This document shows, one piece after another, positions 1 through 64,000 of a stretch of 64,000 nucleotides of DNA (the stretch's first letter is position 1; the number at the start of each line of letters is the position of its first letter). Position numbers and translations under genes: made by a program. The stretch spans positions 4,777,001-4,841,000 of the forward strand of contig NZ_JARUBN010000001.1 in NCBI RefSeq assembly GCF_029626265.1. The letters are read 5' to 3'. Below the pieces are notes generated by a model that ran no database searches, had not been told where the DNA came from, and was given only the letters and a program-made list of their open reading frames with translations. Source of the stretch: Micromonospora sp. WMMD1102. GTDB taxonomy: Bacteria > Actinomycetota > Actinomycetes > Mycobacteriales > Micromonosporaceae.

Positions 1-643
1 TGACCCGGGGCATCTCCCGGTAGTGCCGGGTCAGGAACTCCTCCGCCGCCGCCCGGTCCCGGTTGCCGACCTCGCGCAGCATCCAGCCGACCGCCTTGTG
101 CACCAGGTCGTGCGGATCGCCCAGCAGCCGCCGGGCGAGCCGGAAGGTCCACTCGAAGTCGCCGGCCCGGACGAAGGCGAAGGTAGCCAGCACGGCGATC
201 CGGCGCTCCCACCACCGATCCGAACCGGCCAGCCGGTCCAGCACGCCGCGGTCCCGGTCCAGCAGCCACGGGCCGAGGATGTACGGCGCGGACGAGTCGA
301 CCAGGTCCCAGTTGTCGACGTACCCGGTGTTGGCCAGCAGGATGTCGACGATCCGGCCCCGTTCCGCCTCGTCCCCCCGGTCGAACCCGCGCACCAGGAC
401 GAAGAGCGCCGTCAGCCGCTCCTCGTGCACGTCACTGGTCAGCAGCTCCACCGTCGCCGACAGTGGGAGGTCCCGCCAGTACCGGCCGGCGATCCGGCGC
501 TGGTCCGGCACGGGTACGCCGATGGCCCGGTCGCCCTCGCCGTACCCGCCCGGGACCATCTGGAGGAACCGGGTCAGCTTCTCCGCCCGGTGCGGGTCGG
601 CGAGGCTGGCCAGCTCACGCCGGACATCCGCACTGGTGGCCAC
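1..643 (-). CDS. DNA alkylation repair protein (AlkD-like), C-terminus off the window
   Basis: The leftward frame opens at a GTG at 643 and reads to the window edge without a stop, so at least 213 residues are present and the C-terminus is missing. The protein is built of helical HEAT-like repeats. Segments such as YVDNWDLVDSSAPYILG, DRWWERRIAVLATFAFVR and LVHKAVGWMLREVG are typical of the AlkD family, which excises N3- and N7-alkylated purines. The active-site Trp/Asp region (WDLVD) and the WWERR segment are visible. It lies 97 bp downstream of the DUF2199 gene on the same strand, with a CTCCCC/GGGGAG palindrome at 671-684 between them, so co-transcription is uncertain. The start is inferred from family N-termini; there is no strong ribosome-binding site. 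Confidence 0.85.
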   Translation of the reverse strand, partial: MATSADVRRELASLADPHRAEKLTRFLQMVPGGYGEGDRAIGVPVPDQRRIAGRYWRDLPLSATVELLTSDVHEERLTALFVLVRGFDRGDEAERGRIVDILLANTGYVDNWDLVDSSAPYILGPWLLDRDRGVLDRLAGSDRWWERRIAVLATFAFVRAGDFEWTFRLARRLLGDPHDLVHKAVGWMLREVGNRDRAAAEEFLTRHYREMPRV

Positions 644-740
644 GGCCAGGCAATCTACCGTGCCCGTCTGCTCCCCGGGGGGAGCTTCCGGTTTCCCGCT
701 CGCACGATCGCAGCGCCCGAATCTGCGCGCAGCCGGGCGG

Positions 741-1247
741 TCAGCTGGGGTGCAGGAGATTTTCGGCGAACCGTTGGACCCGATCCAGGGTGATGCCGGT
801 TCGCTGCTCGACCGCGAGTGGGTGGTCGGTGGGTTCGAGTTCGACGGACGGCCGCTCGCCGACCGGCCTGGTGTGGACCCGGGTCTTGAGGTTCAGCGTC
901 GTCGGTTCGTACCCCGGAAGTTCGCTCGACAACCAGCCGAAGTACGACGGTTCCCGCTCCCGCCCCGGCGTGGTCCAGAGGTCCGTCATCCGTTCGAAGT
1001 TGGCTCTGCTCAACGACACCCAGACGGTCCAGTCGAACTCGGCGGTCGCGTCCAGGACGGGGATGACGATCCGGGCCCGCACGAAGAAGTGCTGCGCCTG
1101 GATGATGCACAGCTCGTCGTCAAGGAGGCTCTGCTCGTCCTGGGCGAGATCGTCGCGCCAGTAGGCGGGCGCATCCGACCCGTATGAGAAGGGCAGACCC
1201 TCGTGCTGCTGCCCGCAGCACCGGCACTGGTAGCGCTGATCATGCAC
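741..1247 (-). CDS. DUF2199 domain-containing protein
   Basis: A 168-residue soluble protein that matches DUF2199 over its whole length. It opens with a Cys cluster (CRCC near residues 8-11) followed by HEGLPFSYG. It then has the family blocks HFFVRARIVIPV, FDWTVWVSLS, PSYFGWLSSELP and LNLKTRVHTRPVGERP, and ends with ELEPTDHPLAVEQRTGI. The function of the family is unknown; the N-terminal cysteines could bind zinc. It is leftward, upstream of the alkD-like gene and downstream of the terminator of the sugar transporter operon, so it probably has its own promoter. Confidence 0.85.
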   Translation of the reverse strand: MHDQRYQCRCCGQQHEGLPFSYGSDAPAYWRDDLAQDEQSLLDDELCIIQAQHFFVRARIVIPVLDATAEFDWTVWVSLSRANFERMTDLWTTPGREREPSYFGWLSSELPGYEPTTLNLKTRVHTRPVGERPSVELEPTDHPLAVEQRTGITLDRVQRFAENLLHPS

Positions 1248-1304
1248 CGGGTGACAGTACAGCCAACCGTCGTCCAGAGGTGTGGTGCGAGATTGGCAGG
1301 CGAG

Positions 1305-1339
1305 CGGGCCCCGATCTCCTCGTGAGAGATCGGGGCCCG
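1305..1339 (-). terminator. Rho-independent-type hairpin after the first NgcEFG operon
   Basis: A 14-bp perfect inverted repeat, arms 1305-1318 (CGGGCCCCGATCTC) and 1326-1339, with a 7-nt loop. It sits about 70 bp after the stop of the last permease gene and before the DUF2199 gene. No clear T-run follows, as is common in actinomycetes. Confidence 0.75.
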
Positions 1340-1409
1340 GCCTGGTACGCGCGGCCCGGCCGTCGGCCGGTCCCTCGGGTGCCCCGTCGCGGCTGCTCGG
1401 CGGGCCGCG

Positions 1410-2339
1410 CTACTTGATCGCGCCGGCGGTGAGGCCGGACTGGATCTGCCGCTGGAAGATCGCGTAGACCAGGATCATCGGCAGGATCGCCATGCTCAGC
1501 GCGGCGAACAGTCCGGACCAGTCCGCCTCGTAGCCGGCGTTCACCGAGATGTCGGCGATGCCCTGGGTGAGCACCCACTTGTCCTCGGCGTTGGAGAGCA
1601 GCACCAGCGGCAACTGGTACTGCGACCACTGCCCGATGATGTTGAAGATGCCGACGCTGATCAGGCCGGGCTTGGCCATCGGCATCATCACCTGGAAGAA
1701 GAGCCGGGTGTGCGAGCAGCCGTCGATCATCCCCGCCTCGGCCACCGAGGTCGGCAGCGTCTTGAAGAACGCGGCCAGGAAGAAGACCGTGAACGGCAGC
1801 GAGTACGCGATGTAGACCAGGACCAGCCCGGTGTGCGTGTTGAGCAGGCCGAGGTTGTCCACCACGAAGAAGAGCGGCACCAGGGCCAGGAAGACCGGGA
1901 AGGCCAGACCGGAGACGAAGAGGTAGTAGATCGCCCGGTTGCCGAAGAACTTGTAGCGGGCCAGCACGTACGCGGCCATCGAGCCGAGCAGCATCGTGCC
2001 GAAGACGCCGAAGGCGACCACGATCACGCTGTTGACGAAGTACCTGCCGACCCGGGCCTGGGTCCAGGCGCGACCCCAGTTCTCCCAGCGCAGTTCGCCG
2101 GGGAGGGTCCACGGGCTGCTGAAGATCTCCGTGGTGTTCTTGAACGAGGCCAGGAAGGTCCAGAGGATCGGGACGATCACGATCACCGCCCAGACCACCA
2201 GGGCAACGTGACCCAGGTTGGACAGCAGTCGTACCTCCGACCTGACCCGGCGGCTGCCGCCCTTGCCGGTCGGCGCCGGCTTGCGTTGCGCCGGCCCGGT
2301 CGTCGGGCGCTCGGTCTGTGTCGTCATCTGGCGTCCCAT
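1410..2339 (-). CDS. ngcG: Carbohydrate ABC transporter permease (NgcG/MalG type)
   Basis: A 309-residue inner-membrane permease with six predicted transmembrane segments after a basic cytoplasmic N-terminus. The EAA loop that docks the ATPase is visible as SVAEAGMIDGCSHTRLFF with MPMAKPGL. It forms a heterodimeric channel with the neighbouring NgcF-type permease and receives sugar from the lipoprotein encoded two genes upstream. It is the last gene of the operon and starts 1 bp after the upstream permease stop. By context the substrate is probably N-acetylglucosamine or its dimer. No ATPase gene is nearby, so a shared ATPase is inferred. A close paralog lies at 8647-9561. Confidence 0.9.
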   Translation of the reverse strand: MGRQMTTQTERPTTGPAQRKPAPTGKGGSRRVRSEVRLLSNLGHVALVVWAVIVIVPILWTFLASFKNTTEIFSSPWTLPGELRWENWGRAWTQARVGRYFVNSVIVVAFGVFGTMLLGSMAAYVLARYKFFGNRAIYYLFVSGLAFPVFLALVPLFFVVDNLGLLNTHTGLVLVYIAYSLPFTVFFLAAFFKTLPTSVAEAGMIDGCSHTRLFFQVMMPMAKPGLISVGIFNIIGQWSQYQLPLVLLSNAEDKWVLTQGIADISVNAGYEADWSGLFAALSMAILPMILVYAIFQRQIQSGLTAGAIK

Positions 2340-2340
2340 C

Positions 2341-3249
2341 TCAGTACTCGATGCTCTCCCGCTTGGACACCCGCAGCGCGAGCGCCGCGAACGTGATGGT
2401 CAGGAAGAACAGCGCCACTCCCATCGCCGAGGCGTAGCCGGCCCGGCCGTAGACGAAGGCGTTGCGGTAGATCTCCATCGCGAGCACCGTGGTGGCGCCG
2501 TCCGGGCCGCCGCTGTCGACGGAGAGCACCGCGACGATGGCGAAGGCGTCGAACGCGGCGATGCCGAGATAGACCCAGGCGACCTGGAGGGTGTCCCAGA
2601 GCAGCGGCAGGGTGACCCGGAAGAAGAGCGTGACCTTGCTGGCCCCGTCGATCTCGGCGGCCTCGTAGATCTCGGTCGGGATGGAGGCCATGCCGGCGGA
2701 GAAGAGCACCACGTAGAAGCCGACCGCCTGCCAGACCAGCACCCCGATGATCGACCAGAGCGCCAGGTTCGGGTTGATCAGGAAGAAGACCGGATCGAGC
2801 CCGATCTTGGTCAACACCCCGTTGATCAGGCCGGACTCGTCCGGCCGGTAGACCATCTGGAACAGCACCGCGATGATCGCCACCGCCAGCACCTGCGGGA
2901 AGAAGAACACCACCCGGTAGAAGGCGGAGCCGCGGACCCCGACCCGCTGCCCGCCCCGGCTGCCGCCGCCGACGTTGAGCAGGAAGGCGAAGAAGAGTGC
3001 GATGGCGATGGTGATCAGCGGCAGGGCAAGCAGCAGTACCCCGTGGTGCTGGACCGCCTTCCAGAAGGCCGCGTCGTTGAACAACCGCTGGAAGTTCTCG
3101 AACCCGATCCACTCCGGCGCCCCGATGCCCCGCCAGTTCGTCATCGCGAGCTGGAACGCCTGGGCGTACGGCGCGATCACGAAGACCGAGTAGAGCGTGA
3201 CCGGCAGGAAGAGAAAGCCGATCACGAACGGGTACTTGCCCTGCCGCAT
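2341..3249 (-). CDS. ngcF: Sugar ABC transporter permease (NgcF/MalF type)
   Basis: A 302-residue polytopic permease with the EAA motif IPTEIYEAAEIDGASKVTLFF and N-terminus MRQGKYPFVIGF. I chose the ATG at 3249 because the paralog at 9558-10466 begins at the equivalent residue (KHGKYPL) and has the same length of 302; a GTG two codons upstream (3255) is an alternative. It lies between the substrate-binding protein gene and the second permease, 19 bp after the former's stop. It makes half of the membrane channel. Confidence 0.9.
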   Translation of the reverse strand: MRQGKYPFVIGFLFLPVTLYSVFVIAPYAQAFQLAMTNWRGIGAPEWIGFENFQRLFNDAAFWKAVQHHGVLLLALPLITIAIALFFAFLLNVGGGSRGGQRVGVRGSAFYRVVFFFPQVLAVAIIAVLFQMVYRPDESGLINGVLTKIGLDPVFFLINPNLALWSIIGVLVWQAVGFYVVLFSAGMASIPTEIYEAAEIDGASKVTLFFRVTLPLLWDTLQVAWVYLGIAAFDAFAIVAVLSVDSGGPDGATTVLAMEIYRNAFVYGRAGYASAMGVALFFLTITFAALALRVSKRESIEY

Positions 3250-3268
3250 GATCACTCCACTCCGGTCG

Positions 3269-4771
3269 TCAGCGCGAGAACTTGGCGACGCTGCTGTCGG
3301 CCTTGATCGCGTCCGCGCGCTTCTGGATCCGCTCGGCCCACTGCTCCGCGCTGGCGCGGCCGAACATCAGCTCGTTGGTCGCCGTACGGGCCTCGGTGTC
3401 CAGTTCCTTGTACCAGTTGTCGAACATCATGTTGAACACGTTCGCCCCAGCCGCCTTCAGGGCCGCCTGCGAGCTGGCCACGCCGGGCGGGAACGAGTAG
3501 CCCTCGCTGCCGGCCGGCACCACGGTGGCCGCTCCGACGGTCTCGGTGAAGCCCCGGGCGCCCGCCTTGGAGAGCATCTGCCGCATGTACTCCATGCCGC
3601 CGCGCGGGTTCTTGCTCTTGGCCGAGACGAAGTATCCCTCGCCACCGGCCGCCCGGATGGCACCCGCCGGCAGCTTGTCTCCGGCGGTCAGGCTCGGCAC
3701 CGGCATGAGCTGGTACTCGAAGCCGGCCGGCGTGTCCTTCTTCTGCTCGTTCTCCAGCCAGTCACCGCTGGGGTAGAAGGCGACCTTGTACTGGTTCTGC
3801 CGCAGCTGCACGTCGGTGTGCTTGAGCCCCTCGAAGCTCTTGTCGCTGAACTTCGCGCCGATCTCCGCCCACGCCTTCGCGGACTGGAGCACCGCGTCGG
3901 CCTTCCAGGCGTTCGGCTCCAGGTTGTCGATCGCCTTCAGCACGTCCGGTCCGCCGACCTTGGCGGCCTGGGTCAGGATCACGTTCCACATGTAGTAGGC
4001 CGCGTTCGCCCCGGCGTACCCGAACGGGGTGATGCCCTTGGTCTTGATCTGCTCGCAGAGCGCGGTGAACTGCTCCCAGGTGGTCGGCACGGTCCAGCCG
4101 TTGTCCTTGAACAGCTTGCCGGAGTACCAGATGCCGTAGACGGTGGAGACGTAGTAGAGGACGTACGGCTTGCGCCCGCCGTCGGCGGTGTTGAACATGC
4201 CCTGCTCGATCACGCCGGGGATGATGGTGTCCCGGACCTTCTTGTTCGGGTCGTCGACCGAGGGCGCGTCCCACAGCTCGGTCAGGTCCTGGAGCTGGTT
4301 GTCGTTGACCAGGGCACCGAAGTCGAGGAACTTCTCGCCCGAGTTGTTGACGAACTCCGGCGGGTCACCGGCGGTGAACCGCGGCTGGAGCACCGTGGAG
4401 ACCGCCTGGGTCGCCTGGTGCTTGATCTGCGCCTTGGGGAAGGCGGTCTGGTAGAGCTTCTCGTGCACGTCGGTGGCGTACTTCTCGCCGTAGCCACCGT
4501 TGAAGATGATCACCTCCAGCGCGGCGTCCTCCTTGACGCCGAGCGGATTGGTGGCGCTCTTCTCCCCGGTCTCCTGCTCGGTGTCGCCGCCGTCGTCACC
4601 GCCGGTGGCGCAGGCGCCGAGCAGCCCGGCGGCCGGGATGGTGAGCAGCCCGGCGGCGGCGGCCCGGCGCAGCAGGGTACGGCGGCTGGGGCCAAGTGCC
4701 GCCGGCAGGTCCGGCCCAGCAGTGGCCGACGGAACAACGCGGTCCGACGTGGGGTCGGAGGTTGCGGACAT
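3269..4771 (-). CDS. ngcE: N-acetylglucosamine/diacetylchitobiose-type substrate-binding lipoprotein
   Basis: A 500-residue extracellular solute-binding protein. The N-terminus carries a twin-arginine-like stretch (SRRTLLRR), a hydrophobic segment and a lipobox (LLGAC), so it should be a lipoprotein anchored outside the membrane. The start of the mature region (NPLGVKEDA-LEVIIFNGG-GE-YA) is characteristic of NgcE proteins, which bind GlcNAc and chitobiose. ATG at 4771 is preferred over 4777 because the GAGGAG at 4778-4783 is 6 nt from it but directly abuts the other. It is the first gene of ngcEFG and follows an RpiR-type regulator gene on the same strand with an intergenic palindrome between them. 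The exact substrate is inferred from the family and from the neighbouring kinase. Confidence 0.88.
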   Translation of the reverse strand: MSATSDPTSDRVVPSATAGPDLPAALGPSRRTLLRRAAAAGLLTIPAAGLLGACATGGDDGGDTEQETGEKSATNPLGVKEDAALEVIIFNGGYGEKYATDVHEKLYQTAFPKAQIKHQATQAVSTVLQPRFTAGDPPEFVNNSGEKFLDFGALVNDNQLQDLTELWDAPSVDDPNKKVRDTIIPGVIEQGMFNTADGGRKPYVLYYVSTVYGIWYSGKLFKDNGWTVPTTWEQFTALCEQIKTKGITPFGYAGANAAYYMWNVILTQAAKVGGPDVLKAIDNLEPNAWKADAVLQSAKAWAEIGAKFSDKSFEGLKHTDVQLRQNQYKVAFYPSGDWLENEQKKDTPAGFEYQLMPVPSLTAGDKLPAGAIRAAGGEGYFVSAKSKNPRGGMEYMRQMLSKAGARGFTETVGAATVVPAGSEGYSFPPGVASSQAALKAAGANVFNMMFDNWYKELDTEARTATNELMFGRASAEQWAERIQKRADAIKADSSVAKFSR

Positions 4772-4853
4772 CTTCATCTCCTCGGTTGAGAATCGGGCCC
4801 GGCCAACCGGCCTACGCCGGATGACCCAGACCTGCCAGCGGTGCGGTTACGTG

Positions 4854-4903
4854 CAAGGAAGGGCCCCCTGCTATCGCTTTCTGTATAGGAAGGGCCCCTT
4901 CCC
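4854..4903. repeat. Intergenic AAGGAAGGGCCC-type palindromic repeat, copy 1
   Basis: CAAGGAAGGGCCCCC followed by a short AT-richer spacer and then AGGAAGGGCCCCTTCC, forming an imperfect hairpin between the RpiR gene and ngcE. The same left arm occurs at 15044-15058. I know this class of repeat as abundant between genes in Micromonospora. It could act as a terminator for the regulator gene or be a mobile palindromic unit. Confidence 0.8.
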
Positions 4904-4919
4904 AACACCTCGGTACGTG

Positions 4920-5882
4920 TCACGGCCGTGCCTCCTTGGTCGCCTTGTGCCCGCCCACCGCCCGGGCCGTCCGCTGGAAGGCGGCGTGGGCCCGGTCGTG
5001 GGTGCGTTGGGCGACGGCGATGTAGAGCAGGTCGAGCACGACCAGTTGCGGATGCCGGGCGGAGAGCGCGTCCGGCCGGAAGGTGGTCGCCTGGCTGGCG
5101 GTGAGCAGCACGATGTCGGCCAGTTCGGCCAGCGGGGACCGGGGGAACCCGGTCAGCGCCACCGTGGTCGCACCGTGGCTGCCGGCCTCGGCGAGGGTTT
5201 CGATGGTCTCGCGGGTCCGGCCGGTGTGCGAGATGCCCAGGGCCACGTCGCCGGAGCGGAGCAGCGCGGCGCCGGCCAACCCTTCGTGTACGTCGTTCCA
5301 GGCCCACGCCGCCACGCCGATGCGGTGCAGGCTGAACTGCATCTCGGTGCCGACCAGCCCGCTGCCGCTGGCGCCGAAGATGTTCACCCGGGCGGCTCCG
5401 GCGATCGCCTCGGCGGCCCGTTCGACCTCGGCCAGGTCGAGCAGCGCGGCGGTGTCGTGCATCGCCCGGGTGTCGGCCGCGATGACCTGGCCGAGCACCC
5501 GCTCCAGCGGGTCGGTCGGCTGGATCTCCCGGCCGATGTCGACGGTCCAGCCGGCGCTGTGTGCCCGGCCGGTCTCGGCGGCGATGCCGAGTCGCAGGTC
5601 GGCGTAGCCCTCGAAGCCCAGCGCCCGGCAGAACCGGGTGACGGTGGCCGGGGACGTACCGCTGCGTTCCGCCAGTTCGACGATGGTGGCCCGGGCGGCG
5701 GCGGCCGGGTCGCTGAGCACCTGCTCGGCGACCCGTTGCAGGGCACCGGTGAACTCGGTGAGCTGGGACCGGACCCGGACCAGCACGCTGTCCGCTGGTG
5801 AGAGCCCGGCGGCGGCCCGGCGGTCGCGCTCGGCGTCGACCACCGCGGTCCCCGCGATGACGTCCGCCTCCTGCTCGACCAT
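4920..5882 (-). CDS. MurR/RpiR family transcriptional regulator
   Basis: A 320-residue repressor-type protein. An N-terminal RpiR helix-turn-helix (ATIVELAERSGTSPATVTRFCRALGFEGYADLRLGIA) is followed by a SIS sugar-phosphate-binding domain with NIFGASGSGLVG and GISHTGRTRETIE. Proteins of this family sense phosphorylated sugars such as GlcNAc-6-P or MurNAc-6-P. The ATG at 5882 gives the usual N-terminus; an upstream TTG at 5900 is possible. It is divergent from the kinase gene and upstream of ngcEFG, so it very likely controls both. A palindromic AT-rich site lies in the divergent promoter (5913-5937). Confidence 0.9.
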   Translation of the reverse strand: MVEQEADVIAGTAVVDAERDRRAAAGLSPADSVLVRVRSQLTEFTGALQRVAEQVLSDPAAAARATIVELAERSGTSPATVTRFCRALGFEGYADLRLGIAAETGRAHSAGWTVDIGREIQPTDPLERVLGQVIAADTRAMHDTAALLDLAEVERAAEAIAGAARVNIFGASGSGLVGTEMQFSLHRIGVAAWAWNDVHEGLAGAALLRSGDVALGISHTGRTRETIETLAEAGSHGATTVALTGFPRSPLAELADIVLLTASQATTFRPDALSARHPQLVVLDLLYIAVAQRTHDRAHAAFQRTARAVGGHKATKEARP

Positions 5883-5901
5883 GGGCACGCCTTTCCGCAA
5901 A

Positions 5902-5937
5902 GGAAGTTAACTGTTAGTGGTAAAAGTTCTTACTAAC
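5902..5937. promoter_or_regulatory. Candidate RpiR operator in the divergent regulator-kinase promoter
   Basis: An AT-rich patch in otherwise GC-rich DNA. GTTAGT at 5913-5918 and ACTAAC at 5932-5937 form an inverted repeat around a centre reading GGTAAAAGTTCTT, and GGAAGTTAAC lies just to the left. A related half-site arrangement is present upstream of the second ngcE gene (about 12100-12123). Assignment to the RpiR regulator is inferred from position. Confidence 0.55.
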
Positions 5938-6114
5938 GCCCCCTCCTTGTCAAGACGATGGGTGAAGTTTTCACAACCGTTACCTCGGTCGTCCCGATAC
6001 CGGGGCGACCGCCGCTTGCCCTCCCGGGCCGCACCGAGCAGCATGGATCGACGATCGACGGACGCGACGCCGGAGAGCGGGCGGATACACGCGACAGGGA
6101 GGTGGTTGCCGGTC

Positions 6115-7110
6115 ATGTCCGACGGCATAGTGGTGGGACTCGACGTCGGCGGCACCTCGACCCGGGCCACGGTGGTCTCGCTGTCCGGGGAACGGCTCGG
6201 CACCGGCCGGGCCGGCGGCGGCAACCCGACCAGCCACGGCGCCGAGCAGGCCGCCGAGCAACTCCGGGTGGCGCTCACCGACGCCCTCGCCGAGGTCGAT
6301 CCGGGTCTGGTCTGGGCCGGCGTCATCGGGCTGGCCGGAGCGGGCCGGCTGCTCGCCGATCCGGCCGGCCGGCTCGCCTTCGCCCGGGTCTGGCAGGAGG
6401 TCGGGCTGCGCTGCGAGTACGAGATCGTCGGTGACGCCCTCGTCGCCTACGCCTCGGGCACCGCCGAGCCGGACGGCACCATCCTGATCGCCGGCACCGG
6501 CGCCATCGCCGCCGAGGTGCGCGACATGACCCTGGACCGGGTCGCCGACGGACACGGCTGGCTGCTCGGCGACGCCGGCAGCGGCTTCTGGCTCGGCCGG
6601 GAGGCCGTCCGGCAGGCGCTGGCCGACCTCGACCGGCACCAGCCACCCGGGCCGCTCGGCACCCTCGTGCTCACCGAACTGCTCGGTTCGGCGGAGGTGG
6701 CCGCCCGGCCCCGGGACACCGTCGACGCCCTGGTGCAGACGGTGACCCGGCGGCCCGCCGTCGAACTGGCCGCGCTCGCCCCGCTGGTGCTCCGGGCCGG
6801 CATCGCCGGCGACCCGGCCGCCACCGCGATCCTCGACGAGGCCGCCCGGCTGCTCGCCGCAAACGTGCAGCGGATCCGGCCGGCGGACGCGGGTACGCCG
6901 ATCGTGTTCGGCGGCGGGCTGTTCTTCGTCGACTCGCCGCTGGTGCACGCCGTACGGTCGGCCCTGGCGGCGCGCTGGCCGGACGCACCGCTGCGGTACG
7001 CCGCCGACGACTGTGCGCTCGGCGCCGCCTGGCTGGCTGCCCGACCCCTGCCCGAATTGACCGACCCGGCCGAACTGCACCGCCGGCTGTTCGACCCGGT
7101 CCACGGCTGA
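6115..7110 (+). CDS. N-acetylglucosamine kinase, BadF/BadG/BcrA/BcrD ATPase family
   Basis: A 331-residue sugar kinase of the ASKHA fold. It starts with the phosphate-1 loop (VVGLDVGGTSTRATVV), continues with AGVIGLAGAGR, a catalytic region around EIVGDALVAYASG, and the adenosine/phosphate-2 segments LIAGTGAIA and GDAGSGFWLGREA. It should phosphorylate the amino sugar imported by the adjacent transporters to the 6-phosphate. The ATG at 6115 is preceded by AGGGAGG about 10 nt upstream; the open frame extends to 5917 but that part crosses the promoter region. It is divergent from the RpiR gene. The IS256 element starts 16 bp after its stop. Confidence 0.9.
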   Translation: MSDGIVVGLDVGGTSTRATVVSLSGERLGTGRAGGGNPTSHGAEQAAEQLRVALTDALAEVDPGLVWAGVIGLAGAGRLLADPAGRLAFARVWQEVGLRCEYEIVGDALVAYASGTAEPDGTILIAGTGAIAAEVRDMTLDRVADGHGWLLGDAGSGFWLGREAVRQALADLDRHQPPGPLGTLVLTELLGSAEVAARPRDTVDALVQTVTRRPAVELAALAPLVLRAGIAGDPAATAILDEAARLLAANVQRIRPADAGTPIVFGGGLFFVDSPLVHAVRSALAARWPDAPLRYAADDCALGAAWLAARPLPELTDPAELHRRLFDPVHG

Positions 7111-7126
7111 TTGTCGATCTGTCGAT

Positions 7127-8500
7127 GGGAGTGTCAAGTTAACGGCTGATCTTGGTTGTTGAGGTGGTCAGTTGTTGGCCGGGGTGAGCCGGCCCTCGAA
7201 GGCGATCTGGAAGGCGTTCAGGGGTGCTTTCCAGCGCATGGTCCAGCGCCGGCGCCCGGTGCCGGTCGGGTCGAGGCTCATCAAGGCCATGTAGACACAC
7301 TTCAAGGCGGCTTGCTCGTTGGGGAAGTGGCCGCGAGCTCGCACGGCCTTGCGGATGCGGGCGTTGACCGACTCGATCGCGTTGGTGGAGCAGATGACCT
7401 TGCGGATCTCGACGTCGAAGGCGAGGAAGGGCACGAACTCGGCCCAGGCGTTCTCCCACAGCTTCACGATCGCCGGATACTTGCGGCCCCACGCCTCGGC
7501 GAACTCGAGGAACCGTTCGGTCGCGGCGTCCTCCGTCGGCGCGGTGTAGACGGGCTTGAGCGCTTTGGCGATCTTGTCCCAGTCCTGCCTCGCCGCGTAG
7601 CGGAACGAGTTGCGCAGCAGATGCACCACGCACGTCTGCACGATTGTGCGCGGCCACACGGTCTCCACCGCCTCGGGCAGGCCCTCGAGCCCGTCACAGA
7701 CAAGCATCAGCACGTCGGCGACGCCGCGGTTCTTCAGCTCCGTCAGCACGTGCAGCCAGTGCTTGGCGCCCTCGCCGCCGTCACCGGCCCAGATACCGAG
7801 GATGTCGCGGTGTCCGTCAACGGTGACCGCCATCGCGAGGTAGATCGGCCGGTTCGCGCCCTGCCCATCGCGGATCTTGACGTTGATGGCGTCGATGAAC
7901 ACGACCGGGTAGACCCTGTCGAGGGGCCGGTTCTGCCACTCGGCCATGCCGTCCATGACCTTGTCGGTGATGGTGGAGATGGTCTGCTTGGACACCTCAG
8001 CCCCGTAAACCTCGGCCAGGTGCGCGGCAATTTCGCCGTGGGTCAACCCCTTGGCCGACAACGACAGGACCATGTCGTCGACGCCGGTCAGGCGGCGTTG
8101 CCGTTTGCGCACGATCTGCGGCTCGAACGTGCCCGCCGCGTCTCGCGGAACGCGGACCTCGACCGGCCCGACGTCGGTGAGCACGGTCTTGGTCCGGCTA
8201 CCGTTACGAGTGTTCCCACTGCCACGACCAGCAGGGTCGTGCTTGTCATAGCCGACGTGATCGGTGATCTCACCGTCCAACGCCGACTCCAGGACCCGCT
8301 TGGTGAGCTGCTGCAACAGCCCACCCTCACCGGTCAGCTTCAGCCCGTCACCACGAGCCCGATCGACCAGCATCGCGATCAACTGCTCATCCGTGACCGC
8401 ATCCGCCGGCCTCGCGGCCGGCTCCTGCCCCGAGGTGATCTCGGTTGTCATCTGGCGTCTCTCCCTTGATCGGTCGATCAGCCGTTATTTGTACAGTCCC
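7127..8500. mobile_element. IS256-family insertion sequence
   Basis: A 1374-bp element bounded by 25-bp inverted repeats at 7127-7151 and 8476-8500, which match at 20 of 25 positions (inner part AACGGCTGATC identical). It contains one intact transposase gene on the minus strand. I see no matching 8-9 bp target duplication in the flanks (CTGTCGAT on the left, GACACGCT on the right). It lies between the kinase gene and the second sugar transporter operon and interrupts no recognisable gene. Confidence 0.88.
7168..8451 (-). CDS. IS256-family (Mutator-type) transposase
   Basis: A 427-residue transposase of normal length. The DDE catalytic residues are visible: D187 in VFIDAINVKIRD, D253 in LVCDGLEGLPEA and E360 in STNAIESVNARIRKAV. 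The C/H motif TCVVHLLRNSFRYA is also present. The frame is uninterrupted from ATG 8451 to TGA, so the element may still be active. It fills the IS between the terminal repeats. Confidence 0.95.
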   Translation of the reverse strand: MTTEITSGQEPAARPADAVTDEQLIAMLVDRARGDGLKLTGEGGLLQQLTKRVLESALDGEITDHVGYDKHDPAGRGSGNTRNGSRTKTVLTDVGPVEVRVPRDAAGTFEPQIVRKRQRRLTGVDDMVLSLSAKGLTHGEIAAHLAEVYGAEVSKQTISTITDKVMDGMAEWQNRPLDRVYPVVFIDAINVKIRDGQGANRPIYLAMAVTVDGHRDILGIWAGDGGEGAKHWLHVLTELKNRGVADVLMLVCDGLEGLPEAVETVWPRTIVQTCVVHLLRNSFRYAARQDWDKIAKALKPVYTAPTEDAATERFLEFAEAWGRKYPAIVKLWENAWAEFVPFLAFDVEIRKVICSTNAIESVNARIRKAVRARGHFPNEQAALKCVYMALMSLDPTGTGRRRWTMRWKAPLNAFQIAFEGRLTPANN

Positions 8501-8646
8501 GACACGCTAAGTTGACGGCATTGGGGCAGGGCGGACGCGACGAAGGGTGACCCGCGTTCAGAGAGGATTTACCGCACCAACCCGCCCGAACCTGTTCCGG
8601 GTGGGCCCGGATCGTTACTGCGTCCGCCGGTACGCCGCCGTCGGCA

Positions 8647-9561
8647 CTATTTCAACTGGCCGGCCGTCAGCCCGGACTGGATCTGGCGCTGGAACAGCAC
8701 GTAGACCGCCAGCACCGGCAGCATCCCGAGGGTCAGCCCGGCGAACAGCCCGCTGAAGTCGCCCTGGTAGCCCTGGCTGACCGCCAGCGCCGCCAGCCCC
8801 TGCGCGAGTACCCATTTCGACTCGTCGCCCTGCATCAGCACCTGCGGCAGGATGAACTGGTTCCACTGGCTGAGGAAGTTGAAAATGCCGACGCTGACCA
8901 GGCCCGGCTTGGCCATCGGCAGCATCACCCGGAAGAAGAGCCGGAAGTGGCCGCAGCCGTCGATGAGCGCGGCCTCGGCGACCGAGGTCGGCAGGGTCCG
9001 GAAGAACGCGGAGAGGAAGAAGACCGTGAACGGCAGCGAGTAGGCGGCGTAGACCAGGATCAGCCCGGTCCAGGAGTTGAAGAGCCCGACGTTGCGGACC
9101 ACGAAGAAGAGCGGCACCAGGGCGAGGAAGACCGGGAACATCATGCCGCCGACGAACAGGTAGTAGAAGAACTGCCGGGACCGGAACTCGAAGCGGGCGA
9201 AGACGTACGCGGCGGCGGCGCCGAAGACCATCGTCACGGTCAGCGAACCGGCCACCACGATCCCGCTGTTCAGGAAGTACCGGCCGATCTGCGCCTCGGT
9301 CCAGGCCCGCGCCCAGTTCTCGAAGCGCAGCGCGCCGGGCAGTCCCCACGGCTCGGCGAGGATCTCGCCGTCGCTCTTGAAGGAGCTGACCACGACCCAG
9401 AGCAGCGGCAGGGTGGTCAGCAGCGCCCAGATCAGCAGGAAGCCGTGCGAGAAGACGTTGACCACGCCCCACTCGCGGCGGGGTGCCCGGTCGCCGGTGC
9501 CGGACCGGCCGTCGGCGTCGACGGCGGGCGGGGCCGACGCGGGGGTGTCGACGGTCGTCAC
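8647..9561 (-). CDS. Carbohydrate ABC transporter permease (NgcG-like), second set
   Basis: A 304-residue permease of six transmembrane segments, paralogous to the protein at 1410-2339 (shared EAA loop SVAEAALIDGCGHFRLFF with MPMAKPGL, and the C-terminus FQRQIQSGLTAG). The GTG start at 9561 overlaps the upstream permease stop by 4 bp (GTGA), indicating translational coupling. The frame stays open upstream of this start through the neighbouring gene, which is a high-GC artefact. It is the last gene of the second transporter operon. Confidence 0.9.
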   Translation of the reverse strand: MTTVDTPASAPPAVDADGRSGTGDRAPRREWGVVNVFSHGFLLIWALLTTLPLLWVVVSSFKSDGEILAEPWGLPGALRFENWARAWTEAQIGRYFLNSGIVVAGSLTVTMVFGAAAAYVFARFEFRSRQFFYYLFVGGMMFPVFLALVPLFFVVRNVGLFNSWTGLILVYAAYSLPFTVFFLSAFFRTLPTSVAEAALIDGCGHFRLFFRVMLPMAKPGLVSVGIFNFLSQWNQFILPQVLMQGDESKWVLAQGLAALAVSQGYQGDFSGLFAGLTLGMLPVLAVYVLFQRQIQSGLTAGQLK

Positions 9562-10466
9562 GAGTACTCGATTCGGTCCCGGCGGCTGACGCGCAGCGCC
9601 AGTACCGCCACCGACAGGGTCAGGAAGAACATCACCACGCCGATCGCGGAGGCGTACCCGAACTTGGTCTCGGTGCCGAACGCGGTGTTGTACATCCGCA
9701 GGCCGATCACGTCGGAGGAGTGGTTCGGGCCGCCGTCGGTCATCTGCTGGATCAGGATGAAGCCGTCCAGCGCGGCGATGGCCAGGTAGATCCAGGCGAC
9801 CTGCACGGTGTCCCAGAGCAGCGGGATGGTGATCCGGCGCAGCGTGGTGAACCGGGAGGCGCCGTCGAGCATCACCGCCTCGTAGATGTCCTTCGGGATG
9901 GCCTGCATCGCCGCGCCGAAGAGCACCACGTAGAAGCCGACGTTGGCCCAGACCATCACGACGAGCACCGCCCAGAAGGCGGTACGCGGGTCGCCGAGCC
10001 AGGCCGGCGTGGGCAGCCCGACCGCGCGCAGCGTGGCGTTCAGCAGCCCGTTGTTCGGGTGGTACACCTCCTTCCAGAGCAGTGCGATGATCACCACCGA
10101 GAGCACCTGCGGGAAGAAGTAGATGAGCTTGTAGGCGCCGGAGCCGCGTACCCCGACCACCCCGGCGGTGCCGCGGCGGCCGCCCATGTTGAGCATGCTG
10201 GCGAAGAAGAGCCCGAGCGCGATGGTGAGCACCGGCAACAGCAACAGCAGGATCGCGTTGTTCTGCACCGCGTTCCACAGCGCGCCGTCGCGCAGCAGGT
10301 TGCCGAAGTTCTCCAACCCGACATAGTCGGCGCTGGCCGAGTAGCCCAGCCAGTTGGTGGTGGAGATCTGGAACGCCTGGAGGTACGGCGAGAGCACGAA
10401 GAAGCCGTACAGCAGCAGCGGCGGCACCAGGAAGGTGATGATCAGCGGGTACTTGCCATGTTTCAC
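9558..10466 (-). CDS. Sugar ABC transporter permease (NgcF-like), second set
   Basis: A 302-residue polytopic permease paralogous to the one at 2341-3249. The EAA motif is IPKDIYEAVMLDGASRFTTLR. The start is the GTG at 10466, with AGGAAG 8 nt upstream and an N-terminus KHGKYPL equivalent to its paralog. It follows the substrate-binding gene by 100 bp and overlaps the next permease by 4 bp. Together the two permeases form the channel of a second amino-sugar-type importer lacking its own ATPase gene. Confidence 0.9.
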   Translation of the reverse strand: MKHGKYPLIITFLVPPLLLYGFFVLSPYLQAFQISTTNWLGYSASADYVGLENFGNLLRDGALWNAVQNNAILLLLLPVLTIALGLFFASMLNMGGRRGTAGVVGVRGSGAYKLIYFFPQVLSVVIIALLWKEVYHPNNGLLNATLRAVGLPTPAWLGDPRTAFWAVLVVMVWANVGFYVVLFGAAMQAIPKDIYEAVMLDGASRFTTLRRITIPLLWDTVQVAWIYLAIAALDGFILIQQMTDGGPNHSSDVIGLRMYNTAFGTETKFGYASAIGVVMFFLTLSVAVLALRVSRRDRIEYS

Positions 10467-10566
10467 GGAACCGACTTCCTGCCCACTCCACGCGGGAAGA
10501 CTCGTCCCCGCGACAACGCGCCACCGGGCCGGCCGGTGCCGGCCGGCCCCGCAGCGTAACCCGGCT

Positions 10567-11979
10567 CTACTGGCGCTTGTACTTCTTGATGCTGCTGTCG
10601 GCGGCGATCTGGTCGGCGCCGCGCTGGCACTGGTCCAGGAACTCCGCCGGGGTGGCCCGGCCGCCGAAGAACTCGCCGCAGGCCGCGTCGACCAGCTCCC
10701 GTTCCAGCTTGCGGTAGAAGTTGTTGTAGACCCAGTTGAAGCCGTTGGCACCGGAGGCGTCCAGCGCCTTGACCACGGTGTTCAGCCCGAACGGCAGGTC
10801 GACGCCCTCGGTGGCGCCGGCCACCACGGTCAGGCTGGAGACCTTCCGGGTGAAGTCCTGGGCGCCCTTGAGCGAGAGCATGGTGCGCAGGTACTCCAGC
10901 CCGCCGGCCCGGTTCTTGGCCTTGGCCGGCACCATGAACGGCTCACCGGCGGTGCCGCGCATCGCCTCGAACGGCAGCTTGTCGCCGGTGCCGAGGCTCG
11001 GGGTCGGCGCGACGGACATGTTGAAGCCGGCCGGGGTCACCTTGGCCTGCTCGCTCTCCAGCCAGGAGCCGCAGGAGATGAAGGCGGCCTTGCCCCGGCA
11101 CCACTCGGTCTGCGACTGGACGTGGTCGAGGCCGGGGCTGCCGGGCAGGATGAAGCCGTCCTTGACGATCTGGTACCAGGCGTCCGCCGCCGCCTTCATC
11201 GCATCGGACTTCCAGGCGTTCGGCTCCAGGTTGTCGATCGCCTTCGCCACGTCCGGGCCGCCGAACTTGATCGCCGTCGAGATCACCGGCCAGCTCATGT
11301 AGCGGGGGTGCTTGCCGGCGTACGTCCAGGGGGCGATGCCGGCGGCCTTGATCTGCCGGCAGAGCGCGATGTGGTCGTCCCAGGTCTTCGGGTACTGCCA
11401 GCCGCGGTCGGCGAAGAGCTTCGTCGAGTACCAGATGCCGTAGGCGGTGTACGTGTAGTTGAGCACCAGGAACCTGCCGTCGTACGACCCGACGTCGAGC
11501 ACGCCGGGCAGCAGGGTGTCCCGGACCTTCTTGCCGGCGATGTCGAGGCTCGGCGCGTCGAGCAGTTCGCCGAGGTCGGCCAGGGCGTCCTGGGAGACCA
11601 GGCCGTTGAAGTCGATCTGGCCTTTGCCGGAGTTGTTCACCACGTCGGGCGGGGTGCCGTCGACGAACCGGGGTTGCAGAGTCTTGTTGATCTCCTGCGT
11701 GGCGGAGTGCTTGATCGTCGCCTGCGGATATTTCGCGGTGTACATCGCCTGGTGGGCTTTGGCATACTCCTCACCAAAACCACCGTTGAAGATGACCACC
11801 TCGAGCGGCGCGTCCTCCTTGACGCCGAGTGGGTTCTGCTCACTCTTCGTGCCTTCGAGCGACTCGCCGCCGCCGTCCTCGTCGCCGCCGCCGAGGGCGC
11901 AACCGGTCAGCAGGCCGGTGGCGGGGACGGCCAGCAGCCCGGCCGCGGCGGTACGGCGGAGGATGTCACGCCTCTTCAT
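10567..11979 (-). CDS. NgcE-like sugar-binding lipoprotein, second set
   Basis: A 470-residue extracellular solute-binding protein. The N-terminus MKRRDILRRTAAAGLL with the lipobox LLTGC marks it as a lipoprotein, possibly Tat-exported (RRDILRR). The mature start NPLGVKEDAPLEVVIFNGGFGEEYA is nearly the same as in the NgcE protein at 3269-4771, and both share LQPRF, VVNNSG and NLEPNAWKSDA-like blocks, so they are clear paralogs. GAGGAG lies 6 nt before the ATG. The substrate may be a related chitooligosaccharide; specificity cannot be read from sequence. Confidence 0.88.
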   Translation of the reverse strand: MKRRDILRRTAAAGLLAVPATGLLTGCALGGGDEDGGGESLEGTKSEQNPLGVKEDAPLEVVIFNGGFGEEYAKAHQAMYTAKYPQATIKHSATQEINKTLQPRFVDGTPPDVVNNSGKGQIDFNGLVSQDALADLGELLDAPSLDIAGKKVRDTLLPGVLDVGSYDGRFLVLNYTYTAYGIWYSTKLFADRGWQYPKTWDDHIALCRQIKAAGIAPWTYAGKHPRYMSWPVISTAIKFGGPDVAKAIDNLEPNAWKSDAMKAAADAWYQIVKDGFILPGSPGLDHVQSQTEWCRGKAAFISCGSWLESEQAKVTPAGFNMSVAPTPSLGTGDKLPFEAMRGTAGEPFMVPAKAKNRAGGLEYLRTMLSLKGAQDFTRKVSSLTVVAGATEGVDLPFGLNTVVKALDASGANGFNWVYNNFYRKLERELVDAACGEFFGGRATPAEFLDQCQRGADQIAADSSIKKYKRQ

Positions 11980-12099
11980 AGCTTCTCCTCGGATCCGGCC
12001 CGCTGGTGCGGGGTGGTGCGGTTTCGCAGGTGGCAGCCCTGGGCGGGCAGGTGCTGGTGCTCAGCGGGCACCGGTAGGTGGTGCTTGTCTTCAATTCAC

Positions 12100-12123
12100 G
12101 GAAAGTTACCGAAGGATTCTTAC
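12100..12123. promoter_or_regulatory. Candidate RpiR-type site upstream of the second transporter operon
   Basis: An AT-rich patch about 120 bp before the second ngcE-like gene reads GGAAAGTTACC then GAAGGATTCTTAC. These resemble the half-sites GGAAGTTAAC and GTTCTTACTAAC at the RpiR-kinase promoter. Co-regulation by the same repressor is an inference. Confidence 0.35.
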
Positions 12124-12235
12124 GGAAGAGGATGCCGGCAGCAAGCCCCGGCGGCCGAACCGTTACGGACCGGCAATCGACCCCGGCTTGTCGCATACTC
12201 CACCAGCCGGTCCGGGTAGTCGATAGCCTGGCCAC

Positions 12236-13588
12236 ATGCGCCGCCTGCGGGAGATCGCCGGCCGTACGCCCGCCCGGCGGGAGCGCTACGTCGACCTGCT
12301 CCGCGCGGTGGCGATCGTCCTGGTCGTGTACGGGCACTGGCTGATCGCCGTCCTCGAACCCGACGACACGGGCCGGCTGCGTGGCCACAACGCCCTGGAG
12401 GAGATCGGCTGGGGCCGCCCCGGCACCTGGTTCTTCCAGGTCCTGCCGCTGTTCTTCCTGGTCGGCGGCTACGCCAACGCCGCCTCGCTGACCGGTCACC
12501 GGGGTCGCGGCGGCGACGCCGGCAGCTGGCTGGCCGACCGCAGCGGGCGGCTGGTCCGGCCCACCACCGTGCTGCTGGTGCTGCTCGTCCTCGCCGCCCT
12601 GACCGCCCGGCTGCTCGGCGCCGACCCGCAACAGGTCCGCGAGGTCGTCTGGTACGCCACGGTGCCGCTCTGGTTCCTCTCCGCCTACCTCTGCGTGGTG
12701 CTGCTGGCCCCGGTCACGTACGCCCTGCACCAGCGGTACGGCCTGGCCGTGCCGGTGGTGCTGCTCGGGCTGCTCACCCTGGGCGACCTGGCCCGGCTGC
12801 TCGGCGAGCCCCGGCTCGGGTACGGCAACTTCCTCTTCGGCTGGCTCGCCATGCACCAGGTCGGGTACGCCTGGCGGACCGGCGCCCTGCCGATGCGTCC
12901 CCGGGTCGGCTGGCCACTGCTGGTGGTCGGGCTGACCGCGCTGCTGCTGCTCACCACCGTCGGCCCGTACCCGAGTAGCATGATCAACCAGCCGGGCCAG
13001 CGGATCCAGAACATGTCCCCGCCCAGCCTGGCCCTGCTCGCGCTGGCCACCGCACAACTCGGACTGATCATGCTGCTCCGCGCCCCGGCCGAACGCTGGC
13101 TGCACCGCAGGCGCCCCTGGATGCTGGTGGTCGCGGTCAACTCGGTGGTGCTCACCGTCTTCCTCTGGCACCTCACCGGCGTGATCCTGCTGGCCGGCGC
13201 CCTGGACGCGCTCGGTGTGCTGCCCAGCCCACCGGTCGGCTCCGCCGCCTGGTGGCTCTGGCGGATCCCCTGGCTGCTGATGCTGACCGTGGTACTCGCC
13301 GGCCTGGTCGCCGTCTTCGGCCGGATCGAGCTGCGCGGCTCCCGCCGCCCCGCCACCCGGCCCCGGGCGCTGCCGGCCACGCTCTGCCGAACCCTCACCC
13401 GCCCGCGACCCCGACTGCTGCTCGTCGGGCTCGGCTTCGCCGCGACCGTGGCCGGGCTCTTCGCCAACAGCGTCGCCCCGAAGAGCGGCGAATACCTGCT
13501 CGGGCTGCCCGTCGGCGCGCTGCTGGCGTACCTCGGCGGCGCGGGCCTGCTCCGGCTGCTCCGTTCGGTGCCGACCGGCGAAGAGTGA
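12236..13588 (+). CDS. Acyltransferase 3 family membrane protein
   Basis: A 450-residue protein with about ten transmembrane segments. The family signature is at the N-terminus: RYVDLLRAVAIVLVVYGHW, followed by FFQVLPLFFLVGGYANA. Such proteins transfer acyl groups from the cytoplasm to envelope sugars or lipids. The conserved His after the first helix is present. It is divergent from the second transporter operon; a second family member occurs at 36249-37481. Its acceptor is unknown. No strong ribosome-binding site precedes the ATG, so a leaderless transcript is possible. Confidence 0.85.
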   Translation: MRRLREIAGRTPARRERYVDLLRAVAIVLVVYGHWLIAVLEPDDTGRLRGHNALEEIGWGRPGTWFFQVLPLFFLVGGYANAASLTGHRGRGGDAGSWLADRSGRLVRPTTVLLVLLVLAALTARLLGADPQQVREVVWYATVPLWFLSAYLCVVLLAPVTYALHQRYGLAVPVVLLGLLTLGDLARLLGEPRLGYGNFLFGWLAMHQVGYAWRTGALPMRPRVGWPLLVVGLTALLLLTTVGPYPSSMINQPGQRIQNMSPPSLALLALATAQLGLIMLLRAPAERWLHRRRPWMLVVAVNSVVLTVFLWHLTGVILLAGALDALGVLPSPPVGSAAWWLWRIPWLLMLTVVLAGLVAVFGRIELRGSRRPATRPRALPATLCRTLTRPRPRLLLVGLGFAATVAGLFANSVAPKSGEYLLGLPVGALLAYLGGAGLLRLLRSVPTGEE

Positions 13589-13660
13589 GAAAGAGCCCCT
13601 TCCGCCGCCGAGGCGCGGAGATCGCCCGGGGTGTCGACCAGGGGTTGATTACTATTGCGT

Positions 13661-15010
13661 GTGCCCAACGGACAGCTCCGGCGGATGGCCGCCTTCTCCT
13701 TCCCGGCCCGCTCCTTCGACCCGGCGACCGGGGAGGCCGCCCTCGAGTACGCGCTGACCGGCCCGGACGGCGAGCTGCGGTTCACCGAGCGGATCACCTT
13801 CCCCCGGCCCGAGACGCCGCCGTCGGCGGAGACGCTGGCCACCTTCGGCCGGGTGCTGGAGCTGCTGCACCTGGTCGCCGGGGTGAGCTACTACAAGGCC
13901 GCCGCACCGCCCCGGCTGGTCCTGCCGGCGCCGCTGGGCGCCGACGCCGTCGCGCTGGTCACCGCCGTCTACACCGCCGGCCTCGCCGAGTACGCCTACC
14001 GCAACGACCTGCCGCACGTGCTGGAACTGACCCCCGAACTGCCGCCGGGGAAGGTCGAGCCGCCGGCCGAGTGGGACAACTCGGACCGCCGGCCGCTCAG
14101 CACCGTCGGCGGCGGCAAGGACTCCATCGTCAGCCTGGAGGCGCTGCGCCGGGCCGGCTTCGACCCGGTGCCGTTCTCGGTCAACCCGAACCACATCATC
14201 GTCAGCGTCGACGAGGCGTCCGGGCTGACCCCGCTGGCCGCCCGGCGCCGGCTCGACCCGGCGTTGATCGCCCTGAACGCCGCCGGGGCGCGCAACGGGC
14301 ACATCCCGGTCACCGCGATCAACTCGCTGATCGCGGTCGGCACCGCCGTGCTGCACGGGCTCGGCCCGGTGGTGATGTCGAACGAGCGCTCCGCCTCCGA
14401 CCCGAACCTGGTCTGGCACGGCGTCGAGGTCAACCACCAGTGGTCCAAGGGGGTCGAGGCGGAGGGGCTGCTCCGGGCGGCGCTGGCCGGGCACGCCGGG
14501 CTGGTCGAGCCGTACTTCTCGCTGCTGCGGCAACTCTCCGAGCTGCACATCGCCCGGCTCTTCGCCGGATTCGACCGGTATGACGACGTGGTGACGAGCT
14601 GCAACGCCGCGTTCAAGCTGAGTGACCCGAGCGACAGGTGGTGCGCGAACTGCCCCAAGTGCCGGTTCATCTTCCTGGCCCTGGCCCCGTTCATGCCCCG
14701 GGCCCGACTGGTGCGGATCTTCGGCGCCGACCTGCTGGCCGACCCGGCCCAGGCACCCGGCTACCTCGAACTGCTCGGCATCTCGGCGCACAAGCCGTTC
14801 GAGTGCGTCGGCGAGGTCGAGGAGTCGGTGGTGGCGCTCGGCCTGGTCGCCGAGCACCCGGACTGGCGGGACGCGGCAGTGCTCCGTACCCTGCTCGACG
14901 CCATTCCGGCCGAAGCCTGGACCGCGGCGAACGCCACCGACGTCTTCACCCCGGCCGGCCCGCACTTCGTCCCACCGGCGTACGCCAAGGCACTCACCGC
15001 GATCTCCTGA
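13661..15010 (+). CDS. murL: UDP-N-acetyl-alpha-D-muramoyl-L-alanyl-L-glutamate epimerase (MurL)
   Basis: About 449 residues. I recognise the MurL family: a PP-loop-like GGGKDS (STVGGGKDSIVSL), then IPVTAINSL, VVMSNERSASDPN and EVNHQWSKG, a WCANCPKCRFIFLAL motif with paired cysteines, and the late block HKPFECVGEVEE. MurL epimerises the terminal L-Glu of UDP-MurNAc-L-Ala-L-Glu to D-Glu using ATP, so with MurD2 it provides a route to D-Glu in peptidoglycan that bypasses glutamate racemase. The start is uncertain: GTG 13661, TTG 13655, or the ATG at 13685, which best matches family N-termini (MAAFSFPARSFD). It stands alone, ahead of an intergenic palindrome. Confidence 0.85.
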   Translation: MPNGQLRRMAAFSFPARSFDPATGEAALEYALTGPDGELRFTERITFPRPETPPSAETLATFGRVLELLHLVAGVSYYKAAAPPRLVLPAPLGADAVALVTAVYTAGLAEYAYRNDLPHVLELTPELPPGKVEPPAEWDNSDRRPLSTVGGGKDSIVSLEALRRAGFDPVPFSVNPNHIIVSVDEASGLTPLAARRRLDPALIALNAAGARNGHIPVTAINSLIAVGTAVLHGLGPVVMSNERSASDPNLVWHGVEVNHQWSKGVEAEGLLRAALAGHAGLVEPYFSLLRQLSELHIARLFAGFDRYDDVVTSCNAAFKLSDPSDRWCANCPKCRFIFLALAPFMPRARLVRIFGADLLADPAQAPGYLELLGISAHKPFECVGEVEESVVALGLVAEHPDWRDAAVLRTLLDAIPAEAWTAANATDVFTPAGPHFVPPAYAKALTAIS

Positions 15011-15043
15011 CCGGAGCCCCCGCCGGCCGGGGTCTCTCCGGTG

Positions 15044-15095
15044 CAAGGAAGGGCCCCCGCTACAACAGAAAACGATAATGGGGGGCCCTTCCTTG
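15044..15095. repeat. Intergenic AAGGAAGGGCCC-type palindromic repeat, copy 2
   Basis: A perfect 15-bp inverted repeat, CAAGGAAGGGCCCCC at 15044-15058 and its complement at 15081-15095, around a 22-nt spacer. The left arm is identical to copy 1 at 4854. It lies between the convergent murL and pucR-type genes and may serve as a two-way terminator. Confidence 0.85.
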
Positions 15096-15096
15096 G

Positions 15097-16785
15097 TCAG
15101 CCGTCCCGGACGGCGTCCAGGGCGAGCAGGGCGACGTGCAGCGACAGGCAGTCGTCCACCGAGTCCAGGTCGACCCGGAGGATCCGGGAGATCCGGGCCA
15201 GCCGCTCGTAGAAGGCCGGCCGGGACAGGTGCGCCGCCGTGGCCGCCGCCGACTTGTTCCGGCCGCTCTCCAGGTAGCCGCGCAGCGTGCCGAGCAACTG
15301 CTCGCGCGGGTGCTCGGCGTCGTGGGCCAGCAGTGGGCCGAGTTCGCGTTCCACGAAGGTCTGCAACCTCGGCTCGTCCCGGAGCAGGTGCAGCAGCCCG
15401 GCCAGCCCGACCTGGGGCAGCCGGAACACCGGCAGGTCCCGTCGACCCCGGCGGGCGGCGTCGGCCACCTGCCGGGCCTCGGTCAGCGAGCGGCGTGCCT
15501 CGGCCACGGTGCCGACGCCCGAACCGGCCGCCACGATCACCGCACCCGGCCCGGCGTACGGTCGGGTGGGGGTCGGGGCGACGTCCAGGCGTACCCGGTG
15601 AAGGGCCGCCGCGAAGGCGGCCAGCGCGGTCTCCTCCTCCCCGGCGTCCCGCAGCGCCAGCACCGCACCGACCGCCTGGTCGTCCAGGGTGCTGGCCAGC
15701 CCGCTCAGCTCGGCGTCCCGCAGCGCCTGGCCGACCGCCTCGGCCAGGTCCCGCAGCCGGGCCTGGCCGGCCGGTGAACTGCCGGCCGCCGGGCCCGCCG
15801 CGTCGTCGGCGCGATACCGGACCACCACCCCGACCAGGTGCCGGCGATCCAGCGGTACGCCGAGGGCGCGGGCCCGCAGCGCCACCTCGTCGACCGGCCG
15901 GGTGTGGTCGAGCAGCGCGGTGAGCAGGGTGCGGTGGATCTGCCGCTCCAGCCCTTCGGCGTCCCGCCGGATCAGCCGGCCCAGCGCCAGGGTGGAGGCG
16001 GCCCGTTCGACCAGGATCGTCAACCGGGTCGGCGGCGTCGACCGGGCCGGCAGTTCGCCGCTCGGCCAGCGCAGCAGCAGCCGCCCCCAGTCCTGTCCCC
16101 GGGCGCCGACAGTGGTGTAGAGCCAGCCGGCGTCCGGGTCGTAGCCGGTCCGGCCGGTCGGGCGGATCCGCCGGGAGTGCTGCTCCCAGCCGCGCAACAG
16201 CAGCTCGGCGCTCTCCCCCGCCGGGTCGTACGCGAGCACCTGCCGGGAGAGGTTTTCCAGGACCACCGGGCAGCCGGCCAGCAGCGCGGCCTGCCGGACC
16301 ACCTCGGCCGGCTCGGCACCCTCGACGGAGAGTTCGGTGAAGCGCTGGTGGATCTCCTCGGTCGCCCGCAGCTCGGTCAGCTGCGCGTCGACGATCAGCG
16401 CATGCACCGCCTCGGTGATCCGGACGAACGGCGTGACCCGGCACAGTTCGACGAGCGGCAGGTTCCGCTGCTCGGCCGCCGCGACCATCGCCCGGGGTAC
16501 CGCCGCCGGATAGCGCCGGCCCAGCTCGACCAGGAGCCCGGAGACCCCGACGTCGGCCAGCTCGCCGATGAAGGCGCGCAGCCCGGCGTCGTCGCCGGGC
16601 AGGCCGATGCCGGTGGTGAGGACCAGTTCGCCGCCGCTGAGCAGGGCGGCGATGTCCGGCACCTCGGCGGCGTGCACCCAGCGGACGAGCCGGTCGAGCC
16701 CGGCCGCACCGGCGACCATCCGAGGGCCGCCGTGCCGGACCGAATCGAGGGCCAGCACCTCGCGCACGGTGGGGAACACGCGCAC
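15097..16785 (-). CDS. PucR family transcriptional regulator
   Basis: A 562-residue regulator. An N-terminal PucR domain (TVREVLALDSVRHGG, LSGGELVLTTGIGLP, LVELGRRYP) is followed by a GGDEF-like central region and a C-terminal PucR-type helix-turn-helix (LLGTLRGYLESGRNKSAAATAAHLSRPAFYERLARI). These proteins usually activate purine, amino-acid or other nitrogen catabolism genes in response to a metabolite. I chose GTG 16785 because the conserved domain starts there; the frame stays open to 16860, but that stretch is a tandem repeat and is probably upstream DNA. It is preceded on the same strand by argG, 97 bp away. The target genes are not identifiable here. Confidence 0.88.
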   Translation of the reverse strand: MRVFPTVREVLALDSVRHGGPRMVAGAAGLDRLVRWVHAAEVPDIAALLSGGELVLTTGIGLPGDDAGLRAFIGELADVGVSGLLVELGRRYPAAVPRAMVAAAEQRNLPLVELCRVTPFVRITEAVHALIVDAQLTELRATEEIHQRFTELSVEGAEPAEVVRQAALLAGCPVVLENLSRQVLAYDPAGESAELLLRGWEQHSRRIRPTGRTGYDPDAGWLYTTVGARGQDWGRLLLRWPSGELPARSTPPTRLTILVERAASTLALGRLIRRDAEGLERQIHRTLLTALLDHTRPVDEVALRARALGVPLDRRHLVGVVVRYRADDAAGPAAGSSPAGQARLRDLAEAVGQALRDAELSGLASTLDDQAVGAVLALRDAGEEETALAAFAAALHRVRLDVAPTPTRPYAGPGAVIVAAGSGVGTVAEARRSLTEARQVADAARRGRRDLPVFRLPQVGLAGLLHLLRDEPRLQTFVERELGPLLAHDAEHPREQLLGTLRGYLESGRNKSAAATAAHLSRPAFYERLARISRILRVDLDSVDDCLSLHVALLALDAVRDG

Positions 16786-16800
16786 GACGCTACCGCCACG

Positions 16801-16853
16801 GAGGGAACCGGCTGGCACGGAGGGAACCGGCTGGCACGGAGGGAACCGGCCGG
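16801..16853. repeat. 19-bp tandem repeat upstream of the pucR-type gene
   Basis: Two exact copies of GAGGGAACCGGCTGGCACG (16801-16819, 16820-16838) and a partial, diverged third (16839-16853). It lies between argG and the regulator start, where it could alter leader length or binding sites. Confidence 0.85.
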
Positions 16854-16882
16854 GACCCACGCGGGGAGCGTCAGGCTTCCGG

Positions 16883-18346
<1,464 letters not shown>

Positions 18347-18385
18347 TCATTAGGTCGCATGGCCATGCAAGCAGCCGCGCGGGCC

Positions 18386-19216
18386 TCACACCTCGGGGTC
18401 GTCGCGGGCCAGTTCCCAGAGGGCGACGGCGGTGGCGGCGGCGACGTTCAGCGAGTCGACACCGCGACGCATCGGGATGACCACCCGGATGTCGCTGGCG
18501 GCCTGGGCGGCCGGGGTCAGGCCGGCACCCTCGGCACCGAGCAGCAGGGCGGCCCGGTGCCGCTGTGCCGGGGTGAGCCGCTGGATCGGCACCGCCTCCG
18601 GGGCCGGGGTCAGAGCGAGTACGGCGAAGCCGGCCGCCCGGAGGTCGGCCAGCCCGGCCGGCCACTCGCCGAGTGTGGCGTACGGCACCGCGAAGACCTC
18701 GCCCATGCTGACCCGGACGCTGCGCCGGTAGAGCGGGTCGGCGCAGGTCGGCGAGAGCAGTACGGCGTCCACTCCGAGCGCGGCGGCACCCCGGAAGATC
18801 GCGCCGAGGTTGGTGTGGTTGTTGACGTCCTCCAGCACCACGACCCGGCGGGCGCCGCGGATCACCTCCGGCACGGCCGGCAGCGGGCGGCGGTGGAACG
18901 ACCCGAGTACGCCCCGGTGCACGTGGAAGCCGGTGGCCCGCTCCAGTACGGCCGGGCTGGCGGCGTAGACGGGCGCCTCGCCGGTGGCCAGGTCGCCGAG
19001 TTGGTCGAGGCGTTTCGCGTCGACCAGGAAGGAGCGCGGCCGGTAGCCGGCCCGGAACGCCCGGCGGAGCACGAGTTCACCCTCGGCGATGAAGAGCCCG
19101 TTCGGCGGCTCCCACCGGGTGCGCAACTCGACGTCGGTGAGCGCCCGGTAGTCGGCGATCCGGGGATCCTCCGGGTCGATGATCTCGGCAACGGAAGCGG
19201 TCGGTACGTCGGTCAC
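18386..19216 (-). CDS. TrmH/SpoU family RNA 2'-O-methyltransferase
   Basis: A 276-residue SPOUT-fold methyltransferase with an N-terminal substrate-binding domain. The motifs of the knotted SAM-binding domain are present: VVLEDVNNHTNLGAIFRGAAALGVDAV (motif 1 with the catalytic Asn/Arg), LLLGAEGAGL (motif 2) and VVIPMRRGVDSLNVAAATAVALWEL (motif 3). It methylates a ribose in tRNA or rRNA; the exact site cannot be told. It is leftward, just upstream of argG. Confidence 0.92.
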   Translation of the reverse strand: MTDVPTASVAEIIDPEDPRIADYRALTDVELRTRWEPPNGLFIAEGELVLRRAFRAGYRPRSFLVDAKRLDQLGDLATGEAPVYAASPAVLERATGFHVHRGVLGSFHRRPLPAVPEVIRGARRVVVLEDVNNHTNLGAIFRGAAALGVDAVLLSPTCADPLYRRSVRVSMGEVFAVPYATLGEWPAGLADLRAAGFAVLALTPAPEAVPIQRLTPAQRHRAALLLGAEGAGLTPAAQAASDIRVVIPMRRGVDSLNVAAATAVALWELARDDPEV

Positions 19217-19325
19217 GGGCCGATTCTCCCCGGTCGCGATCTGCCCCGATCAACCGATGGGCCGAATCCGGTGACGCGGCGGGGCCGGAGAATTCCGATC
19301 CCTGTTCGCGGCAGTCTGCGGGCCG

Positions 19326-19682
19326 TCAGTCCGCGTCGGCGTGGCCTTCGTTTCTGCGAGCGGTGACGATGCGGCTGAGTACGTCGAGGGCGTGTTCGGC
19401 CTCATCCAGGCTGACCGGTGCGGTCCGGGCGGTCACATAACCGGTCAGGGCATCGCGGACGACGTCGGACCGGCGGGTTGCGGCCTGCCCGGCGAGGTGG
19501 TCCAACTGTTCGACGAGAGTGACGGGCAGGCGGATGCTGACCAGCATCATGGGTACCTCGGGTGCGGTGCCGGACGCTGGTGCTGTGGTCATGGATCTCA
19601 TGACCGGTGCCAGGCTGTCGGCGTTCTGGAACCACGCGATGACCTGCTCCTTGGTCATCCGGTCGAATTCCGGCTCGGTCAC
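19326..19682 (-). CDS. Ribbon-helix-helix antitoxin-like protein (BrnA-like position)
   Basis: About 118 residues. After an N-terminal segment with MTKEQVIAWFQNADS, the middle (residues about 50-85) reads MLVSIRLPVTLVEQLDHLAGQ and TRRSDVVRDALTGYV, a typical CopG/Arc-type ribbon-helix-helix DNA-binding fold. The GTG at 19682 overlaps the stop of the upstream small gene as GTGA and has GGAGG 8-10 nt upstream; ATG 19700 is an alternative. The order toxin then RHH antitoxin is that of brnT-brnA. It should bind the toxin and repress the operon. Its role is inferred from architecture. Confidence 0.7.
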   Translation of the reverse strand: MTEPEFDRMTKEQVIAWFQNADSLAPVMRSMTTAPASGTAPEVPMMLVSIRLPVTLVEQLDHLAGQAATRRSDVVRDALTGYVTARTAPVSLDEAEHALDVLSRIVTARRNEGHADAD

Positions 19683-19960
19683 AGGACTCGCCTCCTCCAC
19701 TCATCGAGGTCTGCGCCACGTAAGGCACGCACCCCAATGATCTTGTAGGTCTGGGTGGTGCCGATGCGGTCACACAGCACCGCGATGATCCGACCGCTGC
19801 CGGCCATACCCATGACGATGAGCAGCAGGTCACCGAGGACGCGCTCGTAGCGCAGGCCCGATGGGGCGTAGAGCGCCTGGGTTGCCTCGTCCACGCCGAC
19901 GCCGTTGCGTTGAGCATTGGCCAGACCTTCGTCGGTCCACACGTACTCACGTTCCGGCAC
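19679..19960 (-). CDS. Small BrnT-like putative toxin
   Basis: A 93-residue protein. The pattern W-TDEG-LANAQRNGVGVDEATQAL, then RVLGDLLLIVMG, SGRIIAVLCDR and IIGVRALRGADLDEWRRR, follows that of BrnT-type RNase toxins (W-DE, GV-EEA, I-RRA-E-R-). Similarity is weak, so a different small RNase-fold protein is possible. It overlaps the RHH gene by 4 bp, which supports a type II toxin-antitoxin operon. GTAACAC and GTAATAC half-sites just upstream of the start (about 19971-19987) may be the antitoxin operator. Confidence 0.6.
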   Translation of the reverse strand: MPEREYVWTDEGLANAQRNGVGVDEATQALYAPSGLRYERVLGDLLLIVMGMAGSGRIIAVLCDRIGTTQTYKIIGVRALRGADLDEWRRRVL

Positions 19961-20053
19961 CTACCGACCGTAACACATCGTAATACGCCCGGATCGACGG
20001 CCAGCGCACCCTGCTGCTCGAGATTCGATCGTGACTGCGGGCGCGCGGCTGGA

Positions 20054-20242
20054 TCAGTGCTGCTTGGCGAAGATCACGAAGGACCGCCACGCCCGCGGGT
20101 CGAAGGTGAGCGCCGGACCCTGCCGATCCTTGCTGTCCCGGACGCCGACGACGCCCGGCAGGTTGTCCGCCACCTCGACGCAGTTGCCAGAATTGCCACT
20201 GCTGCGGGTGCTCTTGTGCCAGATCGCGCCGCTCAGGTCCAT
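20054..20242 (-). CDS. DUF397 domain-containing small protein
   Basis: A 62-residue protein wholly made of DUF397: W-KSTRSSG, GNCVEVADNLPGVVGVRDSKD and FDPRAWRSFV. It overlaps the end of the XRE regulator gene by 10 bp, exactly as in the pair at 48709-49706. In actinomycetes such proteins partner XRE/DUF5753 regulators (whiJ-like loci) and are thought to antagonise them. The frame runs on upstream through the regulator gene, but only this part is DUF397. Confidence 0.88.
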   Translation of the reverse strand: MDLSGAIWHKSTRSSGNSGNCVEVADNLPGVVGVRDSKDRQGPALTFDPRAWRSFVIFAKQH

Positions 20243-21033
20243 GACTTCGCCGCCTCCGAGATCAACGTGAGGGTGGCCCCGCGGGGCATCGCCTCGGCCC
20301 GCACAGACTCCCAGGTCTGCCGCATCGAGTGTACGTCCGCCGTGCGCTCGACGATCGTGCCCTGCAACTGGTTGTCGAGGTATGCCACGTCGCCACCCTC
20401 CGGAGGAGTCGCGATCACGAAGGCCCCGTTCAGCCCGGGATACGCCCCGACGCCCTTCGGCACCACGTGCAGATGGATCCGGGGACGGGCGGCGACCTCC
20501 AGCAGATGGCGGAGTTGCTCCCGCATCACGTCGGGGCCGCCGACCGGGCGTTCCAGCGCGGTGTAGTCGAGCACCGCGACGAGCTGCGGAGGCGAGTCCC
20601 GACGCAGGATCTCCTGGCGCGCCAGGCGCGCGGCCACCTGCTGCTCCATCTCGTCGCCAACGAGCTGACTCGCCCCCTCGTGCAGGGCCCGCGCGTATCG
20701 CTCGGTCTGGAGTAGACCGGGTACGACCAGCGGCTCGAAGCTGCACAGCGCGGTCGCCTCCTGTTCGATGGTCACCCACTCGCGGAACCAGGGCATCAGA
20801 CTCTCCCGAAGGATGGCGCTGCGGATACGGAGCAGCAGGCCGTCCGCGCCCAGGGCGTTGTCGCAGCGGAGGGTGAACTCCTCCCGGGGTGGTCGCCGGC
20901 ACTGCTCGACGCCGGCCACCAGGGAGGCCGAATACGTGATCCGTTCCCCCAGCGCCTCCTGGGACAGGCCGGCCGCCGTACGCAGCCGGCGAAGCTCTCC
21001 GGCAAACAGCTCCAACATGGGCAGTCGATCCAT
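20233..21033 (-). CDS. XRE family regulator with DUF5753 domain
   Basis: A 266-residue protein. An N-terminal XRE helix-turn-helix (ELRRLRTAAGLSQEALGERITYSASLVAGVEQCRRPP) is followed by DUF5753 (residues about 85-265) with LVVPGLLQTERYARAL and GGPDVMREQLRHLLE, and PGLNGAFVIATPPEG. These are whiJ-like regulators of development and secondary metabolism that act with DUF397 partners. The ATG at 21033 starts just before the HTH. Divergent from a small Cys-rich gene; an imperfect palindrome at 21100-21128 lies in the shared promoter region. Confidence 0.9.
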   Translation of the reverse strand: MDRLPMLELFAGELRRLRTAAGLSQEALGERITYSASLVAGVEQCRRPPREEFTLRCDNALGADGLLLRIRSAILRESLMPWFREWVTIEQEATALCSFEPLVVPGLLQTERYARALHEGASQLVGDEMEQQVAARLARQEILRRDSPPQLVAVLDYTALERPVGGPDVMREQLRHLLEVAARPRIHLHVVPKGVGAYPGLNGAFVIATPPEGGDVAYLDNQLQGTIVERTADVHSMRQTWESVRAEAMPRGATLTLISEAAKSWT

Positions 21034-21099
21034 CTGCACACCTCTGCACATCGGAAGGAAGCCGCTGCTCCTGCGGGCCGAGCAGCGCGAATGCCTTCC

Positions 21100-21128
21100 G
21101 ACAGTAGTGGCGTCGTCACAACACTGTC
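21100..21128. promoter_or_regulatory. Candidate operator between the XRE gene and the divergent small gene
   Basis: GACAGT at 21100-21105 and ACTGTC at 21123-21128 form an inverted repeat with partly symmetric interior (AGTGG and CACAA). Position in the divergent promoter suggests control by the XRE protein; this is inference. Confidence 0.35.
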
Positions 21129-21251
21129 AGCTATGCGGGCTCGTGCCGCGCCGGAAAGGGCCGGGGCGGGCTCCCGCCGAGGGGGCCGTCCCATCCTTCC
21201 CCGTACCTCGACCGGGGCGGCCCCCGTCCACACCTGGCGAGAGGAGTTGGC

Positions 21252-21281
21252 ATGCGTACCGTGTGGGTTTGCCGGCCATGA
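21252..21281 (+). CDS. Nine-codon leader ORF coupled to the next gene
   Basis: A mini-ORF (MRTVWVCRP) with a good ribosome-binding site (GAGGAG at 21241-21246, 5 nt before the ATG). Its TGA overlaps the ATG of the next gene (ATGA at 21278-21281), while that gene has no obvious ribosome-binding site of its own. This suggests translational coupling or a leader-peptide control step. Confidence 0.4.
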   Translation: MRTVWVCRP

Positions 21282-21532
21282 CGCTGCACCGCAGCATTCC
21301 GCACGAGCCGATGCGCCCGCTCTGGCGCTGCCGGAACTGCGCCGCCGAGTGGCCCTGCCAGCCGGCCCGGCTGGCCCTGCTCAGGGAGTACGAGGACGAC
21401 GTGACCGCGCTGCTGGTCTACCTCGGCGGACAACTGCTGGAGGCCCGCGAGCAACTCCACCAGCTCAACCCGGGCCGCCCGATCGACCTCACGGCACGCT
21501 TCATCACCTGGGCCAGGCGGGGCGAGCCGTGA
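21278..21532 (+). CDS. Small Cys-containing conserved protein of unknown function
   Basis: An 84-residue protein. Its core reads PLWRCRNCAAEWPCQPARLALLREYEDD with three cysteines (C-x2-C-x5-C), then an amphipathic helix VYLGGQLLEAREQLHQLNPG. I recall similar small proteins next to XRE/DUF5753 regulators in Micromonosporaceae, but no function is known. The ATG overlaps the stop of a nine-codon ORF. It is divergent from the XRE gene and probably regulated with it. Confidence 0.65.
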   Translation: MTLHRSIPHEPMRPLWRCRNCAAEWPCQPARLALLREYEDDVTALLVYLGGQLLEAREQLHQLNPGRPIDLTARFITWARRGEP

Positions 21533-21583
21533 GCGGTACGCCAGGGAGCGGAGCGCTCGCCGGGACCGATCGCTCCGGTGCGG

Positions 21584-22528
21584 TCAGGACGGGGTCGGTC
21601 CGGTGGTCGCGGGGCCGAGCCCGCCGTCCGGGACGACCTTCCGGTCGGGGATCCCTCCGGCAGCGGCCGCGATGCCCTGCCGGGCTCCGGCGGAGACCCG
21701 CGCCGCCACCGCGCCGGCCGTGCCGGGCCGGGCCAGCGCGGCCCGGCCGACCGCCGGCACCAGCCGCCGGGCCCGCCAGCCGATCCCGATCCCGGCGGCG
21801 AGCACGAGGACCGCGCCGAGGGCGTGCAGTGCCGAGGCCAGCATGCCGCCGACGCCGAGCAGCGGTGCCGCGATCATCAGCAGTACGCCGTCGGACTGGC
21901 TGAACACGCCGGACCGGTGCAGCGCCAGGCCGGTCAGCCACCAGCCGAGCGAGTAGAGCAACCCGCCGCTGACCGCGATGACCTGGCCCGCCCGGCCAAA
22001 CGTCGCGGTGGGATCCGGCAGCCCGCCGAACGGGAGTACCAGCATCGTGCCGGCGACCGCGACCAGCAGGCCGGCGATCCCGGCACCCCGGGTACGGGTG
22101 CTCACCAGCAGGCTGGCCAGGGCCATCAGCGCCAGCAGGCCGAGCCAGAGCGCGCCGATCCAGCCGAGCAGGTGTGCCGGGCGCTGCTGGGTGAGGAACG
22201 GGGCGTTCCCGGCGCCGACCAGGGTCACCGAACCGTACACAATGGCATAACCGGGCAGTGACCAGACGGCGAACCGGGCCAGCCGGCGCAGCGACCAGGC
22301 CCAACTCGCGTCGCTGGCCGGTTCGCTGCGCACCCGCTCCACCGCGAACGGCAGGAAGCCGAGACCGCCGTAGGGCCAGCGGCCGGAGGTCGGGTCGGCC
22401 GGTGTGCCGACGCCCGGTACGGTGCCGGCCGCCCGGTTGGGCACCGCCGGTGAGGTACCGGGCGTGGGATCACGCTTGGGGTTTGAGGGGTGGTTTTCCG
22501 GTTTCGAGGGGTGGGTCACGCGCGTCAC
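21584..22528 (-). CDS. Polytopic membrane protein of unknown function
   Basis: A 314-residue protein with a hydrophilic, repetitive N-terminus (HPSKPENHPSNPKRDP) and about seven hydrophobic segments from residue 85 onward, ending in an Ala/Gly-rich tail. A short direct repeat in the DNA (GGTTTGAGGGGTGG and GGTTTCGAGGGGTGG, about 22482-22516) encodes the repetitive N-terminus. I do not recognise a family. It is leftward, 56 bp convergent with the small Cys-rich gene. Confidence 0.7.
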   Translation of the reverse strand: MTRVTHPSKPENHPSNPKRDPTPGTSPAVPNRAAGTVPGVGTPADPTSGRWPYGGLGFLPFAVERVRSEPASDASWAWSLRRLARFAVWSLPGYAIVYGSVTLVGAGNAPFLTQQRPAHLLGWIGALWLGLLALMALASLLVSTRTRGAGIAGLLVAVAGTMLVLPFGGLPDPTATFGRAGQVIAVSGGLLYSLGWWLTGLALHRSGVFSQSDGVLLMIAAPLLGVGGMLASALHALGAVLVLAAGIGIGWRARRLVPAVGRAALARPGTAGAVAARVSAGARQGIAAAAGGIPDRKVVPDGGLGPATTGPTPS

Positions 22529-22698
22529 CTCGCTCCACGTGCTGCGCGGGCGGGCGCGGCGTACTCACAAATCGACGCCCCGGCTCCTGGTCACCACCCG
22601 TCGCTAGACAGATCGTGTCAGGTGCCGGGGCGCCGCGCGGACGCTTTGGTCAAATATGCCGTGCCCCCGCCGGACGGCCCGACCGGCGGGAGGAGGCG

Positions 22699-23811
22699 TC
22701 AGCCGCGTTCGGGCTGCCTGTCCACGGTGGAGTCGCCGGTGAGGCTGTCCGGCGAGACCGGCTCGGGGGCGGGTAGGCCCTGCGGACCGGTCGGTCGCGA
22801 CGACACCTGCGCCTCGGCGGCGCGTACCTCGGCGTTGACCTCCTGGGCCGCCTCGGCGGCGGCGCGGGCCGCCTCCGCCGCCTCGCGCTCGACGGCACCG
22901 GCGTCGACCTCGGCGTGCGGTTCGTCCCCGGCGGCCTGGCTCAGCCCGCCGAGTGCCCCGCCGAGCCCTTCGAGCGCCTTGGTCAGTTCGGCCGGCACGA
23001 TCCAGACCTTGTTCGCCTGCCCGTTGGCGATCTGCGGCAACGCCTGGAGGTACTGGTAGGCCAGCACCTTCTGGCTCGGGTTCGCCGTGTGGATCGCGTC
23101 GAAGACGGTACGGATCGCCTTCGCCTGGCCCTCCGCCTGGAGGATCCGGGCCTGCCGGTCACCGTCGGCGCGCAGCACCGCGGCCTGCTTCTCGCCCTCG
23201 GCGGAGAGGATCTGCGACTGCTTGTGCCCCTCGGCGTTCAGGATGGCCGCCCGGCGGTCCCGCTCGGCGCGCATCTGCTTCTCCATCGAGTCGCGGATGC
23301 TCGGCGGCGGCTCGATCGCCTTGATCTCCACCCGGGTCACCTTGATGCCCCAGCGTCCGGTCGTCTCGTCGAGTACGCCGGAGAGGTGCCGGTTGATCTC
23401 CTCGCGGCTGGTCAGCGCCCGCTCCAGGTCGAGCGAGCCGATGACGTTCCGCAGGGTGGTGACCGTCAGCTGTTCGATGGCCTGGAGGAAGTTCGAGATC
23501 TCGTAGGTCGCCTTCACCGAGTCGACGACCTTGAAGTAGAGCACGGTGTCGATCGAGACGACCAGGTTGTCCGAGGTGATCACGGGCTGGGGCGGGAAGC
23601 TGACCACCTGTTCCCGCATGTCGACTTTGGTGCGTACCGCGTCGACGAAGGGGACCAGCAGGTTGAGTCCGGGGTTGAGGGTGCGCTTGTACCGGCCGAG
23701 CCGCTCGACCACGTCCTCCCGCTGCTGCGGCACGATCCGTACCGCGCGGATCAGGGTGACCACCGTAATCAGTGCCACGGCGGCCAACAGCAGACCGATC
23801 ACAGTATCCAC
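22699..23811 (-). CDS. SPFH/band 7 (stomatin-like) membrane protein
   Basis: About 370 residues. A single N-terminal membrane helix (VIGLLLAAVALITVVTLIRAV) precedes an SPFH domain (RIVPQQREDVVERLGRYKRTLNPG, MREQVVSFPPQPVITSDN, RGNVIGSLDLERALTSREEIN-like) and a long coiled coil rich in Glu/Ala/Arg, with an acidic Ala-rich tail. Such proteins scaffold membrane microdomains. I prefer the GTG at 23811, 7 bp after the NfeD stop; an upstream ATG at 23865 would overlap that gene by 47 bp. The NfeD partner upstream confirms the pairing. Confidence 0.9.
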   Translation of the reverse strand: MDTVIGLLLAAVALITVVTLIRAVRIVPQQREDVVERLGRYKRTLNPGLNLLVPFVDAVRTKVDMREQVVSFPPQPVITSDNLVVSIDTVLYFKVVDSVKATYEISNFLQAIEQLTVTTLRNVIGSLDLERALTSREEINRHLSGVLDETTGRWGIKVTRVEIKAIEPPPSIRDSMEKQMRAERDRRAAILNAEGHKQSQILSAEGEKQAAVLRADGDRQARILQAEGQAKAIRTVFDAIHTANPSQKVLAYQYLQALPQIANGQANKVWIVPAELTKALEGLGGALGGLSQAAGDEPHAEVDAGAVEREAAEAARAAAEAAQEVNAEVRAAEAQVSSRPTGPQGLPAPEPVSPDSLTGDSTVDRQPERG

Positions 23812-23818
23812 GTCGCGC

Positions 23819-24307
23819 TCACCCCTCTTTATCTGGTTGTGCGTCTTTATCTGGTTGCTCGTCAATTGTGAACTCGTCCCGCCACACCAGGGCGGTCACG
23901 CCTTTGACCTCGATCACCCGTACCCGGGTCCCGGTCTCGATCACCTGGGTCGCGTCGTAGGAGCGGGCGGTCCAGATCTCCCCGTCGATCTTGACCACGC
24001 CGCCGTTGGCGTCCACCTGCTCCAGCACCAGGGCGCTGCTCCCGCTGATCGCCCGCACCCCGAACGGCTGTTCCTCGCCGGTCAGCTCGGCCGTGCGGTG
24101 CCGCTGGATGACCGGCCGGGCCACGGCCACGGTCAGCGCCGAGACGGCGGCGAAGACCACCGCCTGGATGGCCAGCGGTGCGCCGAGGGCGGCAGCACCG
24201 GCAGCGGCGAACGCACCGACCCCGAACATCACCAGAAAGAGAGTCGTCGTGAAGATCTCAGCGACGACCAACACGACGCCCAATACGATCCACAGGAGCG
24301 GCTCCAC
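23819..24307 (-). CDS. NfeD family protein
   Basis: A 162-residue membrane protein. Three or four hydrophobic helices (LWIVLGVVLVVAEIFTTTLFLVMFG and neighbours) are followed by a C-terminal OB-fold domain (GEEQPFGVRAISGSSALVLEQVDANGGVVKIDGEIWTARSYD split over strands). It is the short NfeD form without a protease domain and teams with the SPFH protein encoded next. The extreme C-terminus carries a repeated QPDKDAQPDK, encoded by a direct TTTATCTGGTTG repeat. Confidence 0.9.
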   Translation of the reverse strand: MEPLLWIVLGVVLVVAEIFTTTLFLVMFGVGAFAAAGAAALGAPLAIQAVVFAAVSALTVAVARPVIQRHRTAELTGEEQPFGVRAISGSSALVLEQVDANGGVVKIDGEIWTARSYDATQVIETGTRVRVIEVKGVTALVWRDEFTIDEQPDKDAQPDKEG

Positions 24308-24569
24308 ACGTCGATCCTGTCACGGATGCGCAGCACCGGCGAATCCTGATCGACACGCATAAGATCTCGTATGCCGAGGTCCGGCGGCCGGCACGGGTTC
24401 GGCGAACCCCGCCCCGCCGCGGTTACGCCCGGTCTGGTCGGATAATCCTCCTACCGTCCCCGCACGACCGACCGCGAACTCCGAACCCGACCGAGAACTC
24501 CGAACCCCCGGGTCCGGCTTTCCGTATCCACCGCCGAGTCCCCCGCACCCCGAGTTCGAGGAGGAGCCC

Positions 24570-25937
24570 GTGGCCCCGCTGCCGCCGGAGTCCGGCCTAC
24601 TGCCGGAGACGACCCGCCGGGTCGACGCGCTCGTCGCCCAGGCCCAGGCCACGGGCCGGGCACCCTCGCTGATCCTCGGGGTGCTGCGGGCCCCGGTCGC
24701 CACCGGGACGGCCGGCGGGCTGCTGCACGTCGCCGCCGCCGGTGAGACCCCCATGCCGGATCCGGACATCCAGTACCGGATCGGCTCGATCACCAAGACG
24801 ATGACCGCGGTACTGCTGCTGCGCCAGCGCGACGAGGGGCTGCTCGACCTGGACGACCCGCTGGACCGGCACCTGCCCGGCAACCCGCTCGGCGCCGTCC
24901 GGCTGCGGCAACTCCTCGGCCACGCCGCCGGCCTGCAACGGGAACCGGACGGCGATTGGTGGGAACGCTCCGCCGGCACCGACCTGGCGACCCTGCTGGC
25001 CGGGCTGACCGAGCAGAAGCTGGCCTTCCCGGCGCACCGCACCTTCCACTACTCCAACCTGGCCTACGCGCTGCTCGGCGCCGTACTGGAACGGGTCACC
25101 GGGGAGTCCTGGTGGAAGCTCGTCCGGTCCCGACTGCTCGATCCACTGGGGATGGTCCGCACCTCCTACCAGCCGACCGAGCCGTACGCCCGGGGCTACG
25201 TCGTCCACCCCTGGCACGAGACGCTGCGGGAGGAGCCGCGCACCGACACCGGGGCGATGGCACCCGCCGGCCAGCTCTGGGCGAGCCTGGCCGACCTGGC
25301 CCGCTGGGCCGGATTCCTCGCCGCCCCGGACCCGGAGATCCTCGCCCCGGAAACCCTGGCCGAGATGTGCGTACCGGTGGCAATGGCCGACCTCGACGCC
25401 TGGACCGCCGGTTACGGCCTCGGCGTCGAGCTGCACCGGGCCGGCGACCGGGTGTACGCCGGGCACGGCGGTTCGATGCCCGGCTACGTCGCCACGGCCT
25501 CGGTGCACCGCCCCTCCGGCATCGGCGTGGTCGGCTTCGCCAACTCGTACGGGCTGCGCACCGGCTCGCTGCCGATGCTCGGCCGGCAGGTGCTGGGCCT
25601 GGTACTCGACGCCGAACCCGCACCGGTACGGCCCTGGCGCCCGGTGGCCGCACCGCCGGCCGGCGAGATCGCCGGGTTGACCGGTCGCTGGTGGTGGATG
25701 GGGCGGGAGTTCGAGGTGGCCTGGGATCCCGGCGCCGAGGAGCTGGTGGTCACCCCGCAGCCGCCGGGCGCCGTAGCACGCTGGCGGTTCCGGCGGGACG
25801 GCGACGGGCGCTGGCGGGGCCGCTCCGGCATGAACGACGGGGAGATCCTGACCGTCCGCCGCGACCCGACCGGTGCGGCCACGGCCCTGGACATCGCCAC
25901 TTTCGTCTTCACCCGCCACCCCGACCGGCTCGGCTGA
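24570..25937 (+). CDS. Serine hydrolase of the class C beta-lactamase/PBP4* family
   Basis: A 455-residue protein with the three catalytic motifs of the family: SxxK as SITK (near residue 74), YxN as YSN (near 158) and HGG (near 298). No signal peptide is visible, so it may act in the cytoplasm, as many actinobacterial members do. A beta-rich C-terminal extension (residues about 360-455, GLTGRWWWMGREFEVAWDPG) follows. It starts at GTG 24570 after GGAGG. Substrate unknown: a peptidase, esterase or D-aminopeptidase is possible. Convergent with the DUF3097 gene. Confidence 0.88.
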   Translation: MAPLPPESGLLPETTRRVDALVAQAQATGRAPSLILGVLRAPVATGTAGGLLHVAAAGETPMPDPDIQYRIGSITKTMTAVLLLRQRDEGLLDLDDPLDRHLPGNPLGAVRLRQLLGHAAGLQREPDGDWWERSAGTDLATLLAGLTEQKLAFPAHRTFHYSNLAYALLGAVLERVTGESWWKLVRSRLLDPLGMVRTSYQPTEPYARGYVVHPWHETLREEPRTDTGAMAPAGQLWASLADLARWAGFLAAPDPEILAPETLAEMCVPVAMADLDAWTAGYGLGVELHRAGDRVYAGHGGSMPGYVATASVHRPSGIGVVGFANSYGLRTGSLPMLGRQVLGLVLDAEPAPVRPWRPVAAPPAGEIAGLTGRWWWMGREFEVAWDPGAEELVVTPQPPGAVARWRFRRDGDGRWRGRSGMNDGEILTVRRDPTGAATALDIATFVFTRHPDRLG

Positions 25938-25990
25938 ACCGGCGTCGCCACCTGCCCCGCCCCGGACGAGGGGCGGATGCTCCAGGCGTG

Positions 25991-26053
25991 GCTCAGGTCT
26001 CGGACGGGATGGCTCAGGACTCGGACGGGACAGCTCAGGGCTCGGACGGGACC
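25991..26053. repeat. 21-bp tandem repeat spanning a stop codon
   Basis: Three copies, GCTCAGGTCTCGGACGGGAT-G, GCTCAGGACTCGGACGGGAC-A and GCTCAGGGCTCGGACGGGAC-C, with a period of 21 bp. On the minus strand each unit encodes VPSE-like residues followed by an in-frame TGA, so the DUF3097 gene ends in the first unit and two more in-frame stops follow. Confidence 0.9.
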
Positions 26054-26853
26054 GTGACGAAGTCGATGAGCCGTTCGACCGCGTTGATCAGCGGTGTCTC
26101 CACGTCGTGGAAGCTGTCCACCCGGGCGAGGACGCGCCGCCACATCTCGGCCGGCTCGGCGACCCCGAGGGCGGCACAGACCCCCTCCTTCCACGGCCGT
26201 CCCGGCGGCACCACCGGCCACGCCCGGATGCCGAGCGCCGACGGCTTCACCGCCTGCCAGACGTCGACGTACGGATGGCCGGTGACGAGTACGTCCGGCG
26301 AGTTGACCGCCGCCACGATCCGGCTCTCCTTCGAGCCGGGCACCAGGTGGTCGACGAGGACACCCAACCGCCGCCCCGGCCCGGGGCCGAACTCGCGGAC
26401 CCGGGCGGCGAGTTCGTCGATGCCGTCCAGCGGCTCCACCACCACGCCCTCGATGCGCAGGTCGTCACCCCAGATCCGCTCCACCAGGGCGGCGTCGTGC
26501 ACACCCTCCACCCAGATCCGGCTCGCCTTGGCCACCTGGGCGCGTACCCCGGCCACCGCCACCGACCCGGAGGCGGTCCGGCGGCGCGGTGCCGGTGCCG
26601 TCGACGGTGCCGGGCGGCGCAGTGTCACCGGTTTGCCGTCGAGCAGGAACGCCGCCGGCAGCAGCGGGAAGTTGCGCCGCCGCCCGTGCCGGTCCTCCAG
26701 CACCACCGCACCGGACTCGAAACCCACCACCGCGCCACAGAACCCCGAGGCGGCGTCCTCCACCACCAGGTCGACCTCGGCCGGCACCTCGGGGGTGACC
26801 CTGCGCCGCCGCCAGTCCCCGGCGAGCACGTCGTCGCCGTACATCCTCCCCAT
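26035..26853 (-). CDS. DUF3097 domain-containing protein
   Basis: A 272-residue conserved actinobacterial protein. Family blocks seen include MYGDDVLAGDWRRRRV, GAVVGFESGAVVLEDRHG, RIWVEGVHDAALVERIWGDDLR, GVLVDHLVPGSKESRI, VTGHPYVDVWQAVKPSALGI and AWPVVPPGRPWKEGVC. The WVEGVHDA--VE and LVDHLVPGSKE segments resemble Toprim-type nucleotidyl-transfer motifs, which is suggestive only. Function unknown. ATG 26853 or 26844 may be the start. It is divergent from the conserved hypothetical gene at 26953. Confidence 0.9.
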   Translation of the reverse strand: MGRMYGDDVLAGDWRRRRVTPEVPAEVDLVVEDAASGFCGAVVGFESGAVVLEDRHGRRRNFPLLPAAFLLDGKPVTLRRPAPSTAPAPRRRTASGSVAVAGVRAQVAKASRIWVEGVHDAALVERIWGDDLRIEGVVVEPLDGIDELAARVREFGPGPGRRLGVLVDHLVPGSKESRIVAAVNSPDVLVTGHPYVDVWQAVKPSALGIRAWPVVPPGRPWKEGVCAALGVAEPAEMWRRVLARVDSFHDVETPLINAVERLIDFVTVPSEP

Positions 26854-26952
26854 CCCGGGGACGGTAGCCGGTGCCGGTCGGTCGGTCGGCGTTGACGCGC
26901 CGCCCGGCCGGCAGTCGAGACAGCCGACACGGGAAGCACGTACCCTAGCCGC

Positions 26953-27744
26953 ATGTCCCCCGCAACGGGCGCGGCGACTCTCGTGGCGCGCCGGTCCAGC
27001 CGTTTCGTGGCCTGGGTACGCGCCTGGCGTGCCGGGCTGGTGCCGTACGACGAGATCGCCGACGAGATCGCCGGTGGCGAGGAGCACCTTGTCGCGGACG
27101 CCCCGGGCGCCTGGACCGACATCCCGCTACGCGACGCGCTCTCCGCCTTCTCCAAGCTCTCGCCGGACGAGATCCGGCTGGTGCTGCCCGCACCCGGCGA
27201 TCCCCGCGGGTTGCCCGGTCCCGGCCCGTTCGCCTCGGCGGCACTGCTGGCCGGCGAGGCGGTGGTGGCCCGTGGTCTGGGCGTGATTCCCGAGGTACGC
27301 ACGCACACCAGCGGGTCCGGAGTGACATTCGAGACGGTGCTCTGGCGGGTGTACCCGCTGCCGGAGAGCGCCCCGGCCGCCTCGCTGGGCAGTCCCGGCG
27401 CGGCCGAGGCCGAGGCCGAGCTGGCGGTGACCCTGGCCGAGGCGACCGCGGCGCTGACCCGGCTCGACGTCGCGCAGTGGCGCCCGGAGCTGGCCGGCGC
27501 ACTCGCGGCACTGCGCCGCCCGGACAGCGGGATGGAGCTGCCACCCGGCTTCGACCCGCGCTCGCGGCGGCTCTTCGCCCGGGCCAGCGTGCTGGACCAG
27601 GTGCTCGCGCTGGCCGAGCACGCCGCGCCCGGCGGTTCGGTGAACGGCCACGAGGCCCAGCAGCGTGACGCCGCGCTGCGCCCGCTCACCGCCGCCTGCC
27701 GCCGGGCCGTCGTGGCGGCCTGCAACGCACCGCTCTCGGCCTGA
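26953..27744 (+). CDS. Conserved actinobacterial hypothetical protein
   Basis: A 263-residue soluble protein, rich in Ala and Leu. Recognisable features are RFVAWVRAWRAGLVPYDEIADEI near the N-terminus and RLVLPAPGDPRGLPG plus SGVTFETVLWRVYPL in the middle. Similar proteins accompany DUF3097 genes in many actinomycete genomes, but I cannot assign a function. It is divergent from the DUF3097 gene across a 99-bp promoter region. Confidence 0.75.
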   Translation: MSPATGAATLVARRSSRFVAWVRAWRAGLVPYDEIADEIAGGEEHLVADAPGAWTDIPLRDALSAFSKLSPDEIRLVLPAPGDPRGLPGPGPFASAALLAGEAVVARGLGVIPEVRTHTSGSGVTFETVLWRVYPLPESAPAASLGSPGAAEAEAELAVTLAEATAALTRLDVAQWRPELAGALAALRRPDSGMELPPGFDPRSRRLFARASVLDQVLALAEHAAPGGSVNGHEAQQRDAALRPLTAACRRAVVAACNAPLSA

Positions 27745-27962
27745 CGCCGCCCGGCACCGGAACCGACGGCACCCACCGTCGCCCGCCGAAAGCCGTCGTC
27801 GGTCCTGGTGGCGCCGATACCGCCGGCTATTCTGGCCGCGATAATCGTTCCGACCGGCAAACCGCGTCGACCAACGTGCCGACGAATTCGTCCGGCATTC
27901 GACGCTCGGACGGATGCCGGGGAAAGACGCCGGTTACAAAGGTGCGGTAGGGTCCTCGTTCC

Positions 27963-29393
27963 ATGGGCGGCACCCCGAGTTCGATCGATCTCGCGCACTC
28001 CTCTTCCGCGAGTGCCCCGGCGTCCCGGCGTCGCTGGTTCAACCGGCGCGGCACCGTCGAACTGGCCTGGGTGCTGCTGGTGATCGCCATTGCCGGCGCA
28101 CTCTCGATGGCCCGCTACGAGGACCCGCGCCGGATCGCCTCCTCCGGCGACAGCTACTGGTACATGCGACAGGCCCAGGTCTTCGCCGGCACCGATCTGG
28201 CGACCGCCTCCGCCCGCTCATCCTTTCAGGTGTGCCGCGACATCAACCGTTCGGCCAAAGAACGGAGAATGCCCCGCGCCTGCCGCAACGGGTATCCCCA
28301 GCAGGGCGTTTCTCCCCGCTACATCGCAATTTTCGACAGCCGGCCCGGATACCCGCTGTTCGCGGCGCCCTTCGTGAAGATCCTCGGCGTCTGGCAGGGC
28401 ATGGCCGTGGCGACCCTGATCATCGCCGTCGGCGTCGGCCTGCTCACCTACCTGGCCGTCTGGCTCGCCTTCGGAATGCGCCTGGTCAGCGTCATCGCCG
28501 CCGCGCTGATCTATGCGCTGCCGACCGGGTTCTGGATAACCCGGATGCTTGCCGACGGTGCGATGCTGGCCGGCTGCCTCGCTGTACTGATCGGCGCGAT
28601 GCTGCTCTGGCGCAACAGGTACAGCGGGGTGCCGATCGCGCTCGCGGGCTTCGCCTGGACCTTCGCCACCAAGTCGGCGAACGGGGTGGCGATGGCCCTG
28701 GTCCTGGTGACCGCGAGCGCCCTGGCGCTGCTGACCCGGTTCCCGAACCGGCGCGGCGCGCTGCTCGCCGGCGGGCTCGGCCTGGCCACCCTGGCCGGCT
28801 GGTTCGCGGTCAGCGCGGCGCTCAAGCTGCCGTCGCTGAACGAGGCCATCCAGGACTACGTGACCACCCACTTCATCCGGCCGGACACGCCCGAGCCGTA
28901 CACCTGGCTCTGGGAGCGGAACCTCCTGTGGTGGCCGACCAGGTTCGAGCACTGGTACGTCAACCCGCTGCCGCAGATCGCGGTGATAGCGGCGACGCTG
29001 ATCTTCGTCACCCGCACCAGGCACCTCACCTTCCTGTGGCTGGGCACCGGACTGAGCGGGCTGGCGCTGCTGGCCGCGAAGCCTGTTGACTCGGAGTACG
29101 AGCGGCTGATGCTTCCGGTGTGGTTCCTGGTCGCCGCCGCCATCGGGTACGCCGTCGTCGCGGCGCTGCCGGCCCGGTGGTCCGGCGGCGGGAGCGGCGC
29201 CGAGGAGGCCACCCGGCCCGTGGACCGGCCGCCGTCACCGCTGCCGGACGGGCCGGACCGCCCCGGCCGACCGGCACCCGGAGCCGACTCCGACGCTCCG
29301 GCCGCTCGGGACGACCAGGATCGCGGCGCTGCCCCGGCCGACCCCGACCCGAACCCGAACGACCGCGACCTGAGCCGGGCCAGCACCGCCTGA
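27963..29393 (+). CDS. Polytopic membrane protein, glycosyltransferase-39-like topology
   Basis: A 476-residue protein. The first helix (AWVLLVIAIAGALSMARY) is followed by a large extracytoplasmic loop with SSGDSYWYMRQAQVFAG, then about nine more helices and a disordered Pro/Asp-rich tail of some 70 residues. A short acidic motif after the first helix and the overall layout recall lipid-linked-sugar glycosyltransferases, but no catalytic signature is certain. It stands alone, before the convergent HAD gene. Confidence 0.65.
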   Translation: MGGTPSSIDLAHSSSASAPASRRRWFNRRGTVELAWVLLVIAIAGALSMARYEDPRRIASSGDSYWYMRQAQVFAGTDLATASARSSFQVCRDINRSAKERRMPRACRNGYPQQGVSPRYIAIFDSRPGYPLFAAPFVKILGVWQGMAVATLIIAVGVGLLTYLAVWLAFGMRLVSVIAAALIYALPTGFWITRMLADGAMLAGCLAVLIGAMLLWRNRYSGVPIALAGFAWTFATKSANGVAMALVLVTASALALLTRFPNRRGALLAGGLGLATLAGWFAVSAALKLPSLNEAIQDYVTTHFIRPDTPEPYTWLWERNLLWWPTRFEHWYVNPLPQIAVIAATLIFVTRTRHLTFLWLGTGLSGLALLAAKPVDSEYERLMLPVWFLVAAAIGYAVVAALPARWSGGGSGAEEATRPVDRPPSPLPDGPDRPGRPAPGADSDAPAARDDQDRGAAPADPDPNPNDRDLSRASTA

Positions 29394-29420
29394 ACGGGCG
29401 GTCACGAGACCGCCCGGACG

Positions 29421-29460
29421 GCGTTCCGCCCGGACCGCGTTCCGCCCGGACCGCGTTCCG
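29421..29460. repeat. 16-bp tandem repeat between convergent genes
   Basis: GCGTTCCGCCCGGACC occurs at 29421-29436 and 29437-29452, with a half copy at 29453-29460. It fills the gap between the membrane protein gene and the HAD gene. Confidence 0.85.
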
Positions 29461-29461
29461 C

Positions 29462-30241
29462 TCAGACCTCGTCGATCAGGTCGGCGACCGAGGAGACGAT
29501 CCGGGACGGCAGGTACGGATAGCGTTCCGCCTCGGCCGGGGTGCTGATCCCGGTCAGCACCAGCACGGTCTGCAACCCCGCCTCCAGCCCGCAGAGGATG
29601 TCGGTGTCCATCCGGTCACCGATCATCGCGGTCGTCTCGGAGTGCGCGTCGATGGTGTTCAACGCCGAGCGCATCATCATCGGGTTCGGCTTGCCGACGA
29701 AGTACGGCTCGACCCCGGTCGCCTTCGAGATCATCGCGGCCACCGAGCCGGCCGCCGGCAGGGCACCCTCGGCGGACGGGCCGGTCGGGTCCGGGTTGGT
29801 GCAGATGAACCGGGCCCCGCCGTCGATCAGCCGGACCGCCTTGGTGATCGCCTCGAAGCTGTACGTCCGGGTCTCGCCCAGCACCACGTAGTCCGGGGCG
29901 AAGTCGGTGAGCACGTAGCCGACCGCGTGCATCGCGGTGGTCAGCCCGGCCTCCCCGATCACGTATGCCGTGCCGCCGGGGCGCTGGTCGGCCAGGAACT
30001 GCGCGGTGGCCAGCGCGGCGGTCCAGATCGCGTGCTCGGGGACGTCGAAGCCCATCCGGTTCAGCCGGGCCTGGAGATCCCGGGCGGTGTAGATCGAGTT
30101 GTTGGTGAGGACCAGGAACGGCTTGCCCGAGGCACGCAGCGCGCGGACGAACTCCGGGGCACCGGGCACCGGCTGCCCCTCGTGCACCAGCACCCCGTCC
30201 ATGTCGGTCAGCCAGCACTCCACCGGCTTCCGATCGTTCAT
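29462..30241 (-). CDS. HAD-IIA family phosphatase (NagD-like)
   Basis: A 259-residue HAD hydrolase. The nucleophile motif is WLTDMDGVLVHEG, motif II is FLVLTNNS, and motif IV is MIGDRMDTDI in the C-terminal part. HAD-IIA members dephosphorylate nucleotides or small sugar phosphates (NagD, phosphoglycolate or pyridoxal phosphatases). It is leftward, 66 bp after the ferrochelatase gene, and probably in the same transcription unit as fabG-inhA-hemH. Confidence 0.92.
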   Translation of the reverse strand: MNDRKPVECWLTDMDGVLVHEGQPVPGAPEFVRALRASGKPFLVLTNNSIYTARDLQARLNRMGFDVPEHAIWTAALATAQFLADQRPGGTAYVIGEAGLTTAMHAVGYVLTDFAPDYVVLGETRTYSFEAITKAVRLIDGGARFICTNPDPTGPSAEGALPAAGSVAAMISKATGVEPYFVGKPNPMMMRSALNTIDAHSETTAMIGDRMDTDILCGLEAGLQTVLVLTGISTPAEAERYPYLPSRIVSSVADLIDEV

Positions 30242-30307
30242 GCCGGGCCGCCACGACGGGCGGGGTACGGGCTGCTCTCGTTCATGGCTCTCCTTGCGCG
30301 GGCGGGG

Positions 30308-31336
30308 TCAGGGGCGCCGGGCCGGCTGGCAGCAACCGGTCGGGCAGGTGTCCCAGGCGGGCAGCGTACCCAGCCGGCGTCGCGTGGGCGTGTCGGCCGG
30401 GTTAAGCCGCTCCGTCACCAGATCCCGGACCATCGACACGAACCTCGGGTCGGTGCCCGGGGTACCGGCCCGGACGAAGTCGAGACCGAGCTGCTTGGCC
30501 GTACCCGCCGCCTCGGTGTCCAGGTCCCAGACCACTTCGAGGTGGTCGGAGACGAAGCCGATCGGGCTGACCACCACCGAGGTGACCCCGTCGGCCGCCA
30601 GGGTGCGCAGGTGGTCGTTGACGTCCGGCTCCAGCCACGGCACCTGCGGCGGGCCGGAGCGGCTCTGCCAGACCAGGTCGTACGGCAGGCCGGGAGCCGC
30701 CCGGTCGGCCACCAGTGCGGCGGTCTCGCGCAACTGTGCCTCGTACCGACCGCCCTGCGGGCCGGCGGTGGCGGCCATCGAGACCGGGATCGAGTGGGCG
30801 GTGAAGACCAGCCGGGTGCTGTCCCGCCGGGCCGGGTCGAGGGTGGCCAGCGCGCCCGCCACCGCGTCGGCGTGCGGGTCGACGAATCCGGGATGGTCCC
30901 AGTACTGCCGCAGCTTGTCGATCCGGGGCGCCCCCGGCCCCACCGCCGCGCGGGCGGTCGCGATGTCCTCCAGGTACTGCCGGCAGGAGGAGTAGCCGCC
31001 GTACGCGCTGGTGACGAAGCCGAGGGCGGAGGTGATCCCGTCGTCGCGGAGCTGGGCCACGGCGTCGGCGAGCATCGGGTGCCAGTTGCGGTTGCCCCAG
31101 TAGACCGGAAGGTCGAGCCCGTGCGCGGCGAAGTCGGCGCGGATCGCGGCGAGCAGCTCCCGGCACTGCTGGTTGATCGGCGACACGCCGCCGAAGTGCT
31201 GGTAGTGCTCGGCGACCTCGGCCAGCCGGTCCGGCGGCACGTTCCGCCCCCGGGTGACGTTGGCCAGGAACGGGAGGACGTCCTCGGGCCGTTCCGGCCC
31301 ACCGAACGAGATCAACACAACGGCGTCGTAGGACAT
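30308..31336 (-). CDS. hemH: Ferrochelatase (coproporphyrin III type)
   Basis: A 342-residue enzyme that inserts iron into coproporphyrin III in the actinobacterial haem pathway. Family blocks: AVVLISFGGPERPEDVLPFL, HYQHFGGVSPIN, VYWGNRNWHPML, SAYGGYSSCRQY, VFTAHSIP with the metal-binding His, and GFVSDHLEVVWDLD with the catalytic Glu. The C-terminus ends with DTCPTGCC, possibly part of an iron-sulfur ligand set. It follows inhA by 100 bp; the fabG-inhA-hemZ order is the same as in mycobacteria. Confidence 0.95.
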   Translation of the reverse strand: MSYDAVVLISFGGPERPEDVLPFLANVTRGRNVPPDRLAEVAEHYQHFGGVSPINQQCRELLAAIRADFAAHGLDLPVYWGNRNWHPMLADAVAQLRDDGITSALGFVTSAYGGYSSCRQYLEDIATARAAVGPGAPRIDKLRQYWDHPGFVDPHADAVAGALATLDPARRDSTRLVFTAHSIPVSMAATAGPQGGRYEAQLRETAALVADRAAPGLPYDLVWQSRSGPPQVPWLEPDVNDHLRTLAADGVTSVVVSPIGFVSDHLEVVWDLDTEAAGTAKQLGLDFVRAGTPGTDPRFVSMVRDLVTERLNPADTPTRRRLGTLPAWDTCPTGCCQPARRP

Positions 31337-31436
31337 GCCCCTATTGTTCCCGCCGCCGCCGGACCGCCGGGCCCGGCCCCGCCCACCGGCTGCGCCAGCC
31401 GGACGGGGCCGTGCTCGGCCGGACGGGGGGCCGTGC

Positions 31437-32222
31437 TCAGATGGCCGCGCCGAGCGCGTGGTAGCCGCCGTCGACGTGCACGATCTCACCCGTGGTGGCC
31501 GGGAACCAGTCGGAGAGCAGGGCCAGGCAGGCCCGGGCCGCCGGCTCCTGGTCGGTGAGCGACCAGCCCAGCGGGGCCCGCTCGCCCCAGGCCTCCTCGA
31601 AGCGTTCGAAGCCCGGGATCGACTTCGCGGCCATGGTGCGCAGCGGCCCGGCCGAGACCAGGTTGCTGCGGATGCCCTTCGCGCCGAGGTGCAACGCGAG
31701 GTAGCGGGAGGCGGACTCCAGCCCGGCCTTGGCCACGCCCATCCAGTCGTACACCGGCCAGGCCTTGGTGGCGTCGAAGGTGAGTCCGACCACGGCGCCG
31801 CCCGCGCTCATCAGCGGCAGCGCGGCCACCGCGAGCGACTTGTAGGAGTACGTCGAGACCTGCACCGCGGTCGCCACGTCCTCCCACGGCGCGTCCAGGA
31901 AGCCGCCGCCCAGACAGCTCGCCGGCGCGAAGCCGATCGAGTGGACCACGCCGTCCAGCCCGTCGACGTGCTCACGGACCCGGTCCGCCAGGCTGGCCAA
32001 CTGGTCGGCGTCGGTGACGTCCAGCTCGATCACCGGCGCGGGTTCGGGCAGCCGCTTGGCGATCCGCTCGACCAGCGACATCCGGCCGAAGCCGGTGAGC
32101 ACCACCGTCGCGCCGTTCTCCTGGGCGAGCTTCGCCACCGAGAACGCGATCGACTGGTCGGTGATGACCCCGGTGACGAGCAGCCGCTTGCCGGCCAGCA
32201 GTCCAGACACAAGATCCTCCAT
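31437..32222 (-). CDS. inhA: Enoyl-[acyl-carrier-protein] reductase (NADH), InhA/FabI
   Basis: A 261-residue short-chain reductase that completes the last step of each fatty-acid elongation cycle. The NADH site is KRLLVTGVITDQSIAFSVAKLAQ, and the catalytic pair is in YDWMGVAKAGLESASRYLA (Tyr then Lys six residues on). The start of the substrate loop, NLVSAGPLRTMAAKSIPGF, is also typical. It follows fabG by 88 bp and precedes hemH. Confidence 0.95.
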   Translation of the reverse strand: MEDLVSGLLAGKRLLVTGVITDQSIAFSVAKLAQENGATVVLTGFGRMSLVERIAKRLPEPAPVIELDVTDADQLASLADRVREHVDGLDGVVHSIGFAPASCLGGGFLDAPWEDVATAVQVSTYSYKSLAVAALPLMSAGGAVVGLTFDATKAWPVYDWMGVAKAGLESASRYLALHLGAKGIRSNLVSAGPLRTMAAKSIPGFERFEEAWGERAPLGWSLTDQEPAARACLALLSDWFPATTGEIVHVDGGYHALGAAI

Positions 32223-32310
32223 ACCCTCGTGGTCCCCCGCGTCCCGCGGCCGGTCCGGGTCCGTCCCGGCCGATCACGGCGCCTGGGCGATTGTGCCAGT
32301 CGGTGCCCGG

Positions 32311-33057
<747 letters not shown>

Positions 33058-33185
33058 CTAGGCGCTACCGCCGGGTAATCCGTAACCCGGGGTGCCGGCC
33101 GCGCTGCGTGCTACCGGGGTACTACGGGCCGGATAGCGCCACGGGGTGACGACGGTCGCCGCCCGGCGGCCGTACCCTCCCCCTG

Positions 33186-34508
33186 ATGGAGAACGGCACC
33201 GCCGCGGCACTGCGCCTCGGCCGCGACGACCTGCTCCGGCTGCTGGTCGGGGCGGACTACCCACCGGCCGTCCCGGACGGTCCGCCCGGCAGGTGGCGGC
33301 GCCGGATGCGGGCCGCCCGGCCGGTGGTGGCGCCGATCCTGGTCTTCGCCCTGGTCGGCATCACCATCGCCGGCATCCAGTACCTGACCGACACCCGGAA
33401 GCTGCCGGACCTGCTGGCGATCCTGCTCGGGGTCGGCGGGGTGCTGCCGGCGGTGCTGGCCCCGTTCCGCCCACTGCTCGGCTGGCGGATCGGCTACCCC
33501 ATGCTCTTCTTCGGCGTCCTCGACGCGCGGCCGGACGAGTCCTGGCCGTGGAGCCCGGTGCAGATCGTCGCCTTCCTCTTCGTGCTGCTCGTGCTGGCCG
33601 CCCGGACCAGCCTGGGGGTCTCCGCCTGGGCGGCGGTGCTCAGCGTGCTGCCGGCCTATCTGTGCGTGCCGTCGCAGGCGAACGCGCACGGGGTGCTGCT
33701 GCTCTTCCTGGCGATCCTGATCGTCGGTGACCAGGTGCGACGGCGCCGGCAGAGCCAGCAGGCCCTCGCCGAGGTCGCCGAACGCAGCGAGCTGGAGCAG
33801 GCCCGCCGGGCGGTGCTGGAGGAACGGACCCGGATCGCCCGGGAGATGCACGACGTGGTCGCGCACCACATGTCGATGATCGCGGTGCAGGCGGAGACCG
33901 CGCCGTACCGGCTGACCGGGCTGCCCGAGCCGGCCCGGGACGAGTTCACCGCGATCGCCGGGTCGGCCCGGGAGGCGCTGGCCGACATGCGCCGACTGCT
34001 CGGCGTGCTGCGCAGCGAGGCGGCCTCGGCACCGGAGACGGCGCCGCAGCCGGGGCTGGTCGACGTACCGGAGCTGGTCGAGGCGGCCCGCCGGGCCGGG
34101 ATGGCGGTGACGGTCGCCACCGGTCCGGAGCCGGAGCACCTCCGGACGGTGCCGGAGGCGGTCGGGCTGGCCGCGTACCGGATCGTCCAGGAGGCCCTGG
34201 CCAACGCGGCCCGGCACGCGCCCGGGACGGCCGTGCGGGTGTCGGTGGACGCGGACGACCGGGGGCTGGCCATCGGGATCTGGAACGACCCGCCCGGACC
34301 CGGCACCGGCCCGGCGGGCGACGCCGCCGGCCAGGCCGGGCACGGGCTGACCGGGATGCGGGAGCGGGCCCGGCTGCTCGGCGGCCGGCTGCGGGCCGGC
34401 CCCACCGACGACCACGGGTACGCGGTGACCGCCTACCTGCCCTACCGTCCGGAGGAGGAGACCCCGGCAGCGGACCGGTCCGAGCGGGACGGCAAGCTGG
34501 ACGGATGA
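33186..34508 (+). CDS. Sensor histidine kinase (HisKA_3, NarL-type)
   Basis: A 440-residue membrane kinase. About five transmembrane helices (residues 45-180) form the sensor, followed by a coiled linker, the dimerisation/phosphoacceptor helix ERTRIAREMHDVVAHHMSMIAVQAE, split around the phosphorylated His, and a C-terminal ATPase domain with the N box EALANAARHAPG and G box GHGLTGMRERARLLGG. It overlaps its response regulator gene by 4 bp. The stimulus is unknown. Confidence 0.92.
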   Translation: MENGTAAALRLGRDDLLRLLVGADYPPAVPDGPPGRWRRRMRAARPVVAPILVFALVGITIAGIQYLTDTRKLPDLLAILLGVGGVLPAVLAPFRPLLGWRIGYPMLFFGVLDARPDESWPWSPVQIVAFLFVLLVLAARTSLGVSAWAAVLSVLPAYLCVPSQANAHGVLLLFLAILIVGDQVRRRRQSQQALAEVAERSELEQARRAVLEERTRIAREMHDVVAHHMSMIAVQAETAPYRLTGLPEPARDEFTAIAGSAREALADMRRLLGVLRSEAASAPETAPQPGLVDVPELVEAARRAGMAVTVATGPEPEHLRTVPEAVGLAAYRIVQEALANAARHAPGTAVRVSVDADDRGLAIGIWNDPPGPGTGPAGDAAGQAGHGLTGMRERARLLGGRLRAGPTDDHGYAVTAYLPYRPEEETPAADRSERDGKLDG

Positions 34509-35170
34509 TCCGGGTACTCGTGGCGGACGACCAGGCGATGGTCCGGCAGGGGTTCGGAGCACTGCTGGCGGCCCAGCCCGACCTGCTGGTGGTCGGCGAC
34601 GCGGCGAACGGCGCCGAGGCGGTCACCGCCGCCCGGCGACTCGACCCGGACGTGGTGCTGATGGACATCCGGATGCCGGTGCTGGACGGCCTGGCCGCGA
34701 CCCGGCAGCTCCTCGGCGGCCGACCGGAGGCCGACCGGCCCCGGGTGCTCGTGCTGACCACCTTCGACCTGGACGACTACGTCTACGAGGCGCTGCGGGC
34801 CGGCGCCAGCGGCTTCCTGCTCAAGGACGCCCCGGCCGCCGACCTGGTGCACGCGGTCCGGGTGGTGGCGGCCGGTGAGGCGCTGCTCGCCCCGACGGTG
34901 ACCCGCCGGCTGATCGCCGAGTTCGCCGCCCGGCCCGGCCGGGACCGGCCCCGCCCGGTCAGTCTGGCCGGGCTCACCCCCCGGGAGACCGAAGTGCTCC
35001 GGCTGATCGCCCGGGGCCGCTCGAACGGCGAGATCGCCGCCGAGCTGGTGGTCGCCGAGCAGACCGTGAAGACCCACGTCGGGCGGATTCTGAACAAGCT
35101 CGACCTGCGCGACCGGGCCCAGGCGGTGGTGGTCGCGTACGAGTCCGGCTTGGTCACCGCCGGGGACTAG
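34505..35170 (+). CDS. LuxR/NarL family response regulator
   Basis: A 221-residue regulator. The receiver domain has the phosphoacceptor Asp in DVVLMDIRMPVLDG, preceded by VADDQAMVRQGF and followed by VLTTFDLDDY and the Lys in LLKDAP. The C-terminal LuxR helix-turn-helix reads LTPRETEVLRLIARGRSNGEIAAEL with AEQTVKTHVGRIL. ATG 34505 overlaps the kinase stop. It partners that kinase; target genes are unknown but the hydrolase-acyltransferase pair downstream is a candidate. Confidence 0.94.
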   Translation: MIRVLVADDQAMVRQGFGALLAAQPDLLVVGDAANGAEAVTAARRLDPDVVLMDIRMPVLDGLAATRQLLGGRPEADRPRVLVLTTFDLDDYVYEALRAGASGFLLKDAPAADLVHAVRVVAAGEALLAPTVTRRLIAEFAARPGRDRPRPVSLAGLTPRETEVLRLIARGRSNGEIAAELVVAEQTVKTHVGRILNKLDLRDRAQAVVVAYESGLVTAGD

Positions 35171-35328
35171 GAGCCGGTCCGCGGGCTGAAGCACCGTCGG
35201 TCGCTCGTCCTCCGGTAGCGCTCGGATAGTCCCCTGGTACTCCGGGGGAAGCCGTCCCACGGCGTGACGCGCCGGCCCCCTTCCGGAACGCATTCTCGGC
35301 TCGGAGAAGCGACCGGAGGGAGAACGGC

Positions 35329-36252
35329 ATGCGGTGGCGACCGACGGTACGGACAGGAGTGGCCGGACTGCTCGCGCTGGGGCTGATGGTGCCGCCACCG
35401 GCCCGGGCCGCCGAGGCGGTGTCCCCGGCCGGGTTCGTGGCGGCGTACCCGACGGTGGCGGCGGCGATGCGCTCGGCCGGCGGCCCGTACGCCGACTGGG
35501 TCGCCGCCGGCCGGTCCTTCCTCGCCTTCGACCCGCACGGCGACGGCCTGGCCGTGGAGGTGCTCGGCGACCTCGGCAGCGCCGACCGGATCGCGGTGGT
35601 CGTGCCCGGGGTGGACAGCACGCTGCGGGACTTCGACCGCGGTCTGGGCGGGGTACGCCGACGCGCCCCGGCCGTCCAGGCCCGCGTCCTGCACGACGAG
35701 ATCCGCGCCCTCCGGCCCGACGCCCGGGTGGCGGTGCTGGCCTGGCTCGGCTACGACACGCCGGACGGGCTGGGCCGGGCGGCGGCCCGCACGGAGCACG
35801 CCCGCGCCGGCGCGGCCGCTCTGGTCGAGCTGACCCGGACGCTGGCCCGGCACCGGCCCGACGCGACGGTGACGCTGGTCGGGCACAGCTACGGCGCGCT
35901 GGTGCTCGGGCTGGCCGCGGCCGAGCTGCCGCCGCAGGTCACCGACCTGGTGACGCTGGCCGGGATCGGGACGGGCGTGGACCGGGCGGCCGAGTTGGGC
36001 ACCGGTGCCCGGGTCTGGGCCGCCGAGGCGCCGGACGACTGGATCCGCCGGCTGCCGCCGGTGCGGGTGTTCGGCTTCGGGCACGGCGTCCGGCCGGCCA
36101 GCCCCGGGTTCGGCGCCCGGCCGCTGCCGGTGGCGGGGGTGACCGGGCACGACGGATACCTGGTGCCGGGCAGCACGACACTGCGCGCGACCGCCCTGGT
36201 CACGCTCGGCGCGACCGGGCGGGTCGACGAGACGGCGGTGAGCGGCCGATGA
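35329..36252 (+). CDS. Exported alpha/beta hydrolase (DUF1023-like)
   Basis: A 307-residue protein with a signal peptide (MRWRPTVRTGVAGLLALGL, cleavage likely after ARAAEA). The nucleophile elbow GHSYG is at about residue 184. Earlier blocks IAVVVPGVDSTLRDFDRG and AVLAWLGYDTPDGLG match the DUF1023 alpha/beta hydrolases. It should be a secreted or surface esterase/lipase of unknown substrate. GGAGGG precedes the ATG, and its stop overlaps the acyltransferase start by 4 bp, so the two are co-expressed. Confidence 0.85.
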   Translation: MRWRPTVRTGVAGLLALGLMVPPPARAAEAVSPAGFVAAYPTVAAAMRSAGGPYADWVAAGRSFLAFDPHGDGLAVEVLGDLGSADRIAVVVPGVDSTLRDFDRGLGGVRRRAPAVQARVLHDEIRALRPDARVAVLAWLGYDTPDGLGRAAARTEHARAGAAALVELTRTLARHRPDATVTLVGHSYGALVLGLAAAELPPQVTDLVTLAGIGTGVDRAAELGTGARVWAAEAPDDWIRRLPPVRVFGFGHGVRPASPGFGARPLPVAGVTGHDGYLVPGSTTLRATALVTLGATGRVDETAVSGR

Positions 36253-37481
36253 GCCTGCTGGACCGACGACAGACCGACGGCGCGGCGGTGCCGCCGGGGC
36301 GGAGCACGCCGACGCCGTCCCGGCTGCCTGCCCGCCCGGACGGCGCGGGGCGGGACCGGGGCGTCGACGGGCTGCGGGCGTACGCGATCGGCGGGGTGGT
36401 GCTCGGGCACTGGCTGGTCACCGCCCTGGTGCTCGGTGCCGACGGGGCGCTGCGCACCGCCAGCCCGCTGGCCGCGATGCCGGCGTTGGCACCGGCGACC
36501 TGGCTGTTCCAGACGCTCGGGCTCTTCTTCTTCGTCAGCGGGTACGCCTCGGCCGGGTCGCTGCGCTCGGCCGCCGCCCGGGGACTCGACCCGGCCGGAT
36601 GGCTGGGCCGGCGGCTGGGCAAATTGGGACGACCGGTGTCGCTGCTGCTCGGCGGCTGGCTGGCGGTGCTGGCCGTGGCCGCCCTGCTCGGCACTCCGGC
36701 AGGGACCCTGCGCACCGCCGCCACGCTGGTGGTCAGTCCACTGTGGTTCCTGCTGCCGCTGGTGGCGTTGATCGCGGCGACCGGACCGCTGTCCCGGGCC
36801 CTGGACCGGTACGGGCCGGTCCGGCTGGCCGTACCCGCAGTGGTGTTGGTCACGCTGAGCGATCTGGTCGGGCGGGTCGACGGGGGCTGGCCGGTGCCGC
36901 TGCCCGGGGACGGGGTGTGGCGGGTGCCGGTGGCGGTGCTGGCCGGCTGGCTGCTGCCGTACCTGCTCGGGATGGCCCTCGCCGACGGCCGGCTCGGCGG
37001 CCGGCGGGTCGCGGTCGGGCTGCTGCTCGGCGGTGCCGCCGGGATGGCGGTGCTTGGCTGGGCCGGCTATCCGGTGAGCGCGGTCGGGGTCCCCGGGGAC
37101 GGGATGTCCAATCTCGACCCGCCGTCGCTCTTCGCGGTCTGCCTGGCGCTGGCCCAGATCGGGGTGGCGCTGCTGGTCCGGCCGGCACTCGGCCGCCTGC
37201 TGGCCCGGCCGGGCCGGTGGGCGCCGGTGGACCGGCTCAACAGGGTGGCGATGGGCGTCTACCTGTGGCACCAGAGCACCCTGCTCGGGGTGACCGCCCT
37301 GGTCGCGCTCCTGGCCCGGCTGGCCGGCGCGGACGCCGTACCCGGACTGCACACCGCACCGGACGGAGCCGGCTGGGTCGCCGCCCGGCTGGCCTGGCTG
37401 CCGCTGCTGGTCCTGGTGCTGGCGGTGCTGGTGGGACGGACCGGCCGCGACCGACCGGCGAGGCGGCAGCACGGACGGTGA
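36249..37481 (+). CDS. Acyltransferase 3 family membrane protein
   Basis: A 410-residue polytopic protein. The signature VDGLRAYAIGGVVLGHWLVT is at residues about 38-57, then LGLFFFVSGYASAGSL, and a late YLWHQSTLLG. It resembles the protein at 12236-13588 and probably acylates an envelope component. The ATG at 36249 overlaps the hydrolase stop (ATGA); the same frame is open upstream through the hydrolase gene but that is not coding. A strong terminator hairpin follows at 37527-37569. Confidence 0.88.
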   Translation: MSLLDRRQTDGAAVPPGRSTPTPSRLPARPDGAGRDRGVDGLRAYAIGGVVLGHWLVTALVLGADGALRTASPLAAMPALAPATWLFQTLGLFFFVSGYASAGSLRSAAARGLDPAGWLGRRLGKLGRPVSLLLGGWLAVLAVAALLGTPAGTLRTAATLVVSPLWFLLPLVALIAATGPLSRALDRYGPVRLAVPAVVLVTLSDLVGRVDGGWPVPLPGDGVWRVPVAVLAGWLLPYLLGMALADGRLGGRRVAVGLLLGGAAGMAVLGWAGYPVSAVGVPGDGMSNLDPPSLFAVCLALAQIGVALLVRPALGRLLARPGRWAPVDRLNRVAMGVYLWHQSTLLGVTALVALLARLAGADAVPGLHTAPDGAGWVAARLAWLPLLVLVLAVLVGRTGRDRPARRQHGR

Positions 37482-37526
37482 CCGACGGAGCGTCTTGGCG
37501 GACCATCCCCGGTCGGGGAGCCGACA

Positions 37527-37569
37527 CCGGGGGACCCGGATGGCCGACTGCGGCCGCCGGGTCCCCCGG
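37527..37569 (+). terminator. Terminator after the acyltransferase gene
   Basis: A 13-bp perfect stem, CCGGGGGACCCGG at 37527-37539 and its complement at 37557-37569, with a 17-nt loop. It lies 46 bp after the stop codon and separates the operon from the structured leader that follows. Confidence 0.7.
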
Positions 37570-37608
37570 GTGTACGATTACTCGTGTTCCAGGTCCGGCC
37601 GACAAGAC

Positions 37609-37641
37609 GGAGGTGATCGCTGTGCGAGATAGCGATCCTCC
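37609..37641 (+). promoter_or_regulatory. Hairpin that sequesters a ribosome-binding site
   Basis: GGAGG (37609-37613) pairs with CCTCC (37637-37641), and ATCGCT (37616-37621) with AGCGAT (37631-37636), leaving a TG bulge and a 9-nt loop. The GGAGG is the ribosome-binding site of the 17-codon ORF, whose GTG start (37622-37624) is in the loop. Translation would need this hairpin to open. A further 8-bp hairpin (GGTCAGTC 37661-37668 with 37694-37701) spans the end of that ORF. Confidence 0.6.
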
Positions 37642-37675
37642 CAGTCGTGGCCGGGTCCTTGGTCAGTCCGCCTGA
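37622..37675 (+). CDS. Seventeen-codon leader ORF
   Basis: GTG start 8 nt after GGAGG; the peptide is MRDSDPPSRGRVLGQSA. The early D-x-D-P-P stretch is of the acidic/proline kind that slows or destabilises ribosomes in known leader peptides such as that of mgtA. Its ribosome-binding site and start lie in a hairpin, and its stop lies in the strand region of the next hairpin. It looks like a regulatory leader for the small ORF at 37905. I know of no described homolog. Confidence 0.4.
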   Translation: MRDSDPPSRGRVLGQSA

Positions 37676-37904
37676 GCCGTGACGTTTCCCGCCGACTGAC
37701 CCAGTTCCGCTCCACACCGCATCCCGGTCCCGCCCCGGCAGTCGCCGGTGCGCCGAGCCGGCTGTGCGAATCCGCTGGCTGTCACCGAGCCGAGGCGTGT
37801 GGAGCTTTCCGGTCACGACTTCGTGTGCGCGTCCACTGATCCCCGAGACGTCCCCGCCGCACGCCGGCCCGGCACGTCTCCAGTCGCCACCCGGAGGCAC
37901 AATC

Positions 37905-37991
37905 ATGCAGCGTTACGTCGCCCCGCTGGGCTTCACCCTCGCCGCCGCCTGGGTCGTGGTGGTCTTCATGCTGGTCCGCGCGACCCCGTGA
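37905..37991 (+). CDS. 28-residue single-helix membrane peptide
   Basis: A short ORF with a strong ribosome-binding site (CGGAGG, 7 nt before the ATG). The peptide starts MQRYVAPLGF, continues with one hydrophobic helix (TLAAAWVVVVFMLV) and ends RATP, giving a small inner-membrane protein with a short polar tail. It sits alone at the end of a 300-nt structured leader and before a convergent gene. A GAGACGT/ACGTCTC hairpin (37845-37880) lies just upstream, and a 12-bp palindrome CGGAGATCTCCG (37992-38003) just after the stop. Function unknown; it could be a subunit of a larger membrane complex. Confidence 0.5.
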   Translation: MQRYVAPLGFTLAAAWVVVVFMLVRATP

Positions 37992-38103
37992 CGGAGATCT
38001 CCGCCAGACCGGCGCACCCGCCGTTCCGCCCATCCGCACGTGCCCGGCCGGGCCGTAACCGGCACCGACCGGGTACGTCCGCACAGCCGCCCACCATGGG
38101 CGC

Positions 38104-39054
38104 TCACACCAGGCGGGACGTCCAGAGCAGACTCAGGCCCGCCGCGCAGAGCGCGAAGAGCAGCGCGATCCCGGCGTACCACTGGGTGATCTCCCGGGCC
38201 TCGGTCCGGAACCCGATCGAGCTGCCCATGTCCTGGTAGACCTGCTTCAACTCGCTGACCGAGGCCGCCTCGTAGAAGTACCCCTGGGTCGTCTCGGCGA
38301 GTTCGGCCAGGGCCAGCCGGTCCACCGGTACCCGCTGTAGCTGGCCGCCGATGTCGACCGCGCCGGAGTCGGTGCCGAACGCGATCGTCGAGACCGGCAC
38401 GTTCGCCGCCTGCGCCGCCGCGCCGGCCTCCTCGATCGACCGCCCCGAGGTGCGGTAGCCGTCGGAGAGCAGCACGATCCGGGCCGGCGGGATGCCCTGG
38501 GCACCGTCCGCCGGCACCGAACGGATCGCCTCCAGGCAGGTGAAGACGGCCTCGCCGGTCGCGGTCGCCTCGGCCAGCACCAGGCCGTCGATGGCCTGCA
38601 CGACCGCCGGCCGATCCTTGCCGGGCGGCACCAGCACGTTCGCTGACTTGGCGAAGGCGACCAGCCCGAGGTTGTAGGTCGGCGGCAGCTCGTCGACGAA
38701 CTGCTTGGCCGCCTCCTGGGCCGCCTCCAGCCGGTTCGGCGCCACGTCGTCGGCCTCCATCGACAGCGACACGTCGATCGCCAGCATGATGGTGGCGCGC
38801 TCCAGCGGCTCCTTGGTGTCGATCGCCGGCCGGGCCATCCCGGTGGCCAGGATCAGCAGGCTGAGCAGGAAGACCCCGGCCGCGGCGTGTCGGCGCCAGC
38901 CGATCCCCTTCGGCACCAGGGTGCGCAGCAGTTCGACGTTCGTGAACCGCATCGCGTACGTGCGGCGGTGCATCTGCCGCCAGATGTACGCCCCGGCGAG
39001 CAGCAGTACCGGAAGTACCGCCAGCAGCCACCACGGTTGCAGAAAACGGATCAT
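38104..39054 (-). CDS. VWA domain membrane protein (BatA-like)
   Basis: A 316-residue protein with two N-terminal helices, a von Willebrand A domain (residues about 85-270) and one C-terminal helix. The MIDAS metal site is LAIDVSLSMEADD, with later VLLSDGYRTSG. Such proteins act with MoxR ATPases in envelope-related assembly or stress functions. It is the last gene of the moxR-DUF58-vwa operon and overlaps the DUF58 gene by 4 bp. Confidence 0.9.
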   Translation of the reverse strand: MIRFLQPWWLLAVLPVLLLAGAYIWRQMHRRTYAMRFTNVELLRTLVPKGIGWRRHAAAGVFLLSLLILATGMARPAIDTKEPLERATIMLAIDVSLSMEADDVAPNRLEAAQEAAKQFVDELPPTYNLGLVAFAKSANVLVPPGKDRPAVVQAIDGLVLAEATATGEAVFTCLEAIRSVPADGAQGIPPARIVLLSDGYRTSGRSIEEAGAAAQAANVPVSTIAFGTDSGAVDIGGQLQRVPVDRLALAELAETTQGYFYEAASVSELKQVYQDMGSSIGFRTEAREITQWYAGIALLFALCAAGLSLLWTSRLV

Positions 39055-40007
39055 CGTGTCGTCCCCCGGGTACGGGCGTGCCGCTGCGCTGCGACGAAGC
39101 GCACCATGTCCAGCAGCCAGTCGGAGTCGGTCCGCAGCCGCAGGTGCGCCGCTCCGGCGGCCCGCAGCTCGTGGGCGATGGCACCGCGCTGGGCGGCCGC
39201 CGCGGCGGCGTAACGTCGCCGCAGTTTCGGGTCGGCGGTCTGCACCTCGTGCAGTTCACCGGTTTCGGGGTCGACGACGGGCAGCACGCCGACGTCCGGC
39301 AGTTCCAGCTCGCGCGGGTCGACGACCTCGACGGCGAGCACCTCGTGCCGGACCCGGAGCTTGCGTACCGGCCGGCCCCACTGTGCCGGCGGGGCGAGGA
39401 AGTCGGAGATCACCACCGCCATGCCGCGCCGCCGGGGCGGGCGGTTGAGCGCGTCAACAAGCAGGCCGAGGTCGGTACGCCCGGGTCGGGTCGGCGTGCC
39501 GGCGATGGTCCGGAGCAATCCCTGCGCCTCCTTCCGCCCCGGCCGGGCCGGCAGCCGCAGCACCCCGGGCGGGGCGCCGGGCGAGGTCGTCCGGCCGTCC
39601 CGGGGTGGGCCGGTGCCGATCACCGCGCCGATCCGGTTGCCGCCGCGCACGGTCAGGTGGGTGACCGCCGCCGCCGCCGCGATCACGAGTTCCCGCTTGA
39701 GCCAGCGGCCGGTGCCGAAGTCGAGGCTGGCCGAGAGGTCCACCGCCAGCCAGGTCTCCAACTCCCGGTCGGCCACCGTACGCCGGACGTGCGGCACGGT
39801 CGTCCGGGCCGTCACCGGCCAGTCCATCCGGCGTACGTCGTCGCCGGGGCGGTATTCCCGGGACTCCCCCGCCTCGGTGCCCGGCCCCGGCAGCAGCCCG
39901 AGGTAGTCGCCCTGGAGCAGTCCGTCGAGTTTGCGGGTGACCAGCAGCTGCAACCGGGAGAGCACCGCCTCGGCCCGGGCCGGGCTGTTCTCGGTGGCCG
40001 GCATCAT
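39051..40007 (-). CDS. DUF58 domain-containing protein
   Basis: A 318-residue protein. The DUF58 signature is SREYRPGDDVRRMDWPVTART near residue 50, then ETWLAVDLSASLDFG in a VWA-like fold and VVISDFLAP. It starts at ATG 40007, overlapping the MoxR stop (ATGA); the frame is open upstream through moxR without being coding. It links the MoxR ATPase with the VWA protein. Confidence 0.9.
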   Translation of the reverse strand: MMPATENSPARAEAVLSRLQLLVTRKLDGLLQGDYLGLLPGPGTEAGESREYRPGDDVRRMDWPVTARTTVPHVRRTVADRELETWLAVDLSASLDFGTGRWLKRELVIAAAAAVTHLTVRGGNRIGAVIGTGPPRDGRTTSPGAPPGVLRLPARPGRKEAQGLLRTIAGTPTRPGRTDLGLLVDALNRPPRRRGMAVVISDFLAPPAQWGRPVRKLRVRHEVLAVEVVDPRELELPDVGVLPVVDPETGELHEVQTADPKLRRRYAAAAAAQRGAIAHELRAAGAAHLRLRTDSDWLLDMVRFVAAQRHARTRGTTR

Positions 40008-41143
40008 GCCTGCGGGTGCCCGGGCCACGCCGGGCCGGACGCCGGAATCCCGGACGCCGGGCCGAGCCCGGGACCGGGCGGCGGGGCCGAACTGGCGTTC
40101 TGCCGGGGCGCGACGGAGGGCAGCGGGATGGTGGACATCACCCGGTCGACGACGTGGTCGGCGGGGATGTTGTCGGCCAGCGCGTCGTAGCTGAGCACCA
40201 GCCGGTGCCGGAGGATGTCCGGGGCGATGTCCTGGACGTCCTGCGGCAGCGCGTAGTCCCGGCCGCGCATCAGGGCGAGCGCCCGGGTGGCCCGGACGAT
40301 GCCGAGCGAGGCGCGCGGGCTGGCACCGTACTGGATGAGCTGGGCGACGTCCGGCATCCCGTGTTCGGCCGGGGCACGGGTGGCCAGCACCAGGCGTACG
40401 GCGTAGTCGACCAGGGCGTTGTGCACGAACACCTGGTCGGCCTTCTGTTGCAGCCCCACGAGTTCGAGCGGGGTGAAGATCGAGGACGGCTCGGGGGCAC
40501 TGACCCCCATCCGGTAGACGATCTCGCGTTCCTCCGCGTCGGTGGGGTAGCCGACGATGATCTTCATCAGGAAGCGGTCCCGTTGCGCCTCGGGCAGCGG
40601 ATAGACGCCCTCCTGCTCGATCGGGTTCTGCGTCGCCATCACCAGGAACGGGTTCGGCACCCGGTGGGTCTGCCCGCCGATCGACACTTGCTGCTCGGAC
40701 ATCACCTCCAGCAGCGCCGACTGCACCTTGGCCGGTGCCCGGTTGATCTCGTCGGCGAGCAGGAAGTTCACGAAAACGGGGCCGAGTTCGACGTCGAACT
40801 TCTCGCTCGACTGCCGGTAGATCCGGGTGCCGACGATGTCGGCGGGGACCAGGTCCGGAGTGAACTGCACCCGGGCGAAGGTACCGCCGACGACCCGGGC
40901 CAAAGTCTCCACCGCGAGCGTCTTCGCCACCCCGGGCACCCCTTCGAGCAGGCAGTGCCCGCGGGCCAGCAGGGCGACGAACATCCGCTCCACCATCCGG
41001 TCCTGCCCGACGATGACCCGCTTGACCTCGAAGAGGGCGCGTTCGAGCAGGGTCGCGTCCTCGGCCGGGGTGCTGCCCAGGGTCGGGACGGCACCGCCGA
41101 CGTCGGGCGGGGTCGGGGTGTCGGGCGTCGTCGGCTGGGCCAC
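40004..41143 (-). CDS. MoxR family AAA ATPase
   Basis: A 379-residue AAA+ protein. Walker A is LLEGVPGVAKTLAVETLA, Walker B LLADEINRAPAKVQSALLE, sensor 1 FLVMATQNPIEQEG, and the second half has the helical lid with GASPRASLGIVRATRALA. MoxR ATPases act as chaperones that fit cofactors or subunits into VWA-containing complexes. It is the first gene of the operon; its upstream region is shared with the divergent gene at 41431. Confidence 0.93.
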   Translation of the reverse strand: MAQPTTPDTPTPPDVGGAVPTLGSTPAEDATLLERALFEVKRVIVGQDRMVERMFVALLARGHCLLEGVPGVAKTLAVETLARVVGGTFARVQFTPDLVPADIVGTRIYRQSSEKFDVELGPVFVNFLLADEINRAPAKVQSALLEVMSEQQVSIGGQTHRVPNPFLVMATQNPIEQEGVYPLPEAQRDRFLMKIIVGYPTDAEEREIVYRMGVSAPEPSSIFTPLELVGLQQKADQVFVHNALVDYAVRLVLATRAPAEHGMPDVAQLIQYGASPRASLGIVRATRALALMRGRDYALPQDVQDIAPDILRHRLVLSYDALADNIPADHVVDRVMSTIPLPSVAPRQNASSAPPPGPGLGPASGIPASGPAWPGHPQA

Positions 41144-41349
41144 CGGTCCTCCACAGCAGGTTCACGGATCAGTCGGGGGGTCGGCGCGGGCCGACGACCC
41201 CAAGCGTCGCACGTCCGGCTGAGAGGCGGCGAAGGAGAACCGGATTTGCGGTTTCATCCGGCGCGTCTGCGGCTGCGGGAGGTGCGCAATCCGGCAAACG
41301 GTCGAGGGTGGGTAGACATAGGGGGGTTTTCTCCGGGTACGATGCAGCG

Positions 41350-41393
41350 GATCGCCGGGCGGCTCCCCCCGTGGCTGCCCGGCGATCTCTTTT
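41350..41393 (+). other. Terminator-like hairpin with T-run upstream of the 41431 gene
   Basis: Arms 41350-41363 (GATCGCCGGGCGGC) and 41374-41387 pair with one mismatch and are followed by TCTTTT. On the plus strand there is no gene upstream, because moxR is divergent. It may be an attenuator in the leader of the gene at 41431 or the end of a short untranslated RNA beginning near 41320. Confidence 0.4.
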
Positions 41394-41430
41394 CTCCTGC
41401 TCCGTCCACCGGCGCCGTAGACTCGCCGCC

Positions 41431-41688
41431 GTGACTGACGTGTCCACAGCCGAAAGCAGCGCCCCACCCCCGGTCGACGACCAGGCCCGGATCTGTTCGG
41501 CGCGGGGCTGCCGGGCGGCGGCCGTCTGGGCGTTGCACTGGAACAATCCCCGGCTGCACACTCCGGAACGGCGCAAGACCTGGCTGGCCTGCGCCGAGCA
41601 CCGGCACACGCTCGGCGACTTCCTCGGCGCGCGCGGGTTCCTTCGGGAGGTAACACCCGCCGAGGGATCGCCTACGCTCGACACGTGA
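41431..41688 (+). CDS. Small conserved actinobacterial protein with Cys/His pattern
   Basis: An 85-residue protein. The core reads ICSARGCRAAAVWALHWNNP then LHTPERRKTWLACAEHRHTLGDFL. The three cysteines and two histidines suggest a small zinc-binding fold. Widely conserved in actinobacteria next to PH-domain membrane proteins; some databases carry an unsupported acetone carboxylase label. It starts at GTG 41431 without an obvious ribosome-binding site and overlaps the next gene by 4 bp. Confidence 0.75.
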   Translation: MTDVSTAESSAPPPVDDQARICSARGCRAAAVWALHWNNPRLHTPERRKTWLACAEHRHTLGDFLGARGFLREVTPAEGSPTLDT

Positions 41689-42290
41689 GCGAGCGAGGCG
41701 ACGAGCGGGACACGCACGGGCCGGCCGACCGGGGCGAGCCGGTGTCGACCGGCGAGGTGACGACCGGAGGGTCCGCGGCCGGGCATCCTCCGGCCGGACC
41801 GACAGATCCGCTGGAGCCGTGGCCGGAGACCGTGCGCTGGCAGCCGGTCTCGGCCGACCTGGTCAAGGTGGAGGCGCTGCGGCTCGGGATCGGGATGCTG
41901 GTCCTCGCCGCCGGCGCCGTGATCGGGCTGGCCCTCACCGGCCACTGGCTCTTCGGCCTCGCCCTCGGCCTGGTGGTCGCGCTCACCCTATGGCGGCTGG
42001 CGGTCATCGTCCGGGCCGTCCGGGCCTGGGGGTACGCCGAACGCGACAACGACCTGCTGGTCCGGCACGGCCTGCTGGTCCGGCGGCTGTCGATCGTGCC
42101 GTACGCCCGGATGCAGTTCGTCGACGTCACCGCCGGGCCGCTGGAGCGCGCCTTCGACCTGGCCACCGTGCAACTGCACACCGCCGCCGCCGCCAGCGAC
42201 GCGCGGGTGCCCGGCCTGCGCCCGGCCGAGGCGTCCCGGCTGCGTGACCGGCTCACCGCGCTCGGCGAGGACCGGGCGGAGGGCCTGTGA
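41685..42290 (+). CDS. PH-domain (bPH_2/DUF304) membrane protein, short
   Basis: A 201-residue protein. A polar Gly/Glu-rich N-terminus precedes two adjacent helices (LGIGMLVLAAGAVIGLALTGHW, split, and LALGLVVALTLW) and a bacterial PH domain containing LLVRHGLLVRRLSIVPYARMQFVDVTAGPLER. It overlaps its neighbours by 4 bp on each side, so the three genes are one coupled operon. In Bacillus the related YdbS/YdbT proteins influence resistance to envelope stress; the role here is unknown. Confidence 0.88.
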   Translation: MSERGDERDTHGPADRGEPVSTGEVTTGGSAAGHPPAGPTDPLEPWPETVRWQPVSADLVKVEALRLGIGMLVLAAGAVIGLALTGHWLFGLALGLVVALTLWRLAVIVRAVRAWGYAERDNDLLVRHGLLVRRLSIVPYARMQFVDVTAGPLERAFDLATVQLHTAAAASDARVPGLRPAEASRLRDRLTALGEDRAEGL

Positions 42291-43672
42291 CGGTCGAGGA
42301 GGTCGCCGAACCCCGCAAGCGACTGCATCCGCTGAGCCCGCTGCTGCACGGGGCGAAGTCGCTGGCGGTGATCGTCGCCGCGCTCTCCTGGTCGACGCTG
42401 TCCCGGGTCGGCCTAGGCGTCTTCACCCTGCTGGTGGTGGTGCTGCTGCTCGGTGCGCTGGCGCTGTCGGTGGTCAGTTGGTACAACACCGGCTACCACG
42501 TGGTGGGGCGGGAGCTGCGGATCCACGAGGGGCTGCTGTGGCGGCGTACCCGGGCGATCCCGTTGGAGCGGTTGCAGTCCGTGGAGGTGGTCCGGCCGCT
42601 GCTGGCCCAACTCAGCGGGCTCGCCGAGCTGCGCCTGGAGGTGGTCGGCGGCGGGAAGACGGAGGCGCCGCTGGCGTACGTCACGGTGGCCGACGCGGTG
42701 ACGCTGCGGGAACGACTGCTGGCGCTGGCCGGCCGGGCGCCCGGCACCGGGGCGGGCACGGCAGCTCCCGGCCGGCCCGGAGCGCCGGAGCCGGGGCGGC
42801 CCGTCCCGACCGGGGCACCAGGCGTCGGCGGGCTGGCCGGCGCCGTCGAGCCGCCGACCGGCCGGCCGCTGCACGCGGTGTCCAACCGCGACCTGCTGGT
42901 CAGCCAGCTGCTCACCCCACAGGCGTTCTTCCTGCCGTTCGGCCTCGCCTTCGTGCTGGTCCAGTTCTTCACCGAGGACTCCTGGTCGTTCATCGCGGTC
43001 GCCAGCACCCTCACCGCGATGGCCGGGGTGGTGCTCCAGCCGATCCGGCGGGTGCTCGACGACTGGAGTTTCCGGCTGGCCCGCGACGACGCCGCGCTGC
43101 GGGTCCGGCACGGGCTGCTGGAGACCCGGGCCCAGACCGTACCGCTGGACCGGCTCCAGGCGATCGGGGTCACCTGGCCGCTGCTCTGGCGGATGAAGGG
43201 CTGGCTGCGGATGCGACTGTCAGTGGCCGGCATCGCCGCCGGTGAGATCGACAACCGCAGTACCCCGGACCGGTTGCTGCCGGCCGGCGACCTGGCCACC
43301 GCTCAGATGATCATGTCGGAGGTGCTGCCCGGGGTGTCCATCACCGGCACCCTCACCCCGCCGCCGGCCCGAGCCCGCTGGGTGCACCCGCTGGCCCGTA
43401 CCGCGCTCGGCGCCGGGCTCTCCGCCCGGGTCTTCGCGGTCCGCTCCGGCCTGCTGACTCGGGAACTGCTTGTCGTGCCGTACGCCCGGATCCAGAGCGT
43501 CCGGGTGGTGCAGGGTCCGCTCCAGCGACGGCTGCGGCTGGCCACCGTCTACGCGGACACGGCCGGCGGGCCGGCCGCAGCCGCCCGGGACCGGGACCTG
43601 CACGAGGCGTGGGCCTTGGCGGCGGAGTTGACCGCCCGGGCCCGGTCCGCCCGGCTCAGCGCCCCGCGCTGA
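42287..43672 (+). CDS. PH-domain (bPH_2/DUF304) membrane protein, long
   Basis: A 461-residue YdbT-like protein with repeated pairs of helices and three PH-like domains. Each shows the pattern L-R-GLL-RR--IPL-RLQSV: LRIHEGLLWRRTRAIPLERLQSVEVV, split at its centre, LRVRHGLLETRAQTVPLDRLQAI and FAVRSGLLTRELLVVPYARIQSVRV. A Pro/Gly-rich linker (residues about 148-200) joins the first two. It forms an operon with the short PH protein. Its last 17 bp overlap the convergent PAP2 gene. Confidence 0.88.
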   Translation: MTVEEVAEPRKRLHPLSPLLHGAKSLAVIVAALSWSTLSRVGLGVFTLLVVVLLLGALALSVVSWYNTGYHVVGRELRIHEGLLWRRTRAIPLERLQSVEVVRPLLAQLSGLAELRLEVVGGGKTEAPLAYVTVADAVTLRERLLALAGRAPGTGAGTAAPGRPGAPEPGRPVPTGAPGVGGLAGAVEPPTGRPLHAVSNRDLLVSQLLTPQAFFLPFGLAFVLVQFFTEDSWSFIAVASTLTAMAGVVLQPIRRVLDDWSFRLARDDAALRVRHGLLETRAQTVPLDRLQAIGVTWPLLWRMKGWLRMRLSVAGIAAGEIDNRSTPDRLLPAGDLATAQMIMSEVLPGVSITGTLTPPPARARWVHPLARTALGAGLSARVFAVRSGLLTRELLVVPYARIQSVRVVQGPLQRRLRLATVYADTAGGPAAAARDRDLHEAWALAAELTARARSARLSAPR

Positions 43673-44717
43673 CCGACCGCTGCGGCGCCGGCTCCGGCGC
43701 CTCCGGTCCCACCGGCGGCTCGGGGTCGGCACCCGTCATGGCTTCCGACACGCTCCCGACGGGCTGACGGCGGGCCTTGCGCGCCGCCCACCAGCGCTCG
43801 GCGAGCCCGACGGCCAGGAACGTCAACCCGACGTACGCCCAGCCGACAAGTACGTCGATCACGTAGTGCTCGCCCGCGTAGACCAGGGTGAAGGTCATCG
43901 CCAGCGGATAGCAGAGCAGCAGCGGCCACCAGCGTCGCCGGGTCGCGCCGAGGAAGAAGACCACCACGAAGAGTGCCCAGGCGGTGTGCAGCGACGGCAT
44001 CGCGGCGACCGGGTTGGAGGCGATCTGGCCGGCGTTGAGCAGGTTGCCGGCGCCGTGCATGCCGAACTCCCGCCAGCCCCGGGTGGAGATCCGGGCGACC
44101 TCCTCCAGCATCCCGTAGTGGGCGGCCCACCAGGGCGGCGCGGCCGGGTAGACGAAGTAGGTGACCAGACCGCTGGCGCAGAGGAAGCCCCAGCGCCGCA
44201 TGAACGCCGCCCAGCGGGGTCGGGAGCGCAGCCAGAGCACCACCGCGGCGGCCAGGGTGACCACGAAGTGCGAGAAGTAGACCCAGCTCACCCCGACGTC
44301 CCACCAGTGGATGCCGTCCGGGTCGTAGAGGTGCTGTTGCAGCCAGACCGTCGGCACCTGGCCGTCCATCGCCCAGCCGAACATCCAGCGGTCGGCGGCG
44401 ATCAGCTCGTAGGCGTGCGGTGTCGCCCCGTTGTCCGCGAACCCCCGGGAGAGGTTGTAGAGGGCGAGGAGCACGACCACCGGAAGCCAGTCCCGGGCGA
44501 AGCCCAGGTGGGTGCGCCAGGGCCGGTCACTGCGCCAGGCGATGGTGGCGGCCCAGAGCCAGGCGAAGGCGTACAGCGGGTCGGTGGGCAGGCCGATCAG
44601 CAGCCAGCCGGCGACGAAGGCCACCGTCCAGATCGACATGGCGACGATCCGGCGGTGCCGGCCCTCGGGCGCGGCCGGCGGGGGCGTGGGCGGGGTGGCG
44701 GGAGCGGTAACGAGCAT
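43656..44717 (-). CDS. PAP2-superfamily membrane phosphatase/phosphotransferase
   Basis: A 353-residue protein with about eight helices. The PAP2 catalytic motifs are present: the C2 motif PVAAMPSLHTAWALF and the C3 motif YAGEHYVIDVLVGW. The layout fits the PAP2_3 group, which includes inositol phospholipid-type synthases. It probably acts on membrane lipid phosphates. The ATG at 44717 gives the expected short cytoplasmic N-terminus. It is convergent with the PH-domain gene and divergent from the PadR gene. Confidence 0.88.
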   Translation of the reverse strand: MLVTAPATPPTPPPAAPEGRHRRIVAMSIWTVAFVAGWLLIGLPTDPLYAFAWLWAATIAWRSDRPWRTHLGFARDWLPVVVLLALYNLSRGFADNGATPHAYELIAADRWMFGWAMDGQVPTVWLQQHLYDPDGIHWWDVGVSWVYFSHFVVTLAAAVVLWLRSRPRWAAFMRRWGFLCASGLVTYFVYPAAPPWWAAHYGMLEEVARISTRGWREFGMHGAGNLLNAGQIASNPVAAMPSLHTAWALFVVVFFLGATRRRWWPLLLCYPLAMTFTLVYAGEHYVIDVLVGWAYVGLTFLAVGLAERWWAARKARRQPVGSVSEAMTGADPEPPVGPEAPEPAPQRSVSAGR

Positions 44718-44802
44718 CGCCGTCCAGGTTAACGGCGCGGGTACGACGAACGCCCGGAGGGACACCACCGCAGGGCCGCCGTACGGCGCGGCAGGTACCG
44801 CA

Positions 44803-44841
44803 CTAGCAACTCGCTTGCTAGCCTAGTAACTCGGTTGCTAG
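44803..44841. promoter_or_regulatory. Double palindromic operator of the PadR gene
   Basis: Two 19-bp palindromes 20 bp apart: CTAGCAACTCGCTTGCTAG (44803-44821) and CTAGTAACTCGGTTGCTAG (44823-44841). The second ends 11 bp before the ATG at 44853. Two copies on the same face of the helix directly upstream of a PadR gene strongly suggest autorepression. Confidence 0.75.
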
Positions 44842-44852
44842 TCTTCCCGGCC

Positions 44853-45440
44853 ATGTCGGTATCCCGAATCCTGCTCGGCCTGCTCGAACCGCGGTCCCAG
44901 CACGGCTACGTGCTGCGCCGCCGCTACGACGAGTGGTTCGGCACCAGCCGTCCACTGAAGTCCGCCCAGGTCTACGCCACCCTCGGCCGGCTGGACCGGG
45001 ACGGGCTGATCGACCTCGCCGGAGTGGCCAGCGGGGTCGGCCCGGACCGCCGGGTGTACGCCATCACCGAGGCGGGCGTCGGCGAACTCGACCGCTGGCT
45101 CGACGAGCCGGAGGTGCCGGAGGTGACCGCCAGCCGGCGGGTGCTCTTCGCCAAGGTGCTCATCGCGCTCTCCAGCGGCCGGCCGGCCGAGCCGATGCTC
45201 GACCGGCAGCGCCAGGCGCACCTGGCCCGGATGCGCGAGTTGCGCGCCCAGCGGCAGGCCGGCGACCTGCTGACCCAGCTCGACGCCGACTTCGAGATGT
45301 ACCACCTCGACGCCGATCTCAAGTGGATCGACGGTGCCGTCGCCCGGCTCGCCCGGCTGGCCGCGCTGGTAGCCCACGTCGACGACACGGACGTCGACGA
45401 GGTGGAGGTCGACCACGCGGAGAAGGAGACCGACCGATGA
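44853..45440 (+). CDS. PadR family transcriptional regulator
   Basis: A 195-residue regulator. The winged helix has LGLLEPRSQHGYVLRRRYDEWF and LKSAQVYATLGRLDRDGLI, with YAITEAGVGELDRWL in the wing, followed by a C-terminal helical dimerisation domain typical of the Vir_act_alpha_C type. ATG 44853 starts directly after the double operator. Its stop overlaps the ATG of the ABC ATPase gene (ATGA), so it is expected to repress an ABC export system in the absence of inducer. Confidence 0.92.
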   Translation: MSVSRILLGLLEPRSQHGYVLRRRYDEWFGTSRPLKSAQVYATLGRLDRDGLIDLAGVASGVGPDRRVYAITEAGVGELDRWLDEPEVPEVTASRRVLFAKVLIALSSGRPAEPMLDRQRQAHLARMRELRAQRQAGDLLTQLDADFEMYHLDADLKWIDGAVARLARLAALVAHVDDTDVDEVEVDHAEKETDR

Positions 45441-46002
45441 CCCTCACCGACAGCAGCAGCATGACCAGTCGACCCTGCTGCACGTACTCGCCGGCATCCT
45501 CCGCCCCGAGCACGGCGAGGTACGCCTCGACGCGCAGCGCATCGACAACCTTTCCGACAGCCGGCGCAGCCGGCTCCGGCTCCGCTCGTTCGGCTTCGTG
45601 CTCCAGTTCGGCGACCTGGTGCCGGAACTCTCCCTGGGGCAGAACGTCGCACTGCCGCTCCGGCTGCTCGGCACGCCCCGGGCCGAGGCCCGGCGCCGGG
45701 CCGCCGAACTGCTCGGGCAGCTGGCCGTCGCCGAGCTGGCCGACCGCCGCCCGGGACAGGTCTCCGGCGGCGAGGCGCAGCGGGCCGCCGTCGCCCGTGC
45801 GCTGGCCCACCGACCCTCGGTGATCTTCGCCGACGAGCCGACCGGCGCGCTGGACAGTGCGGCCGGCGAGGTGGTGCTGGACGCGCTCACCGGGCTGGCC
45901 CGCCAGGAGGGCAGCGCCGTGGTGATGGTCACCCACGAGGCCCGGGTGGCGGCGTACGCGGACCGGACTGTATTCCTCCGCGACGGGCGGGTGGCCGCGT
46001 GA
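45437..46002 (+). pseudogene. ABC transporter ATPase lacking Walker A, frameshifted near the start
   Basis: The original start (ATG 45437, coupled to the PadR stop) reads MTLTDSSS and then runs out of frame. From about 45467 the ATPase continues in another frame with STLLHVLAGILRPEHGE, the Q loop FVLQFGDLVPE, the signature VSGGEAQRAA, Walker B VIFADEPTGALDSA and the H loop MVTHEA. The segment that should hold about 35-40 residues including the GxxGxGK Walker A motif is gone, and no in-frame start precedes the remaining part until GTG 45598. This is an internal deletion; the product could not hydrolyse ATP. Confidence 0.82.
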
Positions 46003-46054
46003 CCGGGCCGGACCGTATTTCTTCGCGACGGGCGGGTGGCCGCGTGACCGGGCC
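45965..46054. repeat. 45-bp imperfect tandem duplication at the ATPase-permease junction
   Basis: The stretch coding for the ATPase C-terminus and the GTGA overlap (GACGGGCGGGTGGCCGCGTG and ACCGGGCCGGACC) occurs twice, 45 bp apart, with a few differences (CTGTATTCCTCC against CCGTATTTCTTC). As a result two GTG starts for the permease exist, 45999 and 46044. Confidence 0.88.
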
Positions 46055-48386
46055 GGACCGGCGGGACCGGACGGGTGGGGCGTTGGCCGGGCTCTGGCGG
46101 TGGAGCTGGCTCGGGCTGCGGCTGTCGGTCGGCTCCGGGCGGGGCGGGCTGCTGCGTACCGCGCTGATGTCGTCCGGGGCGGCGCTCGGCGTACTGCTGG
46201 TGCTCGGGTCGCTGGCCACGGTCTCGGTGGCCGGTGCCCAGCACGAGCGGGCCGAGGCCCGGACCCCGGTACGCGAGGAAAAGCCGGCCACCCCGTCGAC
46301 GCTGCGGATCTACGACATCTCCGACGCGGTCGGTGGCCGGGTGCTCCGGCGTACCGCCGTGGTCGGTGCCACCGCGACCAGTCCACGCCCGCCCGGGGTG
46401 GCCGCACTGCCCGCGCCTGGGGAGATGGTGGTCTCGCCGGCCTTGCGTGACCTGCTCGGCACCGACCCGCGGGCCGCCGGGCGGCTGCCGCAGCGGGTGA
46501 TCGGCACGATCGGCCCTGCCGGGCTGCTCGCCCCGGACGAACTGCTGGCCTACGTCGGCGCACCACCGGCGGCACCGGCGGAGACCGACCGGATGCTCGA
46601 CGAGCACTGGCCGGTCACCGGCTTCGGGCATCCGCTCGGCTACGCCCTCGGCGACCTCACCTCCGGGCCGGACGTCTTCACCCCGGCCCGGATCCTGGCC
46701 GGCGCCTTCGGGCTCTTCGTGCTGGTGCCGTTCGGCGTCTTCCTGGCCACCTGCGCCCGGCTCTCCGCCTCCACCCGGGACCGCCGGATCGCCGCGCTGC
46801 GCCTGCTCGGCGTCTCGGCCCGGCAGGCGACCCTGGTCAACGCCGTGGAGACCGGGGTGGTCACCCTCGGCGGGGCGCTGCTCGGGCTGGCCGGCTTCGC
46901 GGTCCTCGCCCCACTGTCGGAGGGCTGGCGGATCGGCCGGCTGCACTGGTACGCCGCCGACCTCGCCGTGCCGGTCCCGCTGGTCGTCGGGATGGTCGCG
47001 GTGACCGTGGCGTACGCGGTGGTCATCGGCGTGCTCGCCACCCGACCGGCCCGGGTGAACCCGCTGGCGGTACGCCGGGACGCGCCGCACCGCCGCCCCG
47101 GGCTGTGGCGGCTGCTCCCGCTGCTGAGCGGGCTCGGCGGGGCGCTGCTGGCCGGCTGGTCCGGCCGGGCCGAACCCGACCAGGCCGACGCGCTGCTCTT
47201 CGCCGCCTCGATGCTGTTCACCGGCCTGGCCCTGCCACTCGCCCTGCCCACCCTCGGTTACGCCGCCGCCACCCTGCTGGCCCGGCTGCCGGGCACACCG
47301 GTCTGGCTGGAACTCGCCACCGCCCGGCTGCGGCACTCCCCCGGGGTGGCTCCCCGGCTGGTCGCCGCCTTCGCCGTGATGATCTACGTGGCCGGGATGG
47401 GCTCGCTCGGCATCGCCCTGGTCGCCTACGACCAGAACCTGAGCCCGACGAACGACCCGGGCGGGCGCCGGATGCACCAGATCCTCGGGCCGGGTCCACT
47501 GCCGGCGGCCGAGCTGCGGCAGGTGCCCGGCGTGCAGGTCGTCGACCTGACCAGCATCCCGGTGACCGTCGCCGGCGAACGGGGCTGGGCGATCGTCGGC
47601 GACTGCGCGGACCTGACCGGGATGTTCGAGCTCGCCGCCGGGGAGTCCTGCGTGGACGGCCGGACGTACCGGCTGGTGCACGACACCGCCTTCGGCGGCA
47701 CCCCGCTGCCGGACCCGGGCGCCGAGCTGGTCCTCGGCAACGGCACCCGAATCCCGGCACCCGAACCGATGCTGCACCTGACGATGCGGTTCGACGTGGG
47801 GATGAGCGGGGTGATCCTGTTGACCCGGCAGGCACCGGTTGCCGCCGCGCTGGATGTGCCGCCGTCGGACTCGGTGCACCTGGTGGCGGACGATCCGGCC
47901 GCCGCCGACCGGGCCGCCCAGGTGCTCGCCACCCAGGTGCCGACCCGCTACCTACAGGGCGACCTCGGCGGCCGGCACGGCTTCGACGCCGAACTGCTGG
48001 TGACGCTGCTGGTCACCGGGCTGGTGCTGAGCTTCGTGCTCGGCGTCGGGGCGTTCGCCGTCGCCGCCGTGGACCGGACCGTGGAGCGGCGCCGGGACAA
48101 CGCCACGCTGGCCGTGGTCGGCACCGGACCGGGCACCATCACCGCCGGCGAGGTCGGGTTCAACACCCTGCCGCTGGCGATCGGGCTTGGCCTGGCCAGC
48201 CTGGCGACGGTCACCATCGCGCTCGTGCTGGCCGGACTCTCCGACGTCGACCAGGGCCGGGTCCTCGACTGGGTCGCCCCGACGCTCTGGCTGGCCAGCG
48301 GTGCGCTGGCGGTCGGGCTGGTGCTGATCGCCGTACCGGCCTGGCTGACCCAGCGGATCACCGCCGAGCAGCTCCGCCGCCCCTGA
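45999..48386 (+). CDS. FtsX-like ABC transporter permease
   Basis: About 795 residues with ten predicted helices in two FtsX blocks. The first block has ILAGAFGLFVLVPFGVFLATCARLSASTRDRRIAALRLLG and VNAVETGVVTLGGALLGLA, each split here by loops; the second block lies near the C-terminus (LLVTLLVTGLVLSFVLGVGAF, RRRDNATLAVVGTGPG). A large extracellular part lies between. MacB-type systems of this kind export peptides or antibiotics or signal mechanically. GTG 45999 overlaps the ATPase stop, GTG 46044 is the duplicated alternative. The ATPase partner is damaged, so the system is probably inactive unless another ATPase substitutes. Confidence 0.88.
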   Translation: MTGPDRISSRRAGGRVTGPDRRDRTGGALAGLWRWSWLGLRLSVGSGRGGLLRTALMSSGAALGVLLVLGSLATVSVAGAQHERAEARTPVREEKPATPSTLRIYDISDAVGGRVLRRTAVVGATATSPRPPGVAALPAPGEMVVSPALRDLLGTDPRAAGRLPQRVIGTIGPAGLLAPDELLAYVGAPPAAPAETDRMLDEHWPVTGFGHPLGYALGDLTSGPDVFTPARILAGAFGLFVLVPFGVFLATCARLSASTRDRRIAALRLLGVSARQATLVNAVETGVVTLGGALLGLAGFAVLAPLSEGWRIGRLHWYAADLAVPVPLVVGMVAVTVAYAVVIGVLATRPARVNPLAVRRDAPHRRPGLWRLLPLLSGLGGALLAGWSGRAEPDQADALLFAASMLFTGLALPLALPTLGYAAATLLARLPGTPVWLELATARLRHSPGVAPRLVAAFAVMIYVAGMGSLGIALVAYDQNLSPTNDPGGRRMHQILGPGPLPAAELRQVPGVQVVDLTSIPVTVAGERGWAIVGDCADLTGMFELAAGESCVDGRTYRLVHDTAFGGTPLPDPGAELVLGNGTRIPAPEPMLHLTMRFDVGMSGVILLTRQAPVAAALDVPPSDSVHLVADDPAAADRAAQVLATQVPTRYLQGDLGGRHGFDAELLVTLLVTGLVLSFVLGVGAFAVAAVDRTVERRRDNATLAVVGTGPGTITAGEVGFNTLPLAIGLGLASLATVTIALVLAGLSDVDQGRVLDWVAPTLWLASGALAVGLVLIAVPAWLTQRITAEQLRRP

Positions 48387-48569
48387 CCGGGCAGGCAAGG
48401 CGCTCGGGCACTGCCGCCGCCAGGCGGGGCCGGCCGGCCGGCCAACGCCAGCCGACCGCGGCAACGCCAGCCAACGCGGCCGACGCCGGCCGACGAACGT
48501 CCGGCGCGGAGACTGTCGAGCTGCCCCGCTCGTGCGCCCACCACAACGGCGGCCGGCCCGGCCGCGCTC

Positions 48570-48622
48570 ACCTGGACGCCAGAGGCGTAACCGGTCGGTC
48601 GTAGCGCCTCTGGTGTCCAGGT
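48570..48622. terminator. Bidirectional terminator between convergent genes
   Basis: An 18-bp inverted repeat with one mismatch (arms 48570-48587 and 48605-48622, CCTGGACGCCAGAGGCG) around a 17-nt loop. It lies in the 322-bp gap between the permease gene and the convergent DUF397 gene. The rest of the gap has short direct repeats of GCCAACGCCAGCC type and no gene that I can see. Confidence 0.7.
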
Positions 48623-48708
48623 CTGCGGACGACCGACCGGGCGGGCGAGGCGATCAGCGGCAGCGGCAGTCGGTGTCCGGGACGGTTCGACCCCGGACAC
48701 CGGCCGGG

Positions 48709-48909
48709 TCACTCCGGTCGGCGGGGCGGCGGGACCGCGCCGACGAAGACCCGCCAGGCGTACGGGTCGAAGCGCAGCACCGGCCCGGCCGGGTCCTTGC
48801 TGTCCCGCACCCCCACCACCCCGGGCAGGTTGCCGGCGACCTCCACGCAGTTGCCACCCGTACCGTTGCTCCGGCTGCTCCTGCGCCACCGCGCCCCGGT
48901 CAGCTCCAT
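48709..48909 (-). CDS. DUF397 domain-containing small protein
   Basis: A 66-residue DUF397 protein: W-RSSRSNGTGGNCVEVAGNLP, then GVVGVRDSKDPAGP and FDPYAWRVFVG. It overlaps the stop of the XRE gene by 10 bp, the same spacing as the first pair at 20054-21033, and shares its core sequence. It is the likely antagonist of that regulator. Confidence 0.88.
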   Translation of the reverse strand: MELTGARWRRSSRSNGTGGNCVEVAGNLPGVVGVRDSKDPAGPVLRFDPYAWRVFVGAVPPPRRPE

Positions 48910-49706
48910 CGCTCCGCCACCTCTGAAATCAACTCGATCGACTGCTCGTGCGGCAGGGCCACGCTGCGGATCGCCTCCCACGCCCGGTGCAGCGCGCCGA
49001 CGTCCTCCGGCTGGTCGAGGATGATGCCCCGACGGGAGTTGTCCAGGAAGGCGACGTCGTCGCCCTCCGACGGAGTGGCGATGGTGAATGGCCCGTTCAG
49101 CCCAGCGTACGCGCCGGCCGAGGCCGGCACGACCTGCACGCGGACCCGGGGATGCTCGGCGCAGACCCGGACGATCGCCAGCAACTGCTCGCGCATCACC
49201 GCCGGCCCGCCGACCGCCCGGTGCAGCACCCCCTCGTCCAGCACCGCGAAGAGGTGCGGCGCCGGCTCCCGGGAGAGCACCTGCTGCCGGTCCAGCCGGG
49301 CCAGCACCTGCTCGGCCACCTCCTCCGGGGTGAGCAGCGCGCCGCCGGCCAGCACGGCGCGGGCGTACTCCTCGGTCTGCAACAGGCCCGGCACCACCAC
49401 CGGCTCGTAGCAGCGCAGGATCACCGCCTCCTGCTCCATGGCGGCCCACTGCTGGAACCAGGGCAGCAGCGCCGCCTCCTGACCGGCCGCCCGGAGGATC
49501 CGCTCCAGCAGCCCGCCGGTCTGCAACACCTGCTCGCAGCGGAGCGTGAAGTCCCGGCTCGGCCGCCGCTCGCACAGCTCGATCTTGGCGACGAGCGCCG
49601 CGGAATACCTGATCCGCTCGCTCAGAGCCTGCTGCGACAACTCCGCGCCGGCCCGCGCCCGGCGCAGTTCCTCGGCGTAGATGGCAAGTGCCGCCGACCG
49701 TCCCAC
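48900..49706 (-). CDS. XRE family regulator with DUF5753 domain
   Basis: A 268-residue protein. HTH: ELRRARAGAELSQQALSERI with YSAALVAKIELCERRPS; DUF5753: VVVPGLLQTEEYARAVL, GGPAVMREQLLAIV, GLNGPFTIATPSEGDD and VAFLDNSRRG. I chose GTG 49706, which has GGGAGAG 9 nt upstream; the ATG at 49766 would place the start inside a palindrome (49750-49766) that looks like an operator. It is divergent from the thioesterase gene. Confidence 0.9.
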   Translation of the reverse strand: MGRSAALAIYAEELRRARAGAELSQQALSERIRYSAALVAKIELCERRPSRDFTLRCEQVLQTGGLLERILRAAGQEAALLPWFQQWAAMEQEAVILRCYEPVVVPGLLQTEEYARAVLAGGALLTPEEVAEQVLARLDRQQVLSREPAPHLFAVLDEGVLHRAVGGPAVMREQLLAIVRVCAEHPRVRVQVVPASAGAYAGLNGPFTIATPSEGDDVAFLDNSRRGIILDQPEDVGALHRAWEAIRSVALPHEQSIELISEVAERWS

Positions 49707-49749
49707 GTCGTCTCTCCCGTCTGTCAGCCCGTGACGTGTCCTCGCCTCC

Positions 49750-49766
49750 GTGCCACGCGGTGGCAC
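49750..49766. promoter_or_regulatory. Palindrome upstream of the second XRE gene
   Basis: GTGCCACGCGGTGGCAC, a perfect 7-bp inverted repeat around GCG, 44 bp upstream of the XRE start and in the divergent promoter region. Candidate autoregulatory site. Confidence 0.4.
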
Positions 49767-49952
49767 CCGCGCCCTTCGATCGATGCCGACCAGGGCCCGA
49801 GGGTAGCGGGCTCGTCACGGTACGAAAACCACCTGGTCACGTACGGTCCCGACCGTCCGGGAAGCCGGGCCGGCTGCGGACTATCCGACAGCTGTCCGGC
49901 GTGTCGCCCCGTGTCGGCAACGGCGGTGCGCGGAACATCTACCCTTTGCCCC

Positions 49953-50432
49953 ATGGATCAGGAACACCCGGCCGAGCGGGCGCCGGAGTCAGCGTCGGAC
50001 GCGTCGACGCAACCGCAGGTCAGCGCGGTCTCCCCGCAGCCGCAGAGCGTTCTTCCGCCGGGCCTGACCGCCCGGGTCGAGCTGACCGTCACCGACCTCG
50101 ACACCGCGCAGGCGGTCGGCTCCGGCGACGTCCCGGTGCTGGGTACGCCCCGGGTGCTGGCGCTGGCCGAGGCGGCCACCGTCGCCGCCACCGCGAGCCG
50201 GCTGCCGGCCGGGATGACCACGGTCGGGATGCGGGTGGAACTCGACCACCGGGTGCCGACCCCGGTCGGCCGGACCGCCGTGGCGCAGGCCCGGCTGGCC
50301 AAGGTGGACGGGCGGCGGCTGCTCTTCGAGGTGGCCGTCACCGAGGGCGCGACGACGGTGGCCGAGGGCCGGGTGGAGCGGGTGCTGGTGGACCGGCAGC
50401 GGTTCGTGGCGCGGGCGCAGGAAACGGCGTGA
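49953..50432 (+). CDS. FlK-like hotdog-fold thioesterase
   Basis: A 159-residue protein. After a disordered Ser/Gln-rich N-terminus (residues 1-35), the hotdog fold shows VPVLGTPRVLALAEAATVAAT, then LPAGMTTVGMRVELDHRVPTP (split) and VAVTEGATTVAEG. This fits the fluoroacetyl-CoA thioesterase-like group of acyl-CoA thioesterases. It overlaps the MBL hydrolase gene by 4 bp, so the two probably act together on a CoA ester or lactone. Confidence 0.85.
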   Translation: MDQEHPAERAPESASDASTQPQVSAVSPQPQSVLPPGLTARVELTVTDLDTAQAVGSGDVPVLGTPRVLALAEAATVAATASRLPAGMTTVGMRVELDHRVPTPVGRTAVAQARLAKVDGRRLLFEVAVTEGATTVAEGRVERVLVDRQRFVARAQETA

Positions 50433-51271
50433 CCGCGACCGTGGGCCTCGCCTTCACCGAGGTCGCCGACCGGGTGTACGTGCTGCGCCAGCCGCTGCTC
50501 GACGTCAACGTGACCCTGGTGGTCGGCGAGGGCGGCGCACTGGTGGTGGACACCCTCTCCACCGCCGGCCAGGCCACCGAACTGCTCGCCGCCGTCCGGA
50601 CGCTCACCGCCGCCCCGCTGGCCGTGGTGAACACGCACCACCACTTCGACCACTGCTTCGGCAACGCCACCCTGGCCGCCGCCGGACCGGTGTCGATCTA
50701 CGCCCACGACGAGACCGTCCGGCTGCTGCGCGACGAACCCGCCCTGGTGCGCCGGCAGGCGTACGACGAGGTGCTGCCCGCCGATCCCGGGCTCGCCGCC
50801 GAGCTGGCCCGGACCACGATCTTCGCCCCCAACCACCCGGTACGCCGCGAGGCCACCCTGGACGTCGGCGGCCGGACGGTGCTGCTGCGTCACCTGGGCC
50901 GGGGGCACACCGAGGGTGACCTGGTGGTGCAGGTGCCGGACGCGGATGTGCTGGTCGCCGGTGACCTGATCGAGCAGAGCGGCCCGCCGGCCTTCGAGGA
51001 CGCGTTCCCGCTGGAGTGGGTGGAGACGGTGACCGCGCTGCTCGGCTGCCTCACCCCGGGCACGGTGGTCGTCCCCGGGCACGGCACGGTGGTCGACACC
51101 GAGTTCGTCCGGGTCCAGCACGACGACCTGGCCACGATGAGCTGGCTGATCCGCAACGGGGACGCCGACCGGGCCCCGGCCGAGCGGGTCGCCCAGCGCA
51201 CGCCGTTCGGCCCGGAGGCCGGCCTCGCCGCCGTCCGGCGCGGCTACGCCGAGCTGCGCGGCGACGCCTAG
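50429..51271 (+). CDS. MBL-fold metallo-hydrolase
   Basis: A 280-residue metallo-beta-lactamase-fold enzyme. The metal motif is NTHHHFDHCFGNATL, followed by LRHLGRGHTEGDLVV, VLVAGDLIEQ and VVVPGHGTVVD, the complete zinc ligand set. It may hydrolyse a thioester, lactone or similar bond. It starts at GTG 50429 overlapping the thioesterase stop (GTGA). Confidence 0.9.
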   Translation: MTATVGLAFTEVADRVYVLRQPLLDVNVTLVVGEGGALVVDTLSTAGQATELLAAVRTLTAAPLAVVNTHHHFDHCFGNATLAAAGPVSIYAHDETVRLLRDEPALVRRQAYDEVLPADPGLAAELARTTIFAPNHPVRREATLDVGGRTVLLRHLGRGHTEGDLVVQVPDADVLVAGDLIEQSGPPAFEDAFPLEWVETVTALLGCLTPGTVVVPGHGTVVDTEFVRVQHDDLATMSWLIRNGDADRAPAERVAQRTPFGPEAGLAAVRRGYAELRGDA

Positions 51272-51444
51272 CCTCGCGCTCTTGTCTCGATCTGCCTTGT
51301 CAGGCGTGGCTCGATGAGCTTGGGATCCTGTCAGGCCAGCCGGTGGCGTCGAGCAGGCTGACGATCTGGCGGTTCTCGGCATGCTCGCGTAGCTGCCGGC
51401 TGGACGGCGACCCGGTCAGGGTCGTGGCAACCTTGGACTGCCCT
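51272..51444. other. Intergenic segment at the edge of the decayed region
   Basis: No complete gene. On the minus strand a stretch ending at a TGA (51300-51302) reads SRQLREHAENRQIVSLLDA, which could be the tail of a lost gene or a chance frame. From here to about 52800 the GC content drops relative to the rest of the window. Confidence 0.3.
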
Positions 51445-52536
51445 CTACCGAGCGTCAAGGTTACGAATCCGTGTGACCGGATCCCCCTTCGGGCATTCCC
51501 TCACTCCTTCAGCTATCGGTGGCCCCAACCGGATCACGGGTGGATTTTTCGCCTGGAGTTTGACGCCCAACCTGCAAACCTTTCTGCTCTTAACTTCGCC
51601 AACCTTTACATAGAGGATCGTGCGGGTTTGTTCTTCCAAGAACACATGCCATCCATCTTTGTGTGACAAGGTGTATCCTACTCGCAAATTACCCTTGTTG
51701 ACGGCGATCTCCTCAGGCGGAAGCCAAGGCTGCCTAAGCAGCTCAGGTATTCCTTCCGGTTCACTTGGAGATTCGTACATCCGATCCACGAAAGAAACGG
51801 AGAAGAGGGCCAATCCCAGGCCAATCCCGCCATGAATAATGGCAGTATGCGATAACCGCACCTCGCCCAAAAGGTCGGCTTAGTCTCCTGCGATCCACGC
51901 CACCTTCGGGCGCCCCTATGAGCAAGCAGTACCGCAATTGCGACGTAGAACACGGTTTGAAGGCGCCAGTCAGACACGACCACTACCACCCCTGCGGGCG
52001 ACTCGACGGCTGCCAAAATTGCTCGCCAGGCCGCAGGGACAGACCCCAGGCTGGATTCATAGTCCCGAACCCAGAGCGGTTGCTGCGCCAGCAAGGATCG
52101 CCGCCATGAACTTGCGGTATAAAATGAGCAACAGGAATAGCAGCGGGAAGAGGGTGGGAAGGAGGGGTATCACAGTACCCATTACCGATCCAACGGCACC
52201 AGTTGTCGAGGCGATGGCAATAGCCGTCGCCGCGTCGTAGTTGGCGATAACGATCAGTCGGGTCGCTGTTGCAAGTAAGACGACGATCGGAGACGCAATT
52301 AGAGCCTTTGTTGTCGAGGATACCGCGAACGATAGTGAGCGGGGTTGCCGCGGAACCTGGACGATCGGGGGTGGCACTACAGGTCCATTCGGCGGTATAG
52401 GCGCGTTTTCTTCGGGCTTCTTCCTTTCCAATGCAGCCTCCTGGCAACTAGGAATGGCCATCAGCGCTAGACCATAGAGGCGCCATCCTTGTGCATCACG
52501 CAACCCTCGACGCAGCCTGAGTCGGGTGCACGACAA
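51445..52536 (-). pseudogene. Frameshifted membrane protein gene of unknown function
   Basis: Three overlapping leftward frames join into one plausible protein. The first (52536-52057) has a Pro-rich N-terminus and helices ending LFPLLFLLLILYRKFMAAIL. The second (52094-51870) continues with WVRDYESSLGSVPAAWRAI, and two helices. The third (51870-51445) has one helix and then RQPWLPPEEI, VGYTLSHKDGWHVFLEEQTR and ILYVKVGEVKSRKVCRL. I recall actinobacterial membrane proteins that carry this C-terminal block after several helices in one frame. Two compensating frameshifts, near 52060-52090 and 51850-51880, are the simplest reading. Base composition is lower in GC than the neighbours. Confidence 0.6.
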
Positions 52537-52673
52537 TGAAATGGCCAGAGTCCCGAGGCAGATGGTGCTTCGCGACCACGGCGATTACGAGGAGGCCCGA
52601 CCTGATGGCGGTGCTGGAGGATCAAGACAGCTGCGAGCAGGTCCGCGCCGAACACCAAACAAAAGGGTCGAGT

Positions 52674-52764
52674 CGGCCTGAGGCGCGGTGCCGGGATTGC
52701 TCCCGGTCCGTTTCCCCAGGCCGCTCGCCGAACCGTACGTGCGAGTTGGCCCCGCATACGGCTC
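52674..52764 (-). ncRNA. Group II intron remnant: domains VI and V
   Basis: On the minus strand, 52764-52730 reads GAGCCGTATGCGG, a short loop, then CTCGCACGTACGGTTC, the conserved domain V hairpin (35 nt, one more than usual; the GNRA-type loop is altered to GCCAA). After a 6-nt linker, 52723-52674 forms domain VI: outer stem CGGCCTG/CAGGCCG enclosing a CCGGGA-GCAA-TCCCGG hairpin (52706-52691). No reverse transcriptase gene is present, so this is a deleted intron. A GTGCGAGAGCC at 52943 on the same strand could be the remains of its 5' end. Confidence 0.75.
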
Positions 52765-53029
52765 TCCACGGTGCCGCCGTCCACTTGACCATCCGAACTA
52801 GATACTCAGATGATCAACGATGAGCTGCGAGCCCTCCACATCCGGGCCTCGACCGACACGAACCCCGCTCAAGTTCGAAGAGCCGTCATGCCCGGACTTT
52901 CCCACGCCCACGGGCGGACCGGCCGCGAACTCGGCTCTCGCACGTGGCGCGGGCGGCGGCACGAGTTCGAGTTAGGTGGCACACGGTGTCCGTCGGTCAC
53001 GATTCGTAGGCTGGGCGCCGCCCGTTCGT
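52765..53029. other. Gap between the intron remnant and the split membrane gene
   Basis: I see no gene. On the minus strand, 52943-52765 may be residual intron sequence upstream of domain V (it ends GGCGGCACCGTGGA directly before domain V). The stop of the split membrane gene is at 53030. Confidence 0.3.
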
Positions 53030-54169
53030 CTATTGTCGGCGGTGTGGTCGGCCGTCGCCGCCACGCCCTGGCTCGCCAAGGACCAGCAGCGATCCGAGGA
53101 CGAGACCGGTCAGGATCCCCGGAATCGCGATGACCACATCCGAGTCGGCCGAGTTGATTGGTGGGTTGCCGGCCAGTGCGGTGAAGAAGCCACAGACGCC
53201 GACGATCATGAGTGCGATCACGGCGGGCATGAGCACTAGCGGAAACACGAGCAGGGCAGTGGCGGTCACGGCCGGGTACCGCAGCCATTGCCGCGGCGTA
53301 TCCGGGCGCCGCCAGGCCACCGCCACGACGCTGAGCGTCAACAGCCCGGTGAAGGCGAACGCGACCAGCAGCCGCGCCGAGGTGGGTTGGGGATACCCGT
53401 TGCGCAGCAGCCAGGGAGCGGTGGCGGCGATCGCGACGGCGACGGCACCGATCACGTATCGAGCCTGGGAGAGTCGGGGCGCGGCGCTGAGGGCGGCGCC
53501 GATCGCGATGAGCGCCAGCGTGCCGCTTGCCGCGGCGCTGCCGGGGTTGAGTGCCGGCTCGGTGTCGGTTGGCGACTCGGTCAGCATGCCGACGCCGGAC
53601 AGCACGGCGGCGACAGCCGCCACGACGAGCAGCCCGGCACGGCTGGGCGTACCTCGGCAGGCGATACCCTGGTAGCAGCCGGCGACCGCCACCGCTGCCG
53701 CGGCAATCGCCAGCGGGATGGTGCCGTGGGACAACTCGGCCCGGTCGAGCCCGATGTCGACCGCGAGCCAGGCGAGCCCGCCGAGCAGGGCCGGCCCGGT
53801 GACTCGCCGCTGCGCGTGGGCGCAGACGACGACCGCGAGCACGATCGCCACGATGGCGTCCCAGCGTAGCTCCCTTGCCCAGTACGTGTTGTTCTCGCCC
53901 AGCGATCCGACCGCCGGCTCGCTCAACGGTTGCAGCAGGACCAGGCCGATCGACCACAGCACCGCCGCGCCCGCCGCTGCCACCGTCACCACCAGCTGCG
54001 CCGTGGTCAAACGCCAGGTCGACGCCGTGCCGCCGGCCGATGCCGAGGCTTCGACCCGCCCCGACGTCCGCTCGGGCGTCGGCGTCCCAGTGGACGCCGC
54101 CGGACCGGCACCGGCCGGCTCACCGGCCAAAGACTCCACCGCACCAGCGACCGGCACCACGGTCGGCCC
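53030..54169 (-). pseudogene. C-terminal part of a membrane protein gene cut by IS21
   Basis: About 375 residues of a polytopic membrane protein (about ten helices, for example LTTAQLVVTVAAAGAAVLW and LRYPAVTATALLVFPLVLMP) ending at a TAG at 53030. No proper start exists at its 5' end, which abuts the IS21-family element. After removal of the element and one copy of the 8-bp target repeat, this part joins in frame to the N-terminal part at 56803-57680 (SGPT then VVPVAGAVESLAG), giving 670 codons including the stop. Confidence 0.88.
54162..54169. repeat. IS21 target-site duplication, left copy
   Basis: GTCGGCCC, identical to 56803-56810 on the other side of the element. Confidence 0.92.
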
Positions 54170-54289
54170 TGTCGGGGTACGGCCTGGAGTGCAGAGCTAC
54201 GTACAGCTGATCTTGCAGAGGTGCGCACCGTTTGTCCGTCGTCAGCGGGTGACTGAGGGTGAGGCTGCTCGGGTCGTGATCGGACCGGC

Positions 54290-55732
54290 GTGGGGCGGCT
54301 GGCGGTGGGGGCGTTGGATGAACAGCGGTGGCTGGATGTGCGTCGGTTCCGGGCGTTGCACGAGGCTGGTGCGAATGTTTCGGAGATCGCTCGTGAGACG
54401 GGCCTGAACTGGCGGACGGTGAAGAAGTACCTGGCTGCTGGTGGCGGCGAGGTGGTGCCGCCGGTTGCGGCGAGGCCGGCTCGTGGGCAGCTGATCGATG
54501 TGTTCGCGCATGTGGTCGATGCGTGGTTGCGGGCGGAGTTGCTGCTCAAGGGCACGGTGATCCATGAACGTCTGGTCGAGCAGTACGGGTTCACCGGTAA
54601 CTACCAGCGGGTGAAGTTGTATCTGCAGCAGGCCCGTCCGCGGATCGCGGCGGAGTTGGGGATCAGCCCGGATCAGCTGGCCGGGCTGCATCGGCGGTTC
54701 GAGGTCGTTCCGGGTGCGCAGGCCCAGGTGGACTGGGGCGACGAAGGCGACATCCTGGCTCACGTCGGGATCCCGAAGGTGTACTCGTTCCACATGGTGC
54801 TGTCGTACTCGCGGGATCCGTTCTGCTGCTTCACCACCAGCCAGGACCTGGCCGCGTTCTGGGAGTGTCACCGGCGGGCGTTCGCGCACTTCGGCGGGGT
54901 TCCCGGTGCGATCGTCTACGACCGGACCAAGACCGTGGTCCGCCGGCACGTCGCTCCGGGCCTGGCGGTGCCGCTGCACCCGGAAGCGGTCGCCTTCGCC
55001 GGGCACTACGACTTCGACATCGATGTGCTGGCCGCCTACCGGCCGACTGGCAAAGGGCGGGTCGAACGGCAGGTCACCATCGTCCGTGATCATGTCCTGG
55101 CCGGGCGGGCGTTCTCGTCGCTGGCCGAGCTCGACGCCACGTTCGTGGCCTGGGTTCCGCAGCGGCGGGCCGTGCGGCACCGCACCCACGGTGAGATCAT
55201 CGGCGTGCGGGCGGTCCGGGACCACGCCGCGCTGCGACCGATCCCGGCCAGGGCGTATGTGGTCGCCGACCGGCATCTGCGGCACGTTGGCAAGGACTGC
55301 CTGGTCGCCTACGCCGGCAACCTCTACTCCGTGCCGGCCCGGCGGGTCCGCCACCGCCAGCTCGTGGAGATCCGGGCGACCGCCGCCACCATCGCCATCC
55401 ACGCCACCGTCGACGGCCTGGACGGCGCCACGCTGCTGGCCACGCACCAGCGGGCCGTCGGCCGCGGCGCCCGCGTCGTCGACGAAACCCACTGGGACGG
55501 TCTTCCCGACGGGCACACCCGTGCCGTCACCACCGGCGACCCCGACGGCGGGCAGTCGACCACACGCCGACCGGCCCGCCACAACGGCGGCCAGGGACCG
55601 CTGCAAGCCCTACTCAACCGGGCCGCCGCCGCCCAGATCGCCGTCGAGGCCCGGCCGCTGTCGGTCTATGAGCAGATCGCTGCCGCCAGCCCGTTTACCC
55701 ACCGCCCACACCTGAAGGACGCCTCGAAGTGA
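54290..55732 (+). CDS. istA: IS21 transposase IstA
   Basis: A 480-residue transposase. An N-terminal helix-turn-helix (VSEIARETGLNWRTVKKYL) precedes the catalytic core, with Asp in QVDWGDEG (residue 148), Asp in AIVYDRTKTVV and Glu in GKGRVERQV. A C-terminal beta-barrel and tail follow. It starts at GTG 54290 and overlaps istB by 4 bp (GTGA). The frame is complete. Confidence 0.95.
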   Translation: MGRLAVGALDEQRWLDVRRFRALHEAGANVSEIARETGLNWRTVKKYLAAGGGEVVPPVAARPARGQLIDVFAHVVDAWLRAELLLKGTVIHERLVEQYGFTGNYQRVKLYLQQARPRIAAELGISPDQLAGLHRRFEVVPGAQAQVDWGDEGDILAHVGIPKVYSFHMVLSYSRDPFCCFTTSQDLAAFWECHRRAFAHFGGVPGAIVYDRTKTVVRRHVAPGLAVPLHPEAVAFAGHYDFDIDVLAAYRPTGKGRVERQVTIVRDHVLAGRAFSSLAELDATFVAWVPQRRAVRHRTHGEIIGVRAVRDHAALRPIPARAYVVADRHLRHVGKDCLVAYAGNLYSVPARRVRHRQLVEIRATAATIAIHATVDGLDGATLLATHQRAVGRGARVVDETHWDGLPDGHTRAVTTGDPDGGQSTTRRPARHNGGQGPLQALLNRAAAAQIAVEARPLSVYEQIAAASPFTHRPHLKDASK

Positions 55733-56490
55733 GTGAGCTGGTCACCAACCGCATCCACGCCAGCGCCACCAAGCTCGGCCTGCCTCACCTGGCCAAGACG
55801 CTGCGGGAACTCACCGGCCGAGCCGACACCGAGGCCATGGGCTACCTGGAGTTCCTCGACCTCGTACTGGAAGAGGAACTCGCCGTCCGCGACGAACGCC
55901 GCTTCCGCGCCGGGCTGCGCCTGTCGAAACTGCCGCACCACAAAACCCTCGACGACTACGACTTCAGCTTCCAACCCGACCTGGACCCCCGCAAAGTTCG
56001 TGACCTCGCGACCCTCGCGTTCGTGCAGGCCAAAGCCAACGTCGCTCTCCTCGGCCCACCCGGCGTCGGCAAGACCCACATCGCCGTGTCCCTCGCGGTC
56101 GCCGCCTGCCGAGCCGGATTCACCGTCTACTTCACCACCCTCGACGACATGGTCCGCCACCTCACCGCCGCCGACGCGATCGGCCGACTCGCCCGCAAGC
56201 TGCAAACCTACCTACGCCCCACCGTCCTGGTCATCGACGAAGTGGGCTACCAACCCCTCGAACGGCCCGAGGCCAACCTCGTCTTCCAGGTGATCTCCAA
56301 ACGCTACGAGAAAGGCTCCACCCTGCTCACCTCGAACAAGGGCTTCGGCGAATGGGGCCAGGTCTTCGGCGACGAGGTCCTGGCCACCGCCATCCTCGAC
56401 CGACTCCTGCACCACTGCGACGTCGTCCCGATCAACGGCCCCAGCTACCGACTCAAGAACCGCCTCACCGCCATCGAGAACGTCGCCTAA
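55729..56490 (+). CDS. istB: IS21 transposition helper ATPase IstB
   Basis: A 253-residue DnaC-like AAA+ ATPase that selects targets and activates IstA. Walker A is GPPGVGKTHIAVSLA (residues 109-123), Walker B LVIDEVGYQPL, and SNKGFGEWGQVFGD and LLHHCDVVPINGPSYRLK are typical of the family. Translation is coupled to istA. Confidence 0.95.
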   Translation: MSELVTNRIHASATKLGLPHLAKTLRELTGRADTEAMGYLEFLDLVLEEELAVRDERRFRAGLRLSKLPHHKTLDDYDFSFQPDLDPRKVRDLATLAFVQAKANVALLGPPGVGKTHIAVSLAVAACRAGFTVYFTTLDDMVRHLTAADAIGRLARKLQTYLRPTVLVIDEVGYQPLERPEANLVFQVISKRYEKGSTLLTSNKGFGEWGQVFGDEVLATAILDRLLHHCDVVPINGPSYRLKNRLTAIENVA

Positions 56491-56750
56491 TGCCCACCCC
56501 GGCCACCCCGAACGACCCCGCGGCCACCGGCGACACCCACCACCGCGACCTGCTACAACTCCTGCTCCAGATCTGCGAGGACTTCCTCGCCAACACCGGG
56601 CCGGCGACCCACCACGAGGTCGACACCCTCCTACGCGCCCGCGGCATCACCGGCGGACCCGGATGGCTGATCGACATGCTCGGCCTCACACGCCTGCGCC
56701 TGCAAGACGCAACCCACCGTGACGAACAAGGCGTCCACCACGACACCTGA
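56490..56750 (+). CDS. Third small ORF of the IS21 element
   Basis: An 86-residue protein whose ATG overlaps the istB stop by one base (TAATG). It is His/Thr/Asp-rich at both ends with a helical middle (RDLLQLLLQICEDFLANTG and VDTLLRARGITGGPGWLIDML). Its stop lies at the inner edge of the right terminal repeat. It is outside the standard istAB pair; it may be an accessory factor or a passenger. I do not know a function. Confidence 0.6.
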   Translation: MPTPATPNDPAATGDTHHRDLLQLLLQICEDFLANTGPATHHEVDTLLRARGITGGPGWLIDMLGLTRLRLQDATHRDEQGVHHDT

Positions 56751-56802
56751 CCTCTGCAAGATCAGCCGTACTCACCTCTGCACTCCAACGAGTACCCCGA
56801 CA

Positions 56803-57680
56803 GTCGGCCCGCTCGTAGCCGCGCCGGTGGGCCGCGTCCGGACGGCGGCCCACCCGAACGACACCGCACACACCGTCCATGGCAGCAGCCAACATGTGGT
56901 CGACGTGATCCACCACGGCATCGGTCCACTGACGGCGCCATCAAGGGCGAGCAGCAACATCGCGACCGTCGAGGCGAGCCCGGCCGCCACCGGCGCTCCG
57001 GCCAGCGCCCACACCCAGCTCCGGCGGGACTGCCCGGCCGCAACGCGACGGGACGTGACAACGACCACCACGAATGTCGCCAGCGCCCAGACCAGTACCG
57101 TGATCGCGCCGCCGCCGATGGGTATCAAGGTGAGCGTGTCACCGCCTGCGCGCTGCCATCCGAGAAGGGCGACACCGAGAGAGGCGACCACGAGGCCGGC
57201 CCGTCCCCAGATCCGAGCCCAGCCGGTCTGCGTGGCGGCATGCCCGCCCAGCCACCGGCCCGCGACCGCACCGTAACCCGAGGTGACGACCGCGGTCAGA
57301 AGAGGGACCCCCAGGTACCCGTGTTCGTCGGGGAACCGGCCGATGTCAAGCAGCACGGTGTTGAGCAGCATCTGCACCGCCGTCCAGACCCCGACGCCGA
57401 ACCCAGCGGCCAGCAGCAGCCCCATCGAGACGCGCAGCGCCGGACCGGGAACGCGCCACCACTCCCAACGGCTACGCGGCACGCCGTCCTCGTCGTGCGC
57501 CCGCGGACCGGCGGCCAGGCTCACCGCGAACCTCAGCCGTTGCCACGCGGTCCCAGGTGCCTGTTCGAGCATTGCCAGCTCAGCGAACCAATCCCGGGAC
57601 AGGTCGGCACGCAGGTCAGCCGGCCAGCGGCGGACCGCCAGCCGCAGGCAGACGTGGATGATGCGGGTCAGGACTCCCAT
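56803..57680 (-). pseudogene. N-terminal part of a membrane protein gene cut by IS21
   Basis: The gene begins at ATG 57680, overlapping the PadR-type gene stop by 13 bp. The first 50 residues are a cytoplasmic segment (RLAVRRWPADLRADLSRDWF-AELAML) like the permease-prefix segments found with PadR regulators. About six helices follow. It ends in the IS21 element after SGPT; the frame then runs a few codons into the element and stops. The interrupted protein would be 669 residues; its function is unknown. Confidence 0.88.
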
Positions 57681-58003
57681 GTCGGCCTCAAATTCACCGT
57701 GCCGCGCTGCGGCGCGTGCCGCTGCCGATATGCCGCCAGCTGCGCACGGGCGCTCTGCACGCCGTCCGGGGTGAGCCGGAACCAGCGCCGAGCCGGCCGG
57801 CCTGCCGACACCGGATCGATGTCCTCCCAGTGCGCATCCAGCCATCCGGCGCCCAGCAACCGGGTGAGGATGGGGTAGATGGTGCCACTCGGGTAGCCGG
57901 TGACGCGCATAACGTCGAGCCCGTAACGCTCGACCGTGGGATCGTCGAGGAAAACCTCGAGGACCCTCACCAGCGTGGTGGTGATTCGTATCGGTGGAGT
58001 CAC
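57668..58003 (-). CDS. PadR family transcriptional regulator (short)
   Basis: A 111-residue winged-helix protein: TTLVRVLEVFLDDPTVERYG, LDVMRVTGYPSGTIYPILTRLLGAGWL and RWFRLTPDGVQSARAQLAAY. It lacks the long C-terminal domain, as in the short PadR group. It is the first gene of an operon with the membrane gene now split by IS21. Two CTACATAG octamers 23 bp apart (58014-58021, 58037-58044) lie directly upstream and may be its operator. Confidence 0.9.
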   Translation of the reverse strand: MTPPIRITTTLVRVLEVFLDDPTVERYGLDVMRVTGYPSGTIYPILTRLLGAGWLDAHWEDIDPVSAGRPARRWFRLTPDGVQSARAQLAAYRQRHAPQRGTVNLRPTWES

Positions 58004-58013
58004 GGCGCTTATC

Positions 58014-58044
58014 CTACATAGGGCAGCATGCTTCCGCTACATAG
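58014..58044. promoter_or_regulatory. Repeated CTACATAG octamer upstream of the short PadR gene
   Basis: CTACATAG at 58014-58021 and 58037-58044, about two helical turns apart and 11-41 bp before the start codon. A complementary CTATGT lies further upstream (about 58064). Placement suggests a PadR binding region. Confidence 0.4.
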
Positions 58045-58505
58045 CCCCACCCGTGAATGCTACGACTATGTCGTCGGATGCCTGAGCGGGATGGGTGACG
58101 GGTCATATCCCATACACCGGGACCCATGAGGCTACCGACGCCGGTGACTCGCGTCGGGAAACCGCGAAGTAGGTCCGGACACTTCGGCCCGCCAGCGTCC
58201 GGACCTACCTTGCGGACCGCTGGTCAGAGCCTTGATCATCCGCACCCTTCGGATGGACGCGACAGCCAATCTGTCGCGCCCGCCCGAACGTTGCGAGTGT
58301 CCGGGTAATCATGCGAGGCCTCCGGGGCCTTAACCCCGATCTCGTCCCGGCCAGCCGACTCCGGAAAGCTCTGCATTGACAGCGGTCGGTAGCCTACCTA
58401 CATGCGGTCATCTCCGCCGGTTGTCGGCGACAGGGTGCCGTTGCGGCCACCGCCGCCGGATCGGCTGCGCGATCGGCTACGTCGCCGGTTCCGCGCGTTG
58501 GGCGC
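58045..58505. other. Non-coding gap with inverted repeats
   Basis: No convincing gene. It contains a 12-bp perfect inverted repeat GTAGGTCCGGAC (58169-58180 and 58197-58208, 16-nt loop) and a GCGACAG/CTGTCGC hairpin (58259-58277). A possible 58-codon plus-strand frame at 58402-58578 overlaps the MerR gene end and is not supported. Confidence 0.5.
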
Positions 58506-59417
58506 CTATACCGGACCCTGGCTGAACAGCTCTACGGACAGTTCTATACAGCGCAGGCGGGCTGGAGAGAAGTCGTAGGGCATCTTGCCGACGGCTTCGA
58601 GTACGCTCATCTCCCGCCTGCCAGAGCCGAGGTCGGCCCCGTCCTCGCCGTGGTTGGCGGTGGCAGGGTGCAGAGTGTCCCAGGCGTCGAAGAGGGCGTC
58701 GTCGTCCTTGTCCAGGCCGGACTCCTCGATGACGGTTTGCAGGGCGCTTTCGAAGGCGTGCCGCTCGGCTGCGACCTGAGCCACCCGTGGATCGTCGACG
58801 GCGACGCTGTCGTCGAGTGCCTCCTCGGCGGCATCGACGCGGTCGGATTCCTTCCGCAGGTCGGGATGCGTGGCCAGCGCGACGAAGCGGGTGGCCTGGA
58901 CGGCCGCGCCGAGCGGGCCGAAGATCCGCTCGGTGACCAGCAGAGTGTCCAGGTCCGCCTGACGCAGCGAGCCTTCGGGCAGGTTCTTGAGGCGTTCGGT
59001 GACGAAGTCGGAGAGCAGGCCCATCCGGCTGCCTTCGGTGCGCATCCGCTGCACGGCGGTCCGTTGCCGCCGCAACTCCGCCTCCTGCTCGGCGAGGCTT
59101 TCCTCCAACCGCTCCAGGATGCCCGCGATACCGTCGCCGCTGTCCTCCTGGCCGGAGCGCGCACCGGCGGAAGCCGCGCCGGTGGTGAAGGCGTCACGGA
59201 TGTCGTCCAGGGCGATCCCGGCGTCGGCCATCTTGCGGATCCAGAGCAGGCGGATCATGTCCTCGTACCCGTAGCGGCGGCGGTCGTCAGCGCCCCGCTC
59301 AGGCTCGGGGAGCAGGCCGATCTCGTGGTAATGGCGAATCGCCCGTGGCGTGCTGCCGGCGAAGGCCGCCGCGTCACCGATCTTGACCTGGCGGGGTGGC
59401 CTGAGAGACGGATGCAT
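58506..59417 (-). CDS. MerR family transcriptional regulator
   Basis: A 303-residue regulator. The MerR helix-turn-helix is VKIGDAAAFAGSTPRAIRHY with HEIGLLPEPERGADDRRRYGYEDM, followed by a dimerisation coiled coil (GILERLEESLAEQEAELRRQ) and an acidic helical C-terminal domain of about 170 residues that resembles no ligand domain I can name. ATG 59417 is chosen at the start of the MerR fold. It is leftward, downstream of the sugar kinase gene. Confidence 0.9.
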   Translation of the reverse strand: MHPSLRPPRQVKIGDAAAFAGSTPRAIRHYHEIGLLPEPERGADDRRRYGYEDMIRLLWIRKMADAGIALDDIRDAFTTGAASAGARSGQEDSGDGIAGILERLEESLAEQEAELRRQRTAVQRMRTEGSRMGLLSDFVTERLKNLPEGSLRQADLDTLLVTERIFGPLGAAVQATRFVALATHPDLRKESDRVDAAEEALDDSVAVDDPRVAQVAAERHAFESALQTVIEESGLDKDDDALFDAWDTLHPATANHGEDGADLGSGRREMSVLEAVGKMPYDFSPARLRCIELSVELFSQGPV

Positions 59418-59521
59418 GGGCAGGGACCTTTCGGCAAGGAATCGGGACGTAGGTCCACTGGAACACATGCCGCTACGGAAGGTGCAACCCGTACACACCG
59501 CCCCGCAGCACGACGGACGGT

Positions 59522-60484
59522 TCAGTCGGGGAAGCGGCGGGCGACCTGGGCGCGGGTCGGCATCGAGACCGCGCCGCCGGGCGACTCGCAGACCAGCCCG
59601 GCGACCCGGAGCGCGTAGCCGACCCGCTCGGACCAGCCGGCCGGGTCCGCCGGGACCCCGTCGGCGAGCAGGTCGGCGATCAGGGCCGCCATCACCGAGT
59701 CGCCGGCACCGGTGGCGTCGACGGCGTCGACCACGGGCGCCGGCAGGCGTACCGGAGTTCCGCCGGCTGCGGTCGAGACCAGCGCGCCGCGCGAGCCTAG
59801 GGTGACCACGACGGCGCCGGCGCCGGCGCCGGCGCCGGCGCCGGCGCCGAGATCGTGCAGCCGCCCGGCGGTGGCCGCCGGGTCGGTCTCACCGTAGAGC
59901 ACCTCGGCGTCGGCGACGCTCAGCTTGACCAGGTCGGCGGAGGCGACGAACTCGGCGACCACGTCCCGCAGCCCGGCCACCGCGGCCCGGTCCGGGAGCA
60001 GCCGGGGCCGCACGTTCGGGTCGAAGACCCGCAGGCCGGTGGCGGACGTCCAGGCCAGCCGGGCGGCGGCCAGCACCGGCGGGCAGAGCAGCACGATCGA
60101 GCCGGCGTAGAGCACCGAGGCGCCCTCGACCAGGGGTACGTCGAGATCGTCCGGCCCGAGCAGCCCGTAGGAGAGCGGCTCCCCGTAGAACCGGAAGTCC
60201 GGTTCCGCCCCGGCGAAGGTGGCCACGGCCAGCGCGGTCGGCACCGGGTGCACCCGGACGCCCCGCCGGCCGACCCCGGCGACGGTGAGGAACTCGGTGA
60301 TCCGCCCGGCGAGTACGTCGTCGCCGAGCGAGCCGACGAACTCCACCTCGGCGCCGAGCCGGGCCGCCCCGACGGCCACGTTCAGCGGCGCCCCGCCGAT
60401 CGCCTGCCGGTAGACGGGCTGCCCGTCGTACTCGCCGTCGAGCAGGTCGACCAGGGCCTCGCCCAGCACCACCGCGTATCCCAT
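59522..60484 (-). CDS. PfkB family carbohydrate kinase (fructokinase-like)
   Basis: A 320-residue ribokinase-fold sugar kinase. N-terminal VLGEALVDLL and the PfkB signature 1 (GGAPLNVAVGAARLGAEVEFVG), and the C-terminal signature DAVDATGAGDSVMAALIADLL with the catalytic Asp in GAGD. The sequence is closest to fructokinases in style, but the substrate is not certain. A run of Gly-Ala dipeptides (near residue 215) is encoded by a GGCGCC hexanucleotide repeat (59813-59849). Confidence 0.9.
   Translation of the reverse strand: MGYAVVLGEALVDLLDGEYDGQPVYRQAIGGAPLNVAVGAARLGAEVEFVGSLGDDVLAGRITEFLTVAGVGRRGVRVHPVPTALAVATFAGAEPDFRFYGEPLSYGLLGPDDLDVPLVEGASVLYAGSIVLLCPPVLAAARLAWTSATGLRVFDPNVRPRLLPDRAAVAGLRDVVAEFVASADLVKLSVADAEVLYGETDPAATAGRLHDLGAGAGAGAGAGAVVVTLGSRGALVSTAAGGTPVRLPAPVVDAVDATGAGDSVMAALIADLLADGVPADPAGWSERVGYALRVAGLVCESPGGAVSMPTRAQVARRFPD
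59813..59849. repeat. Hexanucleotide (CGGCGC) tandem repeat within the kinase gene
   Basis: Six perfect copies of the 6-bp unit, encoding alternating Gly and Ala just before the core strand VVVTLGSRGALV. Changes in copy number keep the frame, so length variation between strains is likely. Confidence 0.9.
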
Positions 60485-60583
60485 CCGAGCCTCCCGCCCC
60501 GCCGCACCGGCCGCGTCCCGGTGTGTTCCCCCTGACCCTGGCACATCCGCGATCCGCCCCGGACGTCGGGCCGATCTCGACCG

Positions 60584-60593
60584 GAAACGTTTC
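60584..60593. promoter_or_regulatory. GAAACGTTTC palindrome upstream of the LPMO gene
   Basis: A perfect 10-bp palindrome with a CG centre, typical of LacI-family operators, in the 417-bp gap between the divergent kinase and LPMO genes. The rest of the gap (60485-60901) holds no gene that I can see. The site could serve either gene. Confidence 0.5.
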
Positions 60594-60901
60594 ATCGAGA
60601 GATTCCTATTGCCACCGGGCCGGGTTCCGTGATGCGATTGCCGGTACCGAGCCAGTGCGGGGGCTGACGCGCTGTGCCGGGTGCCGGCAAGGGGCCACGC
60701 GAAGGGCACACATCCGTGATCGGACTGTGCGCCGTGTCGCCCGTCTGCCCTCAGCAGATTCCAGCCCACCACCTCTGGCGGGGCGGACCGGCGATATCGC
60801 AACCAGTCCCGGAAGCGGGCGCCCGTCGTCCCACGGGTCCCCCGCAGTTCGTCCGCAGCGTCGGTCAACGGCTGCGGCAGTGCCCCCAGAAGGAGAACTC
60901 G

Positions 60902-61999
60902 GTGAAACGTCTTCGCAGGATCGCGGTGCTCGGCGCCGTGGCCGCGCTCACCGCCGGTGTCATCACGGTGGTCAACCCCACCCCGGTCGTCGCGCACGGT
61001 GCCGCCATGGCGCCGGGCAGCCGTACCTTCCTCTGCTGGAAGGACGGGCTCAGCCAGCAGGGTGACATCAGGCCGAACAACCCGGCCTGTGCGGCCGCGG
61101 TGGCGCAGAGCGGGGCCAACTCGCTCTACAACTGGTTCAGCGTGCTGCGCTCGGACGCGGGCGGTCGGACCACCGGCTTCGTCGCGGACGGGCAGCTGTG
61201 CAGCGGTGGCAACACCAGCTTCAGCGGCTACAACCTGGCCCGGAACGACTGGCCGCTGACCCACCTGACCGCCGGTGGCAACTTCAACTTCAAGTACAGC
61301 AACTGGGCCCACCACCCGGGCACGTTCTACTTCTACGTGACCCGGGACGGCTTCAGCCCGACCAAGGCGCTGGCCTGGGGCGACCTGGAGGCCACCCCGT
61401 TCCTGACCGTGACCAACCCGCCGCAGAGCGGCGCGGTCGGCTCCAACGAGGGCCACTACTACTTCAGCGGGCGGCTGCCGAGCGGTAAGAGCGGCCGGCA
61501 CATCATCTACTCCCGCTGGGTCCGCTCGGACAGCCAGGAGAACTTCTTCGGCTGCTCCGACGTGGTCTTCGACGGCGGCAACGGCGAGGTCACCGGGGTC
61601 GGCCCGGGCACCGGCAACCCGACCAACCCGCCCACCACCAACCCCACCAACCCGCCGACCGGCAACCCGACCAACCCGCCGACCAGCAACCCGGGCACCG
61701 GCGCCTGCACCGCGACCTACCGCTCGACCGGTAGCTGGAGCGGCGGCTTCCAGGCCGAGGTGACCGTCCGGAACAGCGGCACCGCCGCGATCAGCGGCTG
61801 GACCGCCGGCTGGACCTGGGCGAACGGCGAGAGCATCGGCAGCCTGTGGAACGGCACGCACACCCAGAGCGGCAGTTCGGTGAGCGTCCGCAACGTGGCG
61901 CACAACGGCAGCATCGCTCCGGGGGCGAGTGCCAGCTTCGGCTTCGTGGGCAGCGGCAACAACAGCTCCGCCCCGACGCTCACCTGCACCAGCCCGTAA
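60902..61999 (+). CDS. Secreted AA10 lytic polysaccharide monooxygenase with CBM2
   Basis: A 365-residue secreted copper enzyme that oxidatively cleaves chitin or cellulose. A signal peptide ends at ...TPVVA, leaving the copper-binding His (residue 32) as the first residue of HGAAMAPGSRTFLCW. The second brace His is in NWAHHPGTFYFY, and ENFFGCSDVVFD closes the AA10 domain (to about residue 235). A linker of repeated NPTNPPT units and a C-terminal CBM2 (CTATYRSTGSWSGGFQAEV, split, to WNGTHTQSG and SFGFVGSG) follow. It starts at GTG 60902 with AGGAG 6-7 nt upstream. A perfect terminator follows. Confidence 0.95.
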   Translation: MKRLRRIAVLGAVAALTAGVITVVNPTPVVAHGAAMAPGSRTFLCWKDGLSQQGDIRPNNPACAAAVAQSGANSLYNWFSVLRSDAGGRTTGFVADGQLCSGGNTSFSGYNLARNDWPLTHLTAGGNFNFKYSNWAHHPGTFYFYVTRDGFSPTKALAWGDLEATPFLTVTNPPQSGAVGSNEGHYYFSGRLPSGKSGRHIIYSRWVRSDSQENFFGCSDVVFDGGNGEVTGVGPGTGNPTNPPTTNPTNPPTGNPTNPPTSNPGTGACTATYRSTGSWSGGFQAEVTVRNSGTAAISGWTAGWTWANGESIGSLWNGTHTQSGSSVSVRNVAHNGSIAPGASASFGFVGSGNNSSAPTLTCTSP

Positions 62000-62017
62000 C
62001 CAGTACAGCGGACAAGT

Positions 62018-62052
62018 GAACGGGCCCGGCGCCGGTGGCGCCGGGCCCGTTC
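62018..62052 (+). terminator. Terminator between LPMO and asparagine synthetase genes
   Basis: A 16-bp perfect stem (GAACGGGCCCGGCGCC at 62018-62033 and its complement at 62037-62052) with a 3-nt loop, 19 bp after the LPMO stop. Both genes converge here, so it may work in both directions. Confidence 0.85.
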
Positions 62053-62097
62053 GCCGCCTCGGGGACTTCTCCGCAGGTCAGCGCATTGTCGGGGTGG

Positions 62098-64000
62098 TCA
62101 GCGCACCATCGAGCCGACCACCGGCTTGGTCAGCAACGCCGACTGGTTGCGCTGGATGCCGGGGTCCAGGGTGCGGGCCACGAAGATCGCGTGCCAGACA
62201 CAGAAGATGAGTACGGTCCAGATCTTGCGGGAGTGGTCGGCCTCGCCCCGCCGGTGCTCCTCGAGCAGGCGCAGCGCGTACGACAGGTCGAGCAGCTCAC
62301 CGGCGCCGGAGATCGAGAAGATGTGCCGGGCCCAGTCGTACATCTCGCCGGCCAGCCAGACCCGGGTCGGGGTGGGGAAGCCGAGCTTGCGCCGGTTGAC
62401 GATGGCCGGCGGCACCACGCCCTGCAACGCCTGCCGCATCGCGTATTTCGTGGCGTCGGAGCGGGGCGGCAGTTTCAGGTCCACCGGGATACCGGCGGCC
62501 ACCTCGAAGACCTCCCGGTCCAGGAACGGCACCCGCACCTCCAGCGAGTGCGCCATCGAGATCCGGTCCGCCTTGACCAGGATGTCGCCGCGCAGCCAGG
62601 TGTAGAGGTCGACGTACTGCATCTTGGTCACGTCGTCCAGCTCGGTGCACTCGGCGTAGATCGGCGCGGTGACGTCGGTGTAGCGCACCCCGGGGTCGTA
62701 CCGGCGGAGCAGCTTCTCCTTCTCCTCCTCGGTGAACATCCGGGCGTTGCCGTAGTAGCGCTCCTCGATCGGGGTGGTGCCGCGTTCCAGGAAGCTCTTG
62801 CCCTTGACCCCCTGCGGGATCGCCTTGGAGACCGCGCGCAGCCCCTTCTGCACCCCGCCCGGCAGCCCGTTGACCGTGCCGAGCGAGAGCGGCTCCCGAT
62901 AGATCGTGTACCCGCCGAAGAACTCGTCGGCGCCCTCGCCGGAGAGCACCACCGTGACGTGCTCGGCGGCCTTCTTCGCCACGAAGTAGAGCGGCACCAG
63001 GGCCGGGTCGGCGACCGGGTCGTCCAGATGCCAGACGATCTTCGGCAGCGCCTCCATCATGTCCTGCGGACCGATCTTGGTCGGGATGGTGGTCACCCCG
63101 AGGTGCCGGGCCGAGTCCTGGGCCACCTCGATCTCCGAGTAGCCGGGGACGTCGTAGCCGACGGTGAAGGTGAGGATGTTCGGGTTGAACTCCCGGGCCA
63201 GCGCCACCACGGCGGTCGAGTCGATGCCGCTGGAGAGGAAGCAGCCGACCGGCACGTCGGCCCGCATGTGCATCCGGACGCTCTCCCGCAGCGTCTCCCG
63301 GATCCGGTCGTAGAGCTTCTGCGGCTCCTGCACCGGGGCGGGCCGGAACACCGGCCGGTACCAGCGGCGCACCTCGATCTGCCGGCCCGGCGTCCAGGTC
63401 AGGTACTCCCCCGAGCCGATCCGGTTGATGCCCTGGTGCAGGGTCCCGGGCTCGGGGACGTACTGCAACGTCAGGTAGTGCGACAGGTTGGCGGTGTCCA
63501 CCCCGGCGTCCCCGGCGTGCGCCGCCGGTGCGAACGGCAGCAGCGCCTTCTTCTCGGAGGCGAGGTAGACCCCGTCCCGGGTCTGGAGGTAGTGCAGCGG
63601 CTTGATCCCGAAGTAGTCCCGGGCGCCGAAGGCGCGGCGCTGCTGCCGGTCCCAGATCACGAAGGCGAACATCCCGCGCAGCCGGGTGAGCACCTGCTCG
63701 CCCCAGTAGTGGAAGCCGGCGACGATCACCTCGCCGTCACCGGCGGTGGCGAACTGGGCGCCGTAGTCCCGGGCCAGCTCCTCGCGCAGCTCGATGTAGT
63801 TGTAGATCTCACCGTTGAAGGTCAGCAGGTATCGGCCGCCCGCGTACGGCAGCGGCTCGTGGCTGGAGGCCACGTCGATGATCGAGAGCCGCTTGTGCGC
63901 GAAGACGGCGTCGGTGTACCCGTCCGGGGTGGTGATCACCTCTACCCCGGTCTCGTCCGGTCCCCGGTGGTGCAGGCATTCCAACGCACCGGCCAGGGCG
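62098..64000 (-). CDS. asnB: Asparagine synthetase (glutamine-hydrolysing), N-terminus off the window
   Basis: The visible part is 634 residues; the frame is still open at 64000, so only the extreme N-terminus with the catalytic Cys is missing. The glutaminase domain has HHRGPDETG, HKRLSIID and LTFNGEIYNY. The synthetase domain has the PP-loop VGCFLSSGIDSTAVVALA, VVLSGEGADEFFGGY and VRVPFLD. It makes asparagine, or amidates another carboxylate in a biosynthetic pathway; the length and features fit the AsnB type common in actinobacteria. Convergent with the LPMO gene. Confidence 0.95.
   Translation of the reverse strand, partial: ALAGALECLHHRGPDETGVEVITTPDGYTDAVFAHKRLSIIDVASSHEPLPYAGGRYLLTFNGEIYNYIELREELARDYGAQFATAGDGEVIVAGFHYWGEQVLTRLRGMFAFVIWDRQQRRAFGARDYFGIKPLHYLQTRDGVYLASEKKALLPFAPAAHAGDAGVDTANLSHYLTLQYVPEPGTLHQGINRIGSGEYLTWTPGRQIEVRRWYRPVFRPAPVQEPQKLYDRIRETLRESVRMHMRADVPVGCFLSSGIDSTAVVALAREFNPNILTFTVGYDVPGYSEIEVAQDSARHLGVTTIPTKIGPQDMMEALPKIVWHLDDPVADPALVPLYFVAKKAAEHVTVVLSGEGADEFFGGYTIYREPLSLGTVNGLPGGVQKGLRAVSKAIPQGVKGKSFLERGTTPIEERYYGNARMFTEEEKEKLLRRYDPGVRYTDVTAPIYAECTELDDVTKMQYVDLYTWLRGDILVKADRISMAHSLEVRVPFLDREVFEVAAGIPVDLKLPPRSDATKYAMRQALQGVVPPAIVNRRKLGFPTPTRVWLAGEMYDWARHIFSISGAGELLDLSYALRLLEEHRRGEADHSRKIWTVLIFCVWHAIFVARTLDPGIQRNQSALLTKPVVGSMVR

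Follow-up and report, generated by a model that had tools for sequence, protein, structure and literature searches.

Organization of the leader region

In Micromonospora sp. WMMD1102, a very short ORF, several hairpins and a second, 28-codon ORF follow one another on the forward strand, and the question raised by this arrangement is whether they form one regulatory element and, if so, what it controls. Within the window (the whole 64,000-nucleotide stretch of DNA that was analyzed), ORF1, the hairpin P1, two more hairpins and the 28-codon ORF2 could each be read directly in the sequence. ORF1 (37622..37675, + strand) has 17 codons, from the GTG at 37622 to the TGA at 37673–37675, as originally predicted. 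Its start codon and its extended Shine-Dalgarno (SD) sequence, GGAGGTGATC (37609..37618, +), a 10-nt perfect complement of the 16S rRNA 3' end, are enclosed by P1 (37609..37641, +) in the predicted fold. ORF2 (37905..37991, +), which has a GGAGG upstream, encodes the 28-residue peptide MQRYVAPLGFTLAAAWVVVVFMLVRATP with a single membrane helix, also in agreement with the original prediction.

A predicted promoter with the -10-like box TACGAT (37573..37578, +) places the transcript start at about 37585. Of 61 distinct elements, 48 (a raw count) have a TANNRT box in the 75 nt preceding the SD, mostly at about 35 or about 59 nt from it. In seven elements (L009, L079, L082, L127, L128, L130, and L134), the -10-like box is farther from the SD (about 59 nt upstream, instead of 35), and G+C-rich repeats between the two could form an extra 5' hairpin. 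A strong 13-bp inverted repeat (37527–37569, CCGGGGGACCCGG/CCGGGTCCCCCGG), previously taken for a terminator, is real, but no T run follows it; it overlaps the expected -35 position of the leader promoter and is partly kept in some relatives of the same genus. No intrinsic or T-rich terminator was seen in the leader.

The surroundings of the element were compared in 20 regions (19 fetched, plus the window). A convergent VWA-domain ORF lies 251–489 bases downstream in 14 of them, and in at least eight a divergent ORF resembling fabG or inhA lies no more than 2 kb upstream; both counts are lower bounds from rough ORF picking, with names assigned by eye. In the window, about 4–5 kb of other genes (33186–37481), by eye sensor kinase-like, LuxR-type regulator, hydrolase-like and acyltransferase-like ORFs, lie between the fabG-like gene (32311–33015) and the element. 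Mycobacterium presumably has a similar slot at Rv1479–Rv1485.

The leader ORF and hairpin P1

In the 61 distinct elements, ORF1 starts with GTG (54) or ATG (7) and ends with TGA (51), TAA (6) or TAG (4), the stop always falling at codons 12–20 (61/61). With one element taken per genus, an in-frame stop at these codons was present in 32/32 genera against 3.9 expected from shuffled tails, a comparison that ignores shared ancestry, and the corresponding figures for the +1 and +2 frames were 7/32 and 1/32. A three-base insertion in the P1 loop of one genome (G011) preserves the ORF1 frame. What characterizes uORF leaders, a short ORF with a conserved SD, start and nearby in-frame stop, was thus found in all 32 genera. 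Past codon 8 the residues are variable and partly follow the pairing of the long-range stem P2 described below. Because these residues vary, selection on ORF1, as far as the alignment tells, seems to act on its translation rather than on its peptide.

P1 is the most conserved piece of the element. The GGAGG and the GTG had been placed inside one hairpin at 37609–37641, which is borne out by its MFE of -17.4 kcal/mol (z -4.9), a stability reached by none of 200 shuffles. The fold of P1 plus the next 19 bases (37609–37660) is ordinary (z -0.5, 57 of 200 shuffles equally stable), and the 331-base leader gives a z of -2.65 (1/100 shuffles). Over 58 sequences, 98.8% of the P1 cells are paired, and the hairpin is so nearly invariant that covariation says little about it. 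Its 5' half, GGAGGUGAUC, is the 10-nt perfect complement of the 16S tail and its 3' half pairs with it; P1 hardly varies because the first is bound to the 16S tail and the second is bound to the first. The basis for the match to the 16S rRNA 3' end, TGGATCACCTCCTTTCT, occurs at two places in the genome of the strain itself, and the SD 10-mer is not unique, with 109 occurrences in the genome.

These constraints bear on the D-x-D-P-P start of the ORF1 peptide, which had been likened to ribosome-destabilizing leader peptides. In the ORF1 frame, the 3' half of P1 reads (S)-D-P-P, and since the codons of Asp5-Pro6 (GAT CCT) base-pair with the extended SD, RNA pairing alone can explain the invariance of these two residues. 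Codon 3, the residue left freer by P1 pairing, is Asp in 50 of the 61 elements, Asn in 7, Ser in 3 (10/61 for the latter two) and Arg in one, where an in-frame insertion shifts the register. At codon 7, 51 elements have Pro, 9 have Ser and one has Leu. Judged from these sequences, the D-x-D-P-P start is mostly forced by complementarity to the extended ribosome-binding site, and the idea of a destabilizing peptide is weakened by both the codon 3 variants and the SD pairing of Asp5-Pro6.

A long-range stem overlapping the leader ORF

The main conserved structure of the element is P2, a stem that was missed in the original prediction. It joins a 5' strand within ORF1 codons 8–12 (37643..37655, +), recovered in the leader MFE, in a duplex search and in the alignment, to a 3' strand (37808..37820, +) identified by double-sided changes in the alignment. 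The MFE structure of the window's leader contains P2 as a 13-bp stem, and ORF1 extends to, or past, the end of the P2 5' strand. With 58 rows aligned by sequence, 89.3% of the P2 cells pair and nine of the 14 aligned pairs have changed on both sides; GUGG/CCAC, for instance, is replaced by GCAG/CUGC, and GCCG by GCUG, again with partners that match. Taking P1 and P2 jointly, 10 pairs are doubly changed, compared with 4.7 in shuffles and 2–6 when the partner was slid, and the doubly changed cells number 34, compared with 9.5 and 4–14, respectively. Pairing cells amount to 94.0% versus 92.2% in the shuffles and 35–52% after sliding.

For each of 58 elements, the strongest duplex formed by the P2 5' strand was ranked against those obtained with shuffled downstream sequence; it came within the top 5 of 100 in 47 elements and beat every shuffle in 28. 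It ranked 7–8 in L019, L021, and L140 and was no better than shuffles in eight elements (L018, L026, L027, L133, L138, L143, L152, and L153); in L018, weak in this search, 12 of the 14 aligned P2 pairs still form. Both P1 and P2 are thus conserved structures that overlap ORF1, another trait of uORF leaders. Judged by its ORF conservation and this overlapping structure, the element belongs to the uORF leaders in the wide sense, and the expectation in the original prediction that both ORFs and the stem pairing would be conserved in relatives was borne out.

The two further hairpins are of narrower occurrence. The 8-bp stem GGTCAGTC/GACTGACC (37661..37701, +; strands 37661–37668 and 37694–37701) lies inside the P2 loop and is part of the leader MFE in the window; it has by-eye counterparts in the window's genus and in some other genera and is absent from genera with short inserts. 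The hairpin at 37845..37880 (+), located between P2 and ORF2 in the leader fold, has by-eye counterparts at the genus level and is absent from short-leader genera. Both had been described before and are present in the sequence, but neither is family-wide. In L068, L080, L008, L009, and L010, the ORF1 stop is directly followed by GCCACGACT or a similar sequence, which repeats the P2 3' strand and could, in some genera, be a rival partner of the P2 5' strand. As a general feature, a local second partner past the ORF1 stop was rejected: it was found at rank 5 or better in 8 of 54 elements and at rank 0 in none, and is lineage-limited. The segment TTCGTGTGCGCG (37820–37831 in the window), directly 3' of P2, is common to many elements. 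Searches against Rfam 15 gave no match in 30000–45000, and in 37500–38010 eight weak hits (best E 0.1), all under the gathering scores.

The ORF2 peptide and its co-inheritance with the leader

The ORF2 peptide was aligned from the 31 genera in which a pattern search found the ORF. It is mostly 26–29 residues long (two pattern-found peptides have 24) and consists of an N-terminal Arg, a Tyr or Phe, and then a single hydrophobic helix, with an invariant Pro and an invariant Trp. Identity at the three codon positions is 0.745, 0.826, and 0.628, respectively, which shows constraint at the protein level. Searches of 21 members against Pfam and NCBIfam gave no significant match (best E 0.04 and 0.047, one member each), and no relative was found among PDB sequences. 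The peptide likely inserts in the membrane; that it serves there as a stress- or translation-tuned regulator is a guess.

The 81-base core of the leader (37600–37680) matched 256 of 300 Micromonosporaceae genomes, in 32 of 44 genera (E ≤ 0.001). It is normally present in one copy per genome, and a second match appeared only in G022, G119, and G169, where it was weak (E 5e-5 or above). Searching with the DNA of the whole region returned long matches within the same genus; farther out, the matches shrank to two islands, one in the P1 region and one where ORF2 begins. Among the matches listed (at least 80), the named records include Micromonospora, Actinoplanes, Salinispora, and Plantactinospora, and the element is also carried by Catellatospora, Virgisporangium, Hamadaea, and a Dactylosporangium MAG. 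The search for a mobile origin gave no plasmid or phage hit.

Leader and peptide are inherited together. Within a sample of 61 genomes, the 37 from the family carried either both (27) or neither (10), and none only one of them; the peptide matched 27 of the 61 genomes at E ≤ 3.7e-4, every one in the family. Downstream of all 61 distinct elements a peptide ORF was found, 58 by pattern and three by eye (L141, L142, and L151); L141 keeps the core, but its peptide frame runs on past the usual end. One genome (G154) has a further peptide match, which is a contig-end fragment. The neighboring VWA-domain gene was recovered in 11 of the 12 genera that are devoid of the element (G036 gave no VWA match), and the slot beside it, readable in 10 of them, held neither element nor peptide; the contig of G031 ends 135 bases past the VWA gene, so its slot is left out of this count.

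Outside the family, neither a pattern search nor an RNA model recovered the element. The P1 pattern, with up to three mismatches, matched three of 394 genomes of the class, each of them in the family. The RNA model (R1), trained on 46 of the 61 elements, scored 54–85 bits on five family elements; 45 genomes outside the family passed E ≤ 0.01, on rough E-values, with a best score of 29.6 bits, and 20 weak loci that were inspected showed no relative of the peptide. The peptide profile, run on 200 genomes of the order, hit the family 24 times; its two other hits were weak (E 0.025 and 0.030) and lay within long frames. Both ORFs, P1, P2, and the co-inheritance of leader and peptide are thus features of the genome sequences themselves.

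Proposed mechanism and alternatives

In the reading that we favor, and consider rather probable, the element acts in cis, as a leader-ORF RNA switch on one short transcript, to control a small membrane protein. The leader probably uses ORF1 translation to control the membrane peptide. A translation-controlled leader before a small membrane protein had been proposed originally, and this part of the proposal stands on the anatomy and on the conserved ORFs and pairing, while the likeness to ion-transporter leaders that came with it was not supported. That ORF1 reaches the end of the P2 5' strand and that C is in excess between the two ORFs suggest the following course, in which we infer the single transcript, the displacement of P2 by translation, the direction of control, the Rho step, and the signal.

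P1 would hide a very strong ribosome-binding site together with the ORF1 start, and so would gate ribosome entry. A ribosome translating ORF1 would run through the P2 5' strand and open P2, because ORF1 ends at or just past this strand. If no ribosome has loaded, or if it is stopped at the start or leaves ORF1 prematurely, P2 would form and the C-rich leader would become a closed domain. The state with P2 formed would most likely be ON for the 28-residue peptide, and full translation of ORF1 would be OFF, as it would expose C-rich RNA to Rho. In the window's genus, an extra OFF route would run through base pairing between the ORF2 ribosome-binding site and the freed P2 3' strand. The signal would probably be the translation status of the cell, for example, ribosome inhibition or initiation capacity.

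According to the available part of one report, Rho loading sites are marked by high C:G and YC content (PMC12121999). Between ORF1 and ORF2, C exceeds G in 58/58 elements (mean 43% vs. 29%), and upstream the values are 34% for C and 36% for G. Compared with windows of its own region, the C excess in the 150 bases after P1 was in the top 5% in 10 of 19 regions and ordinary (0.26–0.48) in four.

The extra route was evaluated from predicted folds. When the P2 5' strand of the window was kept unpaired, the predicted openness of the ORF2 ribosome site went from 0.23 to 0.02, and it fell in 6/6 elements of the same genus; over 58 elements, 21 showed a fall and 10 a rise, and 27 stayed within 0.05. 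An alternative structure that reaches the ORF2 ribosome site is therefore supported in the window's genus, not across the family. Pairing between the P2 3' strand and the ORF2 site, rejected as a general feature, was among the best 5 of 100 in 10 of 58 elements (about 3.5 expected for random ranks) and within the best 7 in 13 (about 4.6 expected); the good ranks include 4/6 elements of the window's genus, the others being scattered across genera. By these modeled duplexes, the pairing is a mild excess, not general, and at best a lineage add-on. Two other candidates for reaching the ORF2 ribosome site were discarded: the P2 5' strand (within the best 5 of 100 shuffles in 0/58 elements) and the P1 3' strand (6/58).

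If the element worked like MgtL or mgtQ, the nascent Asp-x-Asp-Pro-Pro would cause ribosomes to leave the mRNA ahead of P2, at low Mg2+ for example; P2 would then form and the peptide would be made. The geometry fits, as the acidic and Pro codons 3–7 lie just ahead of P2 in a C-rich leader, and precedents are described in the accessible parts of two reports: in MgtL, ribosomes that drop off at EPDP bring about a refolding of the mRNA that conceals a Rho terminator (PMC11282234), and an 8-codon ORF with Asp2 and Glu5 controls mgtB (PMC8092293). However, codon 3 departs from Asp to Asn or Ser in 10/61 elements and codon 7 from Pro to Ser or Leu in 10/61, Asp5-Pro6 is dictated by SD pairing, and the downstream product belongs to no known family. 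In the place where an Mg2+ transporter gene would stand, the next ORF is the 28-residue peptide, followed by the convergent VWA-domain ORF. We therefore consider this explanation unlikely, and on present evidence the element is not a member of the ribosome-destabilizing class.

Still less probable are two other explanations, to which we give about equal weight. One is a type I toxin-like mRNA, in which a 28-residue membrane toxin would be silenced by the leader structure and an antisense RNA. Type I toxin-antitoxin systems typically, although not by strict definition, have a patchy, often multi-copy or mobile distribution, and tisB also has an upstream ORF. The small, hydrophobic peptide and its structured mRNA agree with such a system, as does the long leader, which recalls the 5' structure and distant standby site of the tisB mRNA in what is accessible of the report (PMC7708055), but the presence in 256/300 family genomes with normally one match, and the lack of phage or plasmid matches, are neither patchy nor mobile. 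The strong conservation of the peptide, the convergent VWA ORF downstream in 14/20 regions, and the failure to find by eye a conserved block outside P1, P2, and ORF2 that could hold an antisense promoter also argue against it. The other explanation is that the P1–P2 RNA itself, as a small RNA or protein-binding RNA, is the product and that ORF1 and the peptide are bystanders; P1 being the most conserved piece and the strong long-range structure would suit it. It does not agree with an ORF1 frame and stop that are kept despite differing sequences and an in-frame insertion, nor with an RNA and a peptide that are never apart in the 37 family genomes compared.

Within the favored leader-ORF switch, P1 might even be a direct sensor of ribosome supply that feeds the level of the membrane peptide through ORF1 and P2, a doubtful extension. 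The P1 strand GAUC-CUCC would imitate the 16S tail and hold the 10-nt SD shut, so that free 30S subunits and the RNA's own mock anti-SD would compete for one site. ORF1 would turn 30S loading into opening of P2 and thereby set the level of a family-specific membrane peptide. If true, such a circuit would tie membrane composition to translation capacity or to ribosome-targeting antibiotics.

Significance and comparison with known systems

Two groups with no match in Rfam, Pfam or NCBIfam are added here, a class of RNA leaders and a family of small membrane proteins; both are widespread in one large bacterial family, the Micromonosporaceae, which are known for antibiotic producers. The anatomy of the element is simple: one start codon and one 13-bp stem with natural compensatory variants. 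It also carries a warning for leader-peptide calls made on amino acids alone, since an apparent peptide motif such as D-x-D-P-P can be forced by extended-SD complementarity. In the top-ranked results from the open-access literature, with subscription papers outside the search, we found nothing on the element or the peptide.

Among the systems described, the accessible portions of the corresponding reports point to several relatives in arrangement. In toiL-topAI of Escherichia coli, a short leader ORF is likewise overlapped by structured RNA, the position of the ribosome on it decides the fold, and Rho is involved downstream (PMC12121999). There, sequences of the leader ORF pair with the ribosome-binding site of the target (PMC12121999), whereas here the conserved stem ends 40–90 nt upstream of ORF2 in most elements and the target is a lone membrane peptide; the likeness drawn here is one of arrangement. 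With mgtQ and MgtL, the element shares a short ORF, early acidic and Pro codons and alternative RNA folds (PMC8092293, PMC11282234), and with mgtQ also a strong SD (PMC8092293). It differs from both in the nonconserved acidic residue at codon 3, in an output that is not a known transporter and in the phylum. The downstream product, which matches no known family, speaks against the likeness to ion-transporter leaders.

Closer in taxonomy are the actinobacterial leader ORFs, again as far as the portions at hand describe them. The ilvB-II uORF motif of Corynebacterium resembles the present leader in its way of working (PMC10272879). There, a peptide with many residues of the amino acids being sensed governs biosynthesis (PMC10272879), whereas ORF1 has no apparent amino acid enrichment and its target is a small membrane protein. 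The antibiotic-sensing uORFs of the Streptomyces ARE5 genes and the attenuation of wblC also involve leader ORFs; in the ARE5 case, it has been proposed that a ribosome stopped on the start codon alters the fold (PMC12421871). Both are described with terminator and anti-terminator folds (PMC12421871), whereas in the present leader, in which P2 would be moved by the translating ribosome, no T-rich terminator was seen.
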